DNA of 64,000 bases. Source: Alitta virens. Its lineage: Eukaryota > Annelida > Polychaeta > Phyllodocida > Nereididae. Below the pieces are notes generated by a model, which had not been told where the DNA came from, searched no databases, and was given only the letters and a program-made list of their open reading frames with translations. This document shows, in pieces, positions 1 to 64,000 of the stretch (the first letter of the stretch is position 1; every line of letters begins with the position of its first letter). Both the position numbers and the translations under genes were made by a program. The stretch is from NCBI GenBank assembly GCA_932294295.1, contig OW028582.1, positions 38,181,704 through 38,245,703 of the forward strand, written 5' to 3'.

Positions 1-1706
1 GTATATGCCAACAGTCATTTAATTGTAGCAACTATATATATATGGCTACATGTCAATCAATATTTCAGCATTCCAAATTACTCGCTTTAAACAGCCAAAA
101 TAATTTAACTCGGATCACTTATAGGTATGCCAGTTACAACTTTACATGAAGTGTCCTCTCCTTACATAAGCATATTGGTGCTGGAGAGGTGCTACGTTAG
201 CAAAGTATTGCTTGAAGCTGTCACACACTGCCATTGCTTCTGTTGCTGCTCTGTTTATCAAAGGCATGTCCAAGAGTCCTTCAGCAGTGCCATTTCCATT
301 CTCTACAGCAGGTGTTGAGGATTCCTAGCTCAAGGTTAAACCCATGTTGTGCAGAACGCATGCTGCCTTGATAATATCTTTTGCTACAGACGGACGCACT
401 CCAATTTTTGTATGGAATACTCTCCACTTGGCCGACATAATTCCAAAAGCGTTTTCTACTACTCGCCTGGCTCTGGATAACCGATAATTGAAATTTTGCT
501 GTTCAAACGGGCAGCCTTTTCCAGTGAATGGTTTCATAAGGTTGCGTTTCAGAGGAAATGCTTCATCGCCAACCAATGCATATGGGAGGGCTCCCAAATG
601 TTGTGCATTGTCCAGTACTCTATCCTGGGGCAAATTCAACTTGCCAGAGATTAAACCCCATCCAATGTTAGAGTTAGCAAACACACCGCCATTACTACTC
701 CTACCATAGGCTCCAACATCAATCGCGATGAACTTGTAATCTGGCATCCGCCACTGCCATTAACACAATGGAAAATGCGCCCTTGTAATGGCGTACATTG
801 CTCCGTGATAATCGAGAGAGGGCGCTGTGCGTCAAGTCGGGTCTTCAAAAGCGCGGGAAAACGGCGCCACACTGAGATCGTCATAGGATCAAGCGCGCAT
901 AGCTATAAACAGGGCACAGCCAAAATGCTGAGTCAGCTACACTGAAGGAGAATGAATTATGCAGGCCAATGGCCATTCAATGGCAATTAACTGGGCCAAT
1001 TGATATCAGTCACTGTGTAGTGTGTATGTCTGCATGGTCACAGTAAAATAAGGTGTCAAGTGTCAAGTGTGAATTGCAATGGCGTACAGTGTAAATTGCA
1101 ATTAACATTGGACAAACTGACACTTGCCGCTCCGATATAACTCACCGCCGCCGATTACAATCATCGGCTAATTGCCATTACCTTATTCACAGCATACAGT
1201 GATTAAACTTGAAAAAAAAAAGCAATTTTGCTCTGGACATGTGTCAACTGGGTGATGCTAATTGCCAGTTTAATCACAGCAGATTGGTGGCCTGTAATTA
1301 AACTTGAAAAGGAATATTGTTCTATGATCTTATGATGTTATAAATATATGTTTAAATTATTTTAATTTGCTAAATAAAAAATTAAATTAATTTTATCTCT
1401 TTTTTATTGATCAGGTGTTATAAAAATAATAATCCCACGTGCCTTTTATTGTTGTGTCATTGTTTTTACTGTACAATTTCACATTTCATATTTATAAATA
1501 AACTTTTTTTGAATGGATTTCTTCTGTCCAATATTATTTCTATAATTTAATGTATTTCCTGATTTTCAAAATTGACAAACTTATTAAAAAATAAAGTACA
1601 AAAAAGCAAGTAGGCATGATGCGGCTAGCGCTTCGCGCATTTTCAAAAGTGACGTCATTTCGGGAATCTCTGCTATTGCAATAAACTAACATTTTAAGTT
1701 TTAGGG

Positions 1707-1743
1707 CGGTGACTTGACTTTGCTTTTTCTAGTCAAGTCACCG
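1707..1743. repeat. Perfect hairpin beside GGCGGTGA repeats
   Basis: CGGTGACTTGACT at 1707-1719 is mirrored by AGTCAAGTCACCG at 1731-1743 with an 11-nt loop. Four further GGCGGTGA-type units follow to about 1830. The duplicate hairpin is at 9322-9358. Confidence 0.8.
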
Positions 1744-4347
1744 TCGATAAAAACAGGCGGTGACCTGACTATGGCGGGCGGTGAGTTGACTACAGGCGGT
1801 GAGCAGTGAGTTGGCATTGGCAGTGAGTTAACCTGATACCGCCATGTTGGCCCCTCATACATATGTTTTCATAACGATTTTGAAAATACTTATGAAAATT
1901 TGAAACCATAAAGTTTCCCTTCAACGTATAATATTCTAAATAATTTGCAATTCATTTTTGTTGTTGGTGTTGTTGGACCCGACTGGTCAACATTTTTGTC
2001 TTTACGAATCCCCAGCCCCAGTCTAAGATCAAAAAGCACTTCAGTGACAGCTTCTTGGAATCAGTGAATTCTCAGCATCATACGGATACCCTATATACGA
2101 AACTCTGCCGAAATACCAATTTACACCCTAGGCTGGCCCAGGGTGCCACCGTGCCAGGTGAAAAAGAGGGTGACAGGCAAGTAAGAGCGGCAAGCAAGAT
2201 TTACCTTAAATATGAAATACTGGGGCAGGCAGTTGAATCGTTTTCAACTACCTGGGGATTAGCTATATATCCACCCAGTGTATACTCTTTAATAACTGCC
2301 TGTATAGCCAAGGACAATGTACCCATTTCCCCATGCATGGGCTGGGTCTGAACCCACAACCGTGTTGGTCTGTACAAACAAGTCTGAATCATGAGACCAT
2401 GACACCCACGATCTGACCAAAAGCCACATGGTACAAATAGTAGCATTGCCATGTCTATTATATATGAAATGGGAAATGGCTCCTCACAAGGTCAAGTAGC
2501 TATTCCATGCTGTTGTCTTCAATTGCCAGTTGTCTTCAATTGCCAATATATTTTCTAGGTATTTTACTGGGTGACTAATAATTACGCCACAAAATTTTAA
2601 AAATAATTTTATTGTTTATTTTAATCCTTGTATTTAATGGACCACTTGAAAAACGGTTTTTATACTGAAGTGTATTACCCATGTAAAATGTTTCAAAATT
2701 TTTTTTCAGTACTGTTCACACTTTACACACAATGAAAAACGCACAGTAGATCAATGAATGCAATACTCAAGCATAATCTGTAGAGGACAAATGAATGCGT
2801 TGTTGCCCTTTTATTTTGGCAAACCATATTATAGAGCACCATGTAAGACCAAAAACAATCCTGTCATATTCTAAAACAGTAGGAGTAATAGGGCTGGTCA
2901 GTACACATGTGACTTAGGACCCGGAAGTTGCTGTCACCAATACACAATACCAAATGTCATCAATAATTCAGCCATAGTGACATCATACATTGCAATATTA
3001 CTTCTGGGTCTCAAGTCAATGTCAGCTAACCTTCCCTCTAATTTTATAAACATGCTTGTTCAAAATGGAACTTTTCAAAAATATTATCTTAAAAACGCAG
3101 TTGTTTGGCAACCATATCTAAGATAAAAAACAGTCATGTTTATCAGTATAAATTCTAGATCTTTTATTGTATGAACAACAAAATAGCAGAATGACCTATT
3201 TGTACAAAGTAACTGTCCATGTACTTGGTAAAAATAATCATGTCTTGACACAGATACCGAAGACTTTTATTCGGACAGAAATACAGTACAATATGAATTA
3301 TACAAAAAATACATTATGAGAGCCCATGGAGACCCACATTAACGCACACTTTCACAATCAACAACCCTGACTGGCGAGGCAGCAAGCTGTGGCTAGTCTT
3401 TACAAATAAATAAATCAAACTGCTTGGTAGCCTGTCCTATCTTCTTCTCAAACTTTTTCACTGCCACAGACTATTTCCACCCATGCAGGATCAGAGCAGT
3501 GTTGAAGGGGTTGTTAGTGGTCAGATCCTACGCCAGCATGAGGTCCTGCCTGTCCATCACCTTGCACATAGAACCAAACCTGGAGGAGCTGATGTGGTCC
3601 CTGCTTGATCACAAATAGATGCTTTCAGCATAATGATGTCATCATCCATTACACAGTGTTCATCTGGCAGTTGACAAAATACCAACAGTTATAAAATATT
3701 TCAAATGGACAATGTAAGCACAGTCAATTCGCATTAATCAGATCTTTGCCTTACTTGCACAGGCTTTAATTAAACATTTGGTTCATATTTTACATTCAAA
3801 AGTCAGATTTAAACATAACCGGCATTTTTGTACGGTCTGATATCCAAATAATTCGAACTTACAGCAAATATGCACACAATAGTAGGTGTAATGATGCAGT
3901 CTCTTATTTATTTAGATACCTATGTCTTTGATCAACACAGAAATGAATCAATTAAAAAAGTGTAATTTAACCTACCATATTATCCTTTAGTTACTGGTCC
4001 TCTAGGGTGAGCTGAAGATAATCATGGTCATTGGTCAAGTGTGAGAGAAAGTGGGTTTGCTGGTGGAAACCGCTGTAAAACAGCCATGGGTCTTATTTCC
4101 TACAAAATTAAATAATCACAAATTAATATTGTTAAGACCATTTTTCAGTACAAGAGAAGACTATGTTCGTCTTGAATAATTTTCTGCCATCTTTGGACAG
4201 TTTATGACACACTTTGACTCATACTTGATGCCGGCAGCTATTTTGTTCTTACCAAGAACACTGCATGTCAGACTAACAAATTTTACAAAAAAAATAAGAC
4301 TTTCAGAGCAATTTTTATAATCTAGCACCATATAAACAAAGTATTAC

Positions 4348-4500
4348 CTGAATGCATGAGGATAGTTCATTCCTGGCAGAAGGTAGTGAAGCAGTACAGC
4401 ACAGCAGCATGTGTTCGCAGTGTGAAGTTCCACACCACACTTGCACTGGGTCTGCGGGATCACAGCATCCAGGTCCATGCTGATGTACACTCTGTCTTTT
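4348..4500 (-). other. Possible exon remnant in the nested element
   Basis: A minus-strand stretch reads as coding-like sequence: VYISMDLDAVIP, then a Cys-rich CKC...TCCCAVLLHYL segment, ending at a consensus donor (CAG|gtaata). The Cys spacing loosely recalls SWIM-type zinc fingers, but the expected final His is a Cys. The duplicate is at about 11963-12115. It may be a decayed exon of the element's own gene, or chance. Confidence 0.25.
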
Positions 4501-4910
4501 TAATCTCAACTCAAAAATCCTAATGTGATGACTGTGTGACCATTTGCATCAGGACTGGTCCCTCCATAGCCCTCACACATCTGAGGTACCTGTAGATGAT
4601 CACATGCAAATGTTATCACTCATCAGTTACCCACTTTAACAAAAAAATTTTATATCACTTTGAAGCTTATTTGACAGCACAATAAATAAATAATAGCAAA
4701 CACTTCCTCTGGTTTATAAATATTTTCTGCAATAAAATAATAATGTAAATTTATATCTAATTAGATTTTTCTTGCCAATCAGCCAAATTTTCAAAGATTA
4801 TATGGTCACTAAAGTAAAATAAAAAGGCATGATCCAAACAATGTTATGTTATTATTTAATTACAATGTTACTTTCAACTGATCCAATAGACCTTTGCAAC
4901 ACTATGATTT

Positions 4911-5040
4911 AGGGGGGGGGGTGTTCAATGGTTTAACCCCCCCCCCCCTGGCCAAGTACATTTTAATAATTTAGTGGTCCCTGCGCAGTATATTTTAATT
5001 TGGCAACCCCCCTGCCAAATTTTCAGGATCCGCCCCTGCA
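4911..5040. mobile_element. Small hAT-type MITE remnant with G-run/C-run hairpin
   Basis: The right end reads GGATCCGCCCCTG, a form common at hAT MITE ends. The left end is degenerate and is now mostly a G run. A run of about 10 G and a run of about 10 C, 17 nt apart, can pair. The duplicate is at about 12526-12660, where the G run is about 15 long. Confidence 0.4.
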
Positions 5041-5835
5041 CAATTAAAATTGTAATGTTATTATATTTAAAATTGCATTATGTATTTTAACTAGATGACA
5101 CTCTTGTCAACAAGTTTTCATAGATATGTGATGCTGTTTGGAGAGGACGTTGACTGCAATGACATGCTTGGTGGCAATTTTAAGCTCTCAATTATCACTC
5201 ACACTTACCTGGCTATTTTCTTCCCGAAATCTTCAAATTTGGGCGTTTCATCTCCTCCCGTCTAAGTTCCTACAGTTACTTTCTCACAAATAACTGATTT
5301 ATAACTCTAAAAGCAGAGCTGTATAGTTGTTGTAATCAAGAAACTAAAAAAAACGATGTAAACACGCACGATGCGGCCTCTGCTATATATAGCATAGCAG
5401 AAGACCCGAGTTGCGTCACAGCGCCCCCACCGGTAATAGTTCCAAGGTACGCCATTGAAATAAACAGATCCTGAATTATGTGGTGCCCGCATTACCACAT
5501 GCTTACCATCTACTGCACCAACACAATGAGGGAAATCCCACAGATCATTGAAATTGTCCGCAATCGTTAGCCACTCTTCCTCAGTATCTGGAAATTTCAT
5601 ATACTAGGGGGCCATTTCTGTCCAGATAGCTTGGCACACATTTGGTATGATCTTTGACACAGTCGTGAGGCCCAACCAAAAACTGAATGAAAGTGACGTA
5701 AACGTCTCTCCAGTTGCTAAAAATCTGAAATTTCAAAAAGGGAAATATGATGAGCGCAATTAGCCTAAATTATAAACGTTTTACTCAGGTAGGTATCTGG
5801 TTGTGTCATAACACTTTCATTTTCTATTTATTCAG

Positions 5836-6231
5836 AAACACAGATGTCGAGCAATTAGAGGAACCCATTCCTGGACCCAGCGGTGCTGGTGACATGCCCC
5901 AGAAACGAAGGGGAAAGAGGAAGGTCAAGGAAGACCCCCTGGAGTCAGCCATAATATCCTTGGTGCAAACCCAGAAAGCCAAACCCCACAAAGATCATCT
6001 GGACCTTTATTTTGATAGCTGTGCAGCTAGAGCAAAAAAATTATACCAAGAACAAAAGGCCCTCTTACAAGTACAAATATCCCAGTTTTTTCAATCTTGA
6101 ACACCCAGACTAATATTATGCCCTATCAAAATCAAACTCAATCTCAAATGCCCTATCCAAATTATCATGACTCACTGTCATCCACAACCATTGCCTTTTC
6201 TGAAGCAATGAACACTCTTGATTATCAATAG
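5836..6231 (+). pseudogene. MADF/BESS protein last exon, first duplicate
   Basis: This is an identical copy of the last exon at 13456-13851. It begins after tttattcag, reads NTDVEQLEEPIPGPSGAG, then the basic KRRGKRK segment and a C-terminal BESS-like helix. It carries the same apparent 1-nt loss before the TGA at 6098. Its own upstream exons would lie left of the window. The MADF exons at 7349-7619 come after it and belong to the second unit. Confidence 0.75.
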
Positions 6232-6315
6232 TTTTTTATAGCCTAAACCAACAATGTTAGATCTGCTAATTAGGTTAAAAATTGTAATATTAAAAATTTG
6301 CAATAAATGTGGGGT

Positions 6316-7345
6316 TTTTTGGACTGTCCAGTTGAGAAAGGGCCGGCATGAAACAAAAATTATGAGTTTTCATTCAGGAAGGCCAAATTTTTAAGCAGTG
6401 TTTTTTTGAAAAAGGTAAAAACTGTCTTTAAAAATCATAATCCAATAAATTCGGACTCGTGAAATACTTTTGTGCTCACTGTCTTGAGTTGAGAGAAATT
6501 GTATCAATAATAAAGTCAAACTTTAGATTATTGATTACCTTTTTCAAGATAAACAATACAATGAAAGTATTTCTACAGTAAGAACTTTTAATCTATCCCA
6601 TCATATGTGAAAAACAGCTATTTACTACTTATTTAATATTGTTATAAAAAGAAAAAATACTAAGAGCAAGGTACAAATTTAAGGACTGTTAACCATTAAG
6701 TTCTTTTTTTTAAGTCTTCTTTAAATATTATGTATAAATTATATTAGTAGACAATGCAGTCACTGATGATGTTTTTCAAAGTCTTATTGGATTATTTTGT
6801 CAATTATACTACAGATGTTTTATGTAAAATAGCAATAACGAACAGTTTTATGTTTCCATGTCTGCCACTCTATTTCATTCGTTCCTAACTGAATCATACA
6901 ATAAACACCAGATGGCGCATGAGATTTCACTGGACGGTGCTGCCACTATACAAGTATACTGGACACTACATTTTATAGCTAATTGCACTTGACATTTTAC
7001 ATTAACACAGTTAAAAGTCAATGCCAATTAACACTGACACAACCTCCATATACAAAGGGGGGGGGTGGGTGGGCGGGCGAGCAAGTGCCCATCGGACTGA
7101 CGGGCCCTAGGGCTAACGAACCCTCTGACCGGCGGGCCCTCTGACTAGAGGGTGTCTTGGTTTTTTTTGTAAAGTAGAACCTCACCCCAAGACGCCCTGC
7201 CCCCACCATTACAAAGACATCTATGGGCCTATGTCCACCTAAAGTTGCGGCAAATGAACAGAATTGCAGGTTTGAAATCCTATCTTTTAATTTTCGTTAA
7301 ATGTATGTGTTGCTTTAAATACTCTCCATAGCTGCTGACTGGAAA
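6316..7345. other. Non-coding part of the tandem unit, with a G-tract cluster
   Basis: No gene is recognised before the MADF segment. At 7057-7076 there are four or more closely spaced G tracts (GGGTGGGTGGGCGGG), which could fold as a G-quadruplex. They are followed by short inverted GGGCCC/CCCTCTGAC motifs to about 7160. The left end of the Harbinger element may lie here but was not located. Confidence 0.5.
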
Positions 7346-7348
7346 GTA

Positions 7349-10300
7349 AAGGGAGGTCCCTCAATGACAACTATGTCAGAAAGAGGAGGGAAGCGAGACT
7401 AAAGAGGAGTGGAGATGAAGCACCAAAGCGAGATACCTGGCATTACATGTGGGTGATGAGCTTTTTGGAGCCCTACCTGGAAGAAGCTTACCTATTTCTA
7501 GAAATCTATATATATATATTTATTTTTTATTTTTTTTAGAACTGAAGGAAACGTTCTTTCAGTAGTAGACACTGACAGTGAATATGATTCCAGTGAAGAT
7601 GAAGAACCAGAGGATACCAGGTATATGCCAACAGTCATTTAATTGTAGCAACTATATATATATGGCTACATGTCAATCAATATTTCAGCATTCCAAATTA
7701 CTCGCTTTAAACAGCCAAAATAATTTAACTCGGATCACTTATAGGTATGCCAGTTACAACTTTACATGAAGTGTCCTCTCCTTACATAAGCATATTGGTG
7801 CTGGAGAGGTGCTACGTTAGCAAAGTATTGCTTGAAGCTGTCACACACTGCCATTGCTTCTGTTGCTGCTCTGTTTATCAAAGGCATGTCCAAGAGTCCT
7901 TCAGCAGTGCCATTTCCATTCTCTACAGCAGGTGTTGAGGATTCCTAGCTCAAGGTTAAACCCATGTTGTGCAGAACGCATGCTGCCTTGATAATATCTT
8001 TTGCTACAGACGGACGCACTCCAATTTTTGTATGGAATACTCTCCACTTGGCCGACATAATTCCAAAAGCGTTTTCTACTACTCGCCTGGCTCTGGATAA
8101 CCGATAATTGAAATTTTGCTGTTCAAACGGGCAGCCTTTTCCAGTGAATGGTTTCAGAGCGTTTCAGAGGAAATGCTTCATCGCCAACCAATGCATATGG
8201 GAGGGCTCCCAAATGTTGTGCATTGTCCAGTACTCTATCCTGGGGCAAATTCAACTTGCCAGAGATTAAACCCCATCCAATGTTAGAGTTAGCAAACACA
8301 CCGCCATTACTACTCCTACCATAGGCTCCAACATCAATCGCGATGAACTTGTAATCTGGCATCCGCCACTGCCATTAACACAATGGAAAATGCGCCCTTG
8401 TAATGGCGTACATTGCTCCGTGATAATCGAGAGAGGGCGCTGTGCGTCAAGTCGGGTCTTCAAAAGCGCGGGAAAACGGCGCCACACTGAGATCGTCATA
8501 GGATCAAGCGCGCATAGCTATAAACAGGGCACAGCCAAAATGCTGAGTCAGCTACACTGAAGGAGAATGAATTATGCAGGCCAATGGCCATTCAATGGCA
8601 ATTAACTGGGCCAATTGATATCAGTCACTGTGTAGTGTGTATGTCTGCATGGTCACAGTAAAATAAGGTGTCAAGTGTCAAGTGTGAATTGCAATGGCGT
8701 ACAGTGTAAATTGCAATTAACATTGGACAAACTGACACTTGCCGCTCCGATATAACTCACCGCCGCCGATTACAATCATCGGCTAATTGCCATTACCTTA
8801 TTCACAGCATACAGTGATTAAACTTGAAAAAAAAAAGCAATTTTGCTCTGGACATGTGTCAACTGGGTGATGCTAATTGCCAGTTTAATCACAGCAGATT
8901 GGTGGCCTGTAATTAAACTTGAAAAGGAATATTGTTCTATGATCTTATGATGTTATAAATATATGTTTAAATTATTTTAATTTGCTAAATAAAAAATTAA
9001 ATTAATTTTATCTCTTTTTTATTGATCAGGTGTTATAAAAATAATAATCCCACGTGCCTTTTATTGTTGTGTCATTGTTTTTACTGTACAATTTCACATT
9101 TCATATTTATAAATAAACTTTTTTTGAATGGATTTCTTCTGTCCAATATTATTTCTATAATTTAATGTATTTCCTGATTTTCAAAATTGACAAACTTATT
9201 AAAAAATAAAGTACAAAAAAGCAAGTAGGCATGATGCGGCTAGCGCTTCGCGCATTTTCAAAAGTGACGTCATTTCGGGAATCTCTGCTATTGCAATAAA
9301 CTAACATTTTAAGTTTTAGGGCGGTGACTTGACTTTGCTTTTTCTAGTCAAGTCACCGTCGATAAAAACAGGCGGTGACCTGACTATGGCGGGCGGTGAG
9401 TTGACTACAGGCGGTGAGCAGTGAGTTGGCATTGGCAGTGAGTTAACCTGATACCGCCATGTTGGCCCCTCATACATATGTTTTCATAACGATTTTGAAA
9501 ATACTTATGAAAATTTGAAACCATAAAGTTTCCCTTCAACGTATAATATTCTAAATAATTTGCAATTCATTTTTGTTGTTGGTGTTGTTGGACCCGACTG
9601 GTCAACATTTTTGTCTTTACGAATCCCCAGCCCCAGTCTAAGATCAAAAAGCACTTCAGTGACAGCTTCTTGGAATCAGTGAATTCTCAGCATCATACGG
9701 ATACCCTATATACGAAACTCTGCCGAAATACCAATTTACACCCTAGGCTGGCCCAGGGTGCCACCGTGCCAGGTGAAAAAGAGGGTGACAGGCAAGTAAG
9801 AGCGGCAAGCAAGATTTACCTTAAATATGAAATACTGGGGCAGGCAGTTGAATCGTTTTCAACTACCTGGGGATTAGCTATATATCCACCCAGTGTATAC
9901 TCTTTAATAACTGCCTGTATAGCCAAGGACAATGTACCCATTTCCCCATGCATGGGCTGGGTCTGAACCCACAACCGTGTTGGTCTGTACAAACAAGTCT
10001 GAATCATGAGACCATGACACCCACGATCTGACCAAAAGCCACATGGTACAAATAGTAGCATTGCCATGTCTATTATATATGAAATGGGAAATGGCTCCTC
10101 ACAAGGTCAAGTAGCTATTCCATGCTGTTGTCTTCAATTGCCAGTTGTCTTCAATTGCCAATATATTTTCTAGGTATTTTACTGGGTGACTAATAATTAC
10201 GCCACAAAATTTTAAAAATAATTTTATTGTTTATTTTAATCCTTGTATTTAATGGACCACTTGAAAAACGGTTTTTATACTGAAGTGTATTACCCATGTA

Positions 10301-13300
10301 AAATGTTTCAAAATTTTTTTTCAGTACTGTTCACACTTTACACACAATGAAAAACGCACAGTAGATCAATGAATGCAATACTCAAGCATAATCTGTAGAG
10401 GACAAATGAATGCGTTGTTGCCCTTTTATTTTGGCAAACCATATTATAGAGCACCATGTAAGACCAAAAACAATCCTGTCATATTCTAAAACAGTAGGAG
10501 TAATAGGGCTGGTCAGTACACATGTGACTTAGGACCCGGAAGTTGCTGTCACCAATACACAATACCAAATGTCATCAATAATTCAGCCATAGTGACATCA
10601 TACATTGCAATATTACTTCTGGGTCTCAAGTCAATGTCAGCTAACCTTCCCTCTAATTTTATAAACATGCTTGTTCAAAATGGAACTTTTCAAAAATATT
10701 ATCTTAAAAACGCAGTTGTTTGGCAACCATATCTAAGATAAAAAACAGTCATGTTTATCAGTATAAATTCTAGATCTTTTATTGTATGAACAACAAAATA
10801 GCAGAATGACCTATTTGTACAAAGTAACTGTCCATGTACTTGGTAAAAATAATCATGTCTTGACACAGATACCGAAGACTTTTATTCGGACAGAAATACA
10901 GTACAATATGAATTATACAAAAAATACATTATGAGAGCCCATGGAGACCCACATTAACGCACACTTTCACAATCAACAACCCTGACTGGCGAGGCAGCAA
11001 GCTGTGGCTAGTCTTTACAAATAAATAAATCAAACTGCTTGGTAGCCTGTCCTATCTTCTTCTCAAACTTTTTCACTGCCACAGACTATTTCCACCCATG
11101 CAGGATCAGAGCAGTGTTGAAGGGGTTGTTAGTGGTCAGATCCTACGCCAGCATGAGGTCCTGCCTGTCCATCACCTTGCACATAGAACCAAACCTGGAG
11201 GAGCTGATGTGGTCCCTGCTTGATCACAAATAGATGCTTTCAGCATAATGATGTCATCATCCATTACACAGTGTTCATCTGGCAGTTGACAAAATACCAA
11301 CAGTTATAAAATATTTCAAATGGACAATGTAAGCACAGTCAATTCGCATTAATCAGATCTTTGCCTTACTTGCACAGGCTTTAATTAAACATTTGGTTCA
11401 TATTTTACATTCAAAAGTCAGATTTAAACATAACCGGCATTTTTGTACGGTCTGATATCCAAATAATTCGAACTTACAGCAAATATGCACACAATAGTAG
11501 GTGTAATGATGCAGTCTCTTATTTATTTAGATACCTATGTCTTTGATCAACACAGAAATGAATCAATTAAAAAAGTGTAATTTAACCTACCATATTATCC
11601 TTTAGTTACTGGTCCTCTAGGGTGAGCTGAAGATAATCATGGTCATTGGTCAAGTGTGAGAGAAAGTGGGTTTGCTGGTGGAAACCGCTGTAAAACAGCC
11701 ATGGGTCTTATTTCCTACAAAATTAAATAATCACAAATTAATATTGTTAAGACCATTTTTCAGTACAAGAGAAGACTATGTTCGTCTTGAATAATTTTCT
11801 GCCATCTTTGGACAGTTTATGACACACTTTGACTCATACTTGATGCCGGCAGCTATTTTGTTCTTACCAAGAACACTGCATGTCAGACTAACAAATTTTA
11901 CAAAAAAAATAAGACTTTCAGAGCAATTTTTATAATCTAGCACCATATAAACAAAGTATTACCTGAATGCATGAGGATAGTTCATTCCTGGCAGAAGGTA
12001 GTGAAGCAGTACAGCACAGCAGCATGTGTTCGCAGTGTGAAGTTCCACACCACACTTGCACTGGGTCTGCGGGATCACAGCATCCAGGTCCATGCTGATG
12101 TACACTCTGTCTTTTTAATCTCAACTCAAAAATCCTAATGTGATGACTGTGTGACCATTTGCATCAGGACTGGTCCCTCCATAGCCCTCACACATCTGAG
12201 GTACCTGTAGATGATCACATGCAAATGTTATCACTCATCAGTTACCCACTTTAACAAAAAAATTTTATATCACTTTGAAGCTTATTTGACAGCACAATAA
12301 ATAAATAATAGCAAACACTTCCTCTGGTTTATAAATATTTTCTGCAATAAAATAATAATGTAAATTTATATCTAATTAGATTTTTCTTGCCAATCAGCCA
12401 AATTTTCAAAGATTATATGGTCACTAAAGTAAAATAAAAAGGCATGATCCAAACAATGTTATGTTATTATTTAATTACAATGTTACTTTCAACTGATCCA
12501 ATAGACCTTTGCAACACTATGATTTAGGGGGGGGGGGGGGGTGTTCAATGGTTTAACCCCCCCCCCCCTGGCCAAGTACATTTTAATAATTTAGTGGTCC
12601 CTGCGCAGTATATTTTAATTTGGCAACCCCCCTGCCAAATTTTCAGGATCCGCCCCTGCACAATTAAAATTGTAATGTTATTATATTTAAAATTGCATTA
12701 TGTATTTTAACTAGATGACACTCTTGTCAACAAGTTTTCATAGATATGTGATGCTGTTTGGAGAGGACGTTGACTGCAATGACATGCTTGGTGGCAATTT
12801 TAAGCTCTCAATTATCACTCACACTTACCTGGCTATTTTCTTCCCGAAATCTTCAAATTTGGGCGTTTCATCTCCTCCCGTCTAAGTTCCTACAGTTACT
12901 TTCTCACAAATAACTGATTTATAACTCTAAAAGCAGAGCTGTATAGTTGTTGTAATCAAGAAACTAAAAAAAACGATGTAAACACGCACGATGCGGCCTC
13001 TGCTATATATAGCATAGCAGAAGACCCGAGTTGCGTCACAGCGCCCCCACCGGTAATAGTTCCAAGGTACGCCATTGAAATAAACAGATCCTGAATTATG
13101 TGGTGCCCGCATTACCACATGCTTACCATCTACTGCACCAACACAATGAGGGAAATCCCACAGATCATTGAAATTGTCCGCAATCGTTAGCCACTCTTCC
13201 TCAGTATCTGGAAATTTCATATACTAGGGGGCCATTTCTGTCCAGATAGCTTGGCACACATTTGGTATGATCTTTGACACAGTCGTGAGGCCCAACCAAA

Positions 13301-13851
13301 AACTGAATGAAAGTGACGTAAACGTCTCTCCAGTTGCTAAAAATCTGAAATTTCAAAAAGGGAAATATGATGAGCGCAATTAGCCTAAATTATAAACGTT
13401 TTACTCAGGTAGGTATCTGGTTGTGTCATAACACTTTCATTTTCTATTTATTCAGAAACACAGATGTCGAGCAATTAGAGGAACCCATTCCTGGACCCAG
13501 CGGTGCTGGTGACATGCCCCAGAAACGAAGGGGAAAGAGGAAGGTCAAGGAAGACCCCCTGGAGTCAGCCATAATATCCTTGGTGCAAACCCAGAAAGCC
13601 AAACCCCACAAAGATCATCTGGACCTTTATTTTGATAGCTGTGCAGCTAGAGCAAAAAAATTATACCAAGAACAAAAGGCCCTCTTACAAGTACAAATAT
13701 CCCAGTTTTTTCAATCTTGAACACCCAGACTAATATTATGCCCTATCAAAATCAAACTCAATCTCAAATGCCCTATCCAAATTATCATGACTCACTGTCA
13801 TCCACAACCATTGCCTTTTCTGAAGCAATGAACACTCTTGATTATCAATAG
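7349..13851 (+). pseudogene. Harbinger MADF/BESS DNA-binding protein gene, split and frameshifted
   Basis: Three plus-strand exon segments are visible. At about 7349-7480 there is the C-terminal part of a MADF (Myb/SANT-like) domain: SLNDNYVRKRREARLKRSG, then WHYMWVMSFLEPYL. At 7540-7619 there is an acidic linker (SSEDEEPEDT) ending at AG|gtatatg. At 13456-13851, after tttattcag, there is a basic stretch KRRGKRK, then a BESS-like helix ending QALLQ/VQISQFFQ style. A TGA at 13718 stops the frame, but in the next frame coding sequence continues to TAG at 13849 (NIMPYQNQTQSQMPYPN), so one base was probably lost. The MADF N-terminus was not found, and no GT donor is evident after the first segment. 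MADF/BESS proteins partner Harbinger transposases, binding the transposon ends. Confidence 0.7.
8405..13073. mobile_element. Nested TIR element, second duplicate
   Basis: This is the same insertion as 790-5453, carried by the tandem duplication, with the same GGCGTAC ends and AT flanks (8403-8404, 13074-13075). It is 4669 bp instead of 4664 because the G run near 12527 is longer. Being at the identical site, it predates the duplication. Confidence 0.75.
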
Positions 13852-13928
13852 TTTTTTATAGCCTAAACCAACAATGTTAGATCTGCTAATTAGGTTAAAA
13901 ATTGTAATATTAAAAATTTGCAATAAAT

Positions 13929-13995
13929 GTGGGGTTAGCTCAGTTGGTAGTGTGTGTGAATTGTTGGTCGGGGACCTGGGTTCAAGTCCAGTTTA
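13929..13995 (+). repeat. tRNA-like sequence (SINE head or tRNA pseudogene) at duplication breakpoint
   Basis: An A-box-like TTAGCTCAGTTGGTAG and a B-box GGGTTCAAGTCC have tRNA spacing. The acceptor stem cannot close, so this is not a working tRNA. The near-identity between the two tandem units ends at GGGGTT here, within the first bases of the tRNA-like sequence. Confidence 0.6.
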
Positions 13996-15517
13996 GAATG
14001 AATTTTAGAAAATTGTATTTTATTTCTTTAATATGTTATAATATTAATTATATGATAACTGAAGCCAATTATAAGTTGTTGTTTTTTCTATGCCACATAT
14101 CAGGGGCTGGATATCGTATGCTGTTTTATGATACTATATTCCAAATAATACTTTATAGGATATTCGATGTCTTATGCGATTATATATGTATAATAAAACC
14201 TAGGAATATTCCTAGATAAAACATGAGAAATTGTCAGCTACTTGCCAACGAAAATATTTATTAACTGCAGATTATTGAATGACCAACTCAGTTAATATCA
14301 CTGAGAAAAGTACATATATTTTATAAGTATTGTTGGAAATCATATATCTGCAATAATCATTGTTTTCTTGGATTTATTTTATTTGAACTAGTAAATAAGT
14401 GTGTGATACTAATAATATTATGCCTAAGCAATGCTAAAACATCTGTGATTACACAGAGGTTTTCTTCCATGCAACTCATAGTTAATTATAACAACATTGC
14501 TGTTGTTGCAATGAACAAGGTCAAGTTGACACTTTTGATACTGATCAATTACCCTCAATTGCTATTAGCACTACAATTGCAAGTACATTGCTCATTGCAA
14601 TGCCCAGCATTCTACTGCATGCGTAAATGTGATTATAACATGCAAAATTGTTTTACTATTATGAATGCGGTATGAGGATGGTTTGTGTATTTATCGTAGT
14701 ATCTATGGTGAATATGGTAGCTTTGTTTTTATGTTACAAAACCTCAAAGTGAAAAGTGTTACCAGCACCATGTGTATTACTGTATTGTATATATTGAATT
14801 GTGCCGAACTAAAGTTAGATGAAGATGCCTTTATTCACGCGAATCATTATACGAGTGGTGAATCTGTAAATTTCTTTAACAAAAATAATAATATTACAAT
14901 ATAATAATCACAAAATAATATTACAATAATTATTAATATCATTATTAATATCATCTATAAATATCCAGCAAATGCATAATATACAAATATGCAAATAATA
15001 ATAATGCCTAAATTAACTACCAATTACTTACAAAACACATGGCATCATCAGCACAATCCAAGGATAAGAAACAATTGCGAGCCACAAATTTTTACTTACA
15101 AAACACATGGCATCATCAGCACAATCCAAGGATAAGAAACAATTTTCGCCTGATAATGTTCAGTTTTGACCATTGCATATTCTTCTTAAAGTAATAGCCT
15201 ATTCTATGAGCTACATGTTAGCTCCTCAGCTTCTCTGGCATGACTGGCACTAATTGAGTGACCAATCACATGACCAAACTAAAAGTTGCTCCTACTTATT
15301 AAATTTATGATATAGGCCTAAAATTCCAAATAATTATGCTCTAGAAACCTTGATGAAATTAATAACTTTAAAATCCATGACTAACATAGGCCTAATGATA
15401 CTAAGTAAAAGATTAGGTTATTTAGACCTAGGCCCTATAAAATATTGAGCATAAATTAGGCCTATATTTTTTTTAACGCCTAGATAGGCCTACCTAGTAG
15501 TACCTTGTAGTACCTAC
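13996..15517. other. AT-rich transposase intron 1 remainder
   Basis: No gene is seen. A 52-bp direct repeat is present at about 15023-15074 and 15093-15144 (TTACAAAACACATGGCATCA...), nearly exact with a 70-bp period, so it is a recent local duplication. Confidence 0.6.
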
Positions 15518-15869
15518 CTCAAGGTAAGGGCAAGTTGCTCCTTGAGAGATATTGTTTCTCTTGACCTGCAACTTTTCTAGAGTCGACTACTGATGCTCAA
15601 TAGGATTTCATTGTAGGCTATTTTGTTAACACGAAAGTAGGAAATAAACATCTCATCATCCAGTTCTAGTTCTCTGAAGAGATGGTAGAATGTTCCGTAC
15701 TTCGGACGAGCTTTAAATATGTCCTGGACCCAACATCTGTGACGCCGGCGATCTTTGTCTCGGCGTTTCATTGCAATTAATAAGATGGGTAATAAATTGC
15801 CATCTGGGCTGTCCATTTTCAACAGGATTGTGTTTTTGTAAATAAACAAAAGAACTGACTACGTATGAC

Positions 15870-15965
15870 GTTTATATGGAAAGGAATAATACGGACAACG
15901 GATGACGGACAACGGATGGTAAAAAACGGACGACGGACATACGGACCGCAAAACGTGTATATGGA
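15870..15965. repeat. CGGAC-type short repeats, possible Harbinger right end
   Basis: Six or so copies of ACGGACAACGGAT-like units lie just upstream of the transposase start, flanked by two GTNTATATGGAAAG copies. They may be subterminal binding repeats of the element. No matching left end was found. Confidence 0.35.
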
Positions 15966-16618
15966 AAGCTATTAGCTGAGGGACTGCTGTTTATTTTCCA
16001 AGTCTAGTTTAGTTTCCAAGTCTATGAAATGAGTTGGAAATGACCCAGCATTGTGCAGTCCGTCAATACGCCACATTTTGTGCAGCTTATTATAATAAAA
16101 AATAAAAAATGTATTGAAGAAGTTGTTAGAAATATCAAAGGTGGGAAAAGTAAAATTCCCATCCATTAGGATATGCATGACTGGGGCTACTAATAATACA
16201 ACAAAGCATCACACGAATATATCATAGCAAATGGTCCTACCCAATGTAGTTTACAAGCTACATAATGACGTTGCTAAGAGACAGCAGTCAACTTTGCACA
16301 GGTAATATAAAGGCTTAGCAAATGCAAGCAAACACCATTATAGGTGCTGTTGCCATTATCATTACTTCACTAGGTTATCGATCTTACACTTCTCATTTTT
16401 TGCTGATAGATACTGAACCATTCTCAAATTAGGACGTGCATACTTAGTGCATGGATTTTTAACTTTGAAGCAGATGCTATTGCTCATATTAATTAGTTAT
16501 GCAACTATTGCGAAAATAGTTCTTCTGAAAAGATAAATAATTTAAACCTAAAGAAAGTCACTTCATTGGAAGATCCATCAAATTGCTGACCGAGTTTTCC
16601 TTGGACACTGCATTAATC

Positions 16619-16630
16619 CGAGTATATAAC
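16619..16630 (+). promoter_or_regulatory. TATA-like element upstream of GRL A
   Basis: GAGTATATAAC lies about 30 bp before the ATG at 16655. Genes B and C have related ATATA sequences about 40-45 bp before their starts (24512-24525 and 30766-30779, reverse strand). Transcription starts are unknown. Confidence 0.35.
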
Positions 16631-16654
16631 TACAACTGCTCCATCTGATTTCTC

Positions 16655-19319
16655 ATGGAGGATTACAAGGAAGTATCTAATTTTCATAAGGCATTGGTGT
16701 TCTTTGGGAAAATGCATTTAAAGACTGATAAGTGGACTTTCTTAACTTTTGCGTCTATGATTCATAACATTTTGATTACTATATTGATCTTTGCTGTACT
16801 AATAATGAATTTGATTGCTTCTTCAAGGCAGGAAAGCTTTGCGGGAAAGTTGTCATATGATTATATGCAGTTAGTTTTCTACACCTGGTGTTTGATCACC
16901 TCAGTCGCTTTATTTTATATTTCTCAAAAACGACATAATATGTATGTACCAAAGACAGCTCTGCACAGTTCCTCGTCAATGGTCTTAATAATAGCATCTG
17001 TTGCATCAATCATTTACTCCACACTATGGATGGTTACACTTTTCGGTCTGCTAATTTACAGTGGCACGTTTATCCCAGAACTACAAGCGTGTCAAACCAG
17101 TGTACTAGATTTCAATTGTGTTGCCGGCATCAATGCAATTTCACTTCTTTACATCCAACCACCTAATACAATCATCAGCTTCTATCTTGCTTTTAATTGT
17201 ACAGTACTTGCAGGAGAAAACAAGATGTTAAACAGGAATCTGCAGGAAGCTTTGGAAGCAAAGAATACTGATTACAGAACTATGGAACGGTAAGTAATGA
17301 TGACATATTTTTATTCCAGACCATTCAAGCCTTGAATAAATTAAAATAATCTGAGAGCTTAATAAGTCAATACAAATGCATGACACTGACTGAAATCTGG
17401 TCACCTTATAAGAACAGTTGCCAGAGGCAGATGTAATGATGAAATGATGATGCTTGGGGTCCCCACAGTGTTAGACATTTACCCCAAGGCACCACCAATT
17501 TAATAATCTGATGCGACCGACATTAAGCTTATAACACGCTGGCACAGGGCCACGAGGTTACCTGACAGATACCTTAGGCACTAGGCCATCCAGCTGCTAA
17601 AGTGTTCAGTATCCAAAAAGAAACTGAATGCCTGTATAAAAGTGTGATCGCTTAATAAATGTCTGGCCTTAGTGATTAAACCACATGCCTCCTTTCCCAT
17701 TTTGGCACAATGTATTGTTTTGAGCAGCTTTGCTTTCGTGAGCAACTTTGCTTTCGTGAAGAAAAACTGATGCATATCTCAAGGACATGCCTCAAAAACA
17801 TGGTGTATGATCGCTGCAATGAAGTTTGCAAATGTGAAAGTGATGAGGCAAAAGTAATGACTAATAGATACCGACTCATGCAAACGATCAACTTTCACAG
17901 TGCATAGGGACCACCTGTGTAACATTATATTATAAATGACTGTATTTGATCTAGTCTTCAATTAAATTGTATGCACATTTAATGCAAAGTTATGCTGGAT
18001 ACACTAATTCTAAATGATCTCAGCATTTTATTTTTCAGTTTCCGCCTCAGATACCAAGAGTTATGTGGCTTCGTTGACAAATTTTCCTCCACTCACTCAC
18101 TTCTGATTGTGAGCGGAATTGCCGCACCAGTCACAGAAACTATACTAGCTGGATTCAACTTGTTTATCCCACAGCCTACCTTACCAGCAATGTTTCTTTG
18201 GCCCCAGTTGCTAAACAGTCTTCAGTGCCTCTTGGCTTTGTTTTCTGGAGCAATGTTTCTCTTGGATAAGGTCGGTATTACTTAAATTCAATTCTGCAGT
18301 ACTATGCGGATAGTTTCATGAGAATAGTTAAGTAAACAATTTGTAGCTAAAGCCAGAGGGACATAAGCAAAAAAAAAAAAATGTTAGTTTACTCCCTCCT
18401 ATTCACTATTCAGGATATAACCAACTTATACTCATTAGCCATATTTGATAATTTGCTTGATAGTTGTCTACGGCTCATACTATGCCAGAAAAGGTCAGTT
18501 TCCACTCAGGAGGGAGTTAACTAATATTTCCGTTGGTGATATCCCTCAAAGAATAATTGAAAAATCATCATGGCGGTGAAGAAATTAGGTTATTATGCTT
18601 CTCCTCACAGGCCAAGACTCCTCATGAATTCCTCTCTGGGTTGGCAGTTTCTGATTTAGATGACAAAATCGCGACTCAGGTACAGCTAAATTCTTTAAAT
18701 CTGAGATATACAACAACCTGAAGCTGCACTAAACAATAACACTGGAAAGAATGTTTTTAATTATAAATGAGACAATTAGGATTTATAAGATGTTTATTAT
18801 AATTGCATTAGTGTTTCAGTTGCAGCTTTCAATAGACAGTTTTTGATTGCTACTTCTTAATGACTCTTGTATGACATTTGTTTACACACCTGTAGTTTTT
18901 CTAATTATGTTATTTCAAAAGCATGATTCATGAACTATATCAGATTCTAGCTCATATAATCATAAGGATTTCGATTCAAGGTAGAGTTGTTCCTCAGAAG
19001 AGTGGAGGGATTTTCTGGAGTGACAGCCATGGGGTTTCTGAATCTTGACAGACCATTGATTGGTGTGGTGAGTTTAGCATTTCATAATCTGATGATTTTT
19101 GGTCCATACTTTGTTAATGGTTGATAGCTTGATAGTGTGGGTTTCCTGGTACCAGCAGTAAGAGTAAAGAATTGACTGTCAGGGAACAATATATTACAGT
19201 TTTGGTTATTTGCATTTCAGATATTTGGCCTAGTACTGACCTATATTGTGGTCATTGTACAGTTTGCTACAGCACCAGCAGCATCATGTGGAACAGCACC
19301 AACAAACAGTACCATGTGA
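16655..19319 (+). CDS. Gustatory receptor-like (GRL) seven-pass protein, gene A
   Basis: Five exons: 16655-17289, 18039-18270, 18611-18679, 18981-19067 and 19221-19319, with GT-AG borders, 635+232+69+87+99 nt, 373 aa. Exon 1 has four hydrophobic segments (around residues 35-55, 70-90, 108-135, 155-185). Exon 2 starts FRLRYQELC and holds two more (GIAAPVTETILAGFNLF and the SLQCLLALFSGAMFLL region). Exon 5 holds the last, ending TYIVVIVQF, which fits the TYxxxxxQF signature of insect gustatory receptors (7tm_7 family). Insect receptors of this family are ligand-gated channels with a cytoplasmic N-terminus; whether this one is a chemoreceptor is unknown. No lesion is seen. It is the most diverged member and the only one left of the B/C inverted pair. 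A SINE sits in intron 1. Confidence 0.85.
17395..17608 (-). repeat. tRNA-derived SINE, family 1, in GRL A intron 1
   Basis: On the minus strand an A-box-like GGCCTAGTGCCTAAGG at about 17590-17575 is followed by a degenerate B box. The far end carries a body segment (GAGGCAGATGTAATGATGAA when read on plus) shared with copies near 39285, 44565 and 52690. Confidence 0.6.
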
Positions 19320-20329
19320 AAAGTCAAATGAACCTCAATTTCTAACATTTAAAGGACTGATTTGAACATCACCGATTTTGAAATTATGAAAGGTAGAAAC
19401 TTCATGAGACATTTCAAATCTAGACGAAAAACCTGTTACATCTGTTTTTCCTTCATTAAACGCCAGAAAATTTTAACTCATCCATAGCCTGGTGTCATCC
19501 ATACACAATTCTTTAACAGCGGCAAATCTCAACAGTAATCTGGGATAAACCTCAACTGACTCAGTGGTGACAATAAGCTCTGAATCTCATAAATTCTTCA
19601 GCAAACTTCAAGCTCATGTGACTGACTGGCTGTTCTCAGTGTCCCCTTATATACCAGACGCCTCCAACAAATATTCAGAAAAGAATGTCCTTATTTTAAT
19701 TCTAGTCTAGAGAAACCAGAACTAAACACCATTTCAATTGAGGTCATACGACATAAACAACCTATTGTGCATTGTGCATAGACAAAGGCCTATAATATGC
19801 CATTATCTGAACAAAACAGTTATATATTATTACACTGACTTTAACTATCAACAATTAAGGATAATATAATGAACTGCAATACATTAATATAGACAATGGT
19901 TACAACATAAGACTACATAAGAAAACACTCGCATTCTTGTTACAATAGATCTAGGATCCAACAACTAAAGATTCCAAAGATCAAAATAATTTACTACATC
20001 TATACTCCATATCTTATCTTACATTTAAACCAATGGGGAATTAGACATCTGGAACTATCCTGTAAACTCTAATGGGTTTTAACACATTTCACAAGTTTTC
20101 AGCTATATTTAATTTAATATTCCCACACAAATATGACCAAAACACAGTCATAACATAGTCATTAATATATTGAAAAACATAAAATATCAAAACACCATAT
20201 GATTGATAATATAATTTATTTATTAGGGTGAAAACACTTTGTGAAACACTAGGTTTCATATCACTACACAATACTATTGTCCTTACTGATTTCCTACTTA
20301 CCAAAAATGTATTGGAAAAATATTAGTTT

Positions 20330-21310
20330 TGTCAGTCAGTACTAAATAAGAAACTTTAGAATAGTCAATAACAGCTAATGTTGTCTTTCTAATTCTAAGT
20401 GTTTACTTGCTAATAATCACCTATATAATAAATGATAAATCTATTGTCCATGTATTGTATCAAGCATCAAGCTATCGACAAATATCACTTCGCACTTATC
20501 AATGTTGAAAAGTGATAATTGCTAATGGGTGTTACAACCAATAGCACTTCTTGCCAAATTAGCTGACCTGGCAGGTAATATTATTATATTGGGCTAAAAC
20601 CATTCATGCTTACCATACCCAGAATACTTACTGGTATTTGCAAGCCTTACGTGATATTGTTGTTTGGTAAGCAAATTTGTCCGCCTGGCAAATTACCTTA
20701 CTGACCTTTTGACGTCATGATCAGCGTTTGCCGATACGCAATTTCAGAGTCGTTTTTATGAACAAATTCTTTATACATAATAAACTTGAAATTTGAAAAT
20801 AGGAAGACAATTGAAGCAGCTGTGTTATAAAAATTTATTACAAAGCGATGATGTTCATGAAGTTTGTCTGTGCCTCGTTTTCGTATTCTGTAGTATTTGC
20901 CAGGCAATATAACTGACTGTGATATTTGTCAGTGATATTTTATTTTCTAAAATGAAAACGGTGATATAAGGTTGTTTTCCATAAGCACCATTGGATGCAG
21001 CAATGGGGGTCATATTTACCTTCGAAAACAGTGGTTGCTTTCATGTGCTTAATCAATAGGAGAGAGTGGGGCAATTTGAGCCATGGATAAGTCAAATCAA
21101 GTCAAAATGTATTACCATTCTTTTCATATATATATATATAGTATACAATAATCAGTAAAGACACTGCTTGTTACATGCAGGTAACAACAACATGAAAGAG
21201 GTTTCCTGTATGTTATACATTGTTTATTATACATATATTTATAGTATCATAATGTAATTGAAAGTTCATTGTTATTAAAACCACTCTGATGTAGAAAGAT
21301 TACGAGTATG
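20330..21310. repeat. Downstream flank of GRL B, duplicated downstream of GRL C
   Basis: Several blocks here recur in the same order at about 27190-28270: an AGTC..AACAGCTAAT..TTGTCTTTCTAA block, a TTGATGTTGAAA block, GAGCCATGG near a 'GCTTGTTACA' block, and CATTG.TATTAAAACC.C.CTGATGTAGAAA. They show that the B/C duplication included at least 1 kb beyond the stop codons. The remaining intergenic DNA from 19320 to 21940 shows no gene. A TA microsatellite is at 21126-21140. Confidence 0.55.
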
Positions 21311-21339
21311 TGTGCCAAGGCAAAGAGGCGAATGATGAA

Positions 21340-21602
21340 GTGATTTTCATGGGCTGGATTCGAACCCAGGACCCACTGGTGGGCAGGTTAGTGCACTATG
21401 AGCAAACTTGGCTCCTGCTCTGTGAAGAGTGGTGGTTGTGGTGGATTAGGGCTTTACGTCCTGTATTTCTGCACCTGATGGGCTAATTAGGACAGGTAGG
21501 GACCATGGCAATAAGACAAAGGATGAAACAGCCATCCAACATGGGCTCGACCCGGGACCCTGTGGTTGGAAGCCCAGTGCGCTACCACTGAGCTAGGCCC
21601 CC
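21340..21602 (-). repeat. Two tRNA-like SINE heads
   Basis: Minus-strand B box GGGTTCGAATCC with upstream TTTGCTCATAGTGCAC (about 21345-21410) is one head. A second, clearer one (about 21535-21602) reads CCTAGCTCAGTGGTAGCGCA ... GGGTCGAGCCC. Neither closes a full cloverleaf, so these are SINE heads or pseudogenes, not tRNA genes. A C run of about 14 follows at 21607. Confidence 0.6.
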
Positions 21603-21941
21603 ACTGCCCCTCCCCCCCCCCCACTCTGGGGCAGTAATGTGTGAATTACTGTAAAATATTTGATTTTGTTCACTGTATAGAAAATCGAAGTATATACAAT
21701 GTATATATCAGTATACCAATGGCTTTTCTTTTAACTAAGTTAAAATGGAAACAGAAAACAGTGACATAACTGCAACATTAGACAAATTGTGTCAAATTTA
21801 AAACAATGTATAATAATTCAATATATCAAGCAGGAATGCACATTGTAGTACCAGATATTATGTTAATGAAAAGGTTCCTATTGTTGAACTTGAGGAATGT
21901 GATAAGTTGTTCAATGTTTTGAAAAAAACTGGACATATTCC

Positions 21942-24472
21942 TTATCCAGACTGCATGAACTGCACGATGATAACAATGTATGTCAGGATCAAGCCAAATA
22001 TCTGAAATGCAAATTCAATATTATGACCATAGCTATTTATAATAACTTTTGGTTGACTGCATATTTGTAAGCAGTATTAGCAAACAGTTAAACCAAAACA
22101 TACCCCTGCTGTGCTGGAATGATCTAGATTAATAAAACCCATCACAGAAACACCAGAAAAGTCGTGGACTCTTCTTAGGAACAATTCAAGCTGAAAATAT
22201 AAGATTCAGATCTTTTATTCCTCCTGTACAAATTTCTTACAAGTGAGGAAGGACTCTCTAAGACATACTTTTCAAGTGTCACCCCCCCCCCCCTCAATTA
22301 AAAAAAATGAAAATAAAATGTTTTTTGTTTTCCAATTATGAACAGTCCTATGAAGAGCACATGAACTGGCTTCTAAATAAATAATTGACATGTTGAAAGC
22401 TTATATGAAAACAAACCTGAGAATTTGTATCAGCATCTCTGAATTTGAGCCCCGATAGAAGATCGTAAGGCAGTTTTGCCTGAAAGTAGAGCAAATTTGA
22501 TGTTTTTCTGTGACTGCAATGGGGAGAAAATGTTCCACCAGAGGTCACTGGGACCGTAGCAGATTAAGTATCGTTAAATGACGTCATGTATATTATAATG
22601 TCATCCATGCAACAATGGTGTAGAGATGTAATGGTATTGTCCTTTTATTTGCTACAGTCATAGTGCCCCCTGTAGGCTCTGTTACTTTTTCTTGAAACTG
22701 AGCAGCATGGGTGAAATATAACGAAACAGATGATGATACAACATTAAAATTTAATAGAAGCCGTAACATCCCTAACACTGTCTGAGAGGTTTGTGCATGC
22801 AGGCATTCCTCCTTCCATTCATGATAAGCTCCTTCCATCTATGACAACCACAAAACCTTGTCCTAATATGGTTGCCAATCCTTTAAATCATTATAAACTA
22901 CTTTTTGCTTTGCGTACTACTTGTTCCAACAAAAGGACAATAAAGATATTCTGATTCTAAATCAACACATTTCACTTAAACTTGCCTGATCTAAGAGATA
23001 CATTCCTCCAATGAAGACAACACCCATGTAAACTAAACTGCTCAGCAAGTCCGGCCATATGTACAATGCTGGCATACCATGGTCTCTCACAAAGACATTG
23101 AAGCCGCAGAAAATAGTAAATATTGCTGGCACTACGATTCCGATTAAAAACAATAATCCATGTGTCTTGGAAAATTCATTGACAACAGTGCATAATTTAT
23201 GGTATCGTAGGCGGAAGCTGAAAAGAAAGTTGCATAATATGCAAAGAATTTGACTTGTATTTTACCCATAAGAATGGAATGTATTATTTATATCAAATAT
23301 CTTTAAAATTAATCAATATGAGACTGGTGTGACAAAAGATGTACTTGAATTGCATGGAGCTTTCTGTGAAAACAGTTAATTCACATCTGGAGACTTACTA
23401 CAGCCAATTTCAAAGACTTGGAAGAATTTCATATAATTCCAGGACTCCCATTGGCTGAGGGACTGCTTAAACCAATGGGAGCCCTGTATTCACACGACGT
23501 CTTCTGGAGCAGCTCTGTCTCTGCTCTGGGTTTGGTTTCCAAGTCTATTATATTGGCAAAGATTGTTTCTGTTGTTGAAGTAAGACATCAACATGGTATT
23601 TGACAAGAAAAGCTAAGATATTCAGACATTTTGACAAAACTTTGGCTGGCCATGTCCAAAACTTTGGCCATGCCAAGAAAGACTTATCTCCCATTCCTCA
23701 TTAAAAAATATTTTAATGCCATGCCAAAGACATCGAATTTTATTTTAAAATCTTATAAGTAAATACTGCATCTCCCACACAAAATGTGTTTTCAGAGGAT
23801 AATATGATAGGTTTATATGTTTAAAGTAACAACTTACCAAAGCAAAGTGTCCTGGTTGAAATCCTGCACCTCATTAGCAGATTTCATTTCATTGTAAAGA
23901 CACTTATACTCTTTTCCAATAACAAAATTGGTGAAAGCTAAGTACAGATTGACAAAGAAGTCAGGAGAGCTAATAAGCAAATATGCCAGTATATTTATGC
24001 CTGCAAGACAGTGTGGGTGCATAAAGCTTTCTGTACAGTTTTGCATATTTTCCTCTAAATCCTCAAAATAGGCAAATAAGATAGAGTTAGTCATAAAGCA
24101 TACAATAGAAATAATAATGCATAAAACTGCAAGAATCCGAAGATATCTTGAATTTTATGCTTGCTCTAGTGATGACACAATTCTGATTCTATTTTTCCAT
24201 GATAGGTAAAAAAATGTGACAGAAGTTATTAAAGTCCATAGATGAATGATTAACAAAAGGTAGTCATAGGACAGTTGTTGTCCAGGGTCATCATGAAACT
24301 TTCCAGTTGCCAAAATGTGCACTATCAGTACAAAAAGATCCAGTAGGATGACTGCGATGTTATATGCCATCAATCCAATTCGCTTGCAATTCCATTTACC
24401 ATCATGAACATGCATTTTTCCAAATGCTGTTAAAACATAGTGAAAGTATGCCAGTTCCTTAATATTTCCCAT
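21942..24472 (-). pseudogene. Gustatory receptor-like gene B, one in-frame stop
   Basis: Minus-strand exons: 24472-23838, 23217-22986, 22479-22417, 22190-22104 and 22001-21942 (635+232+63+87+60 nt, 358 codons plus stop). It is closely related to gene C exon by exon. Exon 1 has a TAA at 24157-24155 where gene C has TCA (Ser), about residue 106, before the third hydrophobic segment. Everything downstream remains open, with FRLRYHKLC at the start of exon 2 and TYIVIIVQF at the end. The exon 2 donor is GC (CAG|gcaagt), an accepted minor class; gene C has GT there. The exon 1 donor is gtaagt. With one stop it is either a young pseudogene, a segregating null allele, or a sequence error. Confidence 0.82.
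23385..23565. mobile_element. Foldback MITE with paired CCAAT boxes, GRL B intron 1
   Basis: CCAGGACTCCCATTGG is followed about 18 nt later by its complement CCAATGGGAGCCCTG. The outer arms carry ACTTGGAA and TTTCCAAGTCTA. Related copies occur at 29660-29815 (same intron of gene C) and 31400-31490. Confidence 0.65.
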
Positions 24473-26030
24473 CATTGTGCTGGAGTTTATCCTTTATCCT
24501 TTATAATATCCCGTATATAAATGAGGGAATGATAATGACTTGCTTTCAGAATAAAAGAGTGCTTAATTCTAACTAAGTATTGATTAAATGGGGTTCGATG
24601 ATTGTTTCCTTTTGTGTGTAATGGGTTTGCTATTTCCAGTTGGATTTTATGAGCAAATACTGTCTCCATTAGAGGAATGAACAAGTATGGAGAAATAATT
24701 ATTTTGTACTTGATCCTAAAAGCCATCAACAATAAAAGTGAAAGTACTTTTATTTCAGCTAGAAGGATAAATAGCAACACAATAGAGTTGGCAAGATGAT
24801 AAAAAAGGTATATACTATATTTCTGGCTGGGCCAGGTTACATAGCAGGTGCTGATATATAATAAAACCTAACCACATTGGTGGATCAGCTCAATGAAACC
24901 CATGAGTGAGATGTCTGGCAGAGGAACTCACAAGTGGCGAAGCCATGAGTGAGTTCCTTAGCCAGATAGCTCACGAATTGGTTGTATCTCTTTTTATTTT
25001 ATCCCACACTTTTACAGATATTTTCTGTATTTTTAGTTGAGAAAACTAAGAAATTAAGAATTGTTTTGACAAAATTCTTGTACTTCTCATATTGATATTC
25101 CTACAGAAACAGTGAGGATCAAACATCTCATTAATTTTCATGATGAACTCAGCAGCCAATTACAGAAGAGAACCAAGCAAACAGACAGACGTCACAACGT
25201 CCTCCCATTCACAACTTTGAAGGCTTTTAGCAGGAAAACAAACCTTTGCTAGACTGTATTTTTCATACAAACATTGGTTTTATACATCTAGAAAAACGTT
25301 TTGCGTTATCTGGTGTGAAGAAAGCTAATAGTTTAACAGACAGTGGCGTCGGTAACAACAAATCGCCGGTACAGATAAACAACGAATTATATATATGTAA
25401 TGTTAGTAGCAAGGAGAGATTCAGCTTCATGCCATTCTTGATTTGGTCAAAATCGGACAAGTATTGACGAAGTTGTGGCCATTGCATGTTCAATGTTGTG
25501 GATTTCAGACTGTTTGAAATCAACAGATTGTATCGTCGGCAAAAACGAGTCGCCGGTACAAATCAATTATTCCATTTATATAGGTCAAGAATTGACGAAG
25601 TTGTAACCATTTTCCAGATTTAATGGGCAAAGTGAAAGTGAAAGTGCTTTGAAGTCTACGGAGAACTATTAGTTTTCAAAATTACTTTTAAATAGCAAAT
25701 TTACTTACCTAGTTTGTGTTCATGAATAGTAGCCTATATAATAGGCGAAGCTGTGATTTTAGTGTGAAAATGAAAATGAAAGTGAAACTAAGCAACCTAA
25801 AGTAGTCCGTCCAATATGTAAATCAGGGATGGTGGAACACAATTTATTATAATTAGCAATGGTGGATCACAAAAAATACCACATGGGTTGTTCCTAATAG
25901 GTTTTCTATGAGGAACACAGCCAAGTGTGGGATATTAGACAATATAGCATCAGCATAACACTTTCTGGTTGTATCTCTTTTTATTTTACCCTGGTGTGCT
26001 TATGTATTGTAAGCCTTAGTAGGCGGGAAA
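24473..26030. other. Upstream region of GRL B
   Basis: The first 180 bp align with the region upstream of gene C, including a GTATATAAATGAG element and a TTTCC...TATCTCC-type block, so promoters were duplicated with the genes. A diverged direct repeat lies at 25320-25480 and 25520-25615 (CGCCGGTACA, ATTGACGAAGTTGT). No further gene is seen. Confidence 0.5.
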
Positions 26031-26032
26031 CA

Positions 26033-26300
26033 TAGAGGGGACTTCGGCATACAAACAGTGTAGAGAGTGGGCATTGAACCCATGTATCCATAGTCACTAC
26101 AATGGACAAAAAGATGAGGGCATCCCACATGATGGGACCAAACTGAGATGTGGCTCATAAACAATGCTGGGAGTGGGCTTTGAACCCATGCAACCATAGT
26201 CAAGTCACTACCATGGATGAGGTGATGAGGATTACATCCCATGTGATGGGATAGAGACTGAGATGTGGCTCATAGAAGTAGGCTTTGAACCTACAGTTAG
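26033..26300. repeat. Tandem repeat of about 110 bp with tRNA-like B-box motif
   Basis: The unit contains GAGATGTGGCTCAT, GGGCTTTGAACCCATG, AGTCACTACCATGGATGA and ATCCCATGTGATGGGA. About two and a half units are present. Partial units are at 26605-26665 and 26920-27030, and another array is at 33213-33470. GGCTTTGAACCC resembles a Pol III B box, so the repeat may derive from SINE heads. Confidence 0.65.
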
Positions 26301-26734
26301 TTTTATAAAATATGGTTGACTTTACGTAACCTATTCCTGGCTGCAGCTAAAGCCAGCTGCCTCTCTCTACTCCTAGCCTATAGTCGGCTTACACCTATCA
26401 CCACTGAAAAAATATAAACATTGGTAAATGTAAGAAATTCATATAAATCTAATATATCATAAATATGTTCTTTTAGATCTGTCTTCAAGTAGCCAGCTAT
26501 AGCCAGACAGTTCCGTTAAGTGGCAGGTAGCATCATAGGGCAGACGTTTGTCTGGCTTTGTCTAGGTTTAATTATATGGGCCGTTTTTAATTAAACTAAG
26601 TGTATGCCTCCACAGTCACCACCATGGATGAGGTGATGATAAGTAAAGACTGAGATGTGGCTCATAACACTGCAGTAGGTGACCTCTGTAACTTTTTGCT
26701 CCACTCCACCCAGGTGCAAAAGGGTTCTTGTCTA

Positions 26735-26900
26735 CCTGTAGAGATGGCAATTGTGAGTGCTTGACCTATGAAGTGCTGTCATTGGCTGCATGCTGGCTGT
26801 ATGTTCCCCAGGGAGTTGAGAAAGGCTCAAGCTTCAACAGGTCTGCCAAGGGTGTAATTGTTATTGTAGGTTGATAATAACAGATTCTAAACTCAGACAT
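26735..26900 (+). repeat. SINE body fragment, family 2
   Basis: GTTCCCCAGGGAGTTGAGAA and the following AGGTCTGCCAAGGGTGTAATTG and GATAATAACAGA blocks match the copy at 46190-46290. In outline they also match the minus strand of 52300-52430. Confidence 0.55.
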
Positions 26901-27921
26901 TTACATTTATTTTCATCCACAGTCACTACAATGTATGAGATGATTATGAGTGCATCCCATGTGGTGGGACAGGCACCAACTGCCACTACCATGGACGAGA
27001 TGATGGTGAGTACAATGTCATCCCATGTGATGCCATACATACACATAGTTTTTCCATGTAAATTATATTATACAATGTCTTAACACTTACACAATCTGTT
27101 TTGGAACATTTTTGTCTAATATAGTCTCTATTATGGTATGTGTGAGTGCTAACATCATTCAAAAGATGGTGTGTTTGCAAGGTCAGTACTACATAAGCAT
27201 ATTCAGAATAGTCTGCAACAGCTAATTTTGTCTTTCTAAATCTAGGTGTCAGTACCTGGCTAAAACTCCAGCTTAGATAATGAATATATTTCTATAGTGC
27301 AAGACAAATATCGCTTTCCACTAATTGATGTTGAAAGGTAGATAATGGCTAATGGGGACATATCATAACAGTGATTTTTTTCACACACTGACATATATAT
27401 GGTTAATTGATTGGGGAGATTTGGGCAAGTTGAGCCATGGGGTAATTGGAGCACCTGCTTGTTACAGGCAACTGACAACAGCTATTACAATAAGATTCTT
27501 TTTCAAAAAAAGAATAGATACCTGGTGTTGTGTGTAGAATAGGGAAATCCTGCCAAAACTTTTAACTTGCGCTTTCGTAGTTTTGGGAGTACAGCTATAA
27601 CTGACACACCTTTAATTTAGTGAAGATCTGACCAGTAGAAGCCAAGAAAATTGATTACAGCAAATTTAGGCCTGGAAAAATCAGCGTTTTAGACGATCCC
27701 GTGGACGATTTTGTACGACGCAAAAAAATCACGGATTTTGACAGGCTTGAATTTGTACTATAATCACACTTTTCTCGGCTTCTACTAGTCGGATCTTCGT
27801 CAAATTTGGTTTTTAAGTTGCACGTTTATTTCACGGTTCTTGTGGTGTGCAATTTACAGCTGTACACCCAAAAGTGTTTGCAGAATTTCTGGGTGAAACC
27901 GCGCTATCCCCCTCTAGTCCC

Positions 27922-28101
27922 TGCCTACGCTGCTGCCGCTGCCTACGCTGCTGCCGCTGCCTACGCTGCTGCCGCTGCCTACGCTGCTGCCGCTGCCTAC
28001 GCTGCTGCCGCTGCCTACGCTGCTGCCGCTGCCTACGCTGCTGCCGCTGCCTACGCTGCTGCCGCTGCCTACGCTGCTGCCGCTGCCTACGCTGCTGCTG
28101 T
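27922..28101. repeat. 18-bp minisatellite, about 10 copies
   Basis: Unit GCCTACGCTGCTGCCGCT, nearly perfect. Because 18 is a multiple of 3, both strands stay open: AYAAAA repeats in one frame, a Cys-rich repeat in another, GSGSSV on minus. There is no start or splice context suggesting a gene. It lies just downstream of GRL C. Confidence 0.9.
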
Positions 28102-28298
28102 GTTGACCCAAATATTTTCAGCCCTGAGACCGTTCGTTCATAAATATACCTGGTCTGTCAGAGAATACAGTATGATTCTTTACTTGATAAGGGCCTAGGC
28201 CCAGGTATAAAAGGAGGTGATTCTCTGTGTTGAAAATGCATTGTCATTAAAACCTCCCTGATGTAGAAACAAGCAAGACTGCACTTTTTATTGACATA

Positions 28299-30733
28299 TT
28301 ATATCATTGCAGAGGCTCCTACTGTTACACTTGACTGCATAAACTGCACTATAATAACGATGTATGTCACGATTAAACCAAATATCTGAAATGAAAATGC
28401 ATGATCAATTCAATAGCTATTTATAATAACTTGTGGGAGACTGTAACTTTGTATGCAGTACTTGCAAATGGTTTAACCAAAACATACCCCTGCTGTGCTG
28501 GAATGATCCAGATTAATAAAACCCATCACAGAAACACCAGAAAAGTCATGGACTCTTCTCAGGAACAATTCAAGCTGAAAAAATAGATTCAGATTCAGAT
28601 AATTTATTTTACTTGTACAAATTTGTTTTAAGTGGGGAGGGACTCTCGCTTTTCGAGAATTACCACCTCAAGTACCAAAAATAATTTAAGAAAGTTTGAT
28701 ATTCAATGTAACAGTTTGTTATCCAATTACGAACAGTCCAGTGAAGAGCATATACACTCACTCCTGCCAGATAGCTTCTAATAGATAAATGAGATTTTAA
28801 AGTTTTATAACAAAACTTTTATGAAAATAAACCTGAGAATTGGTGTCAGTATCTTGGAATTTGAGCCCCGATAGAAGATCATAAAACAGTTTTGCCTGAA
28901 AGTAGAGTACATTTGACGTGATAAAAGTGACAACAATTGAAACTGAGCAGCATGGGTGAAATATACAGAGGCTGCGGGCTAATGGATCAGTCTGAGAGAA
29001 AAAAAACGGTCCCTTTTTTATAATAAGCATCATAATAACATGAGTATGCAAAATACCACACACACATGAAAGATAAAAGTATCTGCTTTGAAGTAAAGCT
29101 TTGTTATGATCAGGCAAATTATTTGCTCTTAGCTCTAGATAGCACTGAAAAGCTGACAAAGTGTCGGGTCAGTGAAACAGACGACACAGTATGCTACAAT
29201 CAAACTTACCTGGTCTAAGAGATACATTCCTCCAATAAAGACAACACCCATGTAAACCAAACTGCTCAGCAAGTCAAGCCACATATACAATGCTGGCATA
29301 CCATAGTCTTTCACAAAGACATTGAAGCCGCAGAAAATAGTGGTTATTGCTGGAACTACAATTCCGATTAAAAACAATAATCCATGTGTCTTGGAAAATT
29401 CATTGACAACAGTGCACAATTTGTGGTATCGTAGGCGGAACCTGAAAAGAAAGTTGTTCAATATGTGATGGATTTGACTTTGATTTGACCCACAAGAATG
29501 GAAGATAATACTTATATCAAAACTTTAAAGTCAATCACTCTGTAACTGTTGTGACAAAAAAAAAAACACTTGAATGCATGGAACATTCTATAAAAGAAGT
29601 TATATCATATCATGAGACTTATTACAGCCAATTTCAAATACTTGCAAACCAATATAATTGAACAAACTTGGAAGCTAAACTCCAGTGGACGTCATGTGAA
29701 TCCAGGACTCCCATTGGCTGAAGGACTGCTTTAACCAATGGGAGTCCTGGATTCACACGGCATCTTCTGGATCAGCTCTCTCTGTTCTGGAGTTTAGTAT
29801 CCAAGTCTATGATATTGGCACAGGCTAATTAAAACAGCATCATTTTTTCTGTTGTGATGCTAGCATTTGACCACAACACCTCAGACATTTTGACAAAATG
29901 TTGGCCATGTTCAGAATTGCTTGCCTACATTTGCTTAGGATTTTTATGCCATACAAAAGACATGGTGTGTTGATTAGAAATTGCATAATTATGGCTGTAG
30001 ACTGAATATGACAATGACAATAAAATTAATTATTTTTACCCAAAATTAATATTATATAATAATGATGGTTGATATTTAAATTTACAGCAAAAACTAACTT
30101 TATTAAAGCATTCTGGTTGAATTCCTGCCCATCAATAGCAGATTTCATTTCATTGTAAAGACACTTGAACTCTTGCCCAATGACGAAACAAGTGAAAGCC
30201 AAGTAGAGATTGACAATGAAGTCCGGAGAGCTGATAGGCAAATATACTAGCATATTTATGCCTGCAAGACACTTTGTGTGCATTATGGATTTTGCACACT
30301 TTTGCAGATGGTCCGCTATATTCTCAAAATAGGCAAATAAGATAAGATATAGGGATGAGAATAAAATAGAAATAACAATACATAAAACTGCCAGTATTTG
30401 AAGATATCTCGAATTTGATGCTCGCTCCATTGATGACACAATTCTTATACTGTTTTTCGATGACAGGTAAAACAATGTGACAGAAGTTATTAAAGTCCAT
30501 AGATGAACGATTAATACCAAGTAATCATAGGACAGCTGTTGTCCTGGTTCATTATAAAATTTACCAATTGCCAAAATGTGCACTATAAGCCAAAAAAGAT
30601 CCAGTAGGATGACTGTGATGTTATACACCATGAATCCAATTCGCTTGCAGCTCCATTTGCCATTATTAAAATGCATTTTTCCAAATGCTGTTAAAACGTA
30701 GTGAAAGTATGCCAGTTCTATGATATTGCCCAT
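28299..30733 (-). CDS. Gustatory receptor-like (GRL) seven-pass protein, gene C
   Basis: Minus-strand exons: 30733-30099, 29441-29210, 28895-28833, 28574-28488 and 28385-28299 (635+232+63+87+87 nt, 367 aa). Acceptors are normal and donors are gttagt, gtaagt, gtttat-type and gtatgt. The protein begins MGNIIELAYFHYVL and has GKMHF then four hydrophobic segments in exon 1. Exon 2 opens FRLRYHKLC and carries GFNVF and GGMYLLDQ. Exon 4 reads FLRRVHDFSGVSVMGF, and exon 5 ends TYIVIIVQF, the family signature, before a short tail. No lesion is visible. Its closest relative is gene B, in the same orientation about 6.3 kb away. A foldback MITE lies in intron 1 in both, so that insertion predates the duplication. 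The family is inferred from topology and motifs. Confidence 0.85.
29660..29815. mobile_element. Foldback MITE, GRL C intron 1
   Basis: A near-perfect palindrome: TGAATCCAGGACTCCCATTG, a loop of about 18 nt, then its complement to GGATTCACA. Outer arms CTTGGAAGCTAAACTCCAG and CTGGAGTTTAGTATCCAAG also pair. It is the orthologous insertion to the one in gene B intron 1. Confidence 0.8.
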
Positions 30734-31247
30734 TTTTGTGCTGAAATTTAAACTTTATAATATTCAGTATATAAATGAGAGAACAATTATAATGCCCTGC
30801 TTTCAGAATGCAACTAAGTACTAATGTTATGGCGTTTCGTGTTTGTTTCCTTTTATAATTTGTTTTGCAAAATTTTAGCGGTTTCCAGTCGGATATCAAG
30901 AGTAAATATTGTCTCCATTAGTATGTAATTGTGCATGTATAAACATGCGGTTCTATATGTAAATAAATGCAAGTCCATGGTTGCGTGGCTTTCCTTTAAT
31001 TGCACTTACAGCCAATTTCAGACATGACACATGACAGCGAGACAAGGCCAAAGACTGTTCCACGGAGTGAGAAATGGAACACATGTCATCATTGTAACAT
31101 CTTTAAGTTGCCCCACTCTACTAAGCCTATGAGAACATTTGTGTTGTGATAAGGGGGAGTTTGTGACCTGGCCTGCACTATATCCATTTCGAAAACCACA
31201 ACAGGTGGCATTTTAGTACAGTACAGTACAGTAAAGAATTTTACATT
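30734..31247. other. Upstream region of GRL C
   Basis: This aligns with the DNA just upstream of gene B for about 170 bp, including ATTATAAAG-like and AGTATATAAATGAG sequences. A GTACAGTACAGTA microrepeat is at 31217-31233. No gene is seen. Confidence 0.45.
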
Positions 31248-32422
31248 CGATTGGTGAATAGTCTCAGCTGATAGTTTAGAGGGAGATGTTTGTGTCCAGT
31301 GGTGTGCCATTGCCCTTTTTGCTGAGGTTTTTTGCCTAAATTTGTACCTGCCCCCTGGTGATTTTAAAGTCAATATCATACAGTTGGAGACCAATCCATA
31401 AGACTTGGAAGCTAAACTCCAGAGGACTTCATGTGAGTCCAGTACTCTTATTGGTTGATGGACAGCCTTAACCAATGGGTGTCCTGGGCCCGGTTTCACG
31501 ATTGCTGTCCCCAACGGGGCATGCCCCGTGATGGGGCTTGCCTAGTGGGGATTACCCCATCGGGGAATGCCCCATTGAGTTTCATCAAAGTTTGGGGCAT
31601 CTTTCTCCACGGGGCAAGCCCCAGCTGATCAGGGAATGAAAGTCCCCAAAAAAGGAAAAATTCGCGACGTCATGCTTCCCGCCGAAAAAGTAGCGCTACG
31701 CCTATAATTTGTCTGTTCAGTGACCATAACTGTAAGACGATGATAGTGTAATGTTTTACCTATCAGATAAACTAAAAATTTTGAAAATCGGATGGAAAAT
31801 GACGAAGTTATGAAGGGAAAACGTGTGACGAATCATGACGTACATGACGTTGTTTATATTGTATTATGCCTCACTTCCATTCTGGTTGCCTAACGACCCC
31901 ATGTTTGTTACATAAATGGCGCCACATAGGGTTTATGTTGGATCCAAATAAAAACGTAATTTATTGGCTAAAATAACACAAAAATGGCACCATAAGAAAG
32001 TAAATAGTTATAATGGTGTGCTCCGAAATTTATTTTACAAAAACTCTTAATTTGCTGTTTTTAAGGAGCGTTCGATTTTGGGGATAGCAACGGGGACAGC
32101 TAGGGAGGAGCTCTCATTTGGGGCAAGATTGGGGACACATTGGGGCATGCCCAACGTTCGTGAAACGCAATTTTTGATCTGGAAAGCAACGGGGACATGT
32201 CCCAGTTACGGGGCTTGCCCCAACATTTTCGTGAAACTGGGCCCAGGTTTCATATGATGCCCTTTAAATGCACTTAAAATCATCAGAAGGCAGGTGCAAG
32301 TTTAGGCAAAAAGCTTTGGCAAAAAGGGCAGTGGCACATATTACTGGACACAGACTATCTGTGATAAAACATAGCTGGAATATTTCTCCCTCTGAATGTA
32401 AACTGAGATAATTCACCAATCG
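31248..32422. mobile_element. Large foldback element with other elements nested inside
   Basis: Arms of roughly 130-170 bp face each other. CGATTGGTGAAT at 31248 pairs with ATTCACCAATCG ending 32422. CATTGCCCTTTTTGC near 31308 pairs with CAAAAAGGGCAGTG near 32325. GCCTAAATTTGTACCTGCC near 31334 pairs with GGCAGGTGCAAGTTTAGGC near 32289. Inside are a copy of the CCAAT foldback MITE (31400-31490) and, within that, a GGGCCC-ended MITE (31485-32245). Confidence 0.7.
31485..32245. mobile_element. MITE with CCTGGGCCC...TTTCACGA inverted ends
   Basis: The left end CCTGGGCCCGGTTTCACGA pairs with the right end TCGTGAAACTGGGCCCAGG. The arms continue with many GGGGCATGCCCC/GGGGCTTGCCCC palindromes, giving marked GC richness in an AT-rich region. 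The interior (31640-32080) has no coding capacity. Confidence 0.75.
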
Positions 32423-33212
32423 TCATGCTAGCTCAAGCTAGAGTGTGCCAGATGGCTCACGGTGTTTTGGAACATTTTAAACTTAGCTGAATCTTTCTGA
32501 CAAATGTTTTCCAAATCTAAAGGGAAAAGGAAGTTAGTAACACCAGCCACCTTGTGAGAAATACATATGCTGTGCTCAATCCTTGCTTTTAGGATCTAGT
32601 ATACTTGACTACCGTTTACATTTTCGTAACCACGTCACGTGTTATTTAGTACATTACAGCACACTGAGCACATAATAAAAGGGATTTATCGACATGTATT
32701 GCAATTGGAGAGTTGGTCAACAAAGATACATTTGAGGCTGGGTCAGGTCCAAGACCAGGTACTAATATGGATCACATTGCATCAGCAAAACACATGGACA
32801 AAACATTTCATTTATAGGTGCAGATTTATGTTCACTTTCACACCTTGTATTCTCCTGCAAACTGGCTAGCCATACTTTTATAGTACTACCATAGTCAGAT
32901 GTTAATGTAAAACGTCGTTAACTTCAACTACCCCATAAGGCATCAGCAACTACTTTCTGATTGCATCTTATAGCTGAAGCTTAATTTTACCATTTTAGGG
33001 GGGAAAATATACCCAGAAATATATATACATACCACATCGTTACTATCATCACTATTTATATAATTCATCAAATTTGCATTTGTCTGACCTCTTTTTCTGA
33101 AGACCCAAATTAATTGCAATTGATATGACCATAGGGGCCCCCTCAATTTTGGCAACCAGTCTTTGTAGAGGGGATTCCTTGAAACCGGGAAACAATTGTC
33201 TACCTGTATATT

Positions 33213-33522
33213 ATAACAGTGCAGGGTTTGGGCTTTGATTCCATTCACCCACAGTCACTACCATGGATGAGATGATGATGAGTATATCCCATGTGATGGG
33301 ACAGGGACTGAGATGTGGCTCATGAACAGTGCAGGGAGTGGGCTTTGAACCCATGGACCCACAGTCACTACCATGTATGAGATGATGATGAGTGCATCCC
33401 ATGTGATGAGTACATCGCACTCAGATGTGGCTCATGAACAGTGCTGCAAGTAAAATTTGAACCCACATATCCAAAATTAGTGAAAACAAAACAAGCTACT
33501 ATACTAACCACTACACCAAACA
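33213..33522. repeat. 110-bp tandem repeat array ending in a SINE head
   Basis: This holds two-plus units of the repeat described at 26033-26300. At 33430-33522 a minus-strand tRNA-like head follows: TGGTGTAGTGGTTAGTATAG (A box) and GGGTTCAAATTTT (B-box-like). The neighbouring 32430-33210 shows no gene. Confidence 0.6.
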
Positions 33523-33889
33523 CTAGCAGTAAATTCCTTTTCTAAATTTTAATTTAACTAGTAAACGGTAAACGTACTATTGATTCCACAATGTGTACTC
33601 TCCACACTAATTTCACCGCTCTCACATATTACACCTGTCTAATTGAAAAGCAAGATTTTTGTTTGCTTGCACTGAATTCTGTATCAAAGGTAATCATTTT
33701 CAATTCTGTTGTCTGTCGTTGCTTTACATGACAAATATATATCACAGAAAAGGAACTATTTACTTCAAAAACATAAAAAAATAGTTATCTGAACACAAAA
33801 TTGATTATATGGCAGTTTCTGGTGTTAGTGTTAGTTTTAAAGCTTCCCATCTGAAATGACAACTTGACAGATGAATGTATGTCTAGAAA

Positions 33890-36702
33890 TTGTCAGACAT
33901 GAAGGAACTAAAATATTTTCTAAACGTCTTGATTGCATTTGGCAAATTGCATGTCAATGTTGGAAACAGAAATTGGAAGTATATTGCAATGATGATATTC
34001 AATGTCATAATCATCTTTCTCAACATCATAATGGTGATCCTGAATATAATTTCATCTGAGGGAATACGCGGCAACACTGGAGGAAAATTATCTTATGTTT
34101 ATTTGGTTGTTTGTATATATTCATGGTCAATCATCACATCTATTTCGATCTTCTACATGTCCAAAAAAAAACATTTTGACGTCATCAAATCACTGAAAGT
34201 CACGTATCCTCCCAAAGATACATTATTACTGGCAATAACTGGAATTGTAACAACTTTCGCCTGGTCGATCGTGCACTTCGTAATATTTTCTTATTATGGA
34301 AACACACCAGCCAGTTTACTATCATGCAAAGAAAGATTCCTGGATGATAACTGTGTCTCAGGCCTCAACAGACTTGCAATTATAACATTAATTTTCCCAA
34401 ATTTCGTTACTAACATGTATTTGGCATTTTCTTGGTACGTACTTGGAAGTGAGTTCATAAGTTTTTACAATGACCTGAGAGGCTCCATCAAAATACAAAG
34501 TTTCAACACATCTGAACTTTTGAGGTAGGCGGTCATTAATAATGGTCCTTTTTTAGCCATATAAAGTAACACACGAAATCCAGTCTTCAGAAAGGCAGTT
34601 TTGTATCCATATCTGCAGATTAGCTGATATTAAAATCACTTACCTTAACCTCTTTCTTTTTCTTTACACACAACATATGTCAGTCAAGAATACACTAGAT
34701 TCAAAGTGAAAGGAAGTTGGGAGTCCTTACCATGACAAATGCACATTCACTCCATTGGCTTTGCAATTCAGTAGCTTGAAAATAAACCCTGAGTAACAGG
34801 CACTTGTTGACTTGATGCCTCATGTAAATGACTGCTAATATTTTAATGACCAGCTCAGGTTTTGTATCCATAGTGTGTAGATTGGGTAATCAAGCCCTTA
34901 ACCTCTTTGACTATTCAACAGCTTTTTTTCTTACATACAATGACTTCTATTTTAGTCAAGAATATTCATTGGATTGGTTGTGGCAAGATTCAAGACAAAT
35001 TTATTTGCCTTCATACAATAATATAATAATAAGTTGAATCAATCAAGAGGTGTCCTTTCGGAAACTATGATAGCTCATGTATGAGCCACCCAGAGTAATT
35101 AACTGAGTTAGGAAGTTGGGAGTCTTTACTATGACAGATACACATTCACTCCATTGGCTTTACAGTAGCCTGAAAATAAACCCAGGGACTGAGCAACAGG
35201 CACTTATTAACTTGATGCCTCATGTATATGACTGCAGCCCAGGGTTTGTATCCACAGTGTGTAGATTGTGTAATTGTGAAGCCTTTAACCTCTTTGACTA
35301 ATCAACAGCTTCTTTTCCTACATACAATGACTTAAATTTTAGTCAAGAATATTTGCTGGATTGGCTGTGGCAAGAGGTGTCCTTCGGAAACTATGATAGC
35401 TCTTGTAATTAACTAGTCTATAGATTATACATATACTCTTGCAGGTTTCGAATTCAGTACCAGAGGATCTGCAAGTCAGTTGATGCGTTTTCTTCAACGC
35501 ATTCAGTTTTGATTATGTCAGGAATTGTGGCATCAACAGTTACAGTGATCTTCTGTGGTTTCAACTTGTTTTTGCAAGATAAATATATGCCTGCACACTA
35601 TCTTTGGCCAGAGTTACTGCGAACCTCCCAGTATTTGGTTATAATCTTTGTTGGTGGTGTTGATGTCTTGGATCAGGTAGGTCTTGACCATCAGCATATA
35701 TTACAGCAGCTACATCATTAAATATTTCTAATTAGGCTTTTTGAGAGCATGGTTTCACCCTACCCTTTGTATAGGACATGCGTATATAATTGATTAGATG
35801 AAGTTTAATTGGTGCAAATGTCTTTGCCATAACCATTTTATAATTTAATAATGAATTTTCTGAAAGACAATAGAATATACAACGTGACAACATATACTGC
35901 ATACAGAGGCAAATGCCATGGTAAGAGACTATAGTCCTGGGTTATCTCTGGTAATGCATGGCTCTGATTGTAACATAAGCAAAAGAGCTGATATTTATCA
36001 TATTGCATGATAATATTTGACATCAGTGGAGGCTCGATCATGATCACCAGTAATTATTCATCAAATAAAACAAAAGGAAGAAGATATTTAAGTGTTGTTT
36101 TTAATTTTCAGGCTAGATTGCCCTATGATTTTCTGTCAGAGCTTGAAGTAGAGGACGTAACATTCCTGTCCCAGATAAATTAATTATTTTTTTTAAGCAA
36201 CATTTTTCAATGCGGACAAACTTATATGGTTGTTCATCAACATTTTTCATCTTACTGTGAACTTTATTGTTCTGAAAACTCTTAATTGAAAGTAAATTAC
36301 CAAATATTACCTTTTTCAAATAATTTTGAAGTGAAATGTGCAGGGTTCTAGACTAGTACAGTGCTGGTCTTCAGGCCAGGTTGCCAGGTGTCATACTGCT
36401 GTTAAACTTGCAATGTTGTTTCTCTGCTTTCAGATTGACTTGTTTCTCAAAAGAGTGGAGAGCTTTTCTGGTGTCTCTGCGATGGGTTTCTTTAATGTAG
36501 ACCATTCAAGTGCAACTGCGGTGTGTTTTTAGAAAATAAAATTCATTTTTAATGTGGACATCTCATTGGACCTTGCAATATACCTACAATCAGATTGTTT
36601 TACTAAGATATTGCTTTGCAGATTTTCGGTATGATTGTGACATACATTGTCGTCATTGAAAAAAAGACTGAAACACATGTTATTGTCAACATGCCATTAT
36701 AG
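33890..36702 (+). pseudogene. Gustatory receptor-like gene D, probably decaying
   Basis: Exons by homology: 33890-34524, 35445-35676, 36112-36174, 36434-36520 and 36622-36702 (635+232+63+87+81 nt). Three features depart from the family. The position matching the other genes' ATG is TTG (33890); an in-frame ATG lies three codons later at 33899, so translation is still possible (362 aa). The exon 3 donor is ATAAAT instead of GTAAAT. A GT inside exon 3 (gac|gtaaca, 36157) would shorten the exon by 18 nt and keep frame. The terminal motif is TYIVVIEKK, losing the conserved QF. The reading frame is otherwise open throughout, with FRIQYQRIC in exon 2 and FLKRVESFSGVSAMGF in exon 4. It could be a functional variant using the alternatives. 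Confidence 0.75.
34580..35404. repeat. Diverged tandem repeat in GRL D intron 1
   Basis: About 34705-35070 and 35108-35404 align in order (GGAAGTTGGGAGTC, CATTCACTCCATTGGCTTT, AACAGGCACTT, TTAACCTCTTTGACTA, GTGTCCTT.CGGAAACTATGA). A partial third unit is at 34590-34705. They are non-coding. Confidence 0.75.
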
Positions 36703-37140
36703 AAAAAACAGAGTAGACAATTTCTGCTTCTCAAGTAACTATGAATACTCACCATTAAAATGTTGCATTGTGTTGATATGTTAGTAATGATTTTGGCTGC
36801 ATACCAAAATCATCTATGGTAAATTTTTTATGTTTGTTTTGGTTGTGACACTCATCACCGTAATTATTCATGGAAGCTGGAGCAACTTATCATAAAGAAA
36901 TGCAAACAGTCTGTCAAGGAACTACACAGGTACAGTGTCTACCAACATATTGCCTTTGAATATCCAGGTAATATCGATTTACCAATATATATGTAAATCC
37001 CATGTCTTATAACAAACACTAAGCATATAATGGTATTGACCAATATCAGATCCATGCATGAAATTACACAATTCGGCTTGCATAACATAACCATGCATAT
37101 CTGCAAGTTCATTTTGGAAAATAACACCGGTGGAATAAGG

Positions 37141-39219
37141 ATGGCTGGAAACAACGAAATCAAATACTTTCAAAATATTCTGATTGCTTTTGGGAAAATG
37201 CATATTAATTACGGCAGATGGACTTGCAAACATGTTTTACTGATAATACATAACATCGTATTTATGGTGCTTAATTTTGCATTCACAGTTCAGCATGTGA
37301 TTGCATCTCAAAAATTGTGCACACATCCTGGAAGAGAACTCTCCTATGAGTACTTGGTGTTGACTTTTCATATGTGGTCGATTATTACATCAGTCACAAT
37401 GTTTTACATGTCTCGCAAAAATACGATCCGAGCGACAATCGCATGTTACTCACCGCCTCCAAAATTTGCAAGATTTTTCTCGATATTTTTAATTACTTTT
37501 TCACTGGTTTCATCAATTTTCACAGCATTTCTATTACGTTACTTCGGAAGAGTTTTGCATGAAATCAAACATTTTCTGAGTGATCTATTTGATGTTCAAT
37601 GTTCTAGAGCTCTGATTAATATCTCATCTTTTCCCTTAATGTCACCTAATTTCTGTACTTGGCTTTTATTTGCTTTATGCTTGGGAGAGAGTTCAAGCAT
37701 CTTAACCACAACATGAAAAATTCCATAAAAGTACAGATTTGGAGGTCTAATGAAATTTTGAGGTAGGTTATTACTATATTTTATATCTAAGCCGTAAGAT
37801 AGAAATTCAGACAGCTAATCAGTACATTGACAATCAATGCCCTTGAAAGTACTGGGCCTCCTCATGGCAAAGGTGGTAAAACTGCGGATAAGGACCCCAA
37901 ACACCAGTGGCCAAAACAGGTCTCCGCGCAGTCCAGTTATACCTGTCCTGTTGTCCAACACCTACCCCAGATATAAAGAGCCTTTCAGGTTGACATATTA
38001 TTAAAGATATACTGTCCTTCACTCACCCTTCTTCTTATTAATGTTCCGCTGATAAATTGAAGAATTATGTTAATACATTTATATTAATTTGCAGGTTCCG
38101 TCTCCAATACAATAAGTTGTGCAACTTGGTCGATGTTTTCTCATCATCACACTCTGCTCTGCTCCTGCCAGGAATTGCAGCTCCTGCAGTAATCATGATC
38201 CTCAGTGGATTTAACTTATTCATGGAAAATAATTCAATGACTGTCTTTCTTTGGCCTCATTTGCTGTCAAGCACGGTTTACCTAGTGACTGTTTTCATCG
38301 GAGGAATTTATCTTTTGCAACAGGTAGGGGTTAGAATTTGTTGAGTCAAAGCCACTTTATATTAAGGAAACTCTTATTGGACTATCGAAAGTGTAATTAG
38401 GTTTCCATGTAGTTTATAAATAATCATAATGCACTGCAAATCTGCAGGATTAGAAAGTTAGAAACACTGCTTGCTTTCGTATCCTCATAGCAAGTTATAG
38501 GCCTACATGCATACATGTATGCTCGTGACTAGGTCTCTTTTTAAACTAATAATCCTTACTAAATATTTAGTAATTTTTGCCATAAGTCCACAGGCAACAC
38601 TAGAAACAAATTGATAAACATCTCAGAAAAGCTTTTGTTGACTTCATCCAGTACTTAATTGCAGGCAAAACTACCCTATGCGTTCCTGTCTGAGCTAGAA
38701 ACCACTGATGTTGCTTGCATGTGTCAGGTAAAGTGTTTTGAATTATCACCAAAGTAATGGCCAAGTTTACAATAACAAACATACTTTAAATGAGTTGAAA
38801 ATCATTAAAGTAGACTGAGCAATATATCCAAATTTCACTTAAATAGAAATTGTAGAGTTGGCAGGTACGCTGTGACTATAGTTTCCTGTTTCGAGAAAAC
38901 ACTAAGATCGATTTCTTCTCTTTCAGCTTGATTTGTCTCTGAGAAGAGTTCATGAATTTTCCGGTGTTTCTGTCATGGGATTTATCAATTTGGATAATTC
39001 CAGTGCTGCTGCAGTATGTTCCAAATTACTTTATTCTGATATAAGAGTGTAGATATTGCTGAATCAATTTAAAGTTTGCTATAGGCCTATTCTCTAATTT
39101 GTGATTTGTTTACTTTGGAGATTTTTGGCATGATTGTGACATACATTGTCATAATTGTGCAGTTCATGCAAACAGGACCTGTTAATTGTAATGCAATACA
39201 AACAAACTGTACTGTGTAA
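37141..39219 (+). pseudogene. Gustatory receptor-like gene E, frameshift in exon 1
   Basis: Exons: 37141-37762, 38095-38323, 38665-38727, 38927-39013 and 39121-39219 (622+229+63+87+99 nt). It begins MAGNNEIKYFQNILIAFGKMH. Near 37683 the frame of the first 180 codons runs into stop. The frame that continues the family pattern (REFKHLNHNMKNSI...NEILR) is offset by one base, so a single base was lost at TTGGG/AGAGAG. Exon 1 length modulo 3 confirms this (622 against 635 in the others). Exons 2-5 are clean: FRLQYNKLC, GFNLF, AKLPYAFLSELE, LRRVHEFSGVSVMGF and TYIVIIVQF. The exon 5 acceptor is ctttggag. It is a pseudogene, or a sequencing error in a G run. Confidence 0.8.
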
Positions 39220-39224
39220 AGAAT

Positions 39225-39330
39225 TGCATTTTGTCTTGATGATACTGGTGTGAAGGTCAGTGGTCCTAAACGGCTTGCTATAACAGGCAGACGTAATGAT
39301 GAAATAACAAAATTCAGAGTGTTAAGCATT
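39225..39330 (-). repeat. SINE family 1 body fragment
   Basis: AACAGGCAGACGTAATGATG matches the body segment of the SINEs near 17430 and 52690. No tRNA-like head is seen. Confidence 0.45.
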
Positions 39331-39339
39331 CGAGTTTAT

Positions 39340-39640
39340 AAGAATTAAGAATTCTTTATATGATGTCATAAGGAACTCTGCTGTGCTTGATGCTTGTGTG
39401 ATAGCTTTGCCTATGTCAATTGAAAAGTTTTTGAGAACTTTAAGGAAAGCAAATAAATTGTTCACTCTGCAAAAAAAGGCTGTGCGTTTTATAATGAAAA
39501 GCCACTATAAAGCTCTTATGGATGCAATGTTTAAGGATTTTTACATCTTGAAAATAAATTACCTATGTGCACTGCATGACAACATTTTTTGTTTCAGAAT
39601 ATTTAATACCAGACTATTTTCTAACTACATTAAGTGATGA
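39340..39640 (+). mobile_element. LINE ORF2 fragment (RT C-terminal region)
   Basis: One open stretch reads LFTLQKKAVRFI then YKALMDAMFKDFYILKINYL, the segment after the reverse transcriptase domain in many non-LTR elements (the 'QKKAIR..' block). It is too short to be functional. Confidence 0.65.
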
Positions 39641-39714
39641 TCGTATATACCACCATGAATATTTAGGGAGGCTGTTAATCACGTGTAAATTATTTTAACA
39701 AACTTCTGTGAGGC

Positions 39715-39925
39715 ACTCATAGAATAAAGGAGAGGAGAGGGCATGGATGGGCACAGATGGGCATGGATGGGCACGGCATTGTGCCAGCATTTCTGAGTGT
39801 TCCACGAGGTTTAAAATAGCGTACACAAGTGGGTGGCGAGTGTACCCACAACTGAGCAAGACTGGCCACGAGTGGCCTTGAATGGCCACGAATGGCCACG
39901 GATGTCCGTAGATAACTCGCCAACT
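39715..39925. repeat. Degenerate short repeats, GC-rich
   Basis: GGCATGGATGGGCACAGAT-type units lie at about 39739-39778, and TGGCCACGAA-type units at 39864-39905. Open frames here are repeat artefacts. Confidence 0.6.
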
Positions 39926-40149
39926 CCTCGCCGAGTGACTCCCAGGAAAAAAGTTAAACAATTTTACTCATCGAACGTCTGCTAAATGTTTTAACGTGCT
40001 TAAAAATGTTTGCCCTCTCCATTGATATTCATGAGTGATCTGGAGGGACTACTGGCGTTCTATGGATTAGCACGAGTATCTGTACATTGCTCGCCGATTA
40101 AATTACTTATGGACAAGGATCAGCAGGAGTAAAAAAGTGTATTATGATG

Positions 40150-40410
40150 CATCGTGATCTTGGGTTCATAATAAAAGACCATAACATGCAATAGATGGGG
40201 TTATGGGATGGGATGACTCTCTAACTAGCAGATTTATCAATATCTTAAGGCTGTGGGACAGAAGTAAAAGTAATAAGAACTGGAACGAAGATGTTCGCAC
40301 TCTCATGATGAATATTGGTTTTGTTGATAATTATAATAATTTTCAAAGTAACAGGTCAAACTGTTACCAATGTTCTCAGGATTTATGTTGTATCTTCAAA
40401 ATAAAATGAC
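40150..40410 (+). mobile_element. LINE ORF2 C-terminal fragment
   Basis: An open frame 40203-40409 reads SRFINILRLWDRSK then NWNEDVRTLMMNIGF, a block found near the C-terminus of non-LTR retrotransposon ORF2. It is truncated on both sides. Confidence 0.5.
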
Positions 40411-40474
40411 AGAATCATAATTGAATAAGGGCTTGGGGTCAGTTATAAAACTAGCTAGCTAGTTAGCTAACCTG

Positions 40475-40625
40475 GGTATTGATTGATTGATTGATTCGAT
40501 ACAGATAGCTAACACCCTAATTGATTGATTGATTGATATAAAATAGATAGGTGATTGACTGACTGACTGATTGATTGATTGATTGATAGATAGAAAGATA
40601 GATGGATAGATAGGTAGGTAGATAT
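40475..40625. repeat. GATT/GATA/GACT microsatellite
   Basis: Interrupted runs of GATT, then GACT, GATT and GATA/GGTA. The DNA from 40625 to 41270 shows no gene. Confidence 0.9.
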
Positions 40626-41274
40626 TGCCAAAATAATGATTATGACAAAATCCAGAACAAAGTCATTATAGTTGACCACAAACTCAATCTAGGCAGTTGA
40701 CCGCAACTCTTAGACAGTCCAGTCATTGTTAAAAGGAGGTGGGCCAGATCTTGGTGGTCAGCTGTTTGAGGGTGTCGTAGCATGTTACGCAAAGGTAATT
40801 AGAGTCCAAGATGTCCTAATTTTTAGCTCTTTATTTGTTAATAGCATTGGGTCAGGCGTGAATATATTAACACAGCCAAATGAGCATCAAAAGTATTGTA
40901 TATCCAATCTTTTCCTGCCATTTAATTTGTTCCAGAGGTTTGCACAGTAAGAAGTATTCAGTTGACTATCATTATCAATGCAATAGCATGTATGAATGGG
41001 GCTTTGCTATTGAATATCAGGAATTGAGAAAAATCTATTACATACAGTGAGCAATTCAGGTGCACGTTTTGTGCAGATTTTGCATGCGCAGTTTGTGAGC
41101 AGTTCACAAGCATTTTGCATTCATTTCATCCCTCATTAGTATGTTATTAACCTGCATCAAGTGAATGAAAGTTGTTTTTCTTATTTGTCATTATCTGCTT
41201 GATTGATACCATGCATCCTAAATGTTTAAAAAGAGTTATTGACCTTATGATCTTTCATTTTAGAAAGAAACATG

Positions 41275-41386
41275 GTAACGTCTCACCCAGGTGACGTCTC
41301 ACCCAGGTGACGTCTCACCCAGGTGACGTCTCACCCAGGTGACGTCTCACCCAGGTGACGTCTCACCCAGGTGACGTCTCACCCAG
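41275..41386. repeat. 16-bp minisatellite, seven copies, with E-box and CRE-like core
   Basis: Unit GTGACGTCTCACCCAG repeated seven times without change. Each junction makes CAGGTG (E-box) next to TGACGTCT (ATF/CREB-like). The unit is not a multiple of 3, so it is not coding. There is no spacer variation, so it is not a CRISPR array. Confidence 0.95.
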
Positions 41387-41889
41387 ATACTCTTTACATG
41401 TTCATTTAAAACATCAATAACTGTATATCTTATCTCTTTACTTATAAATATGCACACTCCACCTCCATTTCTAGGCCTATTTCTGTCATTTCTGACAATT
41501 TCATAACCAGGTAGCAATAGGTGATAAAAGGAAGATCATATTTAGCATGATATTTGACTTGGCAATCATTTGGCTTGCAAGAGGCCATCCAATTATTGTA
41601 TCTTATATTTGCATCATGGTTATGGCATCTCAGGCTGCACTTTGGAACCCTGCTCTAAGAAGTATTTCGCCTAAGTAAGGCCCCCTCACTATTAAGGCCA
41701 CTGAATTTTGGATCATTTATAAAAAGGAGAAGTTCATAACCATAAAATCTACCTCCATCACAGAAGTCCAATAATCACATTATCTCATGCACACAATTTA
41801 AAACATTTTTATGGTAAAATCTTAAAAACCACTCCAAGACTTCGTAATGCAAATACACTTTGCTATCCGAATTGTTTTCATAATTCAAT

Positions 41890-42775
41890 CAGACCATCAA
41901 TGAAATATTGAACAGAAAAAAGAAACAAAAGATCTTCCTGAACGCTTTTCTCACAATGGAAAAATAATTGAAAATCCGAAAACTATTGCAGATGAATTCA
42001 ATAAATACTTCTTGGATGTAGGGCCTTCTCTTGCGAGGAAAATAAACATTCATGATAGTAAAAGTTACAAAAACTACCTACTGAGACCTACTCCGGTTCT
42101 AAATACCTTCAGTTGATAAATCATATAAAAAGTATCTAAATAATACTTATAAACAATCGTTTCAAGACAATTACTTGTAATACTCTATGTATAATTATCA
42201 ATCAATACATCCCAAATTAAGCCGTCAGTTTGACAATATCTCGACAATTTTACTTAAAAATATCAAACCAAAATTGCCGGAATTATTAAATTTATCATAA
42301 ATCAAACCCTGACCACAGGGTTATTTCCTTCCAAACCTAAATAAGCTAAAGTTGTACCGCTATTTAAAAAAAAAAAAAAATCAAATTTATTTTAAATAAT
42401 TACAGACCCATACCTATTCCATCTGCTATTTCTAAGGTATTTGAAAAAGTAATGTTTAATCAGATTCTTGAATTATTAAATAAGCACAGTCTGTATATAC
42501 TTTTCGAATCAATATGACTTCAGACAGTTGCATTCAACAGAATTAGCGCAGTTTGAACTAATAGACAGAATAGTATTTGACATGGACAGGGAGAAACAAC
42601 CAATCAATAATTATATGGACCTCTCTAAGGCATTTGACACCATAGACCACAACATTCTTTTCGAAAAATGTAAGCATTATGGTTTCGAAAATGAGTCTCT
42701 CTCTTTAATAAACTCGCAATATGTAAAACTGGGATTGCCAAGTTTAGCTGGAGCTAATAGTTGTCATAATTAAAT
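41890..42775 (+). mobile_element. Degenerate LINE, endonuclease-RT junction and RT motifs
   Basis: Across frameshifts the plus strand reads TINEILNRKKKQ, then KTIADEFNKYFLDVGPSLA, then NYRPIPIPSAISKVFEKVMF, then YMDLSKAFDTIDHNILF. The last is RT motif A with its catalytic Asp. This is the linker and first RT blocks of a jockey/CR1-like element. There are several frameshifts and a stop after HSLYILFESI. It is dead. Confidence 0.8.
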
Positions 42776-42855
42776 CATATTACATTTCATAACATAATAA
42801 CCCCTGCTATAACTCTACTTTGCCCTGCCTTCTATACTTCCTTTGTGTTCTATTG

Positions 42856-43090
42856 TGTTTCCTCTCGGGATTCTTCTTCCCTTATTCTTTTGTTTTGTCT
42901 TTTTGTATCCTTCGGTTCCTCTCGGGATTCTTCTTCCCTTATTCTTTTGTTTTGTCTTTTTGTATCCTTCGGTTCCTCTCGGGATTCTTCTTCCCTTATT
43001 CTTTTGTTTTGTCTTTTTGTATCCTTCGGTTCCTCTCGGGATTCTTCTTCCCTTATTCTTTTGTTTTGTCCTTTTGTATCTTTCGGTTCC
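42856..43090. repeat. 57-bp minisatellite, about four copies
   Basis: The unit begins TTCCTCTCGGGATTCTTCTT. As 57 is divisible by 3, all three plus frames and one minus frame stay open for 90-120 codons; the minus frame gives a charged REEPKDTKRQNKRIREEES repeat. Pyrimidine-strand bias is strong. No splice or promoter context is seen. Confidence 0.9.
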
Positions 43091-43169
43091 CCCAGGATTC
43101 TTCTTTCATTCCTGACTTCTGGTTTTCTTTGGATATGCCATCTCTTTGGCAATCTCAAAATATATGCTA

Positions 43170-44519
43170 AATGTTTGTTTACATGTTTTATTGCACAATG
43201 CCCCAGTGGTTAAGGGACATACACTTTATGGGTGACAGAAATTGTTAGATATATGGCATATTAGTTTCATCTTATAGACCCAGTTTATTTCATCTGAGTT
43301 TCAAATATATTGGTTTACATATATAATTTTGGATGTACCTAAATCGATTTCAACATTGGGTCTTAAATAATCACGATGTGTGTGGACTTATATAATTGTA
43401 TTGAATATTTGTTTTAGGCAGCCCTTTAGCATTAGGGGGGTTATAATACATAGAAAAAAAGTAATTTCAGAATTTCAAATGGAAACTGCCCAGGTTTTGT
43501 TAAGGCTGAAATACCATTTCCAAAAAGGTATAACACATGCATTTATCTTTATTTTTGATCCCTCCCAAGACCGATTGAATGTTTATGCAATTTGAAAGAA
43601 TTTTTAGCATTTGTGCGAAGTCGCAGCTACTGTATTCAGTGAAAAATAAGCCTCGCTTTGATTACCAACATTGCTGTATTTAAACAATGACTGAATGAGC
43701 CCGAATAGACATATATATCGCTTTCTTTATTCAGTCACTTAATTTAAAAAAAGGCGTAAACCTGAATATTATAATCACTGAATAGACATAGCTGGAAATA
43801 TTCCTCTGGATCAAAAGATAATATTGCAAATATTATATGCACATGGATTGTTTTTTTATTAAGACAATTATATTTTAACAAATCTAAAATTATTGAGACA
43901 CCCAGGATCTCCAGCTTGAGCGTAAATATTTTAAGTACTTTTTTAGGCTTTTATAAAAGCTATCTCCCCCCCCCCCCCCCCCACCATTTAGTTCAGTTCT
44001 TCATCAATGTCCTTCCCATCTAATATTGCAAAAATTTATAAGATAGTTCAAACATGAATCTGTCACATAAACCCTTAACTTGAAATAATAGTTTTGACAG
44101 TGGGCCTGGGCATTAAGGATTAAGTTTCTCCACAATAGCCAAACATTTTAAATTATTTTAATTTATCAATTGAGTCAATTGTCTTTTTACTTGCTGGTCA
44201 AAGATTAGGTATGTTGCATAGAAGTTTGTTTAAATTCTTATGCTACACATATTTTATACAATTGCCAGATAAGCTCAGTACCTATTATAACATTATAACC
44301 ATATTATTTCTGAAGAATTCCCACACTTCTTTTACACTGGTCCATGAAATGCCCTCTTTTTCAGTTTTTGCCATTACACTTAAAGCTTTACTTGGGTAGG
44401 GAACACTCCTTCACAACCAAAACAGATTTTGTACATCCTTGCAAAACACTACAGGGTAATTTTTAATATTTACATATATGCTGGCCATTTTGTGAATTAT
44501 GCAGGAAGGTCATTTAAGT
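43170..44519. other. No gene recognised
   Basis: AT-rich DNA with a C run of about 17 at 43966-43982. Short open frames have no recognisable content. Confidence 0.6.
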
Positions 44520-44808
44520 GTTACATCAATGCTACTGGTCAGAGGCTTAGTCAGCTTACATGACCAGCTATCAGAGTCAGATGTTATGAGGGGATGATAG
44601 TTATGGTTTGAGTCCATACCATTTTACACATTCACCTCAGGGGTGGGTCTTCAACTTACGCAAGCCACTATAGGTAATCTCGTGATACTGACATCCAGCT
44701 ATCAAGCTCATGAAGAGTGCCTGTGCCACGGATCAAACCTGTGACCTTCAGAATAGTTGGTTAGTGTTCTAACAGGCTAATGCCTTAACCACTAGGCTAC
44801 CCAACGAA
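44520..44808 (-). repeat. tRNA-derived SINE, family 1
   Basis: On minus, TAGCCTAGTGGTTAAGGCAT (A box) at about 44800-44780 and GGTTTGATCC (B box) near 44735, with the family body segment (CAGAGTCAGATGTTATGAGG on plus) at 44572. DNA from 44810 to 45490 has a C run at 45200 and no gene. Confidence 0.7.
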
Positions 44809-45492
44809 CAAAATTGCATTCATTCAATTAAAAATAATATTAATAGCACCATCCGAGACTACATTGGTTTGTGTGTCAATTCTCAATGGATTCAATTGTT
44901 GGTGACAATTCCATTATTTGGTAGACCCCTAAATTGGTATTAATTTTAAAGCGCTTTACCAGATAATCCAATAACTCATTATTAAAGATATATAAGAAGA
45001 TTACATCAATATCGCTGGCCTTTAAGGTTGTGGAAATCGCTAAATTTCTTTGTAAAGGACCAAATTTTCAACAAGGCTTGGGAGGGATCAAAAATAAAGT
45101 TACACCTACGTGTAATACATCATTAGAGAAAGGGTTTTTGAACCTTAACAAAGTTAGGATAGTTTCCCATTAAAATTCTGACATTCATGATTATCAACCC
45201 CCCCCCCCCCCCCTACCTTTGGTAGCGGTGATATTATGACCTTAGTAGGGTTGCCTAGTTCTAAACCATCCATTGTTATGAATTATTATTTTTTGTTTAT
45301 TTGTATCTATAGGGAGCTGAATAGATGATTTCTGAATCTGAATCTGTGTCATTTGTGTATTATTTACACTGAGTGTGCTATTGATAACAACAAATATTGA
45401 CAAAGTTATATCAAAAGAGGTTTATTTCTGACATAGAGATAACCAACATTTGCAGTGCATTAAACTAAATCCTAGGTTCACATGGAAAAAAG

Positions 45493-48400
45493 TCAAGTAG
45501 CCATGATTCGATGGAATTTTAATATCGTAAATAAGGTAATAAGCAGCTGCCAACTGGCATGATTCATATTAACACCTACAATAAAAGAAATTGATTAAAA
45601 ATTAACATTGGTATTAAATTAAATAATGTTTGTCTATTTTCTGTACGTTTAGCATACGTACAACTGTTAAGAAGAAAAACCATGCTAAATTTCACACAGT
45701 AAAAATAAATTGCATTATTTTTGTAATATCTGAATTTCCTTATATTTTTTCTTACCACTTGCTGCTATAAACCTTGCAGGTACCATGACGGATCTGACGC
45801 TAGTCCAGTAAGTAGGGTAAGCCTCAACAACTGAAGCCCTGCAATTACATAATATCAAACACATTCGAGTTTTTGGTGTAAATTGTGTTGTTTTTTTCTA
45901 CTATTTTAACTGCATTCAGTGGGTCTGATTTAAAATTAATAAATAACACAGAAAATAAACCATGGATGCTGTTTCTAACAAGGCTACAACATATTTCAAT
46001 GTCCAGTATATATTGTATTTGCTGTATATAATGAACAGGGCGAATATATTAATATATGTAACGCCATATATTGGAATTAAAATTATCATGATTTACTTGG
46101 CATTAGGCACCCACAGTGATGGCACTGGTGTGAGCACTTAAGCCCCTGCGGTTAGATTATCTAACCCCGTGTTTAAGGCTAAATACTCCCCATGGAGTTG
46201 AGAAAGACTTAAGATTGGCCTGTCAAGGATGTAATTGTGAAGTCGGTTGATACTGTTGAGTGATAACAGACTATAAACCCAGTTTTCCATTTACCATACA
46301 TTTTTGTATCAGAATTTCAATCCATAACATATCCTATAATTAGCAGAACTCAAAGAGATATAGATACTTACTAAGATTGGTTTAAAAATAATCTTCTGAG
46401 CCTTGTGAAAATTGCCAGTGCCATCACTGATGTTTGTGTACATTTAAGCTGTGGCCAGATCATTGATCTTCACATCCTTGAAAATGGCTTAAATAACCTA
46501 ACTATGGCACATTTGTCTTCCTTGAATAAAATTAAGCAACTTTGAATTGAGGACCATTTGTCAAAAGTGCCTGGTTTTATTGTACCAAGGTATTTATTAA
46601 ATTTTAACAGTTCCCCCCCCCCCCCCTCAAACATCAAAGGACTCATCTATGTTAGTCTGATTTTCCTGGAAATTGGCATGGGTAATTTTGTTCTTAGTGG
46701 TAAAAGCTTGTGAAGGTTTTCAACAAATATCTGTTGGAGGCCCATCATGTAAAATGCTTAGCAACTCATCAAAAGCTTAATATCTACTAACATTATTTCA
46801 TTCCTATGAAAACTATTATGATTTGAATGGTAACTATGGTGCTTTGGCTGTTAACAAAAATGCATCATGAATTTGTGCTTGTGATGCTGCTGTTGTGTCA
46901 GTGTGGCAGTGGTCTTTGCATTCCAGGCATCTGGCTATGATTGGCCAGTTGAGTGACACACCCACACTCTGACCTATAAAATGAATGAAACTGGCCACAC
47001 ACACTCACTGTTCTCACTCTTTCTTAAGTGAAACAGTGTAATTACACAAATTGGATTTGTCAATTGCTCTTTATGTTTCTGATAGCTGATTGCATTTGAA
47101 ACTGTACACTGTAACTAATTTCAAGTAATTACAAATAGGCCAATGTTGAAATGATTTTTTTTCTCAAACTGTTTTAAACAGCAGATATGCAGTTAAAATA
47201 TATTTTTAATTTGGATCTGAATTATTCTATTAGATTTGCAAAACATGTCACATTTTCTGAAAGACTGCAAATTACAGAATACTAAAAGTATTGAGGTATT
47301 TAAAAAAAAAAGAACTATTAAAAAATTCTATGCAACTTAATAGCAGAAAAAATTGAAATATATATATATATATATATATTTTTATAGTATGACTAACAAG
47401 CAAAGGTCTCTTTTTATACTTATTACTTCTATAGATGGTGCAAGTGGTCGATTTGCAGTAGCGAGGATCTATGGAAAAGTACATTTTATAGCACGTTCAG
47501 CAATAAAGACAAAGACCTAAATTTGATTGTAATATTTTTACATGATACCTTGTCAGTATCTGTTACCTGCAACTAATACCCTTTAGTCTGTACAAAATAT
47601 TTCAATTAATATATATATTTTTTTGCATGTCTAGACTACATTAACCAATTCTGATACAGGTCTCGTTTTTAAAGAGAGCTTTTCTTGTTCACCTTGTATA
47701 TTAGAATACGATGAACTGCATTTACTCACACAAAATGAATTGGCAGGCTGAAAGTGTTCGCTGTGTTAGTCCTATTAAATTGAATGCTGGTTTTTATCTC
47801 ATTGTTGGAGTGAGTGAGTGAATCTCCATCAGAATAACATCTCATAGCTTTTGTTCCATTTGACAGTTGATCAAAGATTCCCACAGGATTTTGAGAACCT
47901 GGACTCCTGGCTTGTAAAAGGAATCCTTTGAAAGTGGAGCCATTATTTGCAGAAAGAGTGACTGAAATGTTAATTAGAACTTAAATATAAATTGTACATG
48001 GCCAAATGTGCCATGTGCGTTTTCCATGAGAAGGATAAACGCATGGAAACCGCATGGTTTTTTTCTAATCATAATGAGGTGAAAACCATGCATTTTCCAT
48101 GTGCTTATCCAAACGCATAGAAAATGCATGTGGCACATTTGGCCATGTAGAGCCCACACATAGAGAACATATCAGTAATGTAACCCAAGTATGAGGATGT
48201 TTACTAACATTTTTCAAACAACAAAAATGCTAGTTAGCCTGCCGATTTTTACTTATACTTCATTAGGCCTATTTATTAGTTTATTTTGTTTGCTTTGTTT
48301 AAATGCTTTTATTATGCAAGAGGAGTACATTTTTAAATAACGAGGGAGATTATAAATATTGTGCGTGAGTTATATTCCTCTTAGAATATACAGAAAAGAT

Positions 48401-48684
48401 ATCATGTTAGTGTAATAAGTCAGTTATAACTTTCCTCTAATATCTTTTAAAAATTTTCAAAAATCTTTATACTTTATAACAATTAATTACATACCTGTTA
48501 CCCCTTCCCCAGGGGTGTATTGTCTTGAACCCACAATTATCCTAAAGGGAGCAGTTCCATTTCCAATTGAGCCATGGCCAGGGATCATCCCTATGCAAGT
48601 GTTACTAGGTGCCCCATGGGGGTAATTGGTCACTAAATGAAACTGGAGATATGTTAATAAAAGTGTTGGTAGTGCCCAATACAT
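45493..48684 (-). CDS. Secreted Reeler-domain protein, copy R2
   Basis: Minus-strand coding exons: 48684-48495, 47961-47730, 45838-45756 and 45575-45493 (190+232+83+83 nt, 195 aa), phases matching throughout. The ATG follows directly on an acceptor (ttttccag), so a 5' non-coding exon is expected; one ends at 49810. The protein has a signal-like N-terminus (MYWALPTLLLTYLQF), then Reeler hallmarks: YPHGAPSNTC, PGHG, YTPGEGVTVTL, TFKGFLLQAR, RCYSDGDSLTHS, then ATYWTS-type end (VVEAYPTYWTSVRS). The last exon is hydrophobic (WQLLITLFTIL), as in a membrane or GPI tail. Single-Reeler proteins include insect putative defence proteins and the N-termini of ferric-chelate reductase-like proteins. Exon 2 has no usable Met early and is easily missed. 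The final exon is less certain. Confidence 0.78.
46090..46290 (+). repeat. SINE body, family 2, in R2 intron 2
   Basis: TTGGCATTAGGCACCCACAG, GATGGCACTGGTGTGAG and CTCCCCATGGAGTTGAGAA match the minus strand of 52300-52430 and part of 26800-26900. The tRNA-like head is missing here. A C run follows at 46613, still in the intron. Confidence 0.65.
47996..48151. mobile_element. Palindromic foldback MITE in R2 intron 1
   Basis: The outer arms TACATGGCCAAATGTGCCA and TGGCACATTTGGCCATGTA pair perfectly. Inner arms (ACGCATGGAAACCGCATGGT and its complement-like ACCATGCATTTTCCATG) extend pairing to about 70 bp a side. A flanking TA may be the target duplication. Confidence 0.8.
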
Positions 48685-49369
48685 CTGGAAAATAATGCAA
48701 ACATTTGGTACAGGTTTATATTTTACTGCAGAACCTAGGAAGCATGATGATAGTAAAGTTTTATCAATTAACACCAAAATGACAAACAGAAAAGAAAAAA
48801 CATACTATATGCTATAAATTTTCAAGGTTTAAAGCTAATTTATACATCTTTTTAAAAAAGAAAAATAATTAACCTAAAATACCTGCATATCCAGTAAATT
48901 TAAGAATGAATTTGTTTACACTACATGCAAGTTTGCTATTATATATCATGAGGCTCACCAAGTATAACTGAATGTAGAAACAGTATGTCTAGGGAAGGGT
49001 ACAATGAACAACTGGACATGTATACGTGACAACTACGTTCCTAGTGATTACCAGAACATGCATGTTTATAATTTTCTTTTGAAAGACAGAACCTATACTC
49101 AAAGTATGGTATAGTGCAAATGCATTGTATCATATTAATGTACTATACTTATAGCATGGCACATCATGAAGATTATAAGTTATTGAATTGCATCGAGTGG
49201 GCCATTAATTTCCCTATTTTTGTTCGAAATATAACACACCTGAAGTTTTAAAAGACTTGAAATTAACTGGTAAAACTTGACATTAACTGGTAAACAACTA
49301 TTCTGGGACAGAAACAGTTTCTTGATATACATTGCAAATATATTAGCTAAAGTTTTCATGATGTTGCAG

Positions 49370-49430
49370 ATGATAGATAGATAGATAGATAGATGGATGG
49401 ATGGGTGGATAGATAGACACGTAGACAGAC

Positions 49431-49461
<31 letters not shown>

Positions 49462-49515
49462 CAGATAGATAGACAGAATAGATAGACTCATACATACATA
49501 CATACATACATAAAT
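49370..49515. repeat. GATA/GACA microsatellite with CATA tail
   Basis: GATA runs broken by GGAT and GACA units, then CATA repeats. DNA from 48790 to 49370 and from 49515 to 49800 shows nothing else. Confidence 0.92.
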
Positions 49516-49809
49516 TACATACGAAATACTTTACTTTATAGATCTAAAACATTTTTAAAAATGAAGCCGTAAAAAGGTTACAATTAGTGCGGTCCAAGAG
49601 CCATTTATCTGCATGTATTATTTATAATCTGTTTTTCTGTCCTCTATTCGACTCAATTTCTTTCTATCTTCATAACATTGTGTCCATCTCTCTATGTGGC
49701 TGTCTGTCTGACTTTGAACTATACATTTGCTGATTTACAATAATGCAAATTTATTCTAAAACTATACATGCTAGATGAGAACAAACAAACAAAATAAAAT
49801 GTTACTTAC

Positions 49810-49900
49810 CCTTAAAAATTCACTACAGATCATACTGTCGTGCTGACCACTTCAACCTAACTACAAATTGTGGTTGAGGAGTCATTTTTGTTCCGCATGG
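49810..49900 (-). promoter_or_regulatory. Likely 5' untranslated exon and promoter of R2
   Basis: A strong donor (AAGG|gtaagtaac, minus) at 49809 closes a probable non-coding exon upstream of the R2 ATG exon. GATATATG at about 49912-49919 could serve as a TATA element. Inferred only from splice and promoter signals. Confidence 0.4.
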
Positions 49901-50314
49901 CTGCTCTTCATATATCTTTGATTTAATTGTTGTTTATGATATTTGAAAGATGTAGGGATGTTGTGTCATACATTTGATGGCCACTGGCCATTTTGGCCTT
50001 TAACCAGTCTTAAATTATGTGATGACACAAATTTAGCCAATGGCTGTGCTCTGAGCTTTTGATTGTTCCATCAGACAGAGATATTATTAATTTTGATATT
50101 TAGTCAACATGGTTTGTTTTTTTTAAGCAGGAGATATATTATTTCCAGTTGATCACAATATAAACCATAAAGACACTTCTATTGCTTTGCTCTTTTGAGG
50201 ATAATAACAAAACCACACGGATTTGTTTAACAATAACAGTATGCTTATATGTGAAACTTTATATTGTATGCAATATCTACAAATCTTATATGTAAGATAC
50301 TAGTGTACGTTAAA

Positions 50315-50823
50315 CTTTGTAGAAGACGAAATTCACTGTTTGATTGTCTGTCCTGGTAATGAGCAACACCGTGTTAACCTTTTTTTGAATGCAACTAAAT
50401 TTATTAACAACTTCTTGTCTCTAGATGATATAACTAAGTTTACAGCAATAATGACAAACAAGGAACCTGAGTTATTAATTAGTTTAGGAAAGTTTCTCCT
50501 TCAAGCTGATGTGTAGAGAAAACCATCTCCTGTATCCACACAGTTATTAATTTAGTTTATTAGTTTATTAGTTATGATGTGCTTGTCATGTTTTGGACTT
50601 TGAGAGTGAAATGTTTTTATTAGCGGCTTGTATTTTTTTCTATTGTGTATGTGGATTTTAAACACGTATTATAAGTTAACTTGGTGGCTGGAACCTTGAT
50701 TATTGAAATTTTATTGCTTTCTGTATTTACATTAATGTCTCTTTCATGTTATCTTTTAACTGAATGACATATGTATCATTTATGATATTTTACATGTCAA
50801 TAAAATCTATATATATACTATAA
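50315..50823 (+). mobile_element. 5'-truncated LINE, ORF2 end plus 3' UTR
   Basis: The frame DEIHCLIVCPGNEQHRVNL... continues to TAG at about 50515. It is typical of the Cys/His-containing ORF2 C-terminus of non-LTR elements. A 3' UTR of about 300 bp ends with AATAAA and a TATATA tail. The UTR recurs at 54641-54937. Confidence 0.75.
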
Positions 50824-51440
50824 AATATAATAATTATGACAATCCGATTTAACTTCACAAGTCAGAATTTAGAAAAGTATATTTGAAAATATAGGTGTAT
50901 AATAATATAGCATCCGCCCTACCTACCCTAGCCAAGCAAGCCTGGCCCTCTTATGTGTCCGAGTTCTCAGAATGAGGGCCATGCAGCTGTTTTTATATTT
51001 TTTCGTGGGATTATATGTGCACACAGCTATACAGCATTCCTACCTACATGAATACATTTTTTACTGAAAAATAATGAGTGCGCACACTATTACTTATCTT
51101 GACATGCTGTTATTTTTCCAAAACCATTTCCATCCAGTGGAATTTCAATTTCTGCTTCTCAAATTTTTTAAAATTTTATCACTGAATTACTTTGTTATCG
51201 CCGCTAAAAACCTAATTACACATTTTCAATGATGTGAAATGGTGATAGTTGGCACTGATACGTGTATACTGTCCAGACAATAGTTGCAAAATACCGCAAC
51301 AATTTACCGGACTGCTGCTGCAAGGCTACCCTACCCCACCCTTCCCTAACATGCACCATGCCTACTTGTTATGTTAAGTATATATTCCATGAGTTTGTAT
51401 TCAAAATGAATGTCCCATTACTTCTCGGCCATATGATTTT
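50824..51440. other. No gene recognised
   Basis: AT-rich intergenic DNA between the LINE and the possible last exon of R1. Confidence 0.5.
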
Positions 51441-54400
51441 TCAACTGCCACAAAATTCACCTGGCTGACCACTTGACCACCCAATCCCCTTGTGTATGAT
51501 GACTGCAAAGACTGTGATGATGAACAGATTATGCTTGTGGATGCTATCAACTCCTGAAGAAAGATTATGAATTATGAAATTACCACTTCGTGCCAAAATC
51601 ATCAGTCAGTGTTTTTGATGGCGAGATATTAATATACTTGGAATAATTCAATGTAATTTCATTGCTAAAATCTGAAAGTCTTCTTTTACTTAAGGTAATT
51701 CTCGAATGATTTATGTGCAATCATTCTATACAAACAGCTTGACATTGTAAACAAACTTTCAATGCTATGCAAACAATGATTTAAGTGGATATCAAACATG
51801 TTCAACTTACCATTCACTATGAAGCCTTTGTATAGTATTGGGGATTTTACATTGGTCCAGTAGGTTTCATAGTCCTGGACGATGGTTGCTCTGAAGGTAT
51901 GAATGAAGAAAATGTAAATGTAGTAGTAGTAGTAAAATTTTATTTATTGTCGTTTCAATTCACGGAATCACATACATTGTTCAAGACAAAATATACGAAC
52001 CAAGCAGAAGCTTCTGTACGACATACTGATAAGAATACATAAACAAATCTAATAGGACTAACAATTATATAATGAATGTAGCACATTTCTGTATAGCACT
52101 TCATTTCAGGTTCAGCACCTTTTGGCACCTTTTGAGTCAGCATTGTTACAATTTATCACAAACAGCTCTTTAATAAATCAATGCATTTGACTAATCATTT
52201 CTACATTTTGTGTGAGATTGTAGTTGATGTAGGTGATTATAGTCAAGAATCACCGCTCAACCAGTTCAATAGACTTTACAATTACATCTTCAGCAGGCCA
52301 ATCCAGAGTCTTTCTCTACTCTCTGGGGAGTATTCAGCCTTGGAAACGGGGTTAACTGCATGGGCTTAAGAACTCACACCAGTGCCATCACTGTGGGTCA
52401 TTGGGTGCCTAATGCCAAGTACCCATTACACCTGGGTGGGGTGAGGCAATGGTTAAGAGGATCGGCCCAACTCCTCGATGGCAGGGTGGGGGTTCAAACC
52501 CACAACCTTGCGGATAGCAGACCAACAACTTAACTACTAGACCACGCCACCCAATGAAGATGAGTTCAGAATTCAGCAATAATTTTCATATGCCTGGTCT
52601 GCAAGATGTGTTGATGGGCTATTTGAAATAATATCAATGACTCAGTGTTTCTGGTCTGAGGATAATGCAGGTGATATATGAGTGTCAGAGGCAGACGTAA
52701 CTATGAGATGACAAGGAGCACATACTAGTTGCAATTAACCAATAACACAATTGTTCATGTGGAAAACTTCCAAGCAATTAAGATTATAAAAAGCCCCTTA
52801 TAAGAATCAAACCTAGGACCTCCTGTATGGGATCCTTGCTTTAACCACTAGGCCACTCCTATGTTGATGATGAACGCTTTGAAGTTAACTTAATTTACAG
52901 TAGAAAATCAGCTTAATTTGTCTTATGACACATTTTCATTATAAGAATAATGGACATGAAATAAAATGTAAGCTAATTATTCAAATATAAATATACTGGC
53001 AGAGAACAAAATTGTAATGGTGAACATTTATGAAGAATATAATAACATACCCTAATTATATTAATTAATTATAGAAAATCTACACAGAATATAAAGATAT
53101 GTACGTGAAGCATAATGATCAAACTTACACAAATTGAATATCATCAACAAATCCTTTGGGCGCATGCCAGTAGAATGCTGCTATAGTTTTTGGATCTCCA
53201 GTTGAATGAGACACAGCGTCATTAGGATAGTAACAGGAAGTAGGTTTCAGCTGACCGGAAGCTGTGAAAACCCCATGAGGAGTAGGGGATTCTGGGATGT
53301 GTGCTTGGACAAACAGACCTTTGAAGACAGTCACTTGTGTCACAGATACTGTCACTGGAAATGGTAAAACAAGTTAATGGATGAATGAATAAATGATGAA
53401 TATATTTGACTAAGATCTTAACGTATGGTCCCCTATTATGGTCAGTGTCCTAATATGGACAGTTACAATTAATGCTCCCTAGTTTCATCTGCTGAGCAGT
53501 TGTATCACTAGCATTTTGAAACTTTAAATGTGCATTTTCATTTTACAAGGTCATTCAAGGACAAATTATTCCAATTTGTATAAAAAAAAAATAAGCCAAT
53601 AAAAAGAGAGTGCATGAAAACCATATTGGTCATCAGGGTTTCTCTTCAAACTTGCATGTTTGAAGGATCAACTTTTTGATATACACTTAAAGTCTCAAGA
53701 TGTAAATTTACAAAAATTGCCTTAATTCCTTTTAAGAATTTAATTCATCTATTTTACAGCAGAAGCTGTTTTACCAGGGAGAAGTCATTTGTTTCAGTAA
53801 AAATGCATAAAACAAGGTGACCATAATAAGACACTGGGGTCCTAATATCGTCAATACGAGGTTACCTGTTTCGACAGACTGTATCTTCTTTTAATGTTTA
53901 ACAAATATTCCATTATTTACAATGATCTTGAAATGTGAAATTCTTATACTTAACAATAGAGTCATAAGGAATGTGTAAAATGTGCCAGACTTTTATTAAT
54001 AGCTCTCATCAACAAGAACCAGACCATAATAGTGCCCCATACGTTAGACATTTTGACATAATATCTGATCCACATAGCTATTTTGCCAAAAAAGTTAGTC
54101 ATGGTCAGATGCATTCGAACAATTAGTCAACCTTAGTCAAATTTCATGTAAAGTGACAATTGAAGTTAGTCATTACAGCCAAATGTAATGAAGTGAATGC
54201 AAATCCAATTCAAACATAGTTTTGTGACACCACAATTTTCTTTGCTTAAGTAATTTTTTAAAGTAAAGCCACTATACCTGAACAATAAATGTTAAATTCA
54301 AGGATAAGAAAGCAAACAGTCTCAACAGGCAAACAATAGCCTTTAATTGGCTTGAAACAAAAGTGCATCAACACATGGGTGATTAGATATTCAAGACAAT

Positions 54401-56918
54401 GATTGCAATATTGCATTCGTCTGTAGTACCAATGCTTGCATTATTTACATAGTCTATACTAACTAAGTCCTTAGATAAATTTGACTATTTTGTGGTAAAA
54501 AAATTAAAGGTAAGTTAATCTTGGATATTCTAAATGCCCAATGTTAGTCAAGATGTCTAAAACTTCTGTTAAACTTGTCTAACAAATTAGCTGTTTTGAC
54601 GAACTGTCAATTCAGAGAAATAAACACTTTGTACTAACCATCTCCTGTATCCACACAGTTATTAATTTAGTTTATTAGTTTATTAGTTATGATGTGCTTG
54701 TCATGTTTTGGACTTTAAGAGTGAAATGTTGTTATTAGCGGCTTGTATTTTTTTTATTGTATATGTGGATTTTAAACACGCATTAATAGTTAACTTGGTG
54801 GCTGGAACCTTGATTATTGAAATTTTATTGCTTTCTGTATTTACATTAATGTCTCTTTCATGTTATCTTTTAACTGAATGACATATGTATCACTTATGAT
54901 ATTTTACATGTCAATAAAATCTATATATATACTATATGATTATTACTGACCATACATGGCATATACCTCTGACAGAAGTCCCTGGAATAAAAGAGTAGCC
55001 TCCAGTGGTGATGTTATAGGGGGCAGCACTTGTACTGGGGGATCCAGGGTGCCCTGGGGTCATAGAGATGCAAGCTGTGGAGGGGGCCCCTGAGGAATAT
55101 CCACTCACATAAAGAACTTGTGAGAATAATGTTGCTTGGAGCAACAAGATGGCTGGCTGGGGGGCTAGAAGAAAAAGTAGTATATCAAATGAAAATTGAC
55201 AAAGGTTAAAATGACCATTATATATAAATTAGATGAAATGTTAAGAAAATACTATAACATCAGAGTTTCTCGCATTTGTCATATTAATCATTTGTTTGTG
55301 TGAAGTAAATATAATATTTTATTAAGATAAATTAGAATCACTCTTGTTTATATTGATTTGTTTCTTCTTCTTAGAATCCTAGTCTTAATATCTGACTTTT
55401 TAGAGTGTGTTAATTATTTTCAGACTTGTCAAATTGATATTATACATTGTCTATCATGCTACCATTTTTCTTTCACTAAAGACAACTTTCCGTTTTAACA
55501 AAGCTTTAATATTAACAAATGTATTAAAGTACATATGATATAAAATATAAAAGATGTAACATCTCGTTACTGGTGGGCAGAACATGATTGAATGTTATAC
55601 GACATAAATGTTTGTGATCATACATGTATAAGAAGTTACAATGTAACACTAAATATGCACACATGGTTGAACAACAAAGAAAGTCAATTATAAATTTAAT
55701 GCTAGTAATAATGCTGTAAAATATAAGTAATGATACACTGTGCTTATATAACATGATTAATATGGGTGCCAATAAAGAAAGCAACGTTTATATTAATTTT
55801 GTAAATATCACTGAGACATAGCAAGTTAAGTATGAGTTTTACTCAGTAAAAGCTTAATTGCAATGCTGGAAACATAACTTTTCGTTAATATCAGCAATAC
55901 ATGAAAAGATGAACAAATATATGCAATCATTACATGTAATACTAGTAATACTATGATAAAAAAAGTAATGATATGATGTGCATAAAATGGTATGGATATC
56001 GTAATGCTAGTCAGAGGCTCGACAAATCATCTTGTTATGAAATAAAACTATGACCAGTTCAAATATACAACAAATTAAATTTATGCATTTTCAAAGTGGT
56101 AATGAAGGACTTTATCATAGCCAAAATATGGTGATTAGTCTAGTCTAGAGCTCACTTAAGACACTTGTGTGAATTATCATGATTTTGTAATCATCAGGAT
56201 AGTAGGATTTTGGAAAGCAGTCATATAATATTACGTGACTGTAACTTTGATGAAAGAAAAAATATTATTCACTGAGCTGGATTCGAACCACTGTCACTGT
56301 CACCTCACTCATCATTGCGAGCACTCTATCCACTGTGCCACCAAATCTGGTTGCGATCAGATGTTGTTGTTTTTTTAGGTGTAGGCTCTGTATTCTATAA
56401 ATAGCTCGCCTGAGCAATGAAAAAGTGATGTGTTTACTTTTTTTACTGCAGTAATATACTCCATAGTTACAAGTTCAATTATGCCCAAAATCTTTAATTT
56501 ATAAACTTTGGAAGTTGTAACCAAGGATTTTAACCAAAAATTAAGGTGAATACTATGTGCATGAGCCTTTCTGGGTCGAATACATTAAAATAAGTGAAGA
56601 GGCTCCTGACGGGTTCTTCATAACTGAACAACCAATCAAATCAAAGAGTCTGCAAGACTACCCCGCCTGGGTCCTTGACCTAATTATTTTCACCCAATAA
56701 ACCTAGTGTTTGTAATAATACCTGGCATTGAAACAAACCATATCAGTTATAGATGTATTGTGTCATAGGTCTAGATGCCAGATATAAAAAATATATGAAA
56801 TAACCAAGTTTTTTTGAGATTATGAAGTAGTCAATATAGGCAAATTTAATTATGCTCTTCGATAAAATAAGAAAATATAATCAAATCCACACACATTACC
56901 TCGTCTGACGCAATACAT
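51441..56918 (-). CDS. Secreted Reeler-domain protein, copy R1
   Basis: Minus-strand exons: 56918-56900 (ATG, six codons), 55164-54967, 53354-53129, 51890-51811 and tentatively 51502-51441, 585 nt, 194 aa, all phases consistent. The start MYCVRR joins PQPAILLLQATLFSQVLYVSG, a signal-like stretch. Reeler marks follow: GAPSTACISMTPGHPG, then VTVSVTQVTVFKGLFVQAH, CYYPNDAVSHSTGD, FYWHAPKG, and ATIVQDYETYWTNVKS. Compared with R2, exon phases are the same and exon sizes similar, so the two are tandem duplicates. The final exon (ending EFCGS) shows no similarity to the R2 end and is uncertain, as is the six-codon first exon. A truncated LINE lies 30 bp from the second exon in an intron, and SINEs fill another. 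Confidence 0.72.
52180..52560 (-). repeat. tRNA-derived SINE, family 2, with overlapping opposed tRNA-like heads
   Basis: On minus, GTGGTCTAGTAGTTAAGT (A box) and GGGTTTGAACCC (B box) lie at about 52555-52490, followed by the family 2 body to about 52200. On plus, GGTGAGGCAATGGTTAAGAGG at 52438 and GGGTTCAAACCC form a second, opposed head sharing the same B-box bases. Confidence 0.65.
52670..52862 (-). repeat. tRNA-derived SINE, family 1
   Basis: On minus, GTGGCCTAGTGGTTAAAGCA (A box) near 52855 and CTAGGTTTGATTC (B box) near 52813, then the family 1 body to CAGAGGCAGACGTAACTATG (plus) at 52686. It lies inside R1 intron 3. Confidence 0.7.
54641..54937 (+). mobile_element. LINE 3' UTR fragment
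   Basis: This is nearly identical to 50523-50823, ending in the same AATAAA and CTATATATATACTAT tail but truncated to the UTR. It lies in an R1 intron. Confidence 0.85.
56268..56345 (-). repeat. tRNA-like SINE head
   Basis: On minus, TGGTGGCACAGTGGATAGAG (A box) and GTTCGAATCC (B box) have tRNA-like spacing; no closed acceptor stem. Confidence 0.6.
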
Positions 56919-57974
56919 TCTACCTCCAAAAGTCTGTGCCGTACTTCTGAGATGTACAGCGATACAATGCCTAGTATGTGCATTTATGTTTGCTCACCAA
57001 ACAAAAGTTTATTTGATTTGCTCAATGACATCTATTGACCCTAAGAGTGATCTTGTGTACATCTTGCATATATCTTGGAATCATGAAGTTATATTAACAT
57101 TGTCATGATGTCATTATAATACATGATGTAAGTTCGTTTAGAATATTTGCATTGTATAATGATAATCTCTTTGACATGGATTGTTATAGATTATGTATAC
57201 ATGTTAGAGGTGGAAATGTTAAGTATTTTGTATGTATCAATAAGATAAAATAGAAAAGAGATTTTAACCTTTATCCATCTATCTACAAATTTAATGATTT
57301 TTTCGTGAATGAAATTAAGAAAGCCATTATCTGGGTAGAGCGGAGCATCAACACAAGGTGGCTTCCGGTCTCATATATTGGTCAGAAGTAAAAAATATTA
57401 GCTGAATTTTGATTGGTTGGAATGATATTATACATATTCTAGGTTTTTGATATGTAGACTTCATTAAAATCAATAAATAATTAGTAGGAATTAATGTGAA
57501 AATTAATCTTAAGGCTTTCAAAAATATGACTAAATTAGCTGAACTGGAGTGTGCGGGCTGTCATTTGTAAACATTGCCACCTTTGAGTAAGCTTTTGCAA
57601 TATTTGAACACGCTTCAGCTATTTGGAGGTATATAAATTGACATTTAGAGTTCAAAGATTGTTGATGCTAGTAAAACTCCTAAAAGCTATTTGCTAATAT
57701 TTTTTACGACTGTGAACAGTATATTAAAATGTTTACTCCATAAGTATATAATTGGGTACTGTTCAACCTAGACCTATCTCCACTCCATTCCAACTATATA
57801 CTCTAGATGGCGCTGATATACCACCTGTGCTGCCACCTAGGATCCTTGACTGTCAGTCCTAACTCCCATATATTGTTTCAAAACTTGACAAACAAGAACA
57901 CACAAACTGGTTTGTTACACATGTGCCATATATTTCCTGAAATGTTTTCTTTTTATATATACATTTTGAATTTG
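56919..57974. other. Intergenic, no gene recognised
   Basis: AT-rich DNA between R1 and the lipocalin 3' end, with no feature beyond short AT runs. Confidence 0.5.
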
Positions 57975-60179
57975 TTAGTAATATCTCTCACAGAGGAAGT
58001 CTCTGTTTTGTATGTCTTTCCTGAAGGGCCAAATTCTCAACCCGTCCCGTTCAAGTCTCTTGTAGATGGCATCCATCCTGGATTGGGAGAGAACTGGATT
58101 TCTGCCTAGGATCCAGATGATATCTGAAAAAGAAATAAGGCATGTTCTATAAAAATATCTATATTTTCAGATTTATCAGTTAAAGCAAACATCACATTAA
58201 AAAGAATATTCAGATCCTAAGCTGGATTCATATAATTTATATGTTATTTTATTGCTATCATCAGGGCTAGTCAATTGTAAAACAGTATTGTTACCCTGAA
58301 TAAATATAATCAATCAATAAATCAATCAACCAATAAATAAATAAATCACAATCATTTCCATCTGAGTTGATATTTCAAATTATACTTTTATGTCTAATCA
58401 AAATAATAAATAAATAAACACAATAAGTGACTGAATGACTCAGCACTAGCTAAGATCAAGCCCATGCTAAGTACTAAATAAGGAAATAGAACCCAGGTCC
58501 CAAAGAAGCTGGGTAGCACTTTACCCATTGAGCAAACTGCCAAAAATATTGAAATTTCAATTTTATTGAGTCTTACCCGCATGAAACAGTCCCTTAAAGA
58601 TTTCAATACAGGAGAAAACAACAGCATATGACTCATAGTCTGTCTCCAACACCCAGTAGTTGCCCTCCGTGCTGTTGGAATTAATTAGTGGGATTTCTGC
58701 AATATAAATTAATAAACCAACAATTAGAACAAAGCTTCAATCTAAGGGTTGGCCCATGAAATTAATTTGAAATGTCATGTGTTAAGCAGAATTTAATTGC
58801 CAAAAAACAATTCTATTCTATTATTTTTCTTACTCGGTAGATTGCTGAAGTTGACTTGGAATTTGGCATTTGATCTGACGGAAGCTGAGCCAAGTGCAAT
58901 GTTTTCTTTTTTAGTTCTGAAAAAAATTAAATAGAAAAATGTCTGAGACCACCTCGCTATTAAGGTATTTTGCTATATGCAAAAGAGGAGTTCATTGATA
59001 TCTTTAAACCTTACCATTTCTGGATTCAATGTTCTCTCAGCATTGTATTTTATCTCTTTTAGCGATTTTCCACACTATGTTTCAAAGTAATCATCGCAAT
59101 TTAGTGACTTACATTCTGTTTATTCCTTTATTGGTGACATTGATACTCCCATTTTCGTTCAAGTCATAAGTAGCTGTTCCACACACCAGGCCAATCTCAA
59201 AGAAGATGGGAAAGTATCGCTGGACTTCATACCATCTACCTAGGTACTGGAAAAGAAAGGTTGATTTTAGAAATTGCAAATTATTGGAAAAATTTGTAAA
59301 CATTGTTTTCTCTATCTTTACTAGGATATGTCTGTCATTCTCTGTCTCTCAGTCTGTATTTCTGTATTTCTGTCTATCTCTCTTTGAGCCTCCCTCCCCC
59401 CTCCCCACATTTATGTGCGTCTATCTTTCTCTCTGTCCCTCTTTCTCTTTTGTGTATTTTCTATGTTTGTCTGTCTTACACTTTGTCCTTAGCTCTATCC
59501 CGTTCTAAATACTTTTGTCTGTCTGTAGTTGAATTGCGCAGCTATTTTATTGGCATTCCATTTTTCACAATAAACTTTATAAAAAGACAATTTGCTGCAA
59601 CTGTCATTCTTTGTCTTACAGTCACGTCTGTCTTTTTTCTGGCTATATATAGAATTTTGTAGGAACTATATTACAACTAATTACGCATTGTGTTGGCTTC
59701 TGTGTACAGAATTAAACATTCTATGAATAATTTAAATAAGATCTATCATCTATGTATACAACAACGTTACATATACTGTAATATAATGAACGTTTATGTT
59801 GACTGAACAAAATTGTGCAAAATGTCAAACTTTTTATGACTTAAAACTGAACAAAACAGTTAATTTAAACCTCAAGTTTACTGACTAAGACATGGAAGTA
59901 TTTTTCAGTATTGGGTATTTGGTAATATTTTATCAAATTCAAATCACAAAATACCTGATGCTTTTCAAACAGTATGACAAACTTAGTTTTAAATAAATAC
60001 ATAAAGACAATTCTTACCCTGTTAATATCGAAATTGGGCTGGACTGCAGGCTTCTTGCATTTTCCCAGAGCTGCAACTTGTCCATGAGTTTTAGTTGCTA
60101 GTTGCACAAAGCACCAAATTATGAACACAAAAAAGTGTAAGAAATTTCCTCTTAACAGCATCCTGGAGTTGCAGAGCAT
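57975..60179 (-). CDS. Apolipoprotein D-like lipocalin
   Basis: Five minus-strand exons: 60179-60018, 59246-59113, 58916-58834, 58696-58577 and 58123-57975 (162+134+83+120+149 nt, 215 aa), all GT-AG with matching phases. A signal peptide (hydrophobic around residues 13-27) precedes KCKKPAVQPNFD and the lipocalin GxW motif at YLGRWYEVQ (residues 55-63). Cys41, Cys76, Cys156 and Cys211 are placed for the two disulfides of ApoD-type lipocalins. WILGRNPVL (170-178) is the conserved C-terminal helix start. Asn-X-Thr/Ser sites occur at NVT and NST. ApoD-type lipocalins are secreted carriers of small hydrophobic ligands. The ligand here is unknown. TAATATACG about 40 bp upstream of the ATG may be a TATA element. 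No lesion is seen. Confidence 0.9.
58425..58545 (-). repeat. tRNA-like SINE in lipocalin intron 4
   Basis: On minus, GTTTGCTCAATGGGTAAAGT (A box) and CTGGGTTCTATTTCC (B-box-like). A degenerate copy. Confidence 0.5.
59320..59530. repeat. CT-rich low-complexity tract in lipocalin intron 1
   Basis: CTGTCT/CTCTCT-type pyrimidine repeats. Open frames here are artefacts. Confidence 0.85.
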
Positions 60180-60406
60180 CTCAAATGACCAACAGACTGG
60201 ACACTGGTCAAGCGTATATTAGCACTGGCCGTTCTGGATGGACAGTGGTCAGTTATATTTGCTTAAGAAGGTAAACAATGAACTTCAAATTTGACAATGG
60301 AGGGGCGTCTTAAGTATTGAGCAAGCATTAAGGGGCATTAAGGGGTGTCAATAGTTAGGATGTACAGGTGAAAATTCCTGTAAAGACCACTCACAGTGTA
60401 AATTGT

Positions 60407-60678
60407 ATCTCCTCTTATTACTCATTTTTCTTTTCAGACATAGTAGGTCATAATTAACTGATTCCATGAATATGATATTCTCAGGGAAAAAGCTGAAATC
60501 AATTGACTGATAAGATGTCAAATTTACATTAAAATGCACTAAAAATACTGCTGCTAGGATGCACTTTGCTTTAGCCAATCACAATCAAGGGCGGGAACTT
60601 TTTCAGCCAATAGAATTGCAGTATTCTGCCATAGCAACCTGGTGGAAATATAGAGAACCTTCCGTGAAAATCCACTAT
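60407..60678 (-). repeat. Promoter-like module, inverted copy 1
   Basis: Read on minus, this aligns with 63455-63719 over about 265 bp (roughly 80% by eye). It contains CTATTGGCTGAA, a TTCCCGCC E2F-like site and GATTGGCTAAAGC, giving two CCAAT boxes around an E2F site. It lies about 230 bp upstream of the lipocalin ATG. Confidence 0.75.
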
Positions 60679-63454
60679 TAACTGATTACCATCATTAGCT
60701 TATTGTGTTTTGCAAATTTAATAAAACTGAAGAAATAATCAAATATTCGTCATGGAAATTAAACCAAACTATTTGGAATATTTGTAATTTTATGTTTGTT
60801 AGGTTTATCGACACGTTGGTACATATGTTAAATAAAGTGATTGATTGGTTGATTGTTTTGTTTTATTTGTGAAGTGGGGGACTGTATTTTGGTAATGAAC
60901 TCTCAGTGATGGAATCTCCTCATTACATCTGCCATCAACAGCTGTTTCTATAAACTTATTAGGATTTAGACTGGAATAATCCATGTAAGCATAGGCCTCA
61001 GCATTATTTTATATGCAAAAATGTAGGAAAATTACTAGAGATATGTTATTCTGAGAATATATTTTTTCTAGCAATAGTTAATTAGTTGTGTAACTCCAAA
61101 TAGACCTGAAGCGTCAAATTTCTGTGCAAATATTCAATGGAACCTGTCCATTAAGACAACGTTTTGTTCAGAATATCATGGTCCTAATAGTGAGGTTGTC
61201 TTAATGGCGAGACTAAATATGGTGCTACTCTTCCATAGAACCCTTATCTGGTAAACTTAATTGGAAGGGGTTCAAACCATTCCCATACTGGGCTTGGATA
61301 TGATTTTTAATCTTTTTATAAAAAATTTATTTCTAAACTAAGAATCATTTAAATCCAATTATACTCCACTTAGACTGTTTTCCTATTGTTCTGAGAAGGC
61401 AATAACCAACGATTATGTTAGTTAGCTCCCTCCTCAAATATTTGCAGTGAAGACAAGCAGACAAACAATCAAGCAAATTGATAAAAATGCCTAATGGAGT
61501 GACCAACAAAAATGATAGTTAACTTCCGACTAAGAGGAATGTAACTAATTCTTATTGGCAATTTTGCCTTTGTTGATGAAATAATATCAAGGCATCAGAC
61601 TTGATATGTTCTGTGTAATGAACACATATTCAGGCTTCAAATTGCTCCATCGAAAGAAAGATAGGAGTTTTATAGGAAGGACAATGACAAATCTATAGGA
61701 AAATATAGGGATATTCAAGGAAAATATTGAGTGAATATTTGAAATTTGGCCCAATATTCCAAAAACATAGGTAAAATAGGATTTGTTTTCAGAAATATAG
61801 GACCACTTTGAAGCCTGCATATTTCTTTTAAATCACATGGGCACTGGTTGGTAGTTTTCTGCATCTACAGTAAAAACTAACGCAATGTGATGTCAAACTG
61901 AGTGCTGATATAAATTAATAAGATTGTAAAATTGGTCTTTCAACTGAAGCATTACCCTGGTTTCTGCATTAACAATAACTGTCAAATATATGTGAAGTTC
62001 AGTTTTCTTCATTAAACATGAGCTATTTGGTGCGGAAGCCCAGATCTGCCATAAGCAAAATAATTTTGCTTGTTATATATATAACACATTTTTAATTTGT
62101 CTTAACAAACTTCTTTTTTTTCTTTAAAATAAATGTTTTTTTTATGTATCGCTATATGAACTAGTTTCTGTTGGATGTGGAGAGAGACGAGATAGTTACA
62201 GAGAGTCAGAGGTCTAGTGCAAAAATAGTGAAGCATTTGGTATCATATTTAGTCTCATATTAAATACAACTTTACTACTTATTCTACAGTTGTTATTTAT
62301 ATTTATCGCATATTTGGTAGATGTTGTGAGCATTCTGTGAAAATTTGAGGCAAATCCATTCATTTGTTTTTATTTTATAACAAAATGAACGGCAGAAAAT
62401 TTACCAGTTTTTAGTTTGACATTTTGGAGGTTGGTTGAATAGAATTGATTTATTTTAATAATACATGCTAATAATTTGATATTTCAAACTAACATTTTCT
62501 AATAGAATTTTGTATTTAATCTTTCTTCTGCCTGTTCACTGTTCATTTCACCAAAGAAACTCACCATACCAAACATATAAAAAAAATCCATATTAAATGT
62601 TTAGCAAAGAAATAAGGCATTATATAACAAAGTTAACATTTCGAATTTCGGACAAGAATTGACTGAGTTATGCATAAAATAAAGGAGGGAAAAACTTTGG
62701 CGGAAACAAAAAAAAATTGTTTGTTATAATAAGAAAAAGTTTTTATATCAAGAGAAAAAGTTGGAGGAAATAAAATAAAATATTGCAAAATATGGTAATA
62801 CTTTACCAGGCATACTGGAATATTCCAGCCTGTGCAAATAGCTATTTTCGCAAAGATGCAAAGTCCACTTCGTTCTGATCTTGTAAATCGACCCCTGAAT
62901 TATGAATACATATGGATATTATGGTCCAATATATGGAGAAAATAAGCAAATAACAAAATCACATACTGAATAATTAGCTTGGCATTAGGCTGATGGAGAC
63001 GGTGAAAAACAGTTCAGAGCTCACATGCTTACAAGTAAGATTCTTGAAGATTTATAGAAGTAACCTTTTTCATTTTCATTATCATGGACCAAGAATCAGG
63101 GAAAATCGACATGCATTGTTTGAGGAAAAACAGATATTTTAGAAATGTATTCTCTAAAAGTAGCTTATTATCTTATATTACTCATTGTGACGCAAATATT
63201 AAAATATCATTCTCTAATGTGAGTAATTGAAACTGTATTCCAATCATTTACCAGCTTATCATGGTTTTCACCGAATTGTTTGATTGTTCATATTAATTAT
63301 CATATCAATTATCCTATTACACCTGTGGTATTTCAAGAGCACCACAGAACATGGGGTACTGATTTCCATAATTTTGTAACTAAGGAGTGACCTGGTCAAA
63401 CTTAACAGTCATTTCTTGCTTGTTTTAAGGCTGTGACATTTCGTGACCTGCTGA
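60679..63454. other. Intergenic, no gene recognised
   Basis: AT-rich DNA enclosed by the two inverted modules. A GTCCATTAAGACAACG...GTTGTCTTAATGGCGAG motif pair at 61147-61210 suggests a small foldback remnant. No transposase is visible. Confidence 0.5.
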
Positions 63455-63719
63455 AATAGTGGATTTTGACGGAAGGTTCTCTGTATTTCCACCAGGTGGC
63501 TTTGACAGAATACTGCAATCCTATTGGCTGAACATTTTCCCGCCCTTCTCTGTGATTGGCTAAAGCAAAACGCATCCAAGCAGTAGTATTTTAAGTGCAT
63601 TTTAATGTATATTTGACATCTTATCATTCAATTGATATTTGTTATTTGCCTGAGAAATTGATATTTATTGAATCTGTGGTTTTCTATGTCTGGAAAGCAA
63701 AATAAGTAAAAAGAGGAGA
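63455..63719 (+). repeat. Promoter-like module, copy 2
   Basis: This is the plus-strand counterpart of 60407-60678: TGGATTTTGACGGAAGGTTC, CCTATTGGCTGAAC, TTTTCCCGCCC and GTGATTGGCTAAAGC, then TTTGACATCTTATCATTC. Its orientation points towards the right edge of the window. Confidence 0.75.
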
Positions 63720-63852
63720 GGAAAGACTTATGTCTTGCTGAATTCGGGGTTTCGCAGTCAAAAGACTTTATTGGACGTCACTGAAAAATTTAATTTTACT
63801 AACTAAAAACTTATGCATCTAAAATGCTTGTTGGCTTGTTCTTTAGTTGAGC

Positions 63853-63968
63853 CACAAGACTTTTACACATTGATTCTGCCAATGTGGAGGATCTAGAACT
63901 TGAACAGCAAAATGCACTTTTCATTGGGGACAAAGCAAATGTCAGTGCACAGTGTTCTTTTCTGAATT
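63853..63968 (+). other. Possible exon at the right edge, unrecognised
   Basis: After a pyrimidine-rich stretch ending TTCTTTAG, one frame reads ATRLLHIDSANVEDLELEQQ and on to TGA at 63966. There is no homology I recognise. It may be the end of a short gene driven from the 63455-63719 module, or chance. Confidence 0.2.
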
Positions 63969-64000
63969 GACACAGTGACAGAGACAAGGAGAAAGTGGAG

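Follow-up and report, generated by a model that had tools for sequence, protein, structure and literature searches.

GRs (gustatory receptors) and insect ORs are tetrameric cation channels (PMC11526382, section 2.3.1). According to the accessible sections of PMC7746228, gustatory receptor-like (GRL) proteins have been reported from Annelida, Mollusca, Nematoda, Echinodermata, Hemichordata, Cnidaria and Placozoa, the animal GRLs being recognised by a motif in the seventh transmembrane segment (TM7) and by introns at the 3' end of the gene, and functional data for the non-insect members of the family are very sparse. Insect gustatory receptor genes form clusters by duplication, as the genes described here appear to have done, and the Drosophila genes Grl62a, Grl62b and Grl62c offer a further parallel: these are tandem GRL-type genes for which, as in the present cluster, local duplication is the explanation (PMC9998090, in the part available).

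Here we describe a cluster of five GR-like genes within a window (the whole stretch of DNA that was analysed) of 64 kb. The cluster had been noticed in an initial annotation of the DNA and its presence is confirmed. The spread of the family and the existence of tandem Grl genes in Drosophila are already known, and the cluster is a new, well-formed example that leaves the known spread of the GRL family unchanged; the coexistence of intact and damaged copies makes it moderately interesting. Among the matches listed in a literature search, no title or abstract opening described tandemly clustered GRL genes outside the arthropods, most subscription journals lying outside the scope of that search.

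Organisation of the cluster

When both strands were read and exons were joined at splice sites, five paralogous genes were found at 16655-39219, with A, D and E on the + strand and B and C on the - strand. This is the arrangement that had been proposed, and pairwise protein identity across the cluster is 37-82%, which exceeds what chance would give. The genes, with their coding exons in order of transcription, are as follows:

Gene A, 16655..19319, + strand: exons 16655-17289, 18039-18270, 18611-18679, 18981-19067 and 19221-19319 (635/232/69/87/99 nt); apparently intact, 373 aa
Gene B, 21942..24472, - strand: exons 24472-23838, 23217-22986, 22479-22417, 22190-22104 and 22001-21942 (635/232/63/87/60 nt); damaged
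Gene C, 28299..30733, - strand: exons 30733-30099, 29441-29210, 28895-28833, 28574-28488 and 28385-28299 (635/232/63/87/87 nt); apparently intact, 367 aa
Gene D, 33899..36702, + strand: exons 33899-34524, 35445-35676, 36112-36174, 36434-36520 and 36622-36702 (626/232/63/87/81 nt); probably damaged
Gene E, 37141..39219, + strand: exons 37141-37762, 38095-38323, 38665-38727, 38927-39013 and 39121-39219 (622/229/63/87/99 nt); probably damaged

Searching the 64-kb window by tblastn with A and C returned the same five genes, the best match listed elsewhere having an E-value of 0.023.

Every gene has five coding exons, with lengths spanning 622-635/229-232/63-69/87/60-99 nt across the cluster. The initial annotation gave the first four as 635/232/63-69/87 nt, with E alone deviating. 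This holds for exon 2 (232 nt in four of the five genes, 229 nt in E), exon 3 (69 nt in A, 63 nt in B, C, D and E) and exon 4 (87 nt throughout), but exon 1 is exactly 635 nt in A, B and C only, gene D (626 nt) deviating as well as E (622 nt). Exon 5 measures 99 nt in A, 60 nt in B, 87 nt in C, 81 nt in D and 99 nt in E. Other shared features that had been claimed were borne out. Intron phases, by count, are 2,0,0,0 in genes A to D and the same in E once a frameshift is allowed for, so that all five genes have three phase-0 introns at the 3' end, with damage to a donor site in D and to an acceptor site in E; exon 2 begins with FRLRY in A, B and C, with FRIQY in D and with FRLQY in E. Likewise, the TYxxxxxQF-type ending reported for four of the five genes is found in A (TYIVVIVQF) and in B, C and E (TYIVIIVQF), conforming to TYhhhhhQF, and is absent from D, where the segment reads TYIVVIEKK, without QF.

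The exon plan, seen in all five genes, agrees with the hallmarks set out in the accessible sections of PMC9998090 and PMC7746228. Compared by description, the animal GRLs treated in the available text of the latter have the TM7 motif, the 3' introns, protein length and the 7tm_7 profile in common with the genes here. Drosophila Grls outside the Gr36 group differ, in that they are described as having no recognisable TM7 motif (PMC9998090, in the part available), whereas the present genes keep it.

Assignment to the GRL family

The insect chemoreceptor (7tm_7) signature was the central claim of the initial annotation, which also proposed a search with the corresponding Pfam profile (PF08395, gathering cutoff 26.6 bits). 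That search has now been run and upholds the claim, four of the five proteins scoring above the cutoff: A at 41 bits (E 2e-10), C at 35.2 bits (E 1.1e-8), B, with its stop read as X, at 34.3 bits (E 2.2e-8) and the joined exons of D at 29.9 bits (E 4.7e-7). None of the five proteins scores above the cutoff of any other Pfam family. Gene E falls below the cutoff at 9.7 bits (E 0.63) and is outranked there by a weak row for an unrelated family (E 0.043), itself below its own cutoff; because the profile fails for E, this gene is placed with the others by kinship, being 38-45% identical to them. There was no 7tm_7 row for the single pieces of E (the strongest row, at E 0.0092, belonged to another family and was below cutoff), for exons 1-3 of D alone or for the two reversed-sequence controls, made from A and C. 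The TM7 motif, the three phase-0 introns at the 3' end and the charge pattern of the proteins point to the same family. In our assessment the five genes are very probably clustered members of the GRL branch of the 7TM ion channel superfamily that includes the insect GRs and ORs.

A single relative was recovered at E-values up to 10 from one single-sequence search and one three-sequence profile search, the latter scoring the 7996 candidates that shared most words. This is a 225 aa protein from ENA (P0001) that covers exon 1 only and shares 55% identity with A and 25-30% with C, D and E. It joins A in the exon 1 tree (support 100/100), gives no 7tm_7 row and could be either orthologous or paralogous.

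Divergence and probable decay

Over 350-366 residues, proteins B and C are 81.5% identical, as against 37-45% for the other nine pairs (44% for E and C), and they group together both in the exon 1 tree (support 94/92) and when the exons are joined (99/99). Silent sites are near saturation in all pairs but this one (pS 0.64-0.74, with A-B giving no dS), so only the B-C ratio is relied on here: dS is 0.32, dN 0.107 and dN/dS 0.33 (bootstrap 0.24-0.48), indicating that B and C parted mostly under purifying selection.

The genes differ in their state of preservation. In A and C the reading frame is open throughout and the splice sites are usable; the exon 4 acceptor of A is AAG, and an AATAAA lies 7 nt past the stop codon of C. 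Gene B has an in-frame TAA in exon 1 (24155-24157) and a GC donor after exon 2, gene D has AT where a GT donor is expected after exon 3, and in gene E the frame shifts within the final third of exon 1 and exon 5 is preceded by a GAG acceptor. These lesions had gone unnoticed earlier, and only A and C are clean: A and C look intact and B, D and E appear damaged, barring errors of assembly at these sites.

The combination of one younger pair (B/C) and three damaged copies suggests, at the level of sequence, that the cluster evolves by gene birth and death, in which local duplication would add genes, B/C being the latest addition, and small lesions would remove them. The active turnover described in the initial annotation fits the same younger pair and damaged copies but goes beyond the evidence, sequencing or assembly error being a possible source of the lesions.

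Possible function

By analogy with the rest of the family, the intact genes A and C most likely encode ligand-gated cation channel subunits. The two proteins would be expected to sit in the membrane with the N-terminus inside, four subunits assembling such that TM7 would line the pore, and a small ligand would then open this cation pore. The likeliest role for such channels is a putative use as sensory chemoreceptors. The more specific proposal, that a non-arthropod animal has here a locally expanding and decaying GRL array serving as putative external chemoreceptors, is a tentative one and, taken as a whole, somewhat doubtful. If it is true, the assembly of taste repertoires from the GRL family, as seen in arthropods, would have arisen, or persisted, elsewhere.

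It is quite possible, if short of probable, that the genes encode true GRLs whose role lies inside the body, in development or in the sensing of an internal metabolite, light or temperature, and that they are not external chemoreceptors at all. Such a role sits less well with a multi-gene cluster containing both a recent duplicate and damaged copies, clusters of this kind being more usual for chemoreceptor families than for single-copy developmental genes. In its favour are the early developmental expression of GRL genes in Nematostella and in a sea urchin and the action of a nematode relative in motoneurons, all described in the accessible sections of PMC7746228. As regards external chemoreception, the cluster supplies two intact genes with clear models, together with their damaged sisters, as concrete constructs with which to ask whether non-insect GRLs sense external chemicals.

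The proposed decay of the array has its own alternative, namely that errors of sequencing or assembly account for the lesions seen in B, D and E, all five genes being functional. All the lesions are small, the surrounding coding sequence is well preserved and a near-perfect 7.6 kb direct repeat in the window could itself be an assembly artefact. Genes D and E, however, each carry two independent departures (the donor site and the TM7 motif in D, the frameshift and the acceptor site in E), and we consider it unlikely that all five genes are functional; real damage to B, D and E is the preferred reading.

Genomic setting

Across the whole 64-kb window, CpG is strongly depleted (observed/expected ratio 0.41) and TpG is in excess (1.32). 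A CpG ratio of 0.41 is lower than that known for most arthropods and argues against a typical insect; CpG and TpG together, read against customary yardsticks, point to a germline-methylated, non-insect animal. The earlier statement that the genome is not that of an insect is in line with the CpG depletion but exceeds the evidence, this depletion being its sole basis.

The source might also be a non-insect arthropod (a crustacean, chelicerate or myriapod), a group in which ordinary clusters of gustatory receptors are common. While this would accord with proteins that pass the 7tm_7 profile, and with the fact that both of the PDB matches named below are gustatory receptors, it is at odds with the CpG and TpG ratios and with the finding of no arthropod-specific gene among the ten flanking pieces scanned, and we regard it as distinctly improbable. 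Above cutoff, the flanking pieces yielded DDE_Tnp_4 (one), Reeler (two) and Lipocalin_2 (one), with a third Reeler and one reverse transcriptase row below cutoff; these domains do not settle the phylum.

Topology and structural comparison

Hydropathy analysis identifies seven segments in every protein but D, which has eight, one of them marginal. Lysine and arginine are concentrated in the N-terminal-side loops as compared with the other loops (22 versus 2 in A, 22 versus 2 in B, 19 versus 5 in C and 20 versus 6 in E), from which an inside N-terminus is predicted for these four proteins, as in insect GRs and ORs. The orientation of GPCRs is opposite to this. Membership of a GPCR family, rhodopsin-type or other, might be argued from the seven hydrophobic segments but is hardly credible: the charge pattern predicts the N-terminus inside, and for none of the five proteins was a GPCR family listed at E-values up to 10 (most rows above 0.1 being removed by the HMMER filters).

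The GRL assignment was also compared with known structures. Against PDB, gene A matched two gustatory receptors over the TM7 end at E-values of 0.016 and 0.038, which is suggestive but not significant, and a profile of A, C and D matched the same two at 0.068 and 0.14, again not significant. In these insect gustatory receptors (PDB 8uvt and 8vc1), the LDRPL...TY(5)QF end aligns with that of the present proteins (E 0.016-0.14, not significant), A and C being shorter (367-373 aa) than the PDB chains (453-491 aa). The remaining PDB matches were not significant, and gene C alone gave no gustatory receptor at E-values up to 10.

Exons were also folded separately, exon 1 from A with P0001, C, D and part of E, and exon 2 from all five genes. 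Both models are weak (pLDDT 53.1 for exon 1 and 58.4 for exon 2). With the weak exon 1 model, Foldseek gave 80 matches at E-values up to 10, none of them at 0.001 or below, and no GR or OR chain among the best 50 of the 80; VIA-align, with the same weak model, aligned 293 chains, and the matches listed (50 entries) were generic helical proteins with no GR or OR among them. Neither the models nor these searches are given weight here.

Other features of the window

A near-identical direct repeat occupies approximately 1-6320 and 7621-13940, at a spacing of 7615-7620, and carries the DDE_Tnp_4 transposase piece. Three sampled 300 nt blocks are 100% identical, small indels are few and divergence sets in from about 6321 (judged from the initial 40 of the 1000 columns that differ). 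The two copies arose either by genuine duplication or as an artefact of assembly.

On the - strand, 47729-55228 contains parts of two Reeler-domain genes, where a 189 nt repeat is 97% identical between copies 4.1 kb apart, suggesting recent duplication at the Reeler genes too, and 59112-59348 contains part of a gene resembling lipocalins (Lipocalin_2, E 1.2e-7). A perfect 18-nt tandem array (27921-28098; 9.9 copies, 100% matches) lies just downstream of gene C, and two further arrays, of 16 nt (41274-41386; 7.1 copies) and 57 nt (42859-43105; 4.4 copies), both show 97-98% matches.
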